Assembly: GCA_020721225.1 (NCBI GenBank)
Contig: DYNE01000013.1
Location: 1 to 49,019 of the forward strand
Reading direction: 5' to 3'
DNA length: 49,019 nt
From: Pelodictyon luteolum
Lineage (GTDB): Bacteria > Bacteroidota > Chlorobiia > Chlorobiales > Chlorobiaceae
The notes under the pieces were generated by a model. It worked only from the letters and a program-made list of their open reading frames with translations, did no database searches and was not told the origin of the DNA. The position numbers were made by a program, and so were the translations under genes. Below, in pieces: positions 1-49,019 of this stretch (its first letter is position 1; each line of letters starts with the position of its first letter).

Positions 1-77
1 GCTCACCGCTCACCGCTCACCGCTCACCGCTCACCGCTCACCGCTCACCGCTCACAGATCACAGATCACAGATCATG
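1..77. repeat. Heptamer tandem repeat (GCTCACC, then GATCACA)
   Basis: Seven perfect copies of GCTCACC (1-49) are followed in the same 7-bp phase by GCTCACA, GATCACA, GATCACA and GATCATG (50-77). The array is cut by the window edge, so its full length is unknown. It lies just upstream of the likely promoter of the first cobalamin riboswitch and encodes nothing recognisable. Confidence 0.95.
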
Positions 78-83
78 GATTTC

Positions 84-112
84 TTGCATTTGAGAAAAAT
101 ATTTGCTATCTA
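84..112 (+). promoter_or_regulatory. Possible promoter before riboswitch 1
   Basis: TTGCAT at 84-89 and TATCTA at 107-112 are 17 bp apart and lie in the short AT-rich stretch between the heptamer repeat and the riboswitch. Each hexamer matches the sigma-70 consensus at only three positions. The placement is reasonable, but the call is weak. Confidence 0.25.
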
Positions 113-137
113 ATTCCCTCGATGTTCTTTCTCGTCA

Positions 138-353
138 TAACAGGTGCCGGCTTGAAAGCCGGAGAATAGGGAAGTACGTGAGATTCGTACACTGTACCCG
201 CAACTGTACAACGGTAAACCGCCGATCAGAGCACATGACCTCATGTGCACGAAAAGCGGTCTTTTCAGGTCACTGCGCTGTTTTCCTCCCAAGAAAAGCG
301 CGGGAAGGTCTGAAAAGGATGTAAACCGTTAAAGTCAGGAGACCTGCCGGTTA
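138..353 (+). promoter_or_regulatory. Cobalamin riboswitch 1
   Basis: The leader carries the hallmarks of the cobalamin riboswitch aptamer: a GGTGCCGGC-type 5' stem (143-163) followed by AGGGAAG, a CTGTACCCGCAACTGTA element (about 193-209), a GTCACTGCG core (269-277) and the 3' B12 box AAGTCAGGAGACCTGCC (332-348). It precedes a BtuB-like receptor and the whole 33-kb corrinoid gene set, so adenosylcobalamin repression of that unit is expected. The boundaries are approximate. Confidence 0.93.
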
Positions 354-635
354 TGCTATTGCAATCTAATAATCAGACTACGGGTTTATAGTCTCAGGCA
401 ATACTGTACATGAAAAAAACAATGTATCCGGCGACATCCATATCCTGAGCGTTTCAGGTATTATTTTGATTTAACGGCTTGTTTCCGGTTGCTCTGCACG
501 TGCTTTTCCGCTGTTTACGATTCGTTCGCTTCGAATGGATGCCGTGTCCGTGTTTTTCTCTTCTGTGCGTTTCCTGCCCCAGGACAGACCTGTCAGTCAG
601 TTTGAAGTTTTATGAAACTGATAACAGGCGGACAA
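354..635 (+). other. Leader between riboswitch 1 and the receptor gene
   Basis: About 280 bases without a convincing gene. A short hairpin, CCTGA/TCAGG with a 5-nt loop (444-458), followed by a T-rich run (459-472) could be part of the expression platform, but the stem is weak. No other structure stands out. Confidence 0.4.
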
Positions 636-2522
636 ATGACAAAAAAAACAGTTGCCTTTCTTGCGGTTTGCATGGTATGCCAGAGCGCGTTGTACGCAGG
701 CGAACCCGTCGAACGCTTTTACACTACCGATGAGGTTGTGGTTACGAGCAGCCATTTTTCTGAAAAGGAAAAGGAGAGCGCGAGGTTTATAACTGTCGCA
801 GACAGCGAGAAGCTCAAAAAAACCAGCGCCACTAACGCCATCGAAGCACTTTCCCGAATCGGCGGTCTTGGGTACAAGTCCCTTGCTCCTCTCGGTATCA
901 ACAAACTCGGCATGAACAGCTCGGTCTACATCAGGGGGATGGCCGACGGCGAACTCATTCTTGTCAACGGCATGCCTGTCCAGCAGGCCGCTTCGAAAGG
1001 GTATGATCTCAGTTCCATTTCCATAGACCAGATCGAGAGAATCGAAGTGCTTAAAGGAGCCGCATCCACGCTCTATGGAGCCGATGCGATGTCGGGCGTG
1101 ATCAATATCGTTACCAAAAAACCTTCCGGCGAAACATCGGCAACCGCCTCGGTTGAATTCGGCAACGAATCGTGGATGAACCACGGCGTCAGCGTCAACC
1201 TGCCCGGCGCGACTATCGGTTTTCGTTACCAGCACATGGGCGAACTCGAGAATGTCGGCCGTCAGTTTACCAACAAGTACACCAATGCCCTTGACGAGAC
1301 CGACCGGTACATGTTCAATCTCAACCTGTCGCCGTTTGCCGACACCTATATCGATTATCAGTATTCCGGGTACGAAACGGGCTTTATCGATCGTTATGAT
1401 TCGGGACTGGTCGAACGGACGGATCAGCAGAGCGATTTTCATTTTCTCAATATTCGTTATGAAAACGATGTGTTCAAGGCAAAGCTGTACGGCGTTTACG
1501 ACAATCGCGTCCAGAGGGATTATGTCAATGGAGTATTCGAGACCGAAGTCGAGCGTCTGAATTACAATTACGGCGCCGAGACCGATTATCGTTTTCTTTT
1601 TTCCCGCGGGTTCGAGTTGAGCGTGGGAGCGGACTATGTTCACCGTTATGCCGAATATTCCAACATCTATGGGGAGAAGTCGCGCGATGATTATGGCGTA
1701 TTTTCGGAATTGAAAAAACGGTTTGGCGATGACGTCATACTGACGCTTGGCGGCAGGGAGCAGTTCATCGACAACGAAGCGGAAACGACCGATCATAACG
1801 TGTTTCTGCCGAGCGTTGGCCTTATGTGGAAAGCTTCGGACGATCTCAATCTGTTTGCCAATGCAGGCAAAGCATTTCAGGCGCCGAATTTCACACAGCT
1901 GTACTATGACAGCAAAACCATCAAAGGAAATCCCGACCTCAAACCGGAATCCGGCTGGAGTTACGAGACAGGGTTCAAGTGGAACTGCGATTGCGCTTCG
2001 GCAAGGTTCTCCGGATTCTGGATGACGTATGACGACAAGATCCAGATCGATCGCAAGACAAAGCCTTACCGCTATTTCAATGCCGGGGCGTATGAAACGA
2101 AAGGCATCGAATGGGAGCTCGGGCTGCACCCGTTTTATGGCGAAGCAGGGATTCTCGGCAGGGTTTCGCTGTCTGCCGCAGGATACTGGGCGGATCCTGT
2201 GTCGGAAGATATCTACGGAGAAAAGTACCAGCCGGGTCCGAAGTTCCAGAATACCTTCGGCATCACGTATGCCTCGATACCGTTCGGTCTCGACCTGAAA
2301 TGCCGGATACTTACCGGCCGCCAGGACAATCTGGACAATTATACCGCTTTCGATCTTTCCGGAAGGGTGAAAGCGGGTCCCGGCAATGTCACTGTCGCTG
2401 TTGAAAATCTGTTCGATACCGAAATCCAGACCTCCGGCAATCTGGTTGAAACGGCAAGCAGCCGTTACGTCTATTACGATCCGGGCCGTCTTCTCCGGGT
2501 CGGATACGCGGTTGCATTGTGA
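636..2522 (+). CDS. btuB: TonB-dependent outer-membrane receptor, BtuB-like
   Basis: A 628-residue outer-membrane receptor expected to bring corrinoids into the periplasm using TonB energy. An N-terminal signal peptide ends near LYAGEP, followed by a TonB box-like DEVVVTS. A plug domain carries the typical stretch IERIEVLKGAASTLYGADA and GVINIVTKK, and the remainder alternates in the manner of a beta-barrel. The ATG at 636 is preferred over 612 because AGGCGG sits just upstream of it. The gene follows a cobalamin riboswitch and heads a transport operon, which supports B12 or cobinamide as ligand. The protein ends in AVAL rather than the usual terminal aromatic residue. Exact ligand specificity cannot be read from sequence. 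Confidence 0.9.
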   Translation: MTKKTVAFLAVCMVCQSALYAGEPVERFYTTDEVVVTSSHFSEKEKESARFITVADSEKLKKTSATNAIEALSRIGGLGYKSLAPLGINKLGMNSSVYIRGMADGELILVNGMPVQQAASKGYDLSSISIDQIERIEVLKGAASTLYGADAMSGVINIVTKKPSGETSATASVEFGNESWMNHGVSVNLPGATIGFRYQHMGELENVGRQFTNKYTNALDETDRYMFNLNLSPFADTYIDYQYSGYETGFIDRYDSGLVERTDQQSDFHFLNIRYENDVFKAKLYGVYDNRVQRDYVNGVFETEVERLNYNYGAETDYRFLFSRGFELSVGADYVHRYAEYSNIYGEKSRDDYGVFSELKKRFGDDVILTLGGREQFIDNEAETTDHNVFLPSVGLMWKASDDLNLFANAGKAFQAPNFTQLYYDSKTIKGNPDLKPESGWSYETGFKWNCDCASARFSGFWMTYDDKIQIDRKTKPYRYFNAGAYETKGIEWELGLHPFYGEAGILGRVSLSAAGYWADPVSEDIYGEKYQPGPKFQNTFGITYASIPFGLDLKCRILTGRQDNLDNYTAFDLSGRVKAGPGNVTVAVENLFDTEIQTSGNLVETASSRYVYYDPGRLLRVGYAVAL

Positions 2523-2601
2523 ACGACCCTTTTTCTCCGTCAGAGCCTCCCGTCTGTGTGTGGGGCGGGGGGGCTGGCAAAACCTGTGAATGGAGATAAT
2601 C

Positions 2602-2904
2602 GTGAGCGACCATGACAAGAGAAGCAAACGTCGGCTGACTGTTCCCCGTGAGCAGATCGAATGGTATCCGGCGATCGATCCCGATCTGTGCAACAGTTGC
2701 AGTTCCTGTTTCGATTTTTGCCCGAAAGAGGTCTTCGCATCGGGGCCCCGGGAAGAGGGGCTGCGGCGTCGGCCGAAGATGACGGTCGCCGAGCCGTACC
2801 GGTGCATTGTGCTGTGTTCCGCCTGCGAAAGGATATGCGCCGCAGGGGCGATATCGTTTCCCCGGCGTGAGGCTTTCGAGCACCTTGTAGAATATCCCGA
2901 CTGA
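2602..2904 (+). CDS. Small 2[4Fe-4S] ferredoxin-like protein
   Basis: A 100-residue protein with two cysteine clusters. Numbered from the alternative ATG start, the first is C34-x2-C37-x2-C40-x3-C44-P and the second is C72-x3-C76-x2-C79-x3-C83, the pattern of a bacterial ferredoxin binding two iron-sulfur clusters. GTG at 2602 is chosen because GGAG lies at the right distance upstream; ATG at 2590 (104 residues) is possible but lacks a visible ribosome site. The N-terminus is basic and there is no signal peptide, so a cytoplasmic electron carrier is likely. It sits between the receptor and the ABC importer genes, which suggests a role in reducing imported corrinoid cobalt or feeding a pathway reductase. 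That role is inference. Confidence 0.85.
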   Translation: MSDHDKRSKRRLTVPREQIEWYPAIDPDLCNSCSSCFDFCPKEVFASGPREEGLRRRPKMTVAEPYRCIVLCSACERICAAGAISFPRREAFEHLVEYPD

Positions 2905-2931
2905 AAGAGAATGAAAAGAGATGAGGTACGT

Positions 2932-4170
2932 ATGTGTCGGAAGGGTAGTGCGATGACGCATCCAGGAGGAACGATTCCTTCCCGTAAAGGGTTTCGCCCG
3001 GCTCTGCTGCTTGCCGGACTGATCCTGCAGCTGCTGTTTTTTTCGGGGTGCACTGCCGTGCAGGAAGAGGGCTCCGGCCCGTCGCCATCCGGTTCCGCGC
3101 CGCATGCCGGGAGCGGTTTCATCCGGTATGCGAAAGGGTTTTCCCTGCAGCATCACGCCGGATTCATCACCCTGCACATCGATCCGGCTCCGGACGGGCG
3201 GAAGGACACGCTGCGCTATATCCTGCTTCCCTCCGGAGCTTTGGTTCCGAAGGGTTTCCATGGCTATGTTCCCGTCCGGACCCCGGTAAAAAGGATTGCG
3301 GTTTTTTCCACCACGCATATCGGTTTTATAGATATGCTCGGCAGGAGTGACGGCATTATCGGGGTTTCCCGTCCCGAGTTTGTCAACACCCCTGCGGTCA
3401 GATCCCGCATAAGGAGCGGAGCGATCAAAGCGATCGGCATGCCGTTCAGTCCCGATGTCGAGGTTCTGCTGAATCTGGACCCCGATCTGGTTATCGCGCC
3501 GGCGCTTCCCGCGGCCCGGAAGACCGATTATCAGGCGCTTGTCCGGGCGGGCATCCCGGTGCTCGTCGTTGCCGAATGGCTGGAGCCGTCGCCTCTCGGG
3601 CGCGCCGAGTGGATCAGGCTGTTCGGCGCTCTTTTCGGCAGGGAGGATGCGGCTCACGAAAAGTTCGACGCCATAGAGCGCTCCTACCGGAAACTCGCCG
3701 CCCTTACAGAGAACGTCAGGGAGAGGCCTGCGGTACTGACCGGCCTTCCGGTAAAGGATACCTGGTTCGTTCCTGCCGGCGGCAGTTACGTCGCGGCCCT
3801 GCTGCACGACGCCGGTGCGGTCTATCCATGGAGCGACAGGCCCGGTACGGGCAGCATAAGCCTGGATATCGAAGCGGTCTATCCCGTTGCGCTCGAGGCG
3901 CCCTACTGGTTGAACCCCGGAGCGGTCGAATCGATGGACGAACTGCTTGCCATGGATAGCCGATTCCAGGATATGCTTTCCGTAAAAACAGGCAGGGTCT
4001 ACAACAACAACCGCTGGATTAACGCAGCAGGAGGAAACGCCTACTGGGAGTACGGCGTTCTCAGGCCCGATCTGATTCTCCGTGATCTTATCTCCATCCT
4101 GCACCCCGGGTTGCTGCCGAAAAAGGGCGGCAAACCCGATTCCCTAACCTTTTACCGGGAGATCAGGTAG
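2932..4170 (+). CDS. Corrinoid-type ABC importer binding lipoprotein 1 (BtuF/FepB-like)
   Basis: A 412-residue lipoprotein: basic N-terminus, hydrophobic segment and lipobox FSGC, followed by a low-complexity linker and a periplasmic binding domain of the iron-siderophore/B12 family. The C-terminus has GRVYNNNRW, LRPDLILRDLISIL and HPGLLP, motifs shared with two other lipoproteins in this window (6357-7547 and 36581-37762), so the three are paralogues. Start 2932 has a good GAGG upstream; 2911 and 2953 are alternatives. It is 1 bp upstream of the permease gene and would deliver ligand to it. Ligand assumed to be a corrinoid from the riboswitch and neighbours. Confidence 0.85.
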   Translation: MCRKGSAMTHPGGTIPSRKGFRPALLLAGLILQLLFFSGCTAVQEEGSGPSPSGSAPHAGSGFIRYAKGFSLQHHAGFITLHIDPAPDGRKDTLRYILLPSGALVPKGFHGYVPVRTPVKRIAVFSTTHIGFIDMLGRSDGIIGVSRPEFVNTPAVRSRIRSGAIKAIGMPFSPDVEVLLNLDPDLVIAPALPAARKTDYQALVRAGIPVLVVAEWLEPSPLGRAEWIRLFGALFGREDAAHEKFDAIERSYRKLAALTENVRERPAVLTGLPVKDTWFVPAGGSYVAALLHDAGAVYPWSDRPGTGSISLDIEAVYPVALEAPYWLNPGAVESMDELLAMDSRFQDMLSVKTGRVYNNNRWINAAGGNAYWEYGVLRPDLILRDLISILHPGLLPKKGGKPDSLTFYREIR

Positions 4171-4171
4171 T

Positions 4172-5266
4172 ATGGCCGTCCGTATTTCCGGCGCGCAGGC
4201 TTCGGACGGGCATGCGTGGCCCCTTCTTTCTCCGAAAGCAGGCATGCTGTTCGTGCTCCTGCTTGCGCTTCTGCTGCTCTTTCTTCTCGATATCGTGCTG
4301 GGTTCGGTGCAGATACCGCTTGAAAGCGTTATCGGGATTCTGCTCGGCAGGGGCGCCGAACACCCCGCCTGGGAGAAAATCATTACGGCCATCCGCCTGC
4401 CGAAAGCCGCAACCGCGGTTATTGCCGGAGCAGCCCTTTCGGTGAGCGGCCTGCAGATGCAGACGCTTTTCCGCAATCCTCTGGCCGGCCCCTCGGTACT
4501 CGGCATATCGGCCGGCGCAAGCCTCGGGGTCGCCGTGGTGATGCTTGCTTCAGGCGGCGCGGCCAACGCGTTCGCCATCCGTCAGCTCGGCTTCGGAGGG
4601 AGCTGGCTTATCGTCATCGCGGCAACGCTCGGCGCGATGGCCGTGCTGCTGATCGTGCTCGGCATAGCCGTTCGGATCAGGGACAACGTCGTGCTGCTCA
4701 TCGTCGGCATCATGGTCGGCAATATCACGATTTCACTGATCAGCATCTGGCAGTATTTCAGCGAACCCGAGCAGATCCAGGACTATCTGATCTGGACCTT
4801 CGGCAGCCTTGGCGGAGTACTCGGGCCGCAGCTTGCCGTGCTCGGCGCCGTTGTCGCTCTGGGACTTCTTGTCTCCTTTTCCGCTTCGAAGTCGCTGAAC
4901 GTGCTTCTCCTCGGCGAAAATTACGCGCGCAGCCTCGGCATGAGTACGTTCTTCGTTCGGGTGTCGGTGATTGCCGCCACCAGCCTGCTTGCCGGAAGCG
5001 TCACGGGGTTCTGCGGCCCCATAGGGTTTATCGGCATCGCCGTGCCGCATCTGACCCGTTCGATGCTCGATACCTCCGACCATCGCTTTCTGATGCCCAG
5101 CTGCTGTCTGGTGGGAGGCATCCTGATGCTTGCCTGCGATATTGTCGCCCAGATGCCTGGAACCCAGACAACGCTGCCGATCAATGCCGTGACGGCCTTG
5201 ATCGGTTCTCCGGTCGTCATCTGGGTCATTATGAAACAAAGAAACCTCAAGTCCTCCTTTTCATGA
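4172..5266 (+). CDS. btuC: ABC importer permease, FecCD/BtuC family
   Basis: A 364-residue multi-spanning inner-membrane protein. Family hallmarks are RLPKAATAVIAGAALSVSG, QTLFRNPLAGPSVLGISAGA and the C-terminal GFCGPIGFIGIAVPH-type segment, all standard in BtuC, FecCD and FhuB permeases. The length fits the family with a short extra N-terminus before the first transmembrane helix. Its stop overlaps the ATPase start (ATGA), so the two are translationally coupled. With the two lipoproteins and the ATPase it completes a BtuCDF-type importer; the corrinoid substrate is inferred from context. Confidence 0.93.
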   Translation: MAVRISGAQASDGHAWPLLSPKAGMLFVLLLALLLLFLLDIVLGSVQIPLESVIGILLGRGAEHPAWEKIITAIRLPKAATAVIAGAALSVSGLQMQTLFRNPLAGPSVLGISAGASLGVAVVMLASGGAANAFAIRQLGFGGSWLIVIAATLGAMAVLLIVLGIAVRIRDNVVLLIVGIMVGNITISLISIWQYFSEPEQIQDYLIWTFGSLGGVLGPQLAVLGAVVALGLLVSFSASKSLNVLLLGENYARSLGMSTFFVRVSVIAATSLLAGSVTGFCGPIGFIGIAVPHLTRSMLDTSDHRFLMPSCCLVGGILMLACDIVAQMPGTQTTLPINAVTALIGSPVVIWVIMKQRNLKSSFS

Positions 5267-6360
5267 ACAACAGCATACTGCAGACCAGGGATCTGGCCAT
5301 CGGGTATCCCGCCGGAAAGAGGCTTGGGATGTCCGGAAACCGACGATCGGGCAACAGGTCGAAGATCGTCGCGGAAGGCATGTCCCTCGAGCTGCGTGAA
5401 GGCGAGCTGGTATGCCTGCTCGGCCCGAACGGATCGGGCAAGTCAACGCTCATGAGAACGCTTGCCGGCGTGCAGAAACCGCTCGGCGGGGAGGTGCTGC
5501 TTTCGGGAACGCGACTCGAGCGTCTTTCGGCAAGAGATGGCGCCCGGCTGCTCAGCCTGGTGCTGACCGACAAGGTGCTGACCGGCAATCTTTCGGTCTA
5601 TGCGCTTGTTGCGCTTGGCCGCTATCCCTATACGGGGTGGGCGGGGAACCTCTCGCCCCGGGACGAAGCGGTGGTCCGCCATGCCATTGAAACAACCGGA
5701 ACCAGGATGTTCGCGCACCGGCATCTCGGCGATCTGAGCGACGGGGAGCGCCAGAAGGTGATGATCGCCCGTGCAATCGCCCAGGATACGCCGGTCATCA
5801 TGCTCGACGAACCCACCGCGCATCTCGACCTTCCCAACCGGCTCGAGATCGTCAGGCTTCTGAAAATGCTGGCCCGCGAGCAGAAAAAAGCCATCGTGCT
5901 CTCGACGCACGAACTCGACATGGCCCTGCAGACTGCCGACAGGATCTGGCTGATGCGGCCCGTCGATGCCCCTCACGGAGAGCGGAAGTCATCGATAGTT
6001 TCCGGCATTCCCGAATCACTCGTGCTCGACGGTCAGCTGGAGCAGGCGTTCAGGCGAAAGGGGTTCGAGTTCGATCTCCACTCCGGATCGTTCCGCTTCC
6101 GCCACGATGCAGAACGGACGATCGGCCTTGTCGGCGATGGCGTGCGGGCATACTGGACCCGGAGAGCACTCGAGCGGATCGGCTGCAGGGTGGTGCCGGG
6201 AACGGCAGTCCCGCAGCATGTCGTGGTGGCCGGCGAGAACGGAACCGGGCACTGGCAGTTCTTTGATGGCAGCACCCGCAATCCCCACAAACTTCAGGCT
6301 CTTTCCGACGTGCTGACGGCTGTCGGCGTGAGTGCATCGTCAGGGGAGGTTGTCCGGTGA
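5263..6360 (+). CDS. btuD: ABC importer ATPase, BtuD/FecE family, with C-terminal extension
   Basis: A 365-residue ATPase powering the adjacent permease. Walker A is GPNGSGKST (54-62), the signature is LSDGE (158-162) instead of canonical LSGGQ, Walker B is VIMLDEP (178-184) and the switch His is H216. The ATPase core ends near residue 235, so roughly 110-130 extra residues remain; they contain GLVGDGVRAYWTRRALERIG and VVVAGENGTGHW and resemble nothing I recognise. An inserted basic stretch (about 19-34) precedes the first strand's continuation. It overlaps the permease by 4 nt and the next lipoprotein by 4 nt. The extension may be a regulatory domain (inference). Confidence 0.92.
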   Translation: MNNSILQTRDLAIGYPAGKRLGMSGNRRSGNRSKIVAEGMSLELREGELVCLLGPNGSGKSTLMRTLAGVQKPLGGEVLLSGTRLERLSARDGARLLSLVLTDKVLTGNLSVYALVALGRYPYTGWAGNLSPRDEAVVRHAIETTGTRMFAHRHLGDLSDGERQKVMIARAIAQDTPVIMLDEPTAHLDLPNRLEIVRLLKMLAREQKKAIVLSTHELDMALQTADRIWLMRPVDAPHGERKSSIVSGIPESLVLDGQLEQAFRRKGFEFDLHSGSFRFRHDAERTIGLVGDGVRAYWTRRALERIGCRVVPGTAVPQHVVVAGENGTGHWQFFDGSTRNPHKLQALSDVLTAVGVSASSGEVVR

Positions 6361-7547
6361 ATACGTTCGGGTTTCGTTATCCGGGAAGGAGCGGAAGCAT
6401 CCTGCTCCTCATTCTGCTTCTGCTTGCCGCCTGTACGCCTGCAGGCCGACAGACCGGCAGCAGGCAGCAGGCTGATCGGGAGGCGGGCGAGGTGCGCTAT
6501 GCAAGGCTGTTCACCATCGCAAGGGAGAACGGCTGTACCCGGATCACGGTCGCCGCTGCGGATTCCGCCAGCCGGCAGGATCCCTTCACCTATCTGCTCG
6601 TGCCTGAAGGAAAGCCTGTTCCCGAAGACGCGGGCGAAGCGATGGTGGTCAGAATCCCTCTGAAAAAGGTTACCTGTGAAAACGGCTTTCAGGTGTCGCT
6701 GCTCCAGATGCTCGGTCGATCCGCCGCTCTTGCCGGCGTGTCGGGAAAGCAGCGGGTCGGTCAGGACGACGTGCATCGAAAGATCGACAGCGGGGAGCTT
6801 GCCGTGACCGGATTCATGAGGGGAATGAACATGGAGCGCCTGCTGAAGACCGCACCCGACATGGTGTTCGTCAACACGACCGGAGTCGCCTCGGACGTGC
6901 CCGGAAAACTGCGCTCCTGCGGATTGACTCCCGGCATGTTTTCGGCCTCTCTCGAAGAGCATCCGCTCGGAGCGTTCGAGTGGATCCGGTTCATGGGAGC
7001 GTTTTTCGACCGGGACAGCCTTGCCGATGCGCTTTTCAGTGAACGGGAGCGGGCCTATCTGGACGTGCAGGCCAGGGTGGCGGACGTGAAGCGACGTCCT
7101 TCGGTCATTGCCGGATACAGCAGAAAGGGAGCATGGTCGACCATGGGCTCTTCGCGATGGTTTGCGACCATGCTCGACCATGCAGGAGCGGACTACCTCT
7201 TCAAAGGCAAGCCATTCGAGCGGGGCCATCTCATCGGTCAGGAAGCGGGGCTCAGCGCGGGCATGTCGGCCGATTTCTGGGTGAATACGCATTTCAGGGC
7301 TGTCTCCATCGACGATCTGACAGGCGAAGACTCCCGATACGGGCTGTTCCGGAGCGTCCGCGAACGCAGGGTGTACAACAACAACGGCAGTTGCTTCGCA
7401 AATGGCAGAAGCCGGTTCTGGGATACGGGTATGACCGAACCCCATCTCATTCTGGCCGATCTTGTCAGCATTTTTCACCCGGAACTGATGCCGGGTCACA
7501 AACTGAAGTATTACAGGCGGCTCGATCGGAAGCCGTTGAACCAATGA
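6357..7547 (+). CDS. Corrinoid-type ABC importer binding lipoprotein 2
   Basis: A 396-residue lipoprotein with lipobox LAAC near residue 26 and a BtuF/FepB-like binding domain. Shared paralogue motifs include RRVYNNNGSCF, EPHLILADLVSIF and HPELMPGHKLKYYRRL at the C-terminus. It is closer to lipoprotein 3 (36581-37762) than to lipoprotein 1, judging by the HPxLxPGHxxKYYRR ending. It overlaps the ATPase by 4 nt upstream and cbiZ by 4 nt downstream. Two binding proteins for one permease suggest different ligands, for example cobalamin versus cobinamide; that is inference. Confidence 0.85.
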   Translation: MNTFGFRYPGRSGSILLLILLLLAACTPAGRQTGSRQQADREAGEVRYARLFTIARENGCTRITVAAADSASRQDPFTYLLVPEGKPVPEDAGEAMVVRIPLKKVTCENGFQVSLLQMLGRSAALAGVSGKQRVGQDDVHRKIDSGELAVTGFMRGMNMERLLKTAPDMVFVNTTGVASDVPGKLRSCGLTPGMFSASLEEHPLGAFEWIRFMGAFFDRDSLADALFSERERAYLDVQARVADVKRRPSVIAGYSRKGAWSTMGSSRWFATMLDHAGADYLFKGKPFERGHLIGQEAGLSAGMSADFWVNTHFRAVSIDDLTGEDSRYGLFRSVRERRVYNNNGSCFANGRSRFWDTGMTEPHLILADLVSIFHPELMPGHKLKYYRRLDRKPLNQ

Positions 7548-8704
7548 ACCGGGATGAACCTATGCAGTTGGGAACCTATGGCGGAGCGGAAGTCCACCGC
7601 ACCGGGAAAATGCTCATCGTGCGCTTTAACGAACCGCACCGGGTCATCTCGACCAGCAGGGTTTACGGCGGGATGCATGACGATCTGCAGTGCATCTTCA
7701 ACCACCAGTCGTGCGAACCGGCAGGACACCATCGCAAGGAGCTGAAAGCCATTGTTTCCGACCCCCTGCGCTACCAGACGGAACTGTGCGAGCAATACGG
7801 GCTTCCGGGGCTGACCGCATCGCTCGGCACTGCAGCGAACATGCACTACGCGGCAATAGAGACGGCCAGGTTCCGGAATCTGGCCGTGACGGCAATCTGC
7901 ACCGGAGGTGTCGAAGGCAACGCAGGCCGCGCAGGCGATCCCGCCTCGGTGTGGGAGGGGGAGGCCGGATTCGAGCCGCTGGCCGCCTCCGGAGATGAGC
8001 CTCCGGGCACCATCAACACCATGCTGCTCATCAACAGGGAGCTTGCACCCGGAGCGATGGTTCGGAGCATCATGACCGCCACGGAAGCAAAGTGTACGGT
8101 TCTGCAGGAACTCGCGGTGTCATCGCGTTACTCGGACGGTCTGGCGACGGGAACCGGAACGGACCAGATCGCCGTTGCCTGTTCCCTCGGCGGCGGCTCG
8201 CCGCTGACGAGCGCAGGCAAGCATTCGAAGCTGGGGGAACTGATCGGGCGGGCGGTATCGCGAGCTATCGGCAAAACACTGGCTCTGCAGAACTCCCTGA
8301 CCCCTGAAAACCAGCGGTCGATCTCCGGGCATATCCGCCGTTTCGGCGCGGACCGGACGGGGATGACGGAGGGCGTTGCCCGAAGACTTCCCGAAGAGGC
8401 CGCCGAACTGATCCGAAAAAATCCGCTCGCTCTCGACCGCGATCCCCTGGCGACAGGAGCGGCCTGTGCTCTGGTGCATGTCCGGGACAAGCTCGCATGG
8501 GGAATTCTCCCCCAATCGTGCATGCGCGAGCTTTTCGTCATGCACGGAGCCCTGCTGGCCTCGGCGGTTTCCCGAAAAAGCGGGGAGTACGCCGGTTATG
8601 CCGCCCGGCTTGAACATGAGCAGGCGGGTATGGACAACCATGTTTTTCTTGAATTCATCTACGCAGCCTGCGCGCTGGGATACCGCGAAAAATGGAACAA
8701 CTGA
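7544..8704 (+). CDS. cbiZ: Adenosylcobinamide amidohydrolase CbiZ
   Basis: CbiZ cleaves the aminopropanol side chain of adenosylcobinamide to give adenosylcobyric acid, allowing salvage of imported incomplete corrinoids. Family motifs visible are TAICTGGVEGNAGRAGDP, GTINTMLLIN and the stretch from TEAKCTVLQEL to GTGTDQIAVAC. At 386 residues it is longer than the compact archaeal enzymes; the extra part is mainly C-terminal. The start at 7544 overlaps the lipoprotein stop (ATGA), whereas a much longer in-frame extension upstream merely shadows the lipoprotein gene. Placement directly after an importer fits salvage. Confidence 0.9.
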   Translation: MNRDEPMQLGTYGGAEVHRTGKMLIVRFNEPHRVISTSRVYGGMHDDLQCIFNHQSCEPAGHHRKELKAIVSDPLRYQTELCEQYGLPGLTASLGTAANMHYAAIETARFRNLAVTAICTGGVEGNAGRAGDPASVWEGEAGFEPLAASGDEPPGTINTMLLINRELAPGAMVRSIMTATEAKCTVLQELAVSSRYSDGLATGTGTDQIAVACSLGGGSPLTSAGKHSKLGELIGRAVSRAIGKTLALQNSLTPENQRSISGHIRRFGADRTGMTEGVARRLPEEAAELIRKNPLALDRDPLATGAACALVHVRDKLAWGILPQSCMRELFVMHGALLASAVSRKSGEYAGYAARLEHEQAGMDNHVFLEFIYAACALGYREKWNN

Positions 8705-10248
8705 AGATAGCGCTCATCCATCCCGACGTCCGGTATGCCGATACGGAGCATAACCGCAGGCAACTTGTCGAACTGAACCGGGAGGCGGCCGAAAACGGCG
8801 CGCGGATTCTCGTCAATACCGAGCTGGGGGTTTCGGGCTACAGTTTCAGTTCGCGCGAGGAGGTGGCTCCGTATGCGGAACCGCAGAACGGGCCGACAGC
8901 AAGGGCTCTTGCCGAAATCGCCACGACGCACGGCTGCTATATCGCGCTTGGTTACGCCGAGGAGGATCCGGCTACCGGAATCTATTACAATGCCGTCGCC
9001 GTCATCGGACCTGACGGCATGCCGGTTCTGAACTACAGGAAGATAACCGCAGAGGTCAGGTGGGCGTGTGCGGGAGATCCTCTGCAGCGGAACGTTTTCG
9101 ATACTCCCTGGGGCAGGGTTGGGGTCATGATCTGTTCGGATACCTATTACGGCTCCATACCCAGAATGTCCGCCCTCAGGGGAGCTGACCTGCTGCTGGT
9201 ATCGGCGAACTGGCCTGGAGGATCGCTCGATCCGAAAGAAATATGGCAGGCGAGGGCCCGTGAAAACGGCTTTTTTCTTGCCGCCTGCAACCGTACCGGC
9301 AGGGACAGAACCATGGAGTGCGAAGAGGCCTGCTCCTGCGTTTATGCCGCAGACGGCGGTGTGATGCTCGAAGCGGCTTCCCCCTTTTCAACGGTGTTCC
9401 ATGTCTCGCTTCCCCTCGTGGAGGGGCGAATCCCTTCGGAGCGCGCCGTTCGGCTGCGCCACAGGACGCCGGAACGCTATCGCCCGCTCTATCTCGACAT
9501 GCGCTATGCAGCCGACATGACCGCATACTGCAGGCTTCCCGGGCCCGGGATGCTGCAGCTGCTCTGTCAGCCGGTTCAGGACGGGGCGTTTCCGGAAGAG
9601 CGATGTTTCGAGGGCATGTTCTCCCGATCCGGCTCCGCAAGGCCCGAGCTTGTGGTTTTTTCCGCAATCGGCTCCTGCGGTTTCGAAGAAGCCCGCCTCA
9701 GGCTTCTTGATGCCGCAGGCCGATATGAAACCGCGCTCTGTACCGGTTTTTCCGGCGAAGGCGGCCGGATGCACCTTCTTTTCTGCGACAGCCGGGGCAG
9801 GGTCCGCACCAGGGTTGCCGGGCATGACGATTTTGACTGTATCGATCTCGATCATGCGCGTATCGCCCTGGCGGGCAAGGAGGAGCTGTACCATCCGGAG
9901 GCGGCCATAACGCTCGCAAAAGGGGGATGCGATCTTGTCGTGACGCCGGCGGATTTTCTCGATGATCACGACCAGAGGGTTCTCGGTTCGCGTTCCATCG
10001 AGCAGGTCGCCATCGGGGCTTGCGCTTCGAACCGTTCGTTCGTATCCGTTCCCCCGGTAGAGCACTATCGCTGGGCCGAGAGCTGCGCCGAGGGAGGAGA
10101 GCCCTGTGCCGTACAGCTCGACGTTCCGGCGCTGCGCAGGAAACATTTTTATGACCGTCTCGATACCGCTCTTCTGCTCGGAAACACATCGTCGCCGGAA
10201 GGGACGGTTTCGTCGGAGCACGGGCAAAACACCAATTTCCTCCCATGA
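8692..10248 (+). CDS. Tandem nitrilase-like (carbon-nitrogen hydrolase) protein
   Basis: A 518-residue protein with two nitrilase-superfamily halves. The first half has the full triad: E44 in VNTELGVSGY, K117 in NYRKITAE and C148 in GVMICSDTYYG. The second half (about 315-460) is recognisable by LVVFSA, LYHPEA, GCDLVVTPA and SIEQVAIGACASNRS, but the Glu position is A325 and the Cys position is Gly395/Lys396, so it looks catalytically dead. No signal peptide is seen, so it is probably cytoplasmic. It overlaps cbiZ by 13 nt and cobA by 4 nt, which ties it to corrinoid metabolism. Amide hydrolysis on a corrin side chain, or a nitrile or amide by-product, are possibilities; the substrate is unknown. 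Confidence 0.85.
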   Translation: MEQLKIALIHPDVRYADTEHNRRQLVELNREAAENGARILVNTELGVSGYSFSSREEVAPYAEPQNGPTARALAEIATTHGCYIALGYAEEDPATGIYYNAVAVIGPDGMPVLNYRKITAEVRWACAGDPLQRNVFDTPWGRVGVMICSDTYYGSIPRMSALRGADLLLVSANWPGGSLDPKEIWQARARENGFFLAACNRTGRDRTMECEEACSCVYAADGGVMLEAASPFSTVFHVSLPLVEGRIPSERAVRLRHRTPERYRPLYLDMRYAADMTAYCRLPGPGMLQLLCQPVQDGAFPEERCFEGMFSRSGSARPELVVFSAIGSCGFEEARLRLLDAAGRYETALCTGFSGEGGRMHLLFCDSRGRVRTRVAGHDDFDCIDLDHARIALAGKEELYHPEAAITLAKGGCDLVVTPADFLDDHDQRVLGSRSIEQVAIGACASNRSFVSVPPVEHYRWAESCAEGGEPCAVQLDVPALRRKHFYDRLDTALLLGNTSSPEGTVSSEHGQNTNFLP

Positions 10249-11051
10249 CGCTGATCAAGGAAACCGTAACCATAGCCGGAGCGGGCCCCGGCGATCCGGA
10301 ACTGCTGACCGTGAAGGCCTGGAAACGTCTCAGGGAGGCAGACGTGGTGCTGCACGACGCACTGGTGCCTCCGGCCATACTTGATCTTGTCGGCGCGGAT
10401 GCCGAGGTCATTCATGTCGGAAAGCGGTGCGACGACGGTCAGGACCAGGACCTTCGGCAGGAGAGCATCAATTCGCTCATGATCCGCTGCGCCCTGCAGG
10501 GGAGCAGATGTGTCCGGCTGAAAGCCGGCGATCCGTTCATTTTCGGGCGGGGGGTCGAAGAGGTGCGCGCCCTGCTCCGGCACGGCATCAAGGTGGAGGT
10601 GATTCCCGGCATTACCGCGGGTATCGCGGCCGCCGGCATGCTCCATATCCCGCTGACCGAACGCAACAGGATGCGTTCGGTGCTGTTCTGCACGGGGCAG
10701 GGCGCGCAGTACTCGACGGAACAGTTCAATGCGGTGATGGCGCTCGTCAGGGAGGGGAGTTCGATGGTGCTGTACATGGGCCTGAAAAATCTGGACGAGT
10801 TTGCCGGCCGTCTGCTTGAAAACGGGCTTGCCCCGGAACTTCCGGTTTGCGCCGCATCGAGGGTTTCCTTGCCCGGCCAGCAGCTGGTATGCGGCACGCT
10901 CGCGACCATAGGGCGCGAAGTCCGGGAAAAAGCCATCGGAACTCCGGCCGTTTTCGTGATAGGCGAGCACTCCCTGCCTGTCGGGTTCGGTGAGATTCCA
11001 TACACGCTTGCCGAAGGCGCCGTTCCGGACGACAATCATAATCATCGCTGA
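10245..11051 (+). CDS. cobA: Uroporphyrinogen-III C-methyltransferase (SUMT)
   Basis: Methylates uroporphyrinogen III at C2 and C7 with SAM to precorrin-2, the entry to corrin, siroheme and heme d1 synthesis. Motifs are [18 protein letters not shown] at the N-terminus, VVLHDALV, VRLKAGDPFIFGRG and EVIPGITAG, all standard for CobA/CysG-A. At 268 residues it is a stand-alone SUMT without CysG dehydrogenase or HemD fusion. Precorrin-2 dehydrogenase is not in the window. Start overlaps the preceding stop (ATGA). Confidence 0.95.
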   Translation: MTLIKETVTIAGAGPGDPELLTVKAWKRLREADVVLHDALVPPAILDLVGADAEVIHVGKRCDDGQDQDLRQESINSLMIRCALQGSRCVRLKAGDPFIFGRGVEEVRALLRHGIKVEVIPGITAGIAAAGMLHIPLTERNRMRSVLFCTGQGAQYSTEQFNAVMALVREGSSMVLYMGLKNLDEFAGRLLENGLAPELPVCAASRVSLPGQQLVCGTLATIGREVREKAIGTPAVFVIGEHSLPVGFGEIPYTLAEGAVPDDNHNHR

Positions 11052-11058
11052 AAGCATT

Positions 11059-11985
11059 ATGGGCAGAACACACAGCAAAAGAGAGCAGCGGAACCGCAAG
11101 GCCATCCTGCTCGCGCATTTCGGGACATCCTTTCCCTCTGCGCTTCCCTCGCTCCAGAACATCCGGAAGGAGGTGGTCGGTGCTTTTCCCGGCATTGAAA
11201 CGCGGGTATGCTTCACCTCGAACATGGTGCGCACCATCTGGTCGGGCCGGAGAGCGGAGGCCCGGAAATGGCTGGAACAGGGTGTTCCGGAAGAGATTCT
11301 TTCGGTACAGGGGTTTCTGGGCGCAGTCGGCAATCTGCAGGATCAGGACTACCGCACCATCATCGTGCAGCCTACCCACGTCTATCACGGCGAGCAGTTC
11401 GAGGACCTGAAATCCTGCGTCACCTCGCTCCAGTCGATCCACACCATAAAAAAGGTCTGGGCTCCGTTCGAGCAGATCGTGCTTTCGCGCCCCGCTCTCG
11501 GCACCTACGGGGTTACCCATGACTACCTGGACGATGTCGCCGGAGTTATCGCAGCACTTGGCGACGATGTGGCGCAAGCGAGAGCGAAGAACGCCGCGCT
11601 GCTCTACGTGGCGCACGGCAACGATTTTTTTTCGTCGGGCGTCTTCGGTGAAATGCTGCATATGCTGCGCGGAGCCCATCCGGGGACGGCCATTCATATC
11701 GGCATGCTCGAAGGCTATCCGGGCATCGACGATACCATAGCGGAGATGCTGCGCCGGGAGGGCCGGCGGGTGCTCCTGAAGCCGTTCATGATCACGGCGG
11801 GCGATCATGCCCATCACGATATCGACAACCCCGATCCCGACTCATGGCGAAGCAGGCTCGAAGCCGAAGGGTTCTCTGTCGAAGCCGTCATGGAAGGACT
11901 CGGCTCGAACCGTTCGTTTGCCGCTCTGTTCACCAGAAGAATACAGGAGACCGCACAGGACCATGGGATCGATCTTTTCGCATAG
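11059..11985 (+). CDS. cbiK: Anaerobic sirohydrochlorin cobaltochelatase CbiK
   Basis: Inserts Co2+ into sirohydrochlorin without ATP, the early cobalt step of the anaerobic B12 route. The 308-residue protein has LLAHFGTSFPS near the N-terminus, the metal-site His in QPTHVYHGEQF, YVAHGNDFF and the second His region TAGDHAHHD. No signal peptide is evident from the start at 11059, unlike exported CbiK forms. A reading frame extends upstream to 10990 inside cobA, but 11059 is 7 nt after the cobA stop and gives normal family length. Its presence makes the two CobN chelatases downstream formally redundant. Confidence 0.93.
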   Translation: MGRTHSKREQRNRKAILLAHFGTSFPSALPSLQNIRKEVVGAFPGIETRVCFTSNMVRTIWSGRRAEARKWLEQGVPEEILSVQGFLGAVGNLQDQDYRTIIVQPTHVYHGEQFEDLKSCVTSLQSIHTIKKVWAPFEQIVLSRPALGTYGVTHDYLDDVAGVIAALGDDVAQARAKNAALLYVAHGNDFFSSGVFGEMLHMLRGAHPGTAIHIGMLEGYPGIDDTIAEMLRREGRRVLLKPFMITAGDHAHHDIDNPDPDSWRSRLEAEGFSVEAVMEGLGSNRSFAALFTRRIQETAQDHGIDLFA

Positions 11986-11989
11986 CGGG

Positions 11990-12784
11990 ATGCCCGCCGC
12001 CATGGGCGCTATCGGCAACAGCGCGGCTCCCGCAAGGGATGACGCGCAAGGGGTGCTCTACGGGGTCTCTCTCGGCCCCGGCGAGCCGGAGCTCATCACG
12101 CTCAAGGCGCTGCGGATTCTTGAACGTTCCGAGGTGATCTGCTGCCCCGGCACGCCCGACCGGATGGGCGGGATGGCAAGCCTCGCGCTCGACATACTCC
12201 GCGCTCTCGGGCTGCCCGAAAGCCGGTTCCGGGTCATGGCGGTGCCGATGTTCCGCAACCCGGAGATCGCGGGGAAGAAGTACCCCGAGCATTTCAGCGC
12301 CATAGCCGGAGCGTGCCGCGAGGGAAAAACCGTGGCCGTGGCGAGCGTCGGGGACGCGGGTTTTTTCAGCACCTTCACTCCGTTCATGCAGATGGCCGCC
12401 CGTGAGGGGATTATGTGCCGCGTCGTCGCCGGGGTTCCGGCGTTTCTTGCCGCCGGTGCGGCCGCCTGCATCCCTCTGGCGCTGCATGACGACCGGGTCA
12501 CGGTAGTTGCCATGGCTGCAGGCACCGAGGAACTCGAACGCGCCGTCCAGGCCGGGGGAACGGTTGTCGTCATGAAGCTTTCGACCATTCGGAAGGAGCT
12601 GGTCCCCTGGCTTGAGCGGAGCGGCCACCCCTTTCTTTACGCCGAAAAAGTCGGCATGCCCGGCGAATTCATCACTTCGGATATCCGGCAGCTCCGCCGG
12701 AGGAGCATACCCTATTTTTCGCTGCTGATCTGCTCGCGTCATTGCCCGCAGCCGGCACAGAACATCGAACATAAGGAAGCATGA
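11990..12784 (+). CDS. cbiL: Cobalt-precorrin-2 C20-methyltransferase CbiL
   Basis: SAM-dependent C20 methylation of cobalt-factor II/precorrin-2. The tetrapyrrole-methylase fold is clear: YGVSLGPGEPELITLKALR, VICCPGTP, VASVGDAGFFSTF and VVAGVPAFLAAGA. About 264 residues from the ATG at 11990, 4 nt after cbiK ends. An alternative ATG at 11963 would overlap cbiK by 23 nt, and one at 12002 is also possible; no strong ribosome site decides. Stop overlaps the next start (ATGA). Confidence 0.92.
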   Translation: MPAAMGAIGNSAAPARDDAQGVLYGVSLGPGEPELITLKALRILERSEVICCPGTPDRMGGMASLALDILRALGLPESRFRVMAVPMFRNPEIAGKKYPEHFSAIAGACREGKTVAVASVGDAGFFSTFTPFMQMAAREGIMCRVVAGVPAFLAAGAAACIPLALHDDRVTVVAMAAGTEELERAVQAGGTVVVMKLSTIRKELVPWLERSGHPFLYAEKVGMPGEFITSDIRQLRRRSIPYFSLLICSRHCPQPAQNIEHKEA

Positions 12785-14196
12785 AAGAAGGACGCATAAC
12801 CGTGGTCGGGCTCGGGCCCGGCAGCGAGGAGACGATAACTCCCGAGGTCATGCACGCCCTGCGTTGCGCCGATGCCGTGGTTGGCTACCGGGTCTACATG
12901 CAGGCGATCGATCGCCTGCTGCCCGATCGTGCGATCCGCGTGACGGGCGGCATGACCGAAGAGGTGGCGCGTGTCGAAAAAGCGTTCGCCCTGGCAGCCG
13001 AGGGGCTGCATGTGGTTGTGGCGAGTTCGGGCGACGCAGGTATTTACGGCATGGCTCCGCTTGTTTTCGAAATGCATGCGCGGGAACCCTACGCCGGAAT
13101 CGCCGTTGCGGTTCTGCCCGGCATCAGCGCCTTTCAGGCGGCGGCCGCCCGGTTGGGCGCTCCGATCAGCCATGACTTCTGCGTTATCTCGCTTTCCGAT
13201 CTCATGACCCCCTGGCCGGTTATCGAGCGCCGGATCAGGGCGGCAGCGGACGCCGATTTCGTTACGGCAATCTACAATCCGAAAAGCCGCGGGCGGTACT
13301 GGCAGATTCACCGTCTGAAGGAGCTTTTTCTGCGGAGCCGCAGCGCCGGAACGCCTCTGGGCATAGCCCGCAATGTCGGGCGTGCGGACGAGTCGCTCCT
13401 GCTCACCACGCTTGGAGCGTTCGATCCGGACTCCCTTGACATGTTTTCAGTCATGCTGATAGGCAACGCTGCCACCTTCGCTGCCCGCGGCAGCATGATC
13501 ACGCCGAGAGGCTACCGCCTGCAGGAGAGCGGCGAAGCGCCGCACGGCGTCGGACAGTCAATCATGATCGAAAGCTTCCGCACCATCGCCGGCATGCTGA
13601 AGCGGGGAGGCGATCATCCGCCCGACATGCTGTGGGCGCTTATCCATACCATCCACACAACGGCGGATTTCGAGTTCGAGGAGCTGTTTTACGCTTCGCC
13701 GGGAGCGATAGCTTCCTGGCACCGGCAGCTCACTGCCGGTGGTGCGGAGATCGTGACCGACGTCACCATGGTGCAGTCGGGACTGCGCAAGGCCGCCCTG
13801 GAGCGTTACGGCATATCGGTCTGCTGTTATCTCGGCGACTCCAGGGTTCCGGAGATGGCCGAAAAGCTGGGGATAACCCGTTCCCAGGCAGGCATGCGGC
13901 TTGCCGCAAGGGAGCATCCCCATGCGCTTTTTGTGATCGGCAACGCTCCGACCGCGCTCATGGAGGCGGCCAATCTGCTGCATCGGGGGAGCTTTTCGCC
14001 AATGGGCGTGATCGGCGCTCCGGTCGGTTTCGTGCATGTCGTCGAGTCGAAACTGCGTCTGAAAGCCGCCTGCGGCAAGACGCCGATTGCCGTGATCGAG
14101 GGACGCAAGGGGGGAAGCGCCGTTGCCGCCACCATCGTCAACGCTGCCATGAGTCTCGACGACGCCCGAACCATGAAGCCCGGCCGCGATGTCTGA
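12781..14196 (+). CDS. cbiHC: CbiH-CbiC fusion (C17-methyltransferase and precorrin-8 methylmutase)
   Basis: A 471-residue two-domain protein. Residues 1-245 are CbiH/CobJ, which methylates C17 and contracts the ring: TVVGLGPGSEETITPEV, VVGYRVYMQAI, SSGDAGIYGMA, AVLPGISAFQAAAARLGAP and AIYNPKSRGR. Residues about 260-460 are CbiC/CobH, which moves the C11 methyl to C12: ALIHTIHTTADFEFEE with the candidate catalytic His, TDVTMVQSGLRK, FVIGNAPTALM and VGFVHVVESK. A good AAGGA lies upstream of the start. The two activities are non-consecutive in the pathway, so the fusion probably aids complex formation or co-regulation rather than direct channelling (inference). Confidence 0.93.
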   Translation: MKEGRITVVGLGPGSEETITPEVMHALRCADAVVGYRVYMQAIDRLLPDRAIRVTGGMTEEVARVEKAFALAAEGLHVVVASSGDAGIYGMAPLVFEMHAREPYAGIAVAVLPGISAFQAAAARLGAPISHDFCVISLSDLMTPWPVIERRIRAAADADFVTAIYNPKSRGRYWQIHRLKELFLRSRSAGTPLGIARNVGRADESLLLTTLGAFDPDSLDMFSVMLIGNAATFAARGSMITPRGYRLQESGEAPHGVGQSIMIESFRTIAGMLKRGGDHPPDMLWALIHTIHTTADFEFEELFYASPGAIASWHRQLTAGGAEIVTDVTMVQSGLRKAALERYGISVCCYLGDSRVPEMAEKLGITRSQAGMRLAAREHPHALFVIGNAPTALMEAANLLHRGSFSPMGVIGAPVGFVHVVESKLRLKAACGKTPIAVIEGRKGGSAVAATIVNAAMSLDDARTMKPGRDV

Positions 14197-15403
14197 ACAG
14201 TTCACCCTCATCGGTATCGGCGACAGCCGCAGTCCGGAACTCTCGCGTGAAGCCCGCGAAGTTCTCCTGTCTCACCGGGTTTTTGCCGGCGGCGTCCGTC
14301 ATCGCGCCATCGTCGCCAGCCTGCTGCCTTCGGGGTATCGCTGGATCACCATCTCGCCGCCGCTTGACGGAGTGCTCGCTTCTCTTGGCGCGGAGCCGGA
14401 ACCGGTAGCGGTTTTTACATCGGGAGACCCCTTCTTCTACGGTTTCGGTGCGACATTGCAGCGCGTTTTTCCGCACGCCGCCTTACGCTGTTTTCCGTTT
14501 TTTCACTCCCTCCAGCTGCTTGCCCACCGGATGCTGCTGCCCTACCAGGAGATGCGCCATGCCTCTCTGACCGGTCGCGGATGGCAGGAACTGGACCGTC
14601 TTCTGATCGCCGGTTCCCCGCTTATAGGAGTGCTTACCGACAGCAGGAAAACCCCTGCGGCCATCGCGTCGCGGCTGCTCGATTTCGGCTTTACGGAGTA
14701 CGTCATGGTTGTCGGCGAGGCGCTCGGCGGCCCCGAAGAGCGGGTGCGCCCCTTCAGGCCGGAGGATGCGGCCGATGAGGATTTCCACTCGCTCAATTGC
14801 GTTCTGCTCATGGCCGAAGAGCCTCCCTGGCGATCGTTCGGCATAGGCGAAGCGGAATTCGAGGGGCTTCCCGGTCGTCCCGACATGATCACGAAAATGC
14901 CGGTACGCATGGCCACGCTTTCGCGACTGAACCTTGTCAATGCCGGGACTTTCTGGGATATCGGCTTCTGCACCGGGTCGGTCTCGATCGAAGCGAAACG
15001 GCTGACGCCGGATCTCGAGGTGACCGCATTCGAGCGGCGTCCGGAGTGCGAAGCGATATTCAGGAGCAATTGCAGAAGGTTCAGGGTCCCGGGCATCAGA
15101 ACGGTGATGGGCGATTTTCTCGATCAGCGGCATGAGATCTATGCGGGCGGGGACGGCACACTCGATGCGGTCTTCATCGGAGGGCATGGCGGACGGCTTC
15201 GGGAGGTGTTTGCCGTTCTCGACCGTATGCTGTCGCCGGGAGGCCGCGTTGCGGTGAATGCCGTACAGCAGAGCACGCTCGACGTATTCCGCTCACTGAC
15301 GGCAGGCTCCGGCTACCGGCAGCTCGAGGAGCTCCGCATCGTATCGGGCAGCCACCATCCCATAACCATCGCTGCGGCGGAAAAGAACGGAACACCATCA
15401 TGA
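14189..15403 (+). CDS. cbiET: CbiE-CbiT fusion (CobL-like C5,C15-methyltransferase/decarboxylase)
   Basis: A 404-residue fusion equivalent to CobL. Residues 1-210 (CbiE, methylation at C5) show [34 protein letters not shown] and [14 protein letters not shown]. Residues about 225-404 (CbiT, methylation at C15 and C12 acetate decarboxylation) have the entry [17 protein letters not shown] and SAM loop [14 protein letters not shown]. The loop reads GFCTG where GAGTG is common. It overlaps the upstream fusion by 8 nt and the downstream one by 4 nt. Confidence 0.93.
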
Positions 15404-17283
15404 AACACCATACCATCACCATTGCCGCGCTTACCGGAAAGGGCGCAGCGGTTGCCCGAAACCTTCGGGACTATCTTTCGGGAGAACCCGGTTGCCGGGT
15501 CGAAATCATTTCCGCAAGGGAGGGCGAGGGATTGCTGAAAGTGCCTTCGATCGCCGGCCATGTTCGTCAGAAGTTCATGAACCGGGATGCGTTTATATTC
15601 ATCGGCTCGCTCGGCATATGCGTCCGCGCGATCGCTCCCGTCATAGGAGACAAGAGATGCGATCCGGCCGTCGTGAACTGCGACGAAAACGGCCTTTTCG
15701 TCCAGCCGGTGCTCTCCGGCCACAGGGGTGGCGCCAACGATCTCGCCCTGCGCCTCTCCCGTCATCTCGGCGCCCAGCCGGTCGTCACCACGTCGAGCGA
15801 CGTCCAGGGCCTCTGGCCTCTCGATATTCTCGGCCGCCAGGAGGGATGGAGCGTGGAGCCGTGGGGAAGCCGCTCGATGACCTTCATGATGGCGGACTAT
15901 GTGAACCACGCGCGCACCGCGCTTCTGCTCGACGTGCGCGACCGGGTGACGGAGATGCTGGAGCGCACGAAACCGGAGTTCGTCGATATCTACTACGACT
16001 ACCGGGCAATACCGTTCGACTCGTACGCGCTGCTGCTTGCCGTGACGCACCGGCGGTACGAACCTCCGGTTCCGGCTGTCTTCTACCGCCCGAAAGTGCT
16101 CTGTGTCGGGCTCGGATGTGAAAAGAACATCGATTCCCGCGGCTTCATAGACGCCTTCGAGGCAGGGTTTCTGCAGCTTGGCCTTTCGCCCCTGTCGATC
16201 CGTTCGCTGGGCTCCATCGATCTGAAGGCCGACGAACCGGCTTTTGTGGAACTTTCCGGCAAACTGCAGATACCGTTTCACTGCTTTTCCGCCGAAGATC
16301 TCGGCCGTGTGGACGGCGTGCCCAATCCGTCCGCGACGGTGATGCGGAAAATCGGCGTGCCGAGCGTAGCCGAAGCCGCTTCAGCCCTGCTTGCCGGAAG
16401 TGCCGGCTGGATCGCGGAGAAGCGGAAATGCGCCATACCCGGCGCTGCCGCAGGCTCTCCCCGGTTCTTCACCATGGCCGTAAGCCTTGCAGCCGGTGCG
16501 GCCAGGGAGGGATTGATCGCCATCGTGGGGGCGGGCCCCGGCGATCCCGAACTGATTACCCTTCGTGGAAGACGGTATCTGGAGCGGGCCGATCTGATTC
16601 TCTATGCCGGAAGTCTCGTTCCGGAAAAACTTACCCATGCGGCAAAACCCGGAGCGCTCGTCAGAAGTTCGGCCGGTATGGCCCTTGAGGAACAGATGGA
16701 GCTTATGCGGCGATTCTGTCGTGAAGGGAAGTTCGTCGTCAGACTCCATACCGGCGACCCATCCATTTACGGTGCGATTCAGGAGCAGATGGAACTGTTC
16801 GACGAATTCGGAATGCGCTATGAGATCGTACCGGGCGTCTCATCGTTTCAGGCCGCAGCGGCTGCCCTCCAGGCGGAATTCACCATCCCCGAAACGGTAC
16901 AGACTATCATTCTTACACGGGGGGAAGGACGTACCCCCGTTCCTGAAAAAGAGCGATTGTCGGAACTTGCCAGATCGAGGAGCACCATGTGCATCTACCT
17001 GAGCGCAGGAATTGCCCGGAAAGTACAGGAAGAGCTTATGCAGCACTATCCGCCGGAAACGCCTGTTGCGGCATGTTACCGGCTGACATGGGATGACGAG
17101 GTGATTCTTCGTGGCGAACTGTCGGGTCTTGAAGATCTTGTCATCCGGCTCGGCAAAGACAATACCGTCCTGATCGTGGTCGGCATTGCTCTCACGGTTC
17201 GCGGAAAACGATCGAAGCTCTATCATCCCGTTTTTTCGCACGGGTACAGACCGGAAAACGGCGTAAAGGAGGTTCATCCATGA
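15400..17283 (+). CDS. cbiGF: CbiG-CbiF fusion (precorrin-5A hydrolase and C11-methyltransferase)
   Basis: A 627-residue fusion of two sequential activities. Residues 1-365 are CbiG, which opens the delta-lactone and releases acetaldehyde in the anaerobic route: [38 protein letters not shown] (read in two parts) and the C-terminal [16 protein letters not shown]. Residues from about 372 are CbiF/CobM, methylating C11: [48 protein letters not shown] and [17 protein letters not shown]. CbiG marks the oxygen-independent pathway. Stop overlaps cbiJ start by 4 nt. Confidence 0.94.
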
Positions 17284-18053
17284 TCATGCTGTTCGGAGGA
17301 ACGACGGAGGGACGTATCGTGGCAAAGCTTCTTGACGATATGGGGTTGCACTATCTTTACTCCACAAAAACCGCTTCGACGGGATTTTCCATGACACATG
17401 GCGAATCCCGGAATGGGCCGCTCAATGATATGACCATGGTGGCATTGCTGTTCGAACGAAAGATCGGACTTGTCATCGATGCCGCACATCCTTTCGCGAT
17501 TGGCCTCCACCGGACGATTGCCAGGGCATCGGGAACGCTTGGGATTCCGGTTATCAGGTTCGAGCGGGACTACAGTCTCGATTCCGGACTTCTCGATCCG
17601 AAGCGAGTGCGTTATGCCGATTCGTTTGCCGCAGCTATCGGATTGCTCACAATCATGAATCCCGGACTCGTATTGGCCTCGACAGGTGTACAGACCATAG
17701 CGATGCTACGCCCCTACTGGCAGTCGCAGCGCATGATGGTAAGGATACTCGAAAGCGAGCGGTCGCTCGAAATTGCCCGAAGCGCCGGGTTTCCCCCTGA
17801 AAATCTGATACGAATGACGCCGTCCGGAAGTCAGGAGGAAGAGGTATCGATCATCCGGACTTTCTGCATCGACTGCCTTTTATGCAAGGAGAACGGAACA
17901 TCCGGTTTCCTTCCGGTCAAGCTTGCGGCGGCCAGGGCCTGTGGTATTTCCGTTATCATCGTGCGTCGTCCGGACCTGCCGGCGATGTTCAGAACCGTAA
18001 CGTCGCCGGACCGGTTGCGGCAGGCGGTGATCAATACCCTGGAGGGACAATGA
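17280..18053 (+). CDS. cbiJ: Cobalt-precorrin-6A reductase CbiJ
   Basis: NAD(P)H-dependent reduction of the corrin macrocycle. The 257-residue protein opens with [16 protein letters not shown], has the family motif [16 protein letters not shown], and later [14 protein letters not shown] strong AAGGAGG ribosome site lies before the ATG at 17280, and the start overlaps the previous stop. It is followed by cbiD with another ATGA overlap. Confidence 0.92.
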
Positions 18054-19147
18054 TCTCTGCCGCAAGAGGGTTGAGAACCGGTTATACTACCGGAGCCTGT
18101 GCTGCAGCAGCAACAAAAGCGTCGCTTTCCATGCTTCTTTGCTCCATCTTCAACAACAACGTGAGCATTGCGCTTCCCGGCGGAGAGATCGCAATTTTCG
18201 CCGCGACCCTTCTCAGCCATTCCGGTACAAAGGCTGTGACCTGCGTGAAAAAGGACGGCGGCGACGATCCTGATGTGACCAGCGGGCTCTCGATCTGCAG
18301 CGAAGTGTCGCTTCGTCCCGATCTTCAGGACGGAACCGTCCTGTTCCTGCACGGGGAGGGGGTCGGGACCGTAACCCTTGCCGGTCTCGGCATTCCGCTC
18401 GGGGATCCGGCCATCAACCCCGTACCGAGAACCATGATAACCGGAGTCGTACGGACGCTTCTGGACAGGTACGGGGTTTCGGGCGGCGCCTCGGTCCGCA
18501 TATCGGTTCCGGGCGGCGCCGCGCTGGCCGAAAAAACCATGAACGCGCGGCTCGGCGTGCTTGGCGGCATTTCAATCATCGGAACGAGCGGCATCGTCGT
18601 GCCGTATTCCGGGCAGGCCTACCTCGACTCGATCCGGAGGGCGTTGCAGGTCGCCGCGGAAAACGGATGCCGCGAACTGGCCATTTCGGCCGGAGCCCGG
18701 AGCGAAAACGCGCTCCGGAGCGTATTCCCTGGCCTTCCGGAGCAGGCCTTCATCCATTACGGCAACAGGATCGGCAAAACGCTTGAAATGATTGGCGATA
18801 TCGGCGGCTTCGAGCGGGTTGTCGTCGGGGTCATGCTTGCGAAGTCCACCAAGCTCGCGCAGGGGGAGCTCGATCTGTCGAGCCGGAGCGTCGGGCTCGA
18901 CAGGGAGTTTATCGCAGGGCTCGCCGCAAAAACAGGATATCCGGAGAGCACAGGGGAGAGCATCATGGAGAGGGAACTGGTGCGCAGCGTCGTGGAGCTT
19001 ATTCCGTTCAGGGCGCATGAGCCCTTCTACCGGGAACTTGCCGAAGCATGCAGGAGCACCTGTGCGTCGGTGATTCCCTCCATCGGGCTCACCTTTGTGC
19101 TGATCAGTCAGGAGCACGGCTGCATCGTCTGCCCGGATAACCGATAA
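18050..19147 (+). CDS. cbiD: Cobalt-precorrin-5B C1-methyltransferase CbiD
   Basis: The anaerobic-route C1 methyltransferase. The N-terminus LRTGYTTGACAAAATKA is diagnostic, followed by VKKDGGDDPDVTSG, GEGVGTVTLAGLGIPLGDPA, NPVPRTMI and LGGISIIGTSGIVVPYS. At 365 residues it is the normal length. The start at 18050 overlaps the cbiJ stop; the frame extends upstream to 17882 but only as a shadow of cbiJ. Together with CbiG and CbiK it fixes the pathway as anaerobic. Confidence 0.94.
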   Translation: MISAARGLRTGYTTGACAAAATKASLSMLLCSIFNNNVSIALPGGEIAIFAATLLSHSGTKAVTCVKKDGGDDPDVTSGLSICSEVSLRPDLQDGTVLFLHGEGVGTVTLAGLGIPLGDPAINPVPRTMITGVVRTLLDRYGVSGGASVRISVPGGAALAEKTMNARLGVLGGISIIGTSGIVVPYSGQAYLDSIRRALQVAAENGCRELAISAGARSENALRSVFPGLPEQAFIHYGNRIGKTLEMIGDIGGFERVVVGVMLAKSTKLAQGELDLSSRSVGLDREFIAGLAAKTGYPESTGESIMERELVRSVVELIPFRAHEPFYRELAEACRSTCASVIPSIGLTFVLISQEHGCIVCPDNR

Positions 19148-19164
19148 CCGAACATCGAGCAATC

Positions 19165-20175
19165 ATGCGTTTTCTTCTCAATATCAGCACGCATCCCGGA
19201 GATGTCGCCATAGCCGGCGAGCATTGGGCCGATGCTGTCTCATTGCTCGAACAGACCGGTTTTGACGGATACGAGATCTACCCGGTCGGGGATTACGATT
19301 ATGACGTCATTCCGGAGCGGATCATCGGCGGCATCCATCTCCGTTTTTTCGTGATGATCAGACAGATATGGAACAACGACCGCCAGGCGCTTGTCGATAT
19401 GTTCGGCAGCGAGGAGAACGTGCGGTTCTATTACGGCGGCACGGATCGCGACGCGATCATCGACTGCTACCGCAGACAGCTCGATCTGGCATGCCGGTTC
19501 GATGTTCCGTATGTGGTTTTCCACCCGGTGCACTATGAACTCGATTATGTTTTCAACTGGCAGCCGCCCTGGAACTGGCGGGAGACGATCGACCTGTCGG
19601 CTGAAATCATCAGTGAAGTCGTTCGACAGACCTCCTACAAGGGGTGGATCCTGTTCGAAAACCTCTGGTGGCCCGGAAATTTCCGGCTGGACAGCGTCAG
19701 GGAGATCGAACGACTGCTTTCGGGAGTGTCGTATTCCCGTTGCGGTCTGGTGCTCGATACCGGTCATGTTTTCAACAAGAACCAGTCGCTGAAAACGGAG
19801 GCCGAAGCGATCTCTTTTCTTCTTGATGAGGTCGATCGTCTCGGCGAGTATCGCGATCTGGTCAGGGCGGTGCATCTGTGCAGGAGTCTGTCGGGCGACT
19901 ATGTGCGGGCAAGCCGGACGATCGCCAATCCTTTTGCCGGAGCCGCGACATTCCGGGAGCGGTTCGGCGTGGCGGCGCGTCATGTCCGGCATATCGACCG
20001 GCACGAGGCGTTCGAGCACCCCTCCATTGCCGCCCTTTTCGACCGGATCGAGCCGGAAACGGTCGTTTTCGAGTTTTCTTTCGCTTCCCGTGAGGAGTGG
20101 CTCGGCAAGATAGAACGGCAAAAACGGGCGCTCGGAGAGTGCTTCAGCCGTCGGAGACCGGAGGGGAGACGATGA
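19165..20175 (+). CDS. TIM-barrel protein, xylose isomerase/AP endonuclease-2 superfamily
   Basis: A 336-residue protein beginning MRFLLNISTHPGDVA, with repeated beta-alpha units and candidate metal ligands in VVFHPVHYELD, WILFENLWWPGN, LVLDTGHVFNK and AVHLCRSLSGD. This His/Glu/Asp/His order matches the sugar-phosphate isomerase-like TIM barrels that bind divalent metals. It starts 17 nt after cbiD and overlaps a radical-SAM gene by 4 nt, so the two probably act together. It is not a known B12-pathway enzyme. Function unknown; isomerase, epimerase, hydrolase or RiPP-type modification are all possible. Confidence 0.8.
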   Translation: MRFLLNISTHPGDVAIAGEHWADAVSLLEQTGFDGYEIYPVGDYDYDVIPERIIGGIHLRFFVMIRQIWNNDRQALVDMFGSEENVRFYYGGTDRDAIIDCYRRQLDLACRFDVPYVVFHPVHYELDYVFNWQPPWNWRETIDLSAEIISEVVRQTSYKGWILFENLWWPGNFRLDSVREIERLLSGVSYSRCGLVLDTGHVFNKNQSLKTEAEAISFLLDEVDRLGEYRDLVRAVHLCRSLSGDYVRASRTIANPFAGAATFRERFGVAARHVRHIDRHEAFEHPSIAALFDRIEPETVVFEFSFASREEWLGKIERQKRALGECFSRRRPEGRR

Positions 20176-21209
20176 CGCTTTCCATGGTATCCTCCCTGAT
20201 GCTCGTGGTGACGACGGCATGCAATCTCTCCTGCCGCTACTGCTATGAAGGAGGGCGCCGTTCCGGGGAGTTCATGAGTCTCGATACGGCCCTCTGCGCG
20301 CTCGACGCGGCGGCCCTGGGGGGAAAGCCCTTCCATGTCCAGTTCACAGGGGGGGAGCCGCTGCTTGCAGCAGATCTTGTCTTCGCCGTTCTCGAGCATA
20401 TCCAAGCCGAGGCTCTGCCGGCGACGACGGCCATCCAGACAAACGGCATATTGCTCAACCGCGACGCCGTGCGAAAGTTCAGGGAGCACAGGACCGCAGT
20501 AGGCATAAGCGTGGACGGTCTGCCGGGAATACAGGAGCGGATGCGGGGCCAGAGTGCGGCAACCTACAGGGCCATGAGGATACTCGATGACGAAGGGGTT
20601 CCCTTCAGCGTCACCACGGTGCTTTCCGCCGTGAATACCGGAGAGCTTGCAAAGCTTGCCATGGCCCTGCACTCCTGGCCAATGGCTTCGGCTATCGGAC
20701 TCGACCTGCTCGTGCGGAAAGGCTCTGCATTTCCGGGAAGCGGGATCGAACCGCCTGAAGAGGCGCTGTTGCGCCAGGGCATAGGGGGGCTGCTCGGCAC
20801 GCTCGACCTGCTGAACCGTGAACGAAGGCATCCTCTTGTCCTTCGGGAAAAACAGCTGGTACAGAGGGCTTTGAAAAACGCCGTTCCGGCAGCACCCTAC
20901 TGTTCCGCCTGCACCGGAGCGAGCCTCGCCGTTACGCCCGGAGGGGAGCTTTACCCCTGCACCCAGACCATGGGGGATCCTGATTTTTTTCTCGGAACGC
21001 TCGCCCGCCCCGACATGTCGCCTTCCCGAACCTTTGCCGGAGCGTCTCCGGTCAGGGGAGGGTGCTCCGGCTGCGTGCTCGAGGGGCGCTGTCCGGGCGA
21101 CTGCCCGTCCCGGATGCATTACAACAGAGGGAACGAGTGCGACCTCGTCTGTACGCTCTATCGAACCATATACGATTACTGCAAGCAAACAGGAGAAATT
21201 CCATCATGA
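20172..21209 (+). CDS. Radical SAM enzyme with C-terminal SPASM-like cysteine domain
   Basis: A 345-residue radical SAM protein. The 4Fe-4S motif is C17-x3-C21-x2-C24 in TTACNLSCRYCYEGG, with GGEP at 60-63. The C-terminal part has ten further cysteines: C244 and C247 (YCSAC), C263, C298, C301, C307, C311, C323, C327 and C337, consistent with auxiliary clusters as in SPASM/twitch peptide maturases. I recall a TIGRFAM radical SAM group (CbpB) described near cobalt/cobalamin genes as peptide-modifying, but cannot confirm membership. GAGGGGAG precedes the start, which overlaps the TIM-barrel stop; it is followed by cobN with a 4-nt overlap. No precursor peptide is visible next to it. Confidence 0.85.
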   Translation: MTLSMVSSLMLVVTTACNLSCRYCYEGGRRSGEFMSLDTALCALDAAALGGKPFHVQFTGGEPLLAADLVFAVLEHIQAEALPATTAIQTNGILLNRDAVRKFREHRTAVGISVDGLPGIQERMRGQSAATYRAMRILDDEGVPFSVTTVLSAVNTGELAKLAMALHSWPMASAIGLDLLVRKGSAFPGSGIEPPEEALLRQGIGGLLGTLDLLNRERRHPLVLREKQLVQRALKNAVPAAPYCSACTGASLAVTPGGELYPCTQTMGDPDFFLGTLARPDMSPSRTFAGASPVRGGCSGCVLEGRCPGDCPSRMHYNRGNECDLVCTLYRTIYDYCKQTGEIPS

Positions 21210-24200
21210 ACCATTTTTCGCTCAGCTATTTCAGCGTCAATCCTTCCGAAGTCGCCACGCTCTCAGGCGGGGTGCGCCTCTATAACGGTGAAGGCGGCAA
21301 GGCGAAGGTGACGGCCCGCATTGCCGCGCAGCTCTCCTCTCCGCAGCAGATAGCGTCGTTCGCCCTGATTGCGGCAGCCTCGCATGTGGTCATTATCCGG
21401 CTTATGGGCGGCAAGGCCTCGTTTCCTGCCTTCGACGCCTTTCTCGATGCCTGTTCGCAGAGACGGGAAAAAGGAGACTCCGTTCCTCTTGTCGTGATCC
21501 ATGCCGGAGGCGGCGACGATGAGGCGCTCGATCTTGCCCGTGAACACAGCATCCTGTTTGGTACGGAGGCGGGGGAGAGGATCCGGCGTTATCTGCAGAA
21601 CGGAAGCGCCCTGAATTTCGCGAATCTGCTCCGGTATCTGCACAAGCTTCTCCATGCTGAAGATGCGGAGGTTCCCGAACCTGTGGAAATGCCGCACGAA
21701 GGGGTGTATCATCCCGACTGGCCGGCTTTCGACGATTTCGAAGGATACCTTGCGAAGCATGTCGATCCCTCGAAGCCCGTCGTCGGTATCTGGTTTTACC
21801 AGAACTACTTCGTCGACGCCGATCTTGCCGCTTACGATGGTCTCATCCGGGAGATCGGGAAGCGGGGGGCCGGCGTCATTGCGGTGTTTCATCACCGGTA
21901 CCGCGACGTGATGCGCGGTAACAGGGGCGCCGACTATGTGGCCGATCGCTATTTCCGTCATCCCGACGGCACAAGCCGCATCGATGTGCTCATCAATCCC
22001 ATGCTTTTTTCCCTCACCCTGGCATCACCGGATTACACGGGCATCCTGCCGGGTCTCGACGTTCCCTTTCTGCAGGCTTTCAATACGTTTCAGAGCAGGG
22101 AGCAGTGGCAGCAGAGCGTACAGGGGCTTGGCACCATGGAAGTCTCCTACAACGCCGCGCAGCCCGAATTCGACGGCGCTCTCATGACGGTGCCCTTTTC
22201 GACCAGGGAGCATCGCGGCATCGATCCCGTGACCGGCGGCGAGGTCCTGAAAATCATGCCCATCGAAGAGCGTACGGCCAAACTGGCCGATATGGCGCTC
22301 CGGTGGGCTGAACTTCGCCGGAAACCGAACGCCGACAAACGCATCGCCATCATCTTCCACCACTACCCGCCCCGTAACGACCGCATCGGGTGCGCTTCGG
22401 GTCTCGACAGCTTCGCGAGCGTCAGACTGCTGCTCGAAAGAATGGCGGAGGAGGGGTATGCGGTCGGAAGGCAGTACGAAACCGGCGACGATCTTGCGCG
22501 CGAGCTTGTCTCGGGAATGACCTGCGACCGCCGCTGGCTCACCCCGGAGCAGATGGCCGCCAAAGCCGAAGCGACAGCGAAGCGGGAGCGGTACCAGCCC
22601 TGGCATGAGGCGCTGCCGACAGGCGTGAAGCAGAAGATGGTAAAGGAGTGGGGGCGGATGCCGGGGGAACTGTTCGTTCACGACGAAGAGCTGCTCTTTC
22701 CGGGCACGATCAACGGGAACGTGTTCATCACCATCCAGCCCTCACGGGGAAGCATCGAGCGTCAGGATCAGATGCTGCACGATCCCGATATACCGCCGCC
22801 GCACAACTATCTTGCGCACTATCGCTGGATCAGGGACGTCTTCAGGGCCGATGCCGTCATGCATGTCGGCACGCACGGTTCGCTGGAGTGGCTGCCCGGC
22901 AAGGCGCTCGGGCTTTCGGAGGAGTGTTACCCGGATCTGGCCATCATGGATCTGCCGAACATCTATCCCTATATCATCAACAATCCGAGCGAGGGAACGC
23001 AGGCCAAGCGCCGGTCGAACTGCTGCATCATCGACCACATGACGCCGGTCTTCACCAACGCCGACCTCTACGAAGAGATGGCCGTGCTCGACGGCCACCT
23101 GCGGAGCTATGCGGAAGCGCGAAACAGCGACCCGGCGAAGCTCGACGTGCTGCGCCCGATGATCCGGGACGCGTTGGTCGCCGCCGATCTCGACAAGGAC
23201 ACCGGGTACGGTCGCGAAGATGCGATGGAGGATTTCGAAAAATTTCTCGAAGTGCTGCACGCCAAGCTCGACGAGATTGCCGACACCATGGTTTCCGACG
23301 GTCTGCATACCATGGGCGTCGCTCCCGAAGATGACCGTCTTGCCGAACTGCTCGTGCAGCTCACGAGGCTCGACCAGGGCGGCGTGCCGTCGCTGCGGGA
23401 ATCCATCGTCAGGGCCATGGGATTCGATTACGACGACCTGCTTCGCCGCAAGGGTTCTCCGGTATTCGGCCCGACCTGCGATACCGGCGGGGAGAAAATC
23501 CGTCTCGCCCATGAGCATGCGCTCGCGATGGTGAAGCGGCTCTCCTCGGAAGGGTACCGGGCTGTTGCGCCCGATGCGGTGCAGGCCGCCATGCCGGAGC
23601 TGGCGACACCCGATGTGATGGCAGGGCTGCAATACATCTGCACCGATCTGGTTCCCCGTCTGCTGCGGGTAACCGACGAGATAGATTCTTCCCTGAAGGG
23701 CTTTTCCGGTCGTTTTGTCGAGCCCGGCCCTTCGGGAGCGCCTACCAGGGGGCAGGCCGACATCCTGCCGACCGGGCGCAATTTCTTCTCGATCGATCCG
23801 CAAAGGATTCCGACGCCTGCCGCCTGGAAAGTCGGCTGCAGTCTTGGCGATGCGCTCGTCGGGCGCTATATGGCAGAGAAAGGCGAGTATCCCCGCAGCA
23901 TCGGCATCATCCTCTTCGGCGGGGCCACCATGCGTTCCGGAGGCGACGATCTCGCGGAAATCTTTTACCTCATGGGCGTCAGGCCGGTCTGGCAGCAGGG
24001 CAGCGGCTACGTAAAAGGGGTCGAAGTCATTCCCCTCGCCGAACTCGGGCGTCCGAGGCTCGACATTGTGCCCAGGATTTCCGGATTTTTCCGCGACGCG
24101 TTTCCGCTGCTTGTCGAACGTATCGACGATGCGGTCAGGATGGTCGCCGCGCTTGACGAGCCGCCCGAAAGCAATCTGCTCCGCCGCAACGTGCTTGCGG

Positions 24201-24985
24201 ACGTCGAGGAGTACCGGCGGAACGGCATGAACGACGAAGAAGCGCTCCGCGAAGCTTCGTTCCGGGTTTTCGGCTGCCCTCCGGGCACCTACGGGGCGGG
24301 GGTTTCGGAGCTGATCGAATCGAAGGACTGGCAGACGCAGGAGGACCTGGCGGCCAACTACATCCGCTACTCTTCGCATGCCTACGGCCGGGGATCCTGC
24401 GGCCGGCAGAAACCCGATACCTTCCGCAGGGTGCTTTCCCGCATGGACGCCACGGTGAAAAACGAGGACACCCGCGAATACGACATGTTCTCATGCACCG
24501 ATTACTACAACTACTATGGCGGTCTCATCACGGCGGCAAAGAGCCTGCGAGGGGGCGTTCTGCCGGAAGCCTACATGGGCGACAGCTCCGATCCGAACCG
24601 GGTGCAGGTGCGCACCACCTTCGAGGAGGCGAAGCATGTTTTCCGTTCTCGCCTGCTCAATCCGAAATGGCTCGAAGGGCTGAAGCGGCACGGCTACAAG
24701 GGGGCGGGCGACATCTCGAAGGTGCTCGATATCATACTCGGCTGGGACGCCACGGCCGAGGTGGTCGATGACTGGATGTACGAGCGCGTTGCCGGCAAGT
24801 ATGTCTTCGACGAAGCGATGAAGAAGTGGATGGATGAGGTCAATCCCTATGCGCGCCAGAACATTCTCGACAAGCTGCTCGAAGCGATCAGCCGGGGCAT
24901 GTGGAATGCGGGTGACGACATGAAGCTGCGCCTGCAGGAGGAGTATCTCGAAACCGAAGGCCAGCTCGAGGAGATCAACGAGTGA
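21206..24985 (+). CDS. cobN: CobN-type metal chelatase large subunit (copy 1)
   Basis: A 1259-residue CobN/BchH-family subunit that binds the tetrapyrrole and metal. The core signature is intact: HVGTHGSLEWLPGK starting at H553, with H557 in the THG motif, followed by LPNIYPYIINNPSEGTQAKRR and IDHMTP. Later hallmarks are LPTGRNFFSIDPQRIP, GWDATAEVVDDWMYE and NPYARQNILDKLLEA. AGGAG lies 10 nt upstream of the ATG; an in-frame extension to 21062 is a shadow of the radical-SAM gene. In aerobic pathways CobN works with CobS/CobT on hydrogenobyrinate a,c-diamide; here ChlI/ChlD-like partners lie downstream. Cobalt is likely but another metal is possible. Confidence 0.93.
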   Translation: MNHFSLSYFSVNPSEVATLSGGVRLYNGEGGKAKVTARIAAQLSSPQQIASFALIAAASHVVIIRLMGGKASFPAFDAFLDACSQRREKGDSVPLVVIHAGGGDDEALDLAREHSILFGTEAGERIRRYLQNGSALNFANLLRYLHKLLHAEDAEVPEPVEMPHEGVYHPDWPAFDDFEGYLAKHVDPSKPVVGIWFYQNYFVDADLAAYDGLIREIGKRGAGVIAVFHHRYRDVMRGNRGADYVADRYFRHPDGTSRIDVLINPMLFSLTLASPDYTGILPGLDVPFLQAFNTFQSREQWQQSVQGLGTMEVSYNAAQPEFDGALMTVPFSTREHRGIDPVTGGEVLKIMPIEERTAKLADMALRWAELRRKPNADKRIAIIFHHYPPRNDRIGCASGLDSFASVRLLLERMAEEGYAVGRQYETGDDLARELVSGMTCDRRWLTPEQMAAKAEATAKRERYQPWHEALPTGVKQKMVKEWGRMPGELFVHDEELLFPGTINGNVFITIQPSRGSIERQDQMLHDPDIPPPHNYLAHYRWIRDVFRADAVMHVGTHGSLEWLPGKALGLSEECYPDLAIMDLPNIYPYIINNPSEGTQAKRRSNCCIIDHMTPVFTNADLYEEMAVLDGHLRSYAEARNSDPAKLDVLRPMIRDALVAADLDKDTGYGREDAMEDFEKFLEVLHAKLDEIADTMVSDGLHTMGVAPEDDRLAELLVQLTRLDQGGVPSLRESIVRAMGFDYDDLLRRKGSPVFGPTCDTGGEKIRLAHEHALAMVKRLSSEGYRAVAPDAVQAAMPELATPDVMAGLQYICTDLVPRLLRVTDEIDSSLKGFSGRFVEPGPSGAPTRGQADILPTGRNFFSIDPQRIPTPAAWKVGCSLGDALVGRYMAEKGEYPRSIGIILFGGATMRSGGDDLAEIFYLMGVRPVWQQGSGYVKGVEVIPLAELGRPRLDIVPRISGFFRDAFPLLVERIDDAVRMVAALDEPPESNLLRRNVLADVEEYRRNGMNDEEALREASFRVFGCPPGTYGAGVSELIESKDWQTQEDLAANYIRYSSHAYGRGSCGRQKPDTFRRVLSRMDATVKNEDTREYDMFSCTDYYNYYGGLITAAKSLRGGVLPEAYMGDSSDPNRVQVRTTFEEAKHVFRSRLLNPKWLEGLKRHGYKGAGDISKVLDIILGWDATAEVVDDWMYERVAGKYVFDEAMKKWMDEVNPYARQNILDKLLEAISRGMWNAGDDMKLRLQEEYLETEGQLEEINE

Positions 24986-26700
24986 ACGGTGTCCGGGTTA
25001 TGCTGCTGGTTATTGCGCTGATCATGGGTGGCGTCAGGCAAGAACGGCTCCTGGCGGCGGGCAACGAAGATATCGTTGCCATAAGCGCGTCCGAACTCGA
25101 AGCCACGGACGCCACGGATGTCGCCGGGCTGCTCAATCGCATCCCCGGCGTCAGGGCGAGCGAATCGTCGGTCTCCATACGGGGCTCTTCCAACGTGAAG
25201 GTACTGCTCGACGGGCGACCGATAAACGATCCGACATCGCATTCGGGATCGGTGAAATGGTCGATGATCTCCCTCTCCGGCATCGAAAAAATCGTGATCC
25301 ACAAAGGGAGGGGGAGCGTCTCGTACGGCGACAATACGGAGGGCGGCGTTATCGTCATCACCTCGAAAAAGGCCGGCCGCATAGGCGGAATGGTCGGCGT
25401 CGGCGCCGGCAATAACGGGGAAAGGCATGCCGATATCAACCTGCAGGGCCGTTTAGACCGTTTTGCCGCGAACCTGACTGCGGGAGCGAAGGGGTACGAC
25501 GGATTTACGGTCAACGACGACAAGCGGGAGTATCGCGCGGGGTTGCGTCTCGATTACGCTCCGCTTGAAGGCGCCTCGCTGTTCCTTTCCGGCGACTATA
25601 GCACGCAGGAGAAGGGGATGCGGGGGTACCCCGGAAGCCGGACGCCGAACGCCCGAATGGGGTACGACGACTATTCGCTGCTTTTCGGCATCAGCCGCAA
25701 TGCTCTTGACGGGCGGACCTGGTTCCGTAAAACCCTGACGCAGAACAGCGATTCCGACAGGGACTTTTTTTCCGGCCTGGAGGTGCTCTCCGCCGGTATG
25801 AGTGTCGACGGGCCGGTCAGCCTGCCTCTTGCCGGATCGCTGAAGGCCGGTTTCGGCTACGAATGGCAGTCGGCAAGCGGCAGCGGGTTCGGCGCGAAAG
25901 AGGAGCGGCGGGGCTGGCTGCATCTTACCAGGCTTTTCCGGCAGAAGGATGGCCCGTGGTCGGCCGATGTCGGCATCCGTGAGAACATCTACTCCGCTTT
26001 CCGCAATACCCTGAATCCGGAGGCGAAGGTGGCGTGGAAAAGGAAGCCGTGGAGAGTGGAGCTGACGGCCGGCGCGACAAATAACCTGCCGACCTTCAGG
26101 CAGCGCTATAACGAGACCTCGACCACCCGTCCCAATCCCGGTCTTGAGATGGAGCAGGCATTGAACACCGGCTGCTCGGTGTCGTTCGCTCCCTCGGAAA
26201 AGCTCAGCGCCGAACTGTCGTTTTTTCATCGGGACATCACCGATCGCATCACCTATGTGCGTGCTTCGGACAATACCGGAAAGTACGAGAATTTCGGAGA
26301 GGTCGTCTATCAGGGAGTGGAGGCTTCGCTTTCCTGGAAACCGTCGCCATGGATCGAGTTTACGCCTTCGTACCTCTATCTTCACGCCCGCAACGAAGAG
26401 ACCGGCCTCTGGCTGCCCGCCATTCCCTTCCACACCGTTTCGGGAGAGCTTCTCCTGAAACCGGCAGACGGGCTCTCCATCAGGACGGATGTGAAATATA
26501 CCGGGAAGGTTTTCGCGAGAACCGACAACACCGATACCATTGCAGGTTATCTCGTGGCTGCTCTCAGGGTCGATTACCGGACAGGATCGGCGCAGTTTTT
26601 CGTCGATATCGACAATCTGTTCGACAGCGAATATCTCTACGCCGACGGTTATGATGCCCCGCCCCGCGAGTGGGGGATCGGCATGAATTACACCTTCTGA
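24982..26700 (+). CDS. TonB-dependent receptor inside the chelatase module
   Basis: A 572-residue outer-membrane receptor starting at GTG 24982, which overlaps the cobN stop and has GAGGAG just upstream. A hydrophobic signal is followed by a plug domain with LLNRIPGVRASES, SIRGSSNVKVLLDGRPIND, GIEKIVIHKGRGSVSYGDN and GGVIVITSKK. The barrel ends in GIGMNYTF with the typical terminal Phe. It is compact and lacks an N-terminal carboxypeptidase-regulatory-like domain. Position between CobN and ChlD-like subunits suggests import of the metal complex or tetrapyrrole handled by the chelatase; ligand unknown. Confidence 0.88.
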   Translation: MNGVRVMLLVIALIMGGVRQERLLAAGNEDIVAISASELEATDATDVAGLLNRIPGVRASESSVSIRGSSNVKVLLDGRPINDPTSHSGSVKWSMISLSGIEKIVIHKGRGSVSYGDNTEGGVIVITSKKAGRIGGMVGVGAGNNGERHADINLQGRLDRFAANLTAGAKGYDGFTVNDDKREYRAGLRLDYAPLEGASLFLSGDYSTQEKGMRGYPGSRTPNARMGYDDYSLLFGISRNALDGRTWFRKTLTQNSDSDRDFFSGLEVLSAGMSVDGPVSLPLAGSLKAGFGYEWQSASGSGFGAKEERRGWLHLTRLFRQKDGPWSADVGIRENIYSAFRNTLNPEAKVAWKRKPWRVELTAGATNNLPTFRQRYNETSTTRPNPGLEMEQALNTGCSVSFAPSEKLSAELSFFHRDITDRITYVRASDNTGKYENFGEVVYQGVEASLSWKPSPWIEFTPSYLYLHARNEETGLWLPAIPFHTVSGELLLKPADGLSIRTDVKYTGKVFARTDNTDTIAGYLVAALRVDYRTGSAQFFVDIDNLFDSEYLYADGYDAPPREWGIGMNYTF

Positions 26701-26708
26701 AACATACC

Positions 26709-28670
26709 ATGAAAAGAAAATACTTTCCATTTTCGGCGATTGTCGGGCAGGAGGATCTCAAAAAGGCCCTGCTGCTCAATGCGGTCAATCCCCGTACCGG
26801 CGGAGTGCTTGTCCGCGGGGAAAAAGGAACCGCCAAATCGAGCGCTGTCAGGGCGCTCGGCCAACTGCTTCCCGAACGTCGGCAGAGAGCCGGGCAAGGA
26901 GCGGCGGCGGTCGTTACGCTTCCGCTCAACGCAACCGAAGAGATGGTTGCCGGCGGTATCGATTTTCAGGAAACCATGAAAGAGGGCCGCAGGATTTTCC
27001 AGCCAGGGCTCCTTGCCAAAGCCCATGAGGGAATTCTCTATGTCGATGAAGTGAATCTGCTTGACGACCATCTTGTCGATATCGTGCTCGATGCGGCCTC
27101 TTCCGGAGAGAATCGTGTGGAGCGCGAAGGCATGACCCTTGTGCATCCCTCGCTGTTCGTGCTTGCCGGCACCATGAATCCCGAAGAGGGCGAACTTCGT
27201 CCGCAGCTGCTCGACCGGTTCGGCCTCTGTGTGGAGGTCCATGGCGAAACCGATCCGGATCTGCGGGTGGAGCTGATGCTTCGCAGGGAGGCTTTCGACA
27301 GCGATCCCGACGCATTTGCCGGACACAGCAGCGATGAAGAGCGGCGGATCGCCGAAAAGATTGCGGCCGCGCGTCTCCTTCTGCCTGCGGTACGGATGCC
27401 CTCACACCTGCGGGGGTTCATTTCGGAGCTGTGCCGCAACAGTAACGTCGCCGGCCATCGGGCTGATCTTGTCATCGAGCAGGCCGCACGGGCGAGTGCC
27501 GCACTGCGAGGTTCACGGGAAGTGTCGGTTGCCGATATCACCGGAGTGGCTCCGCTCGCTCTCGTCCATCGGCGCAGGGACCCCGTGCCTCCGCCCGAAG
27601 AGCGGCCCAGGGAGCCGGAACAGGGCGAAGGGCAGGAGAACGACAACCGGCAGCAGCCGGAAGATGATGGCCGGACGCCCGGGGAGCCGAAGGAGAACTC
27701 CGGGGAGAAGAGCGCTGAAGGCCCCGAAGGAGACCGGCCAGCAGAGAGCGACGGAGATCGGCAGGAGCCGGCGGAACCGCAGGAGCCGGAAGATCGGGGT
27801 GAAGGGGAGGAGCGTTCCGGAACCGACGAGCTGTTCGGCGTAGCCCCCTCCTTCAGGGTCCGCAGCATCGTGACGCCGAAGGACCGCAAAATGCGTCGCG
27901 GTTCGGGTAAGCGCTCCCGGTCGCGGGTTTCGCAGAAACAGGGGCGCTACACCAAAAGCACCATGCCCCGCGGCACGAACGATATCGCGCTTGACGCCAC
28001 GCTGAGGGCCGCAGCGCCCTTCCAGCGGTATCGCCTGAACCCGAACGGCATGGCGGTGGTTCTGCAGAACGAGGATATACGCGAAAAGATCAGGGAGAAG
28101 CGCCTTGGCAATCTGCTCATTTTCGTCGTGGACGCGAGCGGTTCGATGGGCGCAAGAGGCAGGATGGCGGCCTCGAAAGGGGCGATCATGTCGCTTCTGC
28201 TCGACGCATACCAGAAGCGCGACAAGCTTGCCATGGTCTCCTTCCGCAAGGAGGGCGCGGCGGTGAATCTGCCGGTCACCTCTTCCATCGAACTTGCCGC
28301 GAGACTGCTCAGGGATATGCCGGTAGGCGGGCGCACTCCCTTCTCGGCCGGCCTCGTAAAAGGGTACGAAATAGCGATGAACTATCTGCGCAAGGAGCCG
28401 CAGGGGCGTCCGCTCGTCATTCTTGTCACCGACGGCAAGGCGAACCGGTCCATCGGTTCGTCCAGGCCTCTCGACGAGGCGTTCCTGATCGCCCGGCGGG
28501 TTGCCGGTGAAGAGCGCATCCGCTATCTCGTTGTCGATACCGAAGAGCCCGGCCTCGTCAATTTCGGACTCGCAAAAAAACTCGCCGGTCTGCTCGATGC
28601 ATGGTATTTCCGCATCGACGACCTGCGCGCAGATACCCTCGTTTCCATCGTAAAAAACATGACACCATGA
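26709..28670 (+). CDS. ChlD/BchD-like chelatase subunit (AAA+ plus von Willebrand A)
   Basis: A 653-residue protein with an AAA+ domain (Walker A GEKGTAKSS at 37-45, Walker B LYVDEVN with D113 and E114), a Pro/Glu/Arg-rich linker (about 290-372) and a C-terminal von Willebrand A domain with MIDAS VDASGSMGA (D475, S477, S479). This is the layout of magnesium-chelatase subunit D, except that Walker A and B are both intact. Start 26709 is 8 nt after the receptor stop. ChlI/ChlD-like proteins beside cobN have been proposed in comparative genomics to replace CobS/CobT; here they probably power one or both CobN proteins. Confidence 0.92.
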   Translation: MKRKYFPFSAIVGQEDLKKALLLNAVNPRTGGVLVRGEKGTAKSSAVRALGQLLPERRQRAGQGAAAVVTLPLNATEEMVAGGIDFQETMKEGRRIFQPGLLAKAHEGILYVDEVNLLDDHLVDIVLDAASSGENRVEREGMTLVHPSLFVLAGTMNPEEGELRPQLLDRFGLCVEVHGETDPDLRVELMLRREAFDSDPDAFAGHSSDEERRIAEKIAAARLLLPAVRMPSHLRGFISELCRNSNVAGHRADLVIEQAARASAALRGSREVSVADITGVAPLALVHRRRDPVPPPEERPREPEQGEGQENDNRQQPEDDGRTPGEPKENSGEKSAEGPEGDRPAESDGDRQEPAEPQEPEDRGEGEERSGTDELFGVAPSFRVRSIVTPKDRKMRRGSGKRSRSRVSQKQGRYTKSTMPRGTNDIALDATLRAAAPFQRYRLNPNGMAVVLQNEDIREKIREKRLGNLLIFVVDASGSMGARGRMAASKGAIMSLLLDAYQKRDKLAMVSFRKEGAAVNLPVTSSIELAARLLRDMPVGGRTPFSAGLVKGYEIAMNYLRKEPQGRPLVILVTDGKANRSIGSSRPLDEAFLIARRVAGEERIRYLVVDTEEPGLVNFGLAKKLAGLLDAWYFRIDDLRADTLVSIVKNMTP

Positions 28671-29710
28671 AAAAAAAATACACCTATCCCTTCACGGCCA
28701 TCGTCGGTCAGGAGGAGATGAAGCTTGCCCTGATTCTCAATATCATCAACCCCGCCATTTCCGGCGTTCTCATACGCGGAGAGAAGGGGACGGCAAAATC
28801 GACCGCCGTAAGGGCGCTTGCCGACATCCTGCCGGAGATCGGGGTGATCGGCGGCATTCCGTTCAATCTTTCGCCGGGCGAGGATCCTGAAACGGTTCGG
28901 GAGTGCTTTGCGGTGACGGGCCAGGCAATGCCGGCTGCCGATGCCTTGCCCGTCGAGCTGCGCAAGGTAAAGGTGGTCGAACTTCCGGTCGGGGCTACCG
29001 AAGACCGGGTCGTCGGCACGCTCGACCTCGAACACGCGCTCAAGGCCGGCGAAAAACGCATCGAACCCGGTCTGCTCTCCGGAGCCCATCGCGGCATTCT
29101 CTACGTTGACGAGGTGAACCTGCTCGACGACCATGTGGTCGATGTGCTGCTCGATTCTGCCGCGATGGGCGTGAACACCATCGAACGCGAAGGGGTGTCG
29201 TTTTCCCACCCGGCGCGGTTCACCCTCGTCGGCACCATGAATCCGGAGGAAGGGGAGCTTCGTCCGCAGCTTCTCGACCGTTTCGGCCTCTGCGTGCATG
29301 TCGGAGGGATTACCGATCCCCGGGACCGGGTGACGGTCATGGAGCGGAGGTTCGCCTTCGAGGAAGATCCTGAACGGTTTTTCGCCGAATGGCAGGAGGC
29401 GTCGCAACAGCTTGCCGAAAGAATCGTTCGGGCCCGCGATCTCTGTCCGTCCGTTTCGATAAGCCGCGCCCATCTTCTCGGGATAGCGAAAAGCTGCCTG
29501 AATGCAGGCGTTGACGGACACCGGGGAGACATCATCATCATGAAAACGGCGAAAACCATCGCAGCCTGGGACGGACGCGACAGCGTCGGCGCCGGGGACA
29601 TCGATCGGGCGGTCGCATTCGCCCTTCCGCACCGGGTGCGCCGGCAGCCCCTTCAGGATATGGTGATGGACGTCGCTTCCCTTCCCGGCGTGCGGCAGAC
29701 GGCACAGTAA
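28667..29710 (+). CDS. ChlI/BchI-like chelatase ATPase subunit
   Basis: A 347-residue AAA+ protein: PFTAIVGQEEMKLALI at the start, Walker A GEKGTAKST (38-46), the ChlI-type insertion with FNLSPGEDPE, Walker B ILYVDEVNLLDD (D148, E149), TMNPEEGELRPQLLDRFGL and a helical lid. The length and order match the magnesium-chelatase I subunit. The start overlaps the ChlD-like stop (ATGA), and the protein would form the ring that engages ChlD and CobN. A true bacteriochlorophyll BchI elsewhere in the genome would be expected in a phototroph, so this is likely a dedicated paralogue (inference). Confidence 0.92.
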   Translation: MKKKYTYPFTAIVGQEEMKLALILNIINPAISGVLIRGEKGTAKSTAVRALADILPEIGVIGGIPFNLSPGEDPETVRECFAVTGQAMPAADALPVELRKVKVVELPVGATEDRVVGTLDLEHALKAGEKRIEPGLLSGAHRGILYVDEVNLLDDHVVDVLLDSAAMGVNTIEREGVSFSHPARFTLVGTMNPEEGELRPQLLDRFGLCVHVGGITDPRDRVTVMERRFAFEEDPERFFAEWQEASQQLAERIVRARDLCPSVSISRAHLLGIAKSCLNAGVDGHRGDIIIMKTAKTIAAWDGRDSVGAGDIDRAVAFALPHRVRRQPLQDMVMDVASLPGVRQTAQ

Positions 29711-29724
29711 CCACAAAACAGGAT

Positions 29725-32700
29725 ATGAGCGTGATCACCATCGCATACTACAACAACATCCACAGTTCGGCAATCTGGCATCAGCTTGCCTCTGTGGTCC
29801 GCCCGGAGGGGATAGAACTGCTTTCGTTCGGTTTCGGCGGCGAAGAGCCGTTTGTCGAACATCTCGACAACGGCGCCATCGACGTGCTGCTGGCAAATGT
29901 TCCTCCCGAAGCGCCCGGTCTGCAGGGAGTGCTGCCGAAGATGATGCGGGTTCCGGTAAGGGTCGCCCTGCATCCCGGTCTGCCGGAATCCTTTTCCACC
30001 GTTTCGGACGGCGAACAGCAAACGCTGCGGGAGTATTTCGGCGTGCTTTCGAAAGAGAATTTCCATAACGGGTTGCGACGGCTTGCCGGTCTCGGTCACG
30101 AGCCCTGCCGCCCGGCCTGTACGACAGGCATCTATCATCCCGACAGCGGGAGCTTTTTCGAGACGGTCGCCGACTATGCCGGCTGGCTCCGCTCGACGGA
30201 GAGGTTTTCCGGGAAGGCTCCCGTGGCCGGCATCATCATGCATTACACGCTGCTTGCGGAGGGAAACCATGCCGATGTCGATGCTCTCATCGCCGCACTT
30301 TCTGCGGCCGGCGTCATTCCGTTCTGCGTCTTCTGCGACAGCGAGGCCGCCACATTGCAGCGCGATCGCTATCCGTGGCACCGCTTGTTCTCCTCAGGCG
30401 AACTGCCCCCCGACATCATCCTGAACTTCCTGCTCGGGCGCCTGATCTCGACGACCGAAGATCGCCGGGTGCTGCAGGATCTCGACGTGCCGGTGATACA
30501 GCTTATCCGGAATTTCATGCTTTCGCCCGAGGAGTGGCTCGACGATCCCGTCGGCATCAGCGCCATGACCCTGACCCATTCGCTGGTGCAGCCGGAAATG
30601 TTCGGCGCCATCGACCCGGTCATGGTGTCCGGAACGGTTCGCAATCCCGGCGATCCGCCAATGGTGCGCACCTCCGTTCCCGTCGCGGAGCGTATCGGCA
30701 TGGTCGTGAAGCGGGTGAAGCGCTGGGCCCGTCTGCGCCATGCGCCGAACGGCGAAAAGCGCATCGCACTCATCCTGCACAACAATCCCTGCAAGGGAGT
30801 CGAGAGCACCATCGGCATGGCGGCAGGACTCGATACTTTCGAAAGCCTTCTGCTGCTCCTGCGGCGGATGCGGCACGAAGGGTACGACGTCGGGGAACTT
30901 CCCGAATCCGGGAAGGACCTGCTCGCCATGATCCATGATCGGAAGGCGCTGCTTGAGTTCCGCTGGACAACGGCTGACGGGATCCTGCGAAAGGGGGGCG
31001 TCCTGCACGCCGTGAACCGGGAAGAGTACCAGACCTGGTTCGGCACCCTCGACGAAAAGGTACGCAGCCAGGTGAACGAAGAGTGGGGCGTTTTTCCCGG
31101 AGAGGGCATGGCGCTCGAAGTCGAAGGAAAACCGGTCCTGCTCATTACCGGGCTCAGGTTCGGCAAGGTGCTGGTGATGCCGCAGCCGAAACGTGGCTGC
31201 TATGGTGCACGCTGTGACGGGGAGGTGTGCCGTATCCTGCACGATCCCGGCATATCGCCTCCGCACCACTGGCTGGCGACCTATTTCTGGATACAGCAGG
31301 AGTGCGACGCCGTCGTCCATTTCGGGACGAGCGGCGCGCTCGAATATCTTCCCGGCAAGCGGGCGGTGCTCTCCCGAAACTGCTTCAGCGACATTTCCCT
31401 CGGCGACCTGCCGAACATCTATCCCTATATCATGGACACGCCCGGAGAGGGGATGATGGCCAAACGTCGCGGTCGCGCGGTCATCGTCGATCATCTCACC
31501 CCGGCTTGCCGTCCGGCAGTTCTGAACACGGAACTGCAGCGTTACGACGAACTGCTGGGCGAATACCGGCGAGCGGTCGATGGCAGGGAGACGGCGCGAC
31601 AGGAAGCCCTGCAGGAGGAGCTGCTCGATCTCGGAGTCGGATTGCGCTTTCTGCCGGAAGGCGCAACGATCGCCCAGCTGCATGCGGAGGTCGAAACCCT
31701 CTCCCGACGGATGTCGCTGCTGAAGCTTTCGATGGTTCCGGAGGGGATGCATCTCTTCGGTCAGCCGCCGTCGCTTCGGGCGGTGTCGTCCATGCTGCTC
31801 TGCGCACTGCCGCGTCTCGGCGAGGGTTTCCCTTCGGCAGCCGAACTTGCCGCGCTGCATCCGGCATCCGGGGGAGACGAATTTACGAAGGCCTCCGGAA
31901 TTCTTGCGGCCGTTATCGACCCGGACTCGGCTGAAGCCGCGCTGAGAACGGCTGCCGGGCGGATTCCGCAACGGCTCGCGAACTGGTGCATCGAGACCGC
32001 CGCCGGAATAGGGCGCGCCGGCGACGAAGTGCGCAACGTGATCAGGGCTCTTTCCGGAAGCTACATCGAAGCGGGTCTCGGAGACGCTCCGTCGTCGGGA
32101 AAGCCTGACGTGCTCCCTTCCGGCAGGAATTTCTACGCTGCCGACATCATGACCATGCCCACCGAAGCGGCCTGGAAGATCGGATCCGCGATGGCTGACA
32201 TGCTGCTTGACAAATTCTATCGCGAAGAGGGCCGCTTTCCCGAAAGCATCGGCATGAGCCTCTGGAGCTCCGACGCCTTCAAGTCCGACGGCGAGCTGCT
32301 CTCCCAGATCTTCGCCCTCATGGGGGTCAGGCCGGTGCGGCAGGCGAGCGGCAGGGTAGGCGCGATCGCCCTCACGCCTCTCGACGAGCTGGCGATCACC
32401 ATCGACGGTGTCGCCATGCCGAGGCCGAGGATCGATGTCACCATCGAGACCAGCAGCATCGTTCGCGATATGGTTCCCCATTTTCTTGCGCTCATCGACA
32501 GGGCGGTCGCCGCCGTCAGCGCCCTCGAGGAGGAACCGGCGGAATCCAATTTCGTCAGGAAGCACACCCTCGAGCAGCTTGCCGCGCTGCAGGAGTCCCA
32601 CGCCGGGAAGATGGAGGATTCGCTCATGCAGCGCCTGTCGCTCTACCGGGTGTTTTCCTCGCCGCCCGGCGCCTATGCCAACGGGGTGGCCCTCGCTCTC

Positions 32701-33468
32701 GACGCGTCGGCATGGAATGACCGGCGCGACCTTGCCGAGACCTACATCAACCACTCCGGCTACGCCTATGGCGGCGGGCAGCTCGACCAGGGGGTCAAGG
32801 CGTACGACCTGTTCAGCCGCCAGCTTGCAAGGGTCGAAATCTCGTGCATAAAGCAGACCTCCGGGGAGTACGATGCGCTCGACTGCGGCTGCTATGCCGC
32901 AAGCGCCGGGGGAATGGCGGCGGCCGCAAAGGTGCTGTCGGGAAAAGCCGTGAAAACCTGGTGGGCCGATACGACCCGCCCCGGCAATCCCGATATCCGC
33001 GATTTCAGGGATGAGGCCGAGCGTTCGGTTCGCGCAAAGCTCTGCAACGAGGCATGGATAGCATCCATGAAAGAGCACGGTTTCCAGGGAGCCCAGGGGT
33101 TCGCTTCGCGTATCAACAACCTCTTCAAATGGAGCGCCACGACGGGCGAGGTGGAGACCTGGGTGTTCGAGCAGGTGGTGGAGACCTTCGTGCAGAACGA
33201 GGAGAACCGTGAATGGATCCGCCGGCAGAACCCCTGGGCGCTCGAAGAGATCACCCGCCGCCTGCTCGAAGCCGAAGCGAGGGGACTCTGGGATGCCAGG
33301 CCGGACCTGCTCGAGGCGGTGCGCCAGGCGGCCCTCTCCATCGAGGGAGATCTCGAAGAGCGGATCGGCGATGTCGAAGGAGCGTTTCAGGGCGGCCGGA
33401 TCGACATTTTCACCGGCGATGAGGTCGAGCGGTGGAAACGTGAGTGGAGGATAATGGATAATGGATAA
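29725..33468 (+). CDS. cobN2: CobN-type chelatase large subunit paralogue (copy 2)
   Basis: A 1247-residue CobN/BchH-family protein, clearly homologous to copy 1 (LPNIYPYIMDTPGEGMMAKRR, LPSGRNFYAADIMTMPTEA, WSATTGEVETWVFEQ, NPWALEEITRRLLEA). Its N-terminus (SVITIAYYNNIHSSAIWHQL) differs. The core signature reads HFGTSGALEYLPGK from H532, so the second His of the usual HxGTHG motif is S536. The last residues IMDNG and the stop come from the heptamer array that begins at 33451. It starts 14 nt after the ChlI-like gene. It could be a chelatase for a different tetrapyrrole or metal, or a non-catalytic partner. Confidence 0.92.
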   Translation: MSVITIAYYNNIHSSAIWHQLASVVRPEGIELLSFGFGGEEPFVEHLDNGAIDVLLANVPPEAPGLQGVLPKMMRVPVRVALHPGLPESFSTVSDGEQQTLREYFGVLSKENFHNGLRRLAGLGHEPCRPACTTGIYHPDSGSFFETVADYAGWLRSTERFSGKAPVAGIIMHYTLLAEGNHADVDALIAALSAAGVIPFCVFCDSEAATLQRDRYPWHRLFSSGELPPDIILNFLLGRLISTTEDRRVLQDLDVPVIQLIRNFMLSPEEWLDDPVGISAMTLTHSLVQPEMFGAIDPVMVSGTVRNPGDPPMVRTSVPVAERIGMVVKRVKRWARLRHAPNGEKRIALILHNNPCKGVESTIGMAAGLDTFESLLLLLRRMRHEGYDVGELPESGKDLLAMIHDRKALLEFRWTTADGILRKGGVLHAVNREEYQTWFGTLDEKVRSQVNEEWGVFPGEGMALEVEGKPVLLITGLRFGKVLVMPQPKRGCYGARCDGEVCRILHDPGISPPHHWLATYFWIQQECDAVVHFGTSGALEYLPGKRAVLSRNCFSDISLGDLPNIYPYIMDTPGEGMMAKRRGRAVIVDHLTPACRPAVLNTELQRYDELLGEYRRAVDGRETARQEALQEELLDLGVGLRFLPEGATIAQLHAEVETLSRRMSLLKLSMVPEGMHLFGQPPSLRAVSSMLLCALPRLGEGFPSAAELAALHPASGGDEFTKASGILAAVIDPDSAEAALRTAAGRIPQRLANWCIETAAGIGRAGDEVRNVIRALSGSYIEAGLGDAPSSGKPDVLPSGRNFYAADIMTMPTEAAWKIGSAMADMLLDKFYREEGRFPESIGMSLWSSDAFKSDGELLSQIFALMGVRPVRQASGRVGAIALTPLDELAITIDGVAMPRPRIDVTIETSSIVRDMVPHFLALIDRAVAAVSALEEEPAESNFVRKHTLEQLAALQESHAGKMEDSLMQRLSLYRVFSSPPGAYANGVALALDASAWNDRRDLAETYINHSGYAYGGGQLDQGVKAYDLFSRQLARVEISCIKQTSGEYDALDCGCYAASAGGMAAAAKVLSGKAVKTWWADTTRPGNPDIRDFRDEAERSVRAKLCNEAWIASMKEHGFQGAQGFASRINNLFKWSATTGEVETWVFEQVVETFVQNEENREWIRRQNPWALEEITRRLLEAEARGLWDARPDLLEAVRQAALSIEGDLEERIGDVEGAFQGGRIDIFTGDEVERWKREWRIMDNG

Positions 33469-33632
33469 TGGATAATGGATAATGGATAATGGATAATGGA
33501 TAATGGGGAATGGGTAATGGGGAATGGATAATGGGTAATGGATAATGGGTAATGGATAATGGATAAAGGATAAAGGATAAAGGATAATGGATAATGGATA
33601 ATGGGGAATGGGTAATGGGGAATGGATGAGGG
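33451..33632. repeat. Heptamer array, consensus RTAATGG, 25 in-phase units
   Basis: Twenty-five uninterrupted 7-bp units occupy 33451-33625: mostly ATAATGG, with GTAATGG, GGAATGG and ATAAAGG variants; ATGAGGG (33626-33632) is a degenerate 26th. The pattern GGAATGG-GTAATGG-GGAATGG occurs twice (33507-33527 and 33605-33625), which suggests block duplication. The first units encode the C-terminus and stop of the second CobN. Long antisense reading frames here (HYPLSII repeats) arise only from the repeat. Confidence 0.97.
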
Positions 33633-33682
33633 AGAGGATAGGCAGTGCCATTGCATGCCAGGGACTGATTCTTAAAGTTTTT

Positions 33683-33709
33683 CATAAGTCCCATAAGTCC
33701 TGTATGTCC
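33683..33709. repeat. Nonamer repeat CATAAGTCC
   Basis: Two perfect CATAAGTCC units (33683-33700) are followed by a diverged third, TGTATGTCC (33701-33709). It lies between the heptamer array and a second heptamer repeat in a gene-free spacer. Confidence 0.8.
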
Positions 33710-33713
33710 CACT

Positions 33714-33748
33714 CAGAATACAGAACACAGAACTCAGAACTCAGAACT
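33714..33748. repeat. Heptamer repeat CAGAACT, five units
   Basis: CAGAATA, CAGAACA and three CAGAACT units follow in perfect 7-bp phase. The repeat ends about 16 bp before riboswitch 2, where the promoter of that unit must lie, so copy number could affect expression (inference). Confidence 0.9.
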
Positions 33749-33763
33749 GAATAATTAATAACA

Positions 33764-33952
33764 GTTACGGTTTCCGGCGCTGCAAGGCGCCGGAATGAAA
33801 AGGGAACCCGGTGAAAATCCGGGACAGTGCCCGCTGCTGTAATTCCTCCGTCGGCATCCGCCGGCGGCGCGGTGCTTCCGAAAAGGCCACTGGTCCGCGC
33901 CCGCGGACCGGGAAGGCCGGATGCATGGGGAGAGTCAGAAGACCTGCCGTAA
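33764..33952 (+). promoter_or_regulatory. Cobalamin riboswitch 2
   Basis: Classic aptamer elements: GGTTTCCGGCGC (33769-33780) with its complementary GCGCCGGAATG, AAAAGGGAAC, the stem CCCGGTGAAAATCCGGG, CAGTGCCCGCTGCTGTAA, GGCCACTGG (33885-33893), GGGAAGGCC, and the B12 box GAGTCAGAAGACCTGCC (33931-33947). It precedes a TonB receptor and a BtuF-like lipoprotein, so these are expected to be repressed by adenosylcobalamin. The match is better than riboswitch 1. Confidence 0.97.
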
Positions 33953-34255
33953 CGAAGTAATGCTTCGGGAAAAAAGCGAACAGAGATGACAGCAAGAGAT
34001 GATATTCCCGGCGGGAGGGAGGCGGCATTGCCGTTTCTCCGGTGGCGAAGCGTTCTCCCTTTCGGCTCAAGGCCTGAAGGGTTCCGATGCCGCGCCCGTT
34101 GCCTGCACCATGCAGAGAGCGTGTCCGGGCGGAGTCCGGCATGGATGACGCCCTCTTATCGCAGCAGGGCCGGCCCTTTCCTGCATTCGGGGGAAAGGGG
34201 CCGACAGACAGCAACAACAACGCATTGGCATTGTGCAACCACAAAACAAAACTCG
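33953..34255 (+). other. Leader between riboswitch 2 and receptor gene, with hairpin
   Basis: About 300 bases without a convincing gene; the receptor frame stays open upstream to 33986, but the predicted peptide is Arg-rich and unlike a real N-terminus. A hairpin pairs CGGCCCTTTCC (34171-34181) with GGGGAAAGGGGCCG (34190-34203), with one bulge. It is not followed by a T-run, so it may belong to a translational or Rho-dependent expression platform rather than an intrinsic terminator. Confidence 0.5.
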
Positions 34256-36565
34256 ATGAAATCCTACTCAGTCAAGAAAGTTTTTCGTACGGCGGGACTG
34301 TTTGCCGTACTTGTGTCGGTATGGGTGCCGGAAGCCTCGGCCGAAAGCCGGGTCATAACCGGGGTCGTCACCAGCCGCGATGACGGCACTCCTCTGCCCG
34401 GAGCAACGATTCGGGTCGAGGGGAGCGGCGCAGGGACGGTTACCGATTCGCGCGGCGAATACACGCTGACCCTTCCTGGTGATGCGGGCCGGGTGACGGT
34501 GAGCTCTATCGGTTATGCAACGCGGTATCTCAAACCCGGTCAGGGGAAGCTGCTCAATGTCGCCCTTGCCGAAAGCGCGCATTCGGCAGGCGAGATCGTT
34601 GTTTCGTCGACACGTTCCCAGGAACAGCTGAAGAACATACCGCGCAAGATCGAGGTGATCACCAGCAAGGATATCGAGGCGCTCGATCCGGCAAGTGCTT
34701 CGGAACTGCTCAAGAAGACTGCCGGTGTTGACGTCATCGAGTATCCCGGCATGCTTTCGGGGGTCTCCATCAGGGGATTCGTTCCGAATGCCGGCTCGTA
34801 TTACAATGCCGAGTATGTCTCGTATCTGCTTGACGGCAGGCCGCTTGGCACGAGAAACCTCGCAGCCGTCGATATGAACATGATCGAGCGGGTCGAGGTG
34901 ATCAAAGGGCCTTCATCGGCACTGTACGGATCGCAGGGCATGGGAGGCACCATCAACTTCATTTCGAAAAAGTCCCAGGGACCCATCAGAGGCAAGGTAT
35001 CGCTCGGCTACGGCAGCTTCGAAACCTTCGACGGCAGCGGCGCGATCGGCGGTTCGATCAGCGACCGTTTCGATTTCGACCTCGGTTTCCGGTATTTCAG
35101 CCAGAACGAGGATTACAAGGTCGGCAATAACACGCTCATCTCGGATCCCTCTCCGGAGATGGTCGAGGAAGGGATCGGCGCCATGCGGAATTCCACCTAT
35201 TCCAGCAATTCCGGTTCGCTCCGCATCGGCTACCGTCTCAGCGACAGTTTCAGGCTCGACCTGCGCGGCGCGTTTTTCAACGCTCCGTCGGTTCATACGC
35301 CCGGTTCCATCTGGGGTTATTATGAAGACGGATTGAAGGATGTCTTCCGCAAAACCGCGGATATTTCCCTTACCGGTACGGCGGGACGACACCATGTCAA
35401 ATTCATGCCCTACTGGTCTGAAGACGAGAGCCGAAACCTGAAGAGCGCCTCGGGCAAGACGTACGCCTATTTCGAAGGCCGAAACGAGGAGTACGGTTTT
35501 CAGCTGCAGGATGCCGTAACCATCGGCAGGCATCGCGTGACGGCCGGCGTCGATTACCATACATCGACCTACAAAACCCAAAGGCACAGCGCTCCAGGGG
35601 TTTCCGCCGCTCCCTACAGTCCGGACGGCAGGACCAGCAGCCTCGGCCTCTTTGCCGAAGCCGGGCTCTCGTTCCTCGACGGGCGGCTTGTCGTCACTCC
35701 GGGAATGCGTTACGACATGAGCACCTTTGCCATGCTTGATACGCCGCTGATCGCGGACGTGGATACGGAAGAGACGCATGACGGGTTTTTCAGCCCATCG
35801 CTGGCTTTCCAGTACTCATTACTGCCTGCCCTGAAGACCCATGCGAGCATCGGCCGGGCGTTTGTGTCGCCCTCCGCGTTGCAGAAGGCCGGGGAGTATA
35901 TCGATACCTATGGCTGGACGGTGCGGGGCAACCCGGACCTAGAGCCGGAAACGAGCGTGACCTGGGATGCCGGTCTGACCTGGAGCGACGAGAAACGGGG
36001 ATTGCGGGCCGATGTCACCTACTACGATACCGAATGGGAGGATTTCATCACAACGGAAAGCACCAGCGACGGCAGCAAGATCAAAACCTATGTCAATGCG
36101 GCAAGCGCCAGGCTGCGGGGCATGGAGTTCGAACTCTCCTGCGATTTCGGAGCGATGGCCGATTACCGTTATTCCTTGCGCTGCTATGCCAGTTACACCC
36201 GTCAATTCGAAGCCGAGGTAACAAAGTACGGCGTCGGGAGCCCGATGAAATATGTTCGCGCCGGGCTCGGCTCGTTCGGTATCGAGTACAACGACTTCCA
36301 TCTTCTCAATGCCCGTCTCAGCGCCCGTTACCTGGGCTCCCGTTACGAGGACAACTATTTTACGTCGATACGTCCGACGCTGAAGAATTCCGTTCTTGAG
36401 CATGAACCGGCTCTTGTGTTCGATGCGACGGTCGGTGTTTCCATCGACGGGAAGAACAGCGTCGCCCTGACGGTGAAGAACCTTCTGGATGAAAACTACA
36501 CCGAAAAGGATGGTTACAACATGCCGGGCAGGTCGTTCGGCGTGAAATATACGGTAACGTTCTGA
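34256..36565 (+). CDS. TonB-dependent receptor with carboxypeptidase-regulatory-like N-domain
   Basis: A 769-residue outer-membrane receptor. The signal peptide ends at EASA, then comes a CarboxypepD-regulatory-like domain (about 30-105; ITGVVTSRDDGTPLPGATI, GEYTLTLP, VSSIGYAT), a TonB box-like EIVVSST, a plug (KIEVITSKDIEALDPASASE, GVSIRGFVPNAGSY, IERVEVIKGPSSALYGSQGM) and a barrel ending VKYTVTF. Control by riboswitch 2 and the following BtuF-like gene indicate a corrinoid receptor distinct from the one at 636-2522. The ATG at 34256 is the only start giving a sensible signal peptide. Confidence 0.93.
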   Translation: MKSYSVKKVFRTAGLFAVLVSVWVPEASAESRVITGVVTSRDDGTPLPGATIRVEGSGAGTVTDSRGEYTLTLPGDAGRVTVSSIGYATRYLKPGQGKLLNVALAESAHSAGEIVVSSTRSQEQLKNIPRKIEVITSKDIEALDPASASELLKKTAGVDVIEYPGMLSGVSIRGFVPNAGSYYNAEYVSYLLDGRPLGTRNLAAVDMNMIERVEVIKGPSSALYGSQGMGGTINFISKKSQGPIRGKVSLGYGSFETFDGSGAIGGSISDRFDFDLGFRYFSQNEDYKVGNNTLISDPSPEMVEEGIGAMRNSTYSSNSGSLRIGYRLSDSFRLDLRGAFFNAPSVHTPGSIWGYYEDGLKDVFRKTADISLTGTAGRHHVKFMPYWSEDESRNLKSASGKTYAYFEGRNEEYGFQLQDAVTIGRHRVTAGVDYHTSTYKTQRHSAPGVSAAPYSPDGRTSSLGLFAEAGLSFLDGRLVVTPGMRYDMSTFAMLDTPLIADVDTEETHDGFFSPSLAFQYSLLPALKTHASIGRAFVSPSALQKAGEYIDTYGWTVRGNPDLEPETSVTWDAGLTWSDEKRGLRADVTYYDTEWEDFITTESTSDGSKIKTYVNAASARLRGMEFELSCDFGAMADYRYSLRCYASYTRQFEAEVTKYGVGSPMKYVRAGLGSFGIEYNDFHLLNARLSARYLGSRYEDNYFTSIRPTLKNSVLEHEPALVFDATVGVSIDGKNSVALTVKNLLDENYTEKDGYNMPGRSFGVKYTVTF

Positions 36566-36580
36566 GGTATGGAAAAGCAG

Positions 36581-37762
36581 ATGAGATTCGTTTCATTCCG
36601 GATCATGCGGGCAGTACTGGTGACGGTACTGCCCCTGCTGCTGCTGGCGGGGTGCCGGCAGGAGCGGGAACGGCCGGTCAGAAGGGGTGCGAAGAGGGTC
36701 GTGGAGCAGGAAATCCCCCTGCGTTACGCCCGCTGTTTTACCATGAAAAAGGTTGGTTCCTGTACCCTCATCGAGATCAGGAAGCCGAAAGGGGCCAGGC
36801 TCGGGGTGTTCTATCGCTATCTGCTCGTTCCCGGAGGAGAAACCGCGCCTTCCGGGTATCCTGATGCCCTGGTTGTGGCTACTCCTGTCAGGAAAGTAAC
36901 CTGCGGTCTTGGCCTGCAGGTAGCCATGATCGGGCAGCTCGACCGGATCGAAAGCATAGCGGGGGTGGGCATGGGGAAGTGGACAGGAAACCCTGGGATC
37001 CGCCGGAAGATGGCTGCCGGAGAGGTGCTCGAGACGGGCATGTCCGCCGATATGAACATGGAGGCCATGGTGAGCATCGACCCTGATATCGCCTTCGTCT
37101 ACTCGTCGGGAAGCGATACCGACATCCATGACAAACTGCTTTCGATGGGCATCAGGCCTGGGCTGGTGTGCATGCATCTCGAGGAGCATCCTCTCGGCGT
37201 TCTGGAGTGGATACGGTTTTTCGGTGCGTTTTATGGGAGGGAGAAGGAGGCGGAGGCCTGTTTCAGGAGCGCAGCGGAACGTTATGAAAAACTCGAAGCA
37301 TCGGTGAAGGATTCTTTCAGCGTGCGCCCGACGGTTATTGTCGGCCACGCCACCAGAGGCATCTGGACCACGCACGGTTCGAGCGCATGGTTCATCAGAT
37401 TCCTGCACGACGCAGGAGCGCGCTACATACTCGAAGAGAGCGGCGAATACGAAGAGAATCCGGTCAGTCTCGAACACGCCCTCAAGGTCGGCATCGAAGC
37501 GGAATACCGGGTCAATCCCCGGTACAATGCGAAAACCATTACCGACCTGCTTGGCGATGACAAACGCTATCAGTATTTCTCTTCGGTCAAATCCGGCAAG
37601 GTGTTCAACAACGACAACCTCACCTTCGACGACGGACGGACGCTTTTCTGGGAGACGGGCATGATGGAACCGGACGAAGTGCTCAGGGATCTCGTCGCGA
37701 TCTTTCATCCCGGGCTGGTTCCGGGGCATCGAATGAAATACTATCGCAGGATGATGCGCTGA
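36581..37762 (+). CDS. Corrinoid-type ABC importer binding lipoprotein 3
   Basis: A 393-residue lipoprotein with lipobox LAGC and a BtuF/FepB-like domain. It ends EPDEVLRDLVAIF, then HPGLVPGHRMKYYRRM, closely matching lipoprotein 2 and less so lipoprotein 1. Start 36581 gives a compact signal peptide; ATG at 36569, 4 nt after the receptor stop, has its GAGG too close. There is no permease or ATPase gene beside it, so it probably feeds the BtuCD importer of region A. Confidence 0.87.
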   Translation: MRFVSFRIMRAVLVTVLPLLLLAGCRQERERPVRRGAKRVVEQEIPLRYARCFTMKKVGSCTLIEIRKPKGARLGVFYRYLLVPGGETAPSGYPDALVVATPVRKVTCGLGLQVAMIGQLDRIESIAGVGMGKWTGNPGIRRKMAAGEVLETGMSADMNMEAMVSIDPDIAFVYSSGSDTDIHDKLLSMGIRPGLVCMHLEEHPLGVLEWIRFFGAFYGREKEAEACFRSAAERYEKLEASVKDSFSVRPTVIVGHATRGIWTTHGSSAWFIRFLHDAGARYILEESGEYEENPVSLEHALKVGIEAEYRVNPRYNAKTITDLLGDDKRYQYFSSVKSGKVFNNDNLTFDDGRTLFWETGMMEPDEVLRDLVAIFHPGLVPGHRMKYYRRMMR

Positions 37763-37875
37763 CAGGGGGTATGGCTATTCGTATTGGTTGTGAACCCTAA
37801 AGGGAACACAATCCATGCAGGGGAGTCGGGATACTCGTGCCGTACAGGATGTGTTGCATTATGTGGATGCGGTTG

Positions 37876-37930
37876 CGACTACTGCACTGCGGAAGCCCGC
37901 ATCGCTCGGGCTTCCGCAGTGCAGTAGTCG
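37876..37930. terminator. Perfect 24-bp hairpin between convergent genes
   Basis: CGACTACTGCACTGCGGAAG plus CCCG (37876-37899) pairs without mismatch with 37907-37930 around the 7-nt loop CATCGCT. It lies between the lipoprotein gene on plus and the CoA-transferase gene on minus, 32 nt past the latter's stop, so it is well placed as a bidirectional terminator. There is no T-run on either side, which is unusual for an intrinsic terminator. The preceding stretch 37763-37875 holds no recognisable gene. Confidence 0.65.
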
Positions 37931-37961
37931 ACAGGAAAAGCTCTTTTCGAAGGAGGGCGCC

Positions 37962-39473
37962 TTACATGCTGCCGCTGGACAGATAGCGATGATGCCAGCT
38001 TAACGCTTCGTCGAGCAGATGAGGGGTATGTTTTCCGAAAGAGCTGTCAAACGCACGTTTATGGTAGTCATGAAGGGCCGGCCTGAATTTCGGATGGGCG
38101 CAGTTTTCAATGATGACTCTTGCTCGCTGATTGGGAGAGAGCCCGCGCAGGTCTGCCAGACCCTGCTCTGTCACGATGATTTGAACATCGTGTTCAGTAT
38201 GATCGACATGGGACGCCATGGGGACAATACATGATATCTGGCCGTTTTTTGCCTGGGAGGGTGTCATGAATATTGATATGTAGGCATTGCGTGCGAAATC
38301 GCCTGATCCGCCGATGCCGTTCATGATGGAACTGCCCATGACATGTGTCGAATTGACATTTCCGAAAATATCCGCTTCAATCATTCCGTTCATGGCAATC
38401 ACCCCAAGGCGACGGATGACTTCCGGGTGATTGCTGATTTCCTGGGGGCGAAGAACTATCTTGTCCCGGTATTCATCAAGGTGGGCATAAAATTTTTCAA
38501 GCGCGGTTTTGCTCACCGAGAATGCCGTCGCTGAAGCAGAGACCAACTTTCCGGAATGGATCATATCGAGCATGCCGTCCTGCAGCACTTCGGTATAGGC
38601 CGTCAGGTTATCGAATGGCCCATGATTCAGTCCCGCCATGACGGCATTGGCGATATTGCCGACACCCGATTGCAGCGGTAAAAGGTTTTTGGGAAGACGT
38701 CCTTTTTTCACTTCATGTTCGAAGAACTCGAGGATATGGCCGGCAATCAAGCGGGAGTTTTCATCGGGTTCCGCAAAATCCGAATTCCTGTCCGGGCTGT
38801 GCGTTTCGACAACGGCTATGATTTTGTCAGGATCGCAGTGCAAATATGGGTCGCCGATCCGGTCATGGGGCCTGAGCAGCGGTATTGGCTGACGATGCGG
38901 AGGAATATTGGTTCCGTAATAAATATCGTGCATTCCTTCCAGACGCAGATCCTGGAAGGAGTTTACTTCAAGGATGACTTTGTCCGACTGTTCAAGCCAA
39001 GTTTTATTGTTACCGATCGACGTTGAAGGAATCAGGCGTCCGTCTTCGAGAATGCCGGTGACTTCGATGACGGCGATATCGAGTTTCCCGAGAAATCCGA
39101 ACCAGACGAACTGGGCTACATGGGAAAGGTGAATATCGAGATATTCCATTTCGCCGGCGTTGATGCGTTTGCGGCAGGTAGGATCGGACTGGTACGGAAG
39201 GCGCAGTTCCACGCCGTCAGCCCTGGCCAGGGCTCCATCCAGTTCAGGAGCCGTGGATGCGCCGGTCCATACACCGATCCTGAATTTCTGTCCATTCCCG
39301 TTTGCCTTTTCGATCCGTTCCGCGAGCGCAACCGGTATCGCCTTTGGATAACCGGAGCCGGTAAAGCCGCTCATGCCGACATTGGCTCCTGAAAAAACAA
39401 GTGATGCGGCCTGATCGGCCGACATGATTCTGTCTTGCAATCGCTTGCAGAGAATGCGGGATTCGTTGTTCAT
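37962..39473 (-). CDS. Acetyl-CoA hydrolase/CoA-transferase, AarC/Cat1 family
   Basis: A 503-residue enzyme moving CoA between acyl groups (acetyl-CoA and succinate in AarC; acetyl-CoA hydrolysis in relatives). Signature regions are GMSGFTGSGYPKAIP, WTGASTAPELDGALA, GVGNIANAVMAGL, the probable catalytic Glu E295 in AYTEVLQDG, GIGGSGDFARNAY and PMASHVDHTEHDV. Length equals the family norm. In a reductive-TCA organism it could couple acetate and succinyl-CoA metabolism (inference). It is transcribed alone, convergent to the corrinoid unit; the ATG at 39473 has no strong ribosome site. Confidence 0.92.
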   Translation of the reverse strand: MNNESRILCKRLQDRIMSADQAASLVFSGANVGMSGFTGSGYPKAIPVALAERIEKANGNGQKFRIGVWTGASTAPELDGALARADGVELRLPYQSDPTCRKRINAGEMEYLDIHLSHVAQFVWFGFLGKLDIAVIEVTGILEDGRLIPSTSIGNNKTWLEQSDKVILEVNSFQDLRLEGMHDIYYGTNIPPHRQPIPLLRPHDRIGDPYLHCDPDKIIAVVETHSPDRNSDFAEPDENSRLIAGHILEFFEHEVKKGRLPKNLLPLQSGVGNIANAVMAGLNHGPFDNLTAYTEVLQDGMLDMIHSGKLVSASATAFSVSKTALEKFYAHLDEYRDKIVLRPQEISNHPEVIRRLGVIAMNGMIEADIFGNVNSTHVMGSSIMNGIGGSGDFARNAYISIFMTPSQAKNGQISCIVPMASHVDHTEHDVQIIVTEQGLADLRGLSPNQRARVIIENCAHPKFRPALHDYHKRAFDSSFGKHTPHLLDEALSWHHRYLSSGSM

Positions 39474-39876
39474 ATCGGGAGTGATTTCATTCAGGATTGA
39501 CGGACTACAAAGCGTTTTTTTTACTTTTGCGGAACCAGCAACGTTCTTTAAAATAACTGATCAGGATCAGTTCCGAATGAAATTATTTATACTCTCCGCA
39601 ATCCGATTGCAAGCCGTTCCGCGAACGTGATCGGGAATGCAAGAGACAGAGGGATACCATACATCAATGGTTGTCTTCCCGTAACGGAACAGATGTTGTT
39701 CGTGAACCCCTGAAGGAACGCGGGAGTTACAGTACCGGATACAGCGGGGGAGTGTTGCGTCGTGTGATGGTTCGGGAAAGAGCACGGACTGTTATCCCGC
39801 ACTATCTCCGGCATGTTGTCGATGGAAATTGATGATCGGGGTTTTTGGAAATCCTTAACGACTCATAAGCATTACA
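39474..39876. other. Divergent intergenic region
   Basis: About 400 bases between the minus-strand CoA-transferase gene and the plus-strand ChaN-like gene, so it must hold both promoters. AT-rich DNA near 39511-39595 is likely the promoter region for the CoA-transferase. Short minus-strand frames (39567-39785, 39587-39814) show no family resemblance, and I do not call them. Confidence 0.5.
39555..39572. promoter_or_regulatory. Palindrome, possible operator
   Basis: AACTGATC-AG-GATCAGTT is a perfect 8-bp inverted repeat with a 2-bp spacer, in AT-rich DNA about 80 bp upstream of the CoA-transferase start. The size fits a dimeric repressor site. The regulator is unknown. Confidence 0.4.
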
Positions 39877-40737
39877 ATGTTATACAAGGTTCTCATCCTG
39901 CTTTTCGTCGCGTGTTTCAGTTTCAGCGCGTACGGTCACGATAAAGCGGCTTTTGTCCTCTATGATAAAGCCGGTAAACCGGTGAGTTATCATAGGCTGC
40001 TCAACAAAGCGAAGAAAAGCGACGTCGTATTGTTCGGTGAATTGCACAACAGTCCCATTGCACATTGGCTCCAGCTAGAGCTGAGCAAGTACCTGCACAA
40101 GACGAAGAAGCTGATTATGGGTGCTGAAATGTTCGAAGCCGACACCCGGAAGGCGCTCGACGATTATCTGGCCGGTACGATCGATGCAGCCAAGCTCGAT
40201 TCCCTGGTCCGACTATGGCCCAACCATAAAACGGACTACGCTCCTCTGGTGGATTTCGCCAGGGATCGGCGGATACGGTTTATCGGAACGAATATCCCGA
40301 AAAGATTTGCTCGCCTGGTCCATAAAAGCGGAGGCTTTGCCGCTCTGGACTCGCTCGGCAGCGAAGAAAAAGGGTGGATCGTGCCGTTGCCTTTTCATTT
40401 CGATCCTGAATTGCCGCAGTACCGGAAAATTCTGACGATGGAGGACGGACATGGCACTCCCGGGATGGTCAGGGCCCAGGCCATCAAAGACGCCACAATG
40501 GCGCATTTCATTCTGCTGAACCATAAACCCGGCCATACCTTTCTGCACTTCAACGGAGTCTACCATTCGGATTTTCATGAGGGAATCCTATTCTATTTAC
40601 GTCGAGAGAATGGTTCGCTGCGATACATGACCATCACCACGGTGGAACAGGATGATATCCGGCATCTGGAAGAGAAGCACAGGGATCGAGCCGATTTCAT
40701 AATATGCGTGGATAGCGATATGACGAAAACCTACTGA
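39877..40737 (+). CDS. ChaN-like haem-binding-family periplasmic protein
   Basis: A 286-residue protein with a signal peptide ending near SAYG. The ChaN/Cofac_haem_bdg family pattern is visible: VVLFGELHNSPIAHWLQLEL, LIMGAEMFEADTRKALDDYL, WPNHKTDYAPLVDFA, FIGTNIPKR and the later HFNGVYHSDF. Some relatives bind stacked haem and are linked to iron uptake; the role here is unknown. No lipobox Cys is obvious at the cleavage site, so it is probably a soluble periplasmic protein. It converges on the small gene at 40789-41202. Confidence 0.82.
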   Translation: MLYKVLILLFVACFSFSAYGHDKAAFVLYDKAGKPVSYHRLLNKAKKSDVVLFGELHNSPIAHWLQLELSKYLHKTKKLIMGAEMFEADTRKALDDYLAGTIDAAKLDSLVRLWPNHKTDYAPLVDFARDRRIRFIGTNIPKRFARLVHKSGGFAALDSLGSEEKGWIVPLPFHFDPELPQYRKILTMEDGHGTPGMVRAQAIKDATMAHFILLNHKPGHTFLHFNGVYHSDFHEGILFYLRRENGSLRYMTITTVEQDDIRHLEEKHRDRADFIICVDSDMTKTY

Positions 40738-40774
40738 ACGATCGCATAGCCGCCGTTCTCCCGTTTTCACACCG

Positions 40775-40787
40775 GGCAGTTCCTGCC
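40775..40787. terminator. Short hairpin between convergent genes
   Basis: GGCAG-TTC-CTGCC forms a 5-bp stem in the 51-nt gap between two convergent genes. It lacks a T-run and is short, so a terminator role is only plausible. Confidence 0.25.
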
Positions 40788-40788
40788 G

Positions 40789-41202
40789 CTATTGACTCTG
40801 CTTCTGATTTCCCGACTGTTTTGCAAGATATTCCGTAAAATTATTGAGAATAGTACTCGTCATGTTCAGATGATTGACGCCCAGGCTCGAAACGCTCTCG
40901 ATATAGGTGCGAATTGCTGCCACTGTATCGACAGGCTCCATCTTTTCGTTTTTTTCCTGGCCGGGAATATTCTTTTCCAGTGATGCCTGTTTCGGCACTG
41001 ACGCCGGATTCACGGCAGGTGCCGGTTTTGTTCCGGATTTTTCCGGAGTTGCCGGGACAGAAGCGGGAGGAGCTTTTTCAGGCTCCTGTTTTGATGCTGC
41101 CACGGTCTGTTGTTTTGACCCGGTATCTGCCGACGGGGTCTCTACCGGTTTGTTTTTTCTGAACAATGAAAACAAGCCGCCCTGTTTCTTTTCATCTGCC
41201 AT
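40789..41202 (-). CDS. Small hypothetical protein with Pro/Ala-rich linker
   Basis: A 137-residue protein I do not recognise. The basic N-terminus has GGLFSLFRKNKP, the middle (about 20-85) is a low-complexity Pro/Ala/Lys/Ser stretch, and the C-terminal about 45 residues look helical (DTVAAIRTYIESVSSLG, LNNFTEYLAK). No signal peptide or transmembrane helix. A good GAGGAG ribosome site lies 6 nt before the start, and codon use matches a real gene. An AT-rich palindrome sits upstream. Confidence 0.75.
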   Translation of the reverse strand: MADEKKQGGLFSLFRKNKPVETPSADTGSKQQTVAASKQEPEKAPPASVPATPEKSGTKPAPAVNPASVPKQASLEKNIPGQEKNEKMEPVDTVAAIRTYIESVSSLGVNHLNMTSTILNNFTEYLAKQSGNQKQSQ

Positions 41203-41234
41203 AGTTACTCCTCGTATAAGGTTTTTTATTGATC

Positions 41235-41262
41235 ATTTTATTTAATTAAGATTAAATAAAAT
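41235..41262. promoter_or_regulatory. AT-rich 12-bp inverted repeat upstream of small gene
   Basis: ATTTTATTTAAT-TAAG-ATTAAATAAAAT is a perfect 12-bp inverted repeat, 33-60 bp upstream of the minus-strand start at 41202, where a promoter or operator is expected. The rest of 41203-41579 shows no gene except out-of-frame extensions of neighbours. Confidence 0.5.
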
Positions 41263-41579
41263 CAACATCCAATAAAAACTTTTTATTCCGCTATGTTTCT
41301 CTGCTTTCCTGTTCCGTTCCACATTTTTTTCGTTTTCGGGAGAAGATGATCGTGGACTTGAGTGAAGAAAAGACGGGGAGAGGCGAATAGGGAAGATGGT
41401 GGGGCGTTGGCAGTGGTTTCGTATATTAAAGCACAGAAATCCTCCAGGATCTTGCAACAGGGAAGAGGCGAATAAATTGCTGGTCTGGCATGGTGTATGC
41501 CCGGTTACCATACATAGCATATCGGGTAATTCCGGCCAGACAGGGTTCTGTTGCCCAGGCAGTACAAGCACATTGCGTT

Positions 41580-42407
41580 ATGAGCAGCATGCAGATTGTA
41601 TCCGTTACTGATGGCAACATGGTTAATGTCAATGCTGCATTGGTTTTATATCATAATTTATTTGATGTGTGCGCGCCTGATGCCGATGTATTTTTGCTTA
41701 CGTACCGGAATCAGTTGCCTGAATCGTATATCGAGTATTATCGGCATCTCGGCGTCGAGGTCATTTTTTACGATATGCCCGCACATATCATGCGCGATGA
41801 TCCCTATCGGATAAAATATCTGTTACACTATTTTGTCGATGGCTTGTCGTCTGACGAATCGGTTGTGTTCTATCTCGATCCTGATCATATCATACAGAAA
41901 GAGCTGGTTTTCTGCGGGACCGAACCGGAAAACGGAAGTGTTTTTGTCAGTTCAGAGATCAAATCCTATGAGCGCGGCAATGCAGGTGACAGGCGCAGCA
42001 ATAGGCATTTGAACACCTCCATGATGCTGGCAGCAAGAGGCGTGTTGCGGAGCGTTTTCACGGATTGGCTGCGGGAATATGAGCTTCTTCGCGATGATGT
42101 CGGGGTTCGATATCGTGAAGAGATAGCAATGGTTATTGCGGCCGAGAAACATCGCGTGCCCGTTCAGCCGTGCGATACGGGGTTTCAGTGCACGATCGAT
42201 GCTTATCGGCGTGACAGCGTGTTATGCCATTACGGAGGGCAGTCGCAGGCGGTCGGGGAAATAAAAAGCATGTTGAACGGATCCGATTACAAGCGGATGA
42301 CAGAGGCTTTCAGAACGTGCGGGTTTTATGGAAACGAGGGCGGCAGAGGGGTTGTAGTCGCCTGTATTGAACGTTATTTGCATAAAATATATGCAGACCT
42401 CGGGTAA
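41580..42407 (+). CDS. Glycosyltransferase-like protein (DxD motif)
   Basis: A 275-residue protein starting MSSMQIVSVTDGN, with a Rossmann-like beginning and VVFYLDPDHIIQ, where D100-P-D102 resembles the nucleotide-sugar/metal DxD motif of GT-A enzymes. Later regions include FVSSEIKSYERGN, HLNTSMMLAARGV and CDTGFQCTID, similar in layout to GT8-like enzymes. The frame is open further upstream to 41490 but that part looks non-coding; 41589 is another possible ATG. Codons are visibly AT-richer than in neighbouring genes. It overlaps the cis-prenyltransferase-like gene by 17 nt. The sugar and acceptor are unknown. Confidence 0.65.
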   Translation: MSSMQIVSVTDGNMVNVNAALVLYHNLFDVCAPDADVFLLTYRNQLPESYIEYYRHLGVEVIFYDMPAHIMRDDPYRIKYLLHYFVDGLSSDESVVFYLDPDHIIQKELVFCGTEPENGSVFVSSEIKSYERGNAGDRRSNRHLNTSMMLAARGVLRSVFTDWLREYELLRDDVGVRYREEIAMVIAAEKHRVPVQPCDTGFQCTIDAYRRDSVLCHYGGQSQAVGEIKSMLNGSDYKRMTEAFRTCGFYGNEGGRGVVVACIERYLHKIYADLG

Positions 42408-43050
42408 AATCAGGCATATCGGATTGATTCCGGACGGCTCCCGAAGATGGGCGAAGGAGAATGCCATGGATCTGCTGGATGCCTATCATGTGTCCATGCA
42501 AAGATTGCTGCGGTTTATCGAGTCTGCTGTGATGCTGGTCGATGAGGTGAGCGTCTATATGCTCAGCAAGGAAAACCTGAAAAGGGAAGCTTTCGAGCTG
42601 GATGCCGTGCTTGAGACGGAGGACTATTTTTTGAGAAACCTGATGCCTGAGTTGTGCAGAAAGTATGCCATCAGGGTTGTGCATGCGGGCGAGAAAAGGT
42701 ATCTGCCGGATTTTTTACGCCAATCGCTCGCCTGGTTATGTGAAGAGACGTGCGGGTTTCAGGATAAAACAGTCAACCTGCTTCTTGGGTATAATCCTCT
42801 TGACGAAATTAATGCTGCTTTTGCCAGAACAGGCGGAAAGGTCGAGATAAAGGATTTATTGGTGTCGAGCGAGGTGGACGTGGTTATCAGAACCGGAGGG
42901 GGCCGGGTGATATCGAGTAATTTTCTTCCCTTGCAGTGCGCGTATTCGAGTTTTTATATCATTGATGAGTATTTCAATGATTTTACCGATGAGCGGTTCA
43001 AGGATATTTATAACGATGCACGTGATCAGGGTGCGAAGATGGGGAAATGA
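42391..43050 (+). CDS. Divergent cis-prenyltransferase (UppS-like) protein
   Basis: A 219-residue relative of undecaprenyl-diphosphate synthase. The substrate motif appears as GLIPDGSRRWAKEN with D15, then YMLSKENLKRE, and the C-terminal VVIRTGGGRVISSNF followed by AYSSFYIIDEYFNDF. The Mg-binding Glu of the usual RTGGE is Gly here and the loop is one residue longer. Length is slightly short for UppS. It overlaps the glycosyltransferase-like gene and shares its AT-rich codon use. It may make a shorter or different isoprenoid, or be non-catalytic; a genuine UppS should exist elsewhere. Confidence 0.75.
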   Translation: MQTSGKIRHIGLIPDGSRRWAKENAMDLLDAYHVSMQRLLRFIESAVMLVDEVSVYMLSKENLKREAFELDAVLETEDYFLRNLMPELCRKYAIRVVHAGEKRYLPDFLRQSLAWLCEETCGFQDKTVNLLLGYNPLDEINAAFARTGGKVEIKDLLVSSEVDVVIRTGGGRVISSNFLPLQCAYSSFYIIDEYFNDFTDERFKDIYNDARDQGAKMGK

Positions 43051-44421
43051 TTGCCTAAAATCCTGATGCAAACCGAAAAACACCTTTTTGCCACAACCCC
43101 GCTCCTCGGCGCGTTCCTCAGAAAGAGGGCGGTGGAGCGCCTGTTTTCGGGCAACAGCCGTGAGGCCGCCCTTGAGCTGGCGGGCGCGGTAGAGGGGGGG
43201 CATCCGGAAGCGGACGCGATATTCCGCCGTCTGCTGCTTCTGCAGCACACCGACGAGCCGGTCATGCACGGCGCGCTGTGGAACTGCTGGAAATCGCGTC
43301 GCTTCGAAGAGCTGCTGAAGAGGACGCACGCATCCGAAACGCTGCAGCCGGATCTGCTGCAGGCGATTGAGGCCATGCCGGAAACCGACTGGGGCAACGG
43401 TATGGTATTCACGCTCTGGAGTATCGCCGATCGCGACGACATCGCCGAAAAGATCGAAGCGAAAGGCCGCCATGCGCCCGCGCTTGAGATGGACGCCCTG
43501 TTCGGGCTTGTGCGAGGCAATCCGCAGCGCTATCTCGCTCTTGAAGATCCCGATCACTCCATTTTCGAAAAAGCCTGGCTTGCCGCTACTTCAACCCAGA
43601 GGCAGCGGATCAGTACAACAGTCCTGAAGAGTCAGAACCCCCGGCTTGTGGCGGCTTACGACCATGCCGTCAGGGAGGGGCACGACCCGCAACTGGTGAT
43701 CGAGGCCCTCAAACTCTGCGGCGATCACGACACGCTGCTCGACCGGCTGCACGGTTTGCCCTTAACCAGTGCGCTCGAGGTTGTCGCCTACTGGGAAGAG
43801 AATGGCGGAAGGCCGAAAAACCCCTCCGGAAAAGCCGTCGTCGAGGCTGCGGTCGCCCTCTACCGGGAACTGCCGGGGCTTCTTTTGGAATCACGGCCGT
43901 CCCGACCGCCCGGCACGAGGGATATCTTCTCGTTCTGGACGGAACGGTATGGGTCCGGCGAGCTGCAGGAGCAGGATCTTTCGAGCCCGGATCCCTTCAG
44001 ACGGGCCGGAGCGCTCTTTGCCGGAGCGCAGCGGGGATCGGTTCCCCGCAGCAGGCTGCAGGAGATATCCCTCAACGGCACCTGGCCCGAAAAACTCGCG
44101 CTGCACTATCTCGTTGCCGTTCCGGAGGGAGGCTCCCGGCAGGAGCACGTCTGCTGGCTCCGGCCGCAGGACAACATCGTGGCCGGTATCCTCGCGACAC
44201 GCCTGCCCGGTTCGCCGGAAGAGAGCAGTATGCTGATGGACAGGCTGTATACCGGTGCCGGACAGGCCGACCGGTCGGCGGGGCTTCAGGCCAGACTCCT
44301 GCAATTGCTCGGGCTCCTGCAGGTTTACTTTCTTCGCGGTCTGATCACCGTTGACAGCAGCGACGACGCTACCGAAAAAACTGCCGTGGAGACGGAAGAA
44401 CTGAAGGATATGGAGTGGTAA
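43051..44421 (+). CDS. Unknown alpha-helical protein at head of Hsp70/AAA+ cassette
   Basis: A 456-residue protein I do not recognise. It is rich in Leu, Ala, Glu and Arg with amphipathic helical segments, so a HEAT- or TPR-like repeat fold is possible. No signal peptide or membrane span. The TTG at 43051 is chosen because GGGGA lies at proper distance, directly after the preceding stop; ATG 43066 is the alternative. The base composition shifts back to GC-rich here, unlike the two genes just upstream. It lies 21 nt before the Hsp70-like gene and is probably part of that cassette. Confidence 0.75.
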   Translation: MPKILMQTEKHLFATTPLLGAFLRKRAVERLFSGNSREAALELAGAVEGGHPEADAIFRRLLLLQHTDEPVMHGALWNCWKSRRFEELLKRTHASETLQPDLLQAIEAMPETDWGNGMVFTLWSIADRDDIAEKIEAKGRHAPALEMDALFGLVRGNPQRYLALEDPDHSIFEKAWLAATSTQRQRISTTVLKSQNPRLVAAYDHAVREGHDPQLVIEALKLCGDHDTLLDRLHGLPLTSALEVVAYWEENGGRPKNPSGKAVVEAAVALYRELPGLLLESRPSRPPGTRDIFSFWTERYGSGELQEQDLSSPDPFRRAGALFAGAQRGSVPRSRLQEISLNGTWPEKLALHYLVAVPEGGSRQEHVCWLRPQDNIVAGILATRLPGSPEESSMLMDRLYTGAGQADRSAGLQARLLQLLGLLQVYFLRGLITVDSSDDATEKTAVETEELKDMEW

Positions 44422-44442
44422 CCATGATAACCGTTTGAAGTA

Positions 44443-46062
44443 ATGGCTCTCGCTTTTGATTTCGGGACATGCAACAGCGTGGTCGCACGCTGGAACGAAG
44501 CCCTGCATGCCGTGGAAACTCCCGAACTGCCCAATCTCGGAATCAGGTTTCCGCAGCCGGGATCGGAACCCGCTCGGGTCATTCCCTCCGTCATTCATTT
44601 TGCTGAAGATAACGGGCTCCTTGCCGGCAGCCAGGTCGGCGCTTCAGGTCTTGTCAACCATCCTGGAACCTTCAGGTGGCTGAAAATGGATATGCTCCGC
44701 ACCGGCGGAGCCAATCGCGGACGGCGCGTCAACGGCAGGGTTATCTACCCCCGCCATGCGGCGGACGAGCTCGTCGATCGCATCCTGATGTTCGTGCGCG
44801 GCTATTTCGGCGACATCGACGAGGAGATCGTGCTGACCGTCCCGGTTGAAGCTTTCGACCACTATATCGACTGGCTTCGCGAAGCGGCCATAAAACGGTT
44901 TCCGGGCGGCATCACCTTCATCGACGAGGCAAGCGCCTGCATGCTCGGGTACAGCGACGGGGTGCTCGACGGCGAGCCCTACTGCATCGTGGATTTCGGC
45001 GGCGGCACCCTCGACGTTTCGATAGTTCGTACCGATCTGCTGCATGCCGGTCATACGAAATGCCGATTGCTTGGCCGGGCCGGCGAGGAGATCGGCGGCA
45101 TCATGGTCGACAACTGGCTGCTGGAACACATCCAGGAACGGGAGGGGCTCACGGACGATGATATCGCCTCGATCGGCCCGTCACTGCTCGAAGCGATTGA
45201 GGGGGCGAAAATAGCCATCTCCAGCGGCAGCGAAGCGTCATCGTTCACGCGCTATAACGACGTTACCGGCCGGCTCATTGAGGTCACGCTCACTGCCGGT
45301 ACCCTGAAGGAGGTGCTCGAGAAAAAACGGGAGCCCGGCAGGAACAACCTTTACCAGCACATCATCCGCACGCTCGACCGCGCCCTCGATCAGGCGCGCG
45401 ACCGGGCCGGTATGCGCAAGGAGGAGCTCAAGGGGGTTTTTCTCGTAGGGGGGAGCAGCCTGCTGCCAGGCATCGAGGAGAAAATCCGGGAGTTTTTCCC
45501 CCTCTGCGACGTCCATGCAGGCAATCCCTTCGAAGCCATCGCCCGTGGCGCATGCCGCTTCTCCGGCGGGATGTTCGACCAGACGCTGACCCACGATTAC
45601 TGCCTGCGCAGCTGGAACCGGGAACTTCGGGATTTCGAACTGGTTCCCGTCGTTGCGCGCGGCACTCCCTACCCGACAGGCAAACCGGTGTGCAGCAAGT
45701 ATATCAAGGCCGCCTCGGACAACCAGGATACGCTCGGGCTGGTCATTTATGAGCGCTCTTCGATGATCCGTCCGCTGATAACCTACGTCAACGGGGCCGA
45801 CGGCTTGCGTCCGGTACGGGAAGGGGAGCGCCAGGAGAGCCGCCATAAGCCGCTCAATCCCGAAGACAGCGAGTTCATCCATGCCGTGCCGCCCTGCCGT
45901 TCGGGAGAGCGGCGCTTTATAGCCGGATTCGGGGTGGACGCCAACCGCCGCCTCACGCTCTGGCTGCGGGATACGGAGGAGAACAACCGTTCCTGCATCC
46001 TGCTGCGCGACGGCTCGCGACTTCCGTTGCCGGTGGCGGATCTGCCGGTGGTAAAACTGTGA
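44443..46062 (+). CDS. Hsp70-like ATPase without canonical substrate domain
   Basis: A 539-residue actin-fold ATPase. Phosphate-1 is FDFGTCNSVVA (D6), phosphate-2 is VDFGGGTLDVSIV (D184), and the adenosine loop is GVFLVGGSSLLPG (331-343). The C-terminal 160-190 residues (about from 380) are unlike a DnaK peptide-binding domain and include FELVPVVARGTPYPTGKPV. This is a divergent, stand-alone Hsp70 family, not DnaK or HscA. It follows the 456-aa unknown and precedes a Ycf46-like ATPase and SUMF1-like gene. The client is unknown. Confidence 0.85.
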   Translation: MALAFDFGTCNSVVARWNEALHAVETPELPNLGIRFPQPGSEPARVIPSVIHFAEDNGLLAGSQVGASGLVNHPGTFRWLKMDMLRTGGANRGRRVNGRVIYPRHAADELVDRILMFVRGYFGDIDEEIVLTVPVEAFDHYIDWLREAAIKRFPGGITFIDEASACMLGYSDGVLDGEPYCIVDFGGGTLDVSIVRTDLLHAGHTKCRLLGRAGEEIGGIMVDNWLLEHIQEREGLTDDDIASIGPSLLEAIEGAKIAISSGSEASSFTRYNDVTGRLIEVTLTAGTLKEVLEKKREPGRNNLYQHIIRTLDRALDQARDRAGMRKEELKGVFLVGGSSLLPGIEEKIREFFPLCDVHAGNPFEAIARGACRFSGGMFDQTLTHDYCLRSWNRELRDFELVPVVARGTPYPTGKPVCSKYIKAASDNQDTLGLVIYERSSMIRPLITYVNGADGLRPVREGERQESRHKPLNPEDSEFIHAVPPCRSGERRFIAGFGVDANRRLTLWLRDTEENNRSCILLRDGSRLPLPVADLPVVKL

Positions 46063-46184
46063 GGGGCATCTGTAAAATGTATTGCGCGATGCGATTGCTG
46101 CGTTGTTCCGACTTGCATTCGAACCGCTCATCACAATTTTATCGGGATGCCCGGATGTTATAACCGATTAAAAAAGAATGAAAC

Positions 46185-47723
46185 ATGGCCTGGCTCGACG
46201 AACTCAAACTGAACGCTGACGCGCGGGTAGCCGTCATACACCTCGCAACCATCGACGAAGAGGATGCCATGCGCGCGCTTGCCGGCTGGTCGCAATCGGG
46301 CGAGTGGCCGAAAGGTATGGGGCTCATCACCTGGGATATCGGCGACCAGTTCCGGCAAATTCGGGAACCTGAGGCGACCTTCAGCAAACTGGCCGCCACT
46401 CCGGAAACCGTGCTCGATATCATCGACGACTACAAGGGCTCCGCAACATTCGTACTCAAGGACTTCCACCATTTCCTGGAGCACAGCCGCAAGGTTTCGC
46501 GCATGCTGCGGAACCTCGCGTCGCGTCTTCCGTTCCGCACCGAAACGGTGAACATCATCATCACCACTCCCCGGTTTGCGCTTCCGGCCGAACTCGCTCA
46601 CGACATTCCAACCATCGATGTCGGCAAGCCCGACGGCAAGCAGATGCTGGAGCTGCTCGAACGGGAGACCCGCTCGACGCGATCGCTCGACAACGCCACG
46701 CACGGCTTGCGCGAACGCCTTGTCGAAAGCGCACTTGGCCTTTCCATTGTCGAAGCGGGAAGGGCATTCCGCAAAGCCATCGTGGTTGCCGGAGGCAATG
46801 GGCTCGACGAACGGAGCGTCCGGCAGGTGCTGAACGAAAAACGGCACATCATCCGTGAAAGCGGCGCTCTGGAACTCTACCCCTGTACCGGGTCCATGAA
46901 CAACGTCGGGGGACTCGGGGCCCTGAAGGGGTGGCTCGAGGAGCGCCAGGAGGCGTTCAGCCAGGAGGCGCGCGAGTATGGCCTCAGCATGCCCAAAGGG
47001 GTGGCGCTCATCGGGATTCCCGGAACCGGAAAAAGCCTCTGCGCAAAGGTGACCGCAGGCCACTGGGGGATGACGCTGCTGAGAATGGATGTCGGCGCAA
47101 TCTTCAGCGGCCTGCTCGGTTCGAGCGAACAGAACATTCGCGAAGCCATTCGGATAGCCGAGGTGATCGCTCCCTGCGTGCTCTGGGTTGACGAAATCGA
47201 AAAAGCCTTTGCCGGCTCCATGGGCGACAGCGGCACGGCAAGCCGGGTGTTCGCCACCTTTCTTACCTGGATGCAGGAAAAAACCGCTCCGGTATTCGTT
47301 TTCGCCACGGCCAACAACGTCCGGCGGCTCCCCCCCGAACTCCTGCGCAAAGGCCGGTTCGACGAGGTCTTTTTCCTCGATCTTCCCACCCACGCCGAGC
47401 GGATAACAATACTCGAAGTTCATCTCAGGGAGCGCGGCTACAGTATGCTCTCGCAGCGCTTCAACCTTGCCACCGTCGCATCGGCCACCGAGGGGTTCGT
47501 CGGCGCGGAGCTGCAGGCGCTGGTCAACGACGCCATGTTTCCCGCATTCCGCGACAACCGCCGTGAACTGGAAACGGGGGATCTGCTCAACGCAGCCGGA
47601 GCGATGGTTCCCCTTTCGGCATCGCATCAGGAGCATATCGAACAACTGAGGCAGATGGTTGTTAGCGGACAGGCGCGCAACGCCTCCGACGACCGGAATG
47701 CCTTGGCTTCGTCGCAGAAATAA
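46185..47723 (+). CDS. Ycf46-like AAA+ ATPase
   Basis: A 512-residue protein: an N-terminal region (1-230) of the Ycf46 type with [12 protein letters not shown] and NIIITTPRF, then an AAA+ domain with Walker A GIPGTGKS (277-284), Walker [11 protein letters not shown] (D336, E337), sensor-1 FATANN (373-378) and arginines R388 and R391 in LLRKGRFDE. No signal peptide. Starts about 120 nt after the Hsp70-like gene; no strong ribosome site is seen. In cyanobacteria and algae Ycf46 has been linked to photosynthesis regulation, but here the neighbours are chaperone- and SUMF1-like. Confidence 0.87.
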
Positions 47724-47731
47724 ATAGCACG

Positions 47732-48529
47732 ATGAATACTCCGACACATAACGAAATCCTTACCGAACTGCGAAAACTCGCGCTCCGTCCTTCCGGAAGC
47801 GATCTGCCTCCGGTCGTCGTCAACGAGCAGGATGGTTCCCCGATGGTGCTTGTTCCCGCAGGCAGTTTCACCATGGGCGACGGCCTCGACAGGGAAAGCC
47901 CGCAGCGCACCGTCTCTCTCGAAGCGTTCTACATTTCGGTCTACGCGGTCACCAATCGCCAGTACCGGGAGTTCGTACAGGCTACGGGCCATCGGCCTCC
48001 CAACATCGGAGCAAGGATCGACTCTCTTTCGGTCTGGCACGAAGACGGCTGTCCCGAAGAGTTCGACGATTACCCGGTGGTGCTGATCAACTGGGACGAC
48101 GCGGATGCCTACGCGCGGTGGGCGGGATGCCGTCTGCCTACGGAAGCCGAGTGGGAAAAGGCCGCACGGGGGCCGGAAGGGCATATCTACCCGTGGGGAG
48201 ACCGGTGGGACGAAAACAACTGCCGGCACCGGAACAACCGGGGCGCTGACTCGGTCGCCCCGGTGTACGCCTATCCCGAAGGAATCTCCGGTTACGGCAC
48301 CTGGAACCAGAGCGGCAACGTCATGGAGTGGTGCAGCGTCTGGCACGACGATACCGATTCCGCAAACACCGCGTCAGGTGAAGAATCACTCCGCCAGGAG
48401 AGGGGTGGCTGCTGGCGTTACCCCGACAAGTTCGCCTTCCGCTGTTCGCAGCGCTCGTTCGTGGTTTCCAAAGCGGTCAATGATTTCCGTGGATTTCGGC
48501 TGGTGTTGCCGGTGCATGCGGGGGCGTGA
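47732..48529 (+). CDS. Formylglycine-generating-enzyme-like (SUMF1) domain protein
   Basis: A 265-residue protein with the FGE-sulfatase fold: VLVPAGSFTMGD, VYAVTNRQYREFV, PVVLINWDDADAYARWAGCR then LPTEAEWEKAARG, YPWGDRW, GTWNQSGNVMEW, RGGCWRYP and VNDFRGFRL. The region before VLVPAG (about 1-37) could be an adaptor. The paired catalytic cysteines of true FGE are not evident, so binding or another modification role is plausible. It starts 9 nt after the AAA+ gene. No sulfatase gene is in the window. Confidence 0.88.
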   Translation: MNTPTHNEILTELRKLALRPSGSDLPPVVVNEQDGSPMVLVPAGSFTMGDGLDRESPQRTVSLEAFYISVYAVTNRQYREFVQATGHRPPNIGARIDSLSVWHEDGCPEEFDDYPVVLINWDDADAYARWAGCRLPTEAEWEKAARGPEGHIYPWGDRWDENNCRHRNNRGADSVAPVYAYPEGISGYGTWNQSGNVMEWCSVWHDDTDSANTASGEESLRQERGGCWRYPDKFAFRCSQRSFVVSKAVNDFRGFRLVLPVHAGA

Positions 48530-48734
48530 GGAGAGGAAATAGGGGTGGCGGTGCAGTAGAAACACAGGTTTTTATTGTTCTTGCCGTGCTTTGGTTGTAA
48601 TCATATGTTTATTTTTTGTAAAATCAGTTATTTACGCATGATGCGGTAGGGTGAGATTCAATCGGTGCCCATTAAAAACCTCGAAGAGCCTTGGGTTTGT
48701 AATCAACGCTACAAGGAGAGTGGCCTATAAATAA
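48530..48734. other. AT-rich spacer after SUMF1-like gene
   Basis: Composition drops sharply to AT-rich after 48540. No gene, hairpin terminator or tRNA is visible. An out-of-frame stretch (about 48705-48740) may be further decayed integrase sequence. Confidence 0.4.
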
Positions 48735-48839
48735 GACGCTACTTTGTTGGGGCATAAGAGCAGTAAGACGACAGAAATCTATACCCGCGTTTGCGAACAG
48801 AGTTTACTGAAAATTTCCGGCCTCTTTGACAATTTGTGA
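48735..48839 (+). pseudogene. C-terminal remnant of a tyrosine recombinase/integrase
   Basis: In the frame starting at 48741 the DNA encodes TLLGHKSSKTTEIYTRV, the conserved end of phage/XerC-D-type integrases that includes the box-II His and catalytic Tyr, then LKISGLFDNL and a stop at 48837-48839. A stop (48732-48734) lies directly upstream in frame, and the expected preceding HSFATHLLE-type region is missing or frame-shifted. It is therefore a decayed fragment, and marks past integration next to the SUMF1-like gene. Confidence 0.85.
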
Positions 48840-48848
48840 AAAATATTG

Positions 48849-48865
48849 TACACCTCAAAGGTGTA
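48849..48865. repeat. Small inverted repeat TACACCT-CAA-AGGTGTA
   Basis: A perfect 7-bp inverted repeat with a 3-nt loop, 10 bp after the integrase remnant. It could be an operator, a weak terminator or a recombination-related site; nothing distinguishes these. Confidence 0.5.
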
Positions 48866-48932
48866 TCAAGCATGCCAGAATAGTTGGCTTTATGCGCCTT
48901 TTGGTGGTGTATGGTGCATATATAAAGGAGTT

Positions 48933-48971
48933 ATGGGCAAGGCTAAGACAACAATAACAAACTATAAATAG
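48933..48971 (+). CDS. Very short ORF, possible transposase N-terminus
   Basis: ATG at 48933 follows AAAGGAG at ideal distance and encodes only MGKAKTTITNYK before TAG. The peptide is reminiscent of the start of some IS5-type transposases, but the match is from memory and short. It may be a truncated insertion-sequence gene or a chance frame. Confidence 0.25.
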   Translation: MGKAKTTITNYK

Positions 48972-48982
48972 AAAAATAAAGC

Positions 48983-49019
48983 ATGGAAAATAAAGACATT
49001 ATAATGACAATTGCAGTAA
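48983..49019 (+). CDS. Partial ORF running off the window
   Basis: ATG at 48983 opens a frame (MENKDIIMTIAV) that continues past the window edge. There is no clear ribosome site and too little sequence to identify a product. Confidence 0.25.
   Translation, partial: MENKDIIMTIAV

Follow-up and report, generated by a model that had tools for sequence, protein, structure and literature searches.

The window, by which we mean the whole 49,019-nucleotide stretch of Pelodictyon luteolum DNA analysed, contains a B12 directon of about 33 kb (612 to 33468) that lies entirely on the + strand and is preceded by a cobalamin riboswitch. Within it, adjacent genes for a TIM-barrel protein (TIM) and a radical SAM protein (rSAM) are located upstream of the first of two cobN-type genes. 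The features are as follows:

125..365, +, cobalamin riboswitch upstream of the B12 directon (Rfam RF00174, 82.8 bits, gathering cut-off 31.5)
612..2522, +, TonB-dependent outer-membrane receptor, directon gene 1 (PF00593, PF07715)
2590..2904, +, small 2x[4Fe-4S]-type ferredoxin (NCBIfam ferredoxin-type matches)
2911..6360, +, BtuF-like binding protein, BtuC-like permease and BtuD-like ATPase (NCBIfam, scores below)
6357..7547, +, BtuF2, a second periplasmic binding protein (PF01497)
7133..8704, +, CbiZ, adenosylcobinamide amidohydrolase (PF01955, E 5e-62)
8692..10248, +, nitrilase-superfamily amidase (PF00795, E 5e-39)
10245..19147, +, de novo corrin pathway genes CobA, CbiK, CbiL, CbiHC, CbiET, CbiGF, CbiJ and CbiD (Pfam and NCBIfam)
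19165..20175, +, TIM, AP-endonuclease-2 superfamily, predicted metal-dependent cobamide phosphodiesterase (PF01261, ligands, AlphaFold2 model, Foldseek)
20172..21209, +, rSAM, radical SAM/SPASM enzyme, CobN-associated (PF04055, alignment, AlphaFold2 model, anSME/CteB-like fold)
21206..24985, +, CobN1, class-I cobaltochelatase large subunit of a distinct clade (TIGR02257, tree)
24982..26700, +, TonB-dependent receptor 1 (PF07715 plug; TonB-B12 and siderophore receptor models)
26670..28670, +, ChlD-type chelatase subunit (TIGR02442, 758 bits, below the cut-off of 779)
28601..29710, +, ChlI-type chelatase ATPase (TIGR02030, 419 bits, below the cut-off of 467)
29725..33468, +, CobN2, a second CobN/BchH-type subunit, in a clade other than that of CobN1 (profile match; tree)
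33751..33965, +, second cobalamin riboswitch, 5' of TonB receptor 2 (RF00174, 105 bits)
33986..37762, +, TonB receptor 2 (nearest model TonB-hemin) and a periplasmic binding protein (profile matches)

The widest intergenic gap in the directon, about 390 nt, is 3' of the first TonB gene and contains the small ferredoxin ORF, which by a reading of sequence similarity is kept at the equivalent place in a related locus (L141, 2790-3092). Among the genes at 2911..6360, the BtuC model scores 197 bits and the corrinoid ABC ATPase model 172 bits, both below the NCBIfam equivalog cut-offs. The CbiZ coordinates are those of the ORF as listed, and its real start is probably after 7547. The nitrilase conserves Glu44, Lys117 and Cys148, and its C-terminal half has no Pfam match.

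An initial annotation of this DNA described two coupled genes at 19165-21209, and these coordinates proved exact. TIM (336 aa) starts 17 nt 3' of cbiD, rSAM (345 aa) begins at an ATG overlapping the TIM stop by 4 nt, with a longer GTG start possible at 20097, and CobN1 (start at 21206) overlaps the end of rSAM by a further 4 nt. Orthologues of the pair, with 61-65% identity, are adjacent in other Chlorobiaceae, and the pair is therefore no chance arrangement of ORFs. Its placement between cbiD and cobN, also described initially, is true in the window but is a local arrangement only: in the related genomes with a readable linked order (L140-L142) the genes run BtuF2-CbiZ-nitrilase-TIM-rSAM-CobN1, and it is because de novo cbi genes are interposed between the nitrilase gene and TIM in the window that the pair is flanked there by cbiD and cobN.

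TIM and rSAM also share their distribution. Of 61 genus genomes, three carry TIM and the same three a full-length rSAM, and across the phylum both genes are confined to one identical set of 8 genomes out of 394 (hypergeometric 7e-17, uncorrected for kinship). Within the genus, a close CobN1 orthologue is found only in two of these three genomes, and in the remaining one the contig stops just after rSAM. In one genome (G065) the module is split, with 274 kb between TIM, which follows BtuF-CbiZ-nitrilase, and rSAM, which precedes CobN1-TonB-ChlD-ChlI; each half has its own cobalamin riboswitch upstream. The same eight genomes, the split halves in G065 and the distribution of CobN1 together indicate that TIM and rSAM are part of a larger, co-inherited module. 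In a family sample centred on Clostridium, TIM is present in 4 of 5 rSAM genomes compared with 27 of 195 genomes overall (p 0.0014), and one of those rSAM genomes (G474) has stops in both TIM and rSAM, together with fragmented CobN, ChlI and BtuC genes, a pattern of joint decay. In eight genomes rSAM is located away from TIM, and in all eight it adjoins CobN1 and/or ChlI/ChlD and CbiZ; one of these (L159) has a second, adjacent TIM copy.

TIM belongs to the PF01261 superfamily (53.1 bits, gathering cut-off 31.1, E 5e-14), and nine residues (H58, H120, E165, D198, H201, H237, D278, H280 and E303) are invariant among 83 homologues. These correspond to the nine residues that bind the trinuclear metal site of endonuclease IV; an HMM alignment with the Nfo encoded in this genome pairs six of the nine positions directly, and the other three are matched by order and a shared DRH motif. 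The resemblance of this protein to a metal-dependent TIM barrel, noted in the initial annotation, is supported. As the TIM loci were gathered with the patterns LFENLWW and FLLNISTH, invariance of the motif sought in this way is partly a product of selection. The AlphaFold2 model (pLDDT 96.4) has endonuclease IV as its top Foldseek match, and VIA-align places xylose isomerase (Z 18.9) and endonuclease IV (Z 18.5) level, so that the fold alone is no proof of a phosphodiesterase and the argument rests on the ligand set.

No NCBIfam family scores above its cut-off with TIM, and a sequence search against solved structures returned nothing relevant. TIM scores far below the endonuclease IV profile cut-off (TIGR00587, deoxyribonuclease IV, 17.3 bits compared with a cut-off of 129.65), and a separate nfo gene is present in the same genome. 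TIM was rejected as a CbiR (NF041277, 11.3 bits, E 0.17, cut-off 105), and a comparison of the TIM profile with 12 Chlorobi CbiR sequences was not significant (hhalign E 0.066). Both proteins carry ENLxxP at the metal-binding Glu, and a true CbiR is present in 52 of the 61 genus genomes, this one included. Because TIM shares its superfamily and the ENLxxP motif with CbiR but is not CbiR, and because a true CbiR is co-resident, TIM most likely cuts a corrinoid phosphoester related to the CbiR substrate with a different preference or in a different context, and we predict that it represents a second, CbiR-independent family of cobamide phosphodiesterases. Simple remodelling of the lower ligand looks redundant, since CbiR and CbiZ are both present in this genome already.

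The rSAM protein matches PF04055 (E 2e-19), and its cysteines are as first noted: the cluster motif CxxxCxxC (CNLSCRYC) and ten cysteines towards the C-terminus. In an alignment of 17 homologues, C17, C21 and C24 are invariant, as are seven of the ten C-terminal cysteines (C244, C263, C298, C301, C307, C311 and C327), whose canonical spacing is that of a full SPASM domain. The family is set apart by a gap in search scores, with members at 300 bits or above and other radical SAM proteins at 136 bits or below. Its AlphaFold2 model (pLDDT 89.7) resembles anSME and CteB, with anSME the top fold match (TM about 0.75). No NCBIfam family is reached, the best being PapB (91.8 bits, cut-off 340), followed by the maturase models CbpB (71.8, cut-off 375) and SCIFF (71, cut-off 425), and NirJ models give about 50-53 bits. 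No profile model places either TIM or rSAM in a named pathway, consistent with the initial view that neither has a place in the known B12 route. Radical SAM enzymes acting on tetrapyrroles do exist, namely AhbC, AhbD and NirJ (PMC7242693).

CobN1 passes the TIGR02257 cut-off (952 bits, cut-off 822) and falls in a clade separate from that of CobN2; it is predicted to be a CobN-type cobaltochelatase subunit that inserts or exchanges cobalt. The rSAM protein is a dedicated partner of this distinct CobN clade, and would act at the CobN (cobalt) step, either on the corrinoid or on the chelatase.

The associations seen in the window extend well beyond it. A scan of genome contigs identified 80 TIM loci, in Chlorobi, Desulfobacterota-type Deltaproteobacteria, Chloroflexi, Ferrimonas, Clostridia, Negativicutes and Treponema. 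When 84 TIM loci were examined over about 10 kb, at least one corrinoid-type neighbor was present at 55, and the neighbors include BtuC-like proteins (36), CbiZ (25), CobN (22), BtuR (17), ChlI/D (17) and nitrogenase-like proteins (12); families were assigned by clustering, and the BtuD-like matches include unrelated ABC ATPases. The remaining 29 loci, mostly clostridial, have no corrinoid neighbor within this distance. Linkage to cobN- and cbi-type genes, on which the initial annotation had placed weight, is therefore seen across phyla. In Ferrimonas, TIM ends an operon ordered btuDC-cobU-cobC-cobT-cbiP-cbiA-cobS-TIM, in which the cob names come from reading the sequences and not from profile matches. 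In the TIM tree, the Chlorobi, Deltaproteobacteria, Chloroflexi and Ferrimonas proteins form one clade and those of the Negativicutes another; both clades occur mostly in corrinoid contexts, whereas several clostridial groups do not.

Many of the operons are also preceded by cobalamin riboswitches. These were found in all seven Negativicutes TIM loci tested, including a position just 5' of the nitrogenase-like-TIM operon of L103, upstream of the TIM operons of L042, L044, L050, L052 and L055, ahead of each half of the divided Chlorobi module (L138, L139), and in front of a CobN-rSAM-ChlI-ChlD operon that lacks TIM (L179). None was found near TIM in L059, L060, L064, L071, L073, L074, L068, L100 and L086, which are mostly clostridial and without corrinoid genes near TIM, nor in L036, L037, L041, L043, L046, L058, L063 and L101, despite the presence of corrinoid genes. 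Cobalamin riboswitches usually turn expression down when B12 is plentiful, so a role of the module in acquisition is expected, with expression when B12 is scarce.

We hold with moderate confidence that TIM and rSAM belong to one anaerobic corrinoid-salvage module. The analysis establishes co-inheritance and linkage of the genes, the presence of riboswitches ahead of many operons, the set of metal ligands, the cysteines of the SPASM domain and both folds; from these we infer substrates, reactions and step order. Corrinoids would be imported through the TonB receptors and BtuFCD, TIM would hydrolyze a nucleotide-loop phosphodiester of cobamides with a trinuclear-type metal center, CbiZ would take off the aminopropanol arm, and the nitrilase would probably hydrolyze an amide. 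CobN1-ChlD-ChlI could then insert or exchange the cobalt of the stripped corrinoid, with rSAM as a redox or radical partner dedicated to this chelatase and having either the corrinoid or the chelatase itself as its target. The module is seen in many unrelated oxygen-avoiding bacteria, often under riboswitch control, and probably dismantles imported corrinoids and works on the cobalt site. Of the roles first suggested for the pair, a link to corrinoids and CobN stands, and alteration of a corrinoid is the part that fits best.

The salvage proposal would give two enzyme families that lack annotation a role in corrinoid salvage, and predicts that CbiR is not the only cobamide phosphodiesterase and that a radical enzyme works at the cobalt step. 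It also offers a reason why anaerobes with early cobalt insertion retain a CobN-type chelatase, a question on which, for Chlorobium, there is only speculation (PMC8620254). That study noted that CobN-ChlI/D genes of green sulfur bacteria are located beside B12 receptors and suggested cobalt insertion into imported corrinoids; it makes no mention of a radical SAM or TIM-barrel protein. No description of a CobN-rSAM-TIM-CbiZ module was found in the literature searched, which is weak evidence as most subscription journals were outside its scope, and a search for a nitrogenase-like protein together with a cobalamin riboswitch gave no match.

A different outcome for the same genes, which we regard as unlikely, is that the module strips cobalt, with TIM, CbiZ and the nitrilase trimming the corrinoid, CobN1-ChlD-ChlI and either rSAM or a nitrogenase-like reductase extracting the metal, and the ligand being exported or degraded. 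HmuS, a CobN-like protein, works as a heme de-chelatase (PMC12583661), strongly reducing partners (rSAM; nitrogenase-like) are at hand, and genes for early (CbiK-type) insertion, a pathway with no need for CobN, lie in or near the window and several other loci. An ABC-2-type exporter pair lies within the module in several other phyla, and an exporter permease is in the module or near TIM at 11 loci, but the pair is absent from the window. Riboswitch control implies expression at low B12, when destruction of corrinoids would be costly, and CobN1, which scores above the curated CobN cut-off, is encoded together with the ChlI/ChlD insertion machinery. Moreover, removal of cobalt from corrins without destruction of the ring is chemically very hard (PMC6771967). 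Some purple sulfur bacteria make cobalt-free corrinoids (PMC6771967). A fuller form, anaerobic dismantling down to the metal, appears quite unlikely: stripping would be followed by removal or exchange of cobalt by CobN1-ChlD-ChlI with a radical SAM or nitrogenase-like partner, and by ABC-2 export of the empty ring. If true, this would to our knowledge be the first case of an enzyme system removing or exchanging the metal of a corrin.

The initial annotation had also raised a modified peptide or small metallophore as the product, neither of which is supported; in the corresponding reading, rSAM would mature a RiPP, a cobalt-binding peptide for the benefit of CobN. Its closest sequence and fold matches are indeed peptide or protein maturases (PapB, anSME, CteB), and the ABC-2 exporter pair at other loci can be read as exporting such a product; nevertheless we consider this improbable, as every match is far below its family cut-off and every rSAM locus has chelatase or corrinoid genes instead. 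The rSAM chain begins directly at the cluster motif, without an N-terminal precursor-recognition domain in either alignment or model, and no recurring PqqD-like neighbor family was noticed among the annotated clusters. There is almost no intergenic space around the TIM-rSAM pair in the window operon, and, in keeping with the remark that no precursor is visible nearby, 308 short ORFs from 13 of 19 rSAM loci and the window (the other six loci having no qualifying ORF) include no family common across genera near rSAM. The candidate precursors raised by all-versus-all comparison of these ORFs were only riboswitch-overlapping or unrelated matches.

A comparably small probability attaches to modification of a CobN1 side chain by rSAM, in the manner of anaerobic sulfatase-maturating enzymes and their sulfatases. 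This would account for anSME as the top fold match and for the constant company of rSAM with the CobN1 clade or its module, but a comparison of residues between rSAM-linked and other CobN proteins identified no clade-specific invariant Cys or Ser and no convincing site in CobN1, and CobN1-clade members occur without a nearby rSAM at the TIM loci L079, L096 and L104. That TIM is a sugar isomerase, epimerase or other enzyme merely hitch-hiking in B12 operons, as the many isomerases in PF01261, the VIA-align tie with xylose isomerase and the one third of TIM loci without corrinoid neighbors might suggest, is very improbable given its nine invariant endonuclease-IV-type ligands, where isomerases use about four, the recurrence of corrinoid genes and riboswitches beside it in several phyla, and its perfect co-occurrence with rSAM in the phylum.

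Returning to the salvage module, each component resembles a known system and departs from it. CbiR is a demonstrated cobamide phosphodiesterase of the AP-endonuclease-2 superfamily from Akkermansia muciniphila (PMC7733943; NF041277), and TIM is like it in superfamily, in ligand-type residues, in ENLxxP at the catalytic Glu and in the location of its genes beside cobamide genes, but is about 80 aa longer, is far from the CbiR model (11 bits compared with 105) and is co-resident with a true CbiR. Endonuclease IV (Nfo) is the top Foldseek match of TIM and shares its ligands, six aligned directly and three by motif, whereas TIM is far below the TIGR00587 cut-off, accompanies a separate nfo and has no DNA-repair context. 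With the radical SAM/SPASM enzymes anSME, CteB and PapB and the tetrapyrrole-acting AhbC, AhbD and NirJ, rSAM has in common the CxxxCxxC motif and the seven-cysteine SPASM domain, with a TM of about 0.75 to anSME, but it reaches no family cut-off and has neither a precursor peptide nor a sulfatase neighbor. CobN1 resembles the large subunit of the CobN-ChlI-ChlD cobaltochelatase in passing TIGR02257 and being encoded with ChlI/ChlD, although it belongs to a distinct clade tied to rSAM, TIM and CbiZ; the de-chelatase activity of HmuS needs the membrane fraction and NADH (PMC12583661). Finally, the module has the same uptake and CbiZ genes and the same cobalamin riboswitches as CbiZ-BtuFCD salvage, to which it adds TIM, the nitrilase, rSAM, a class-I chelatase and, in some phyla, a nitrogenase-like reductase.

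The nitrilase-superfamily protein is kept together with TIM and rSAM in Chlorobi, Desulfobacterota and Dethiosulfatarculus, and the small ferredoxin is also kept in the related Chlorobi locus L141.

Window 2590-2904: small ferredoxin, inside the B12 directon
Window 8692-10248: nitrilase-superfamily protein (518 aa), between CbiZ and corrin genes
L138:3466-4131 (G065, a Chlorobi-phylum genome): nitroreductase-family protein, within that genome's cobalt-transport and corrin cluster

Corrin amides are candidate substrates that the nitrilase-superfamily protein could hydrolyse; its C-terminal half is without a Pfam match. The ferredoxin is a candidate electron donor for rSAM, and the nitroreductase-family protein, judged by eye alone, appears to resemble BluB.

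In Sporomusa sp. KB1 a second TIM copy (L159:4216-5214) is followed immediately by CobN1-rSAM-nitrilase-CbiZ. The module is decaying in a clostridial genome (G474, L180), with stops within both TIM and rSAM, and CobN, ChlI and BtuC fragmented.

A conserved ABC-2 type exporter permease is located inside the CobN-rSAM-ChlID module or close to TIM in several phyla (L045, L046, L054, L055, L058, L061, L066, L158, L160, L162 and L179), with its accompanying ATPase checked in L160 and L162; the window carries no such permease.

Eight loci carry a nitrogenase-like set (a NifH-like and two NifD/E-like subunits), positioned immediately 5' of TIM, within the same cluster, or 3' of CobN1, and preceded by a cobalamin riboswitch in L103 and L069.

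L103:6601-9983; L065:1662-5053; L161:17690-19001; L040:6305-9773: nitrogenase-like set
L069, L099, L112, L115: nitrogenase-like set

This set is possibly a corrinoid- or tetrapyrrole-acting reductase. The two NifD/E-like subunits score far under all model cut-offs, and the NifH-like subunit scores 393 bits against the nifH model, slightly under its cut-off, and 377 bits against CfbC.
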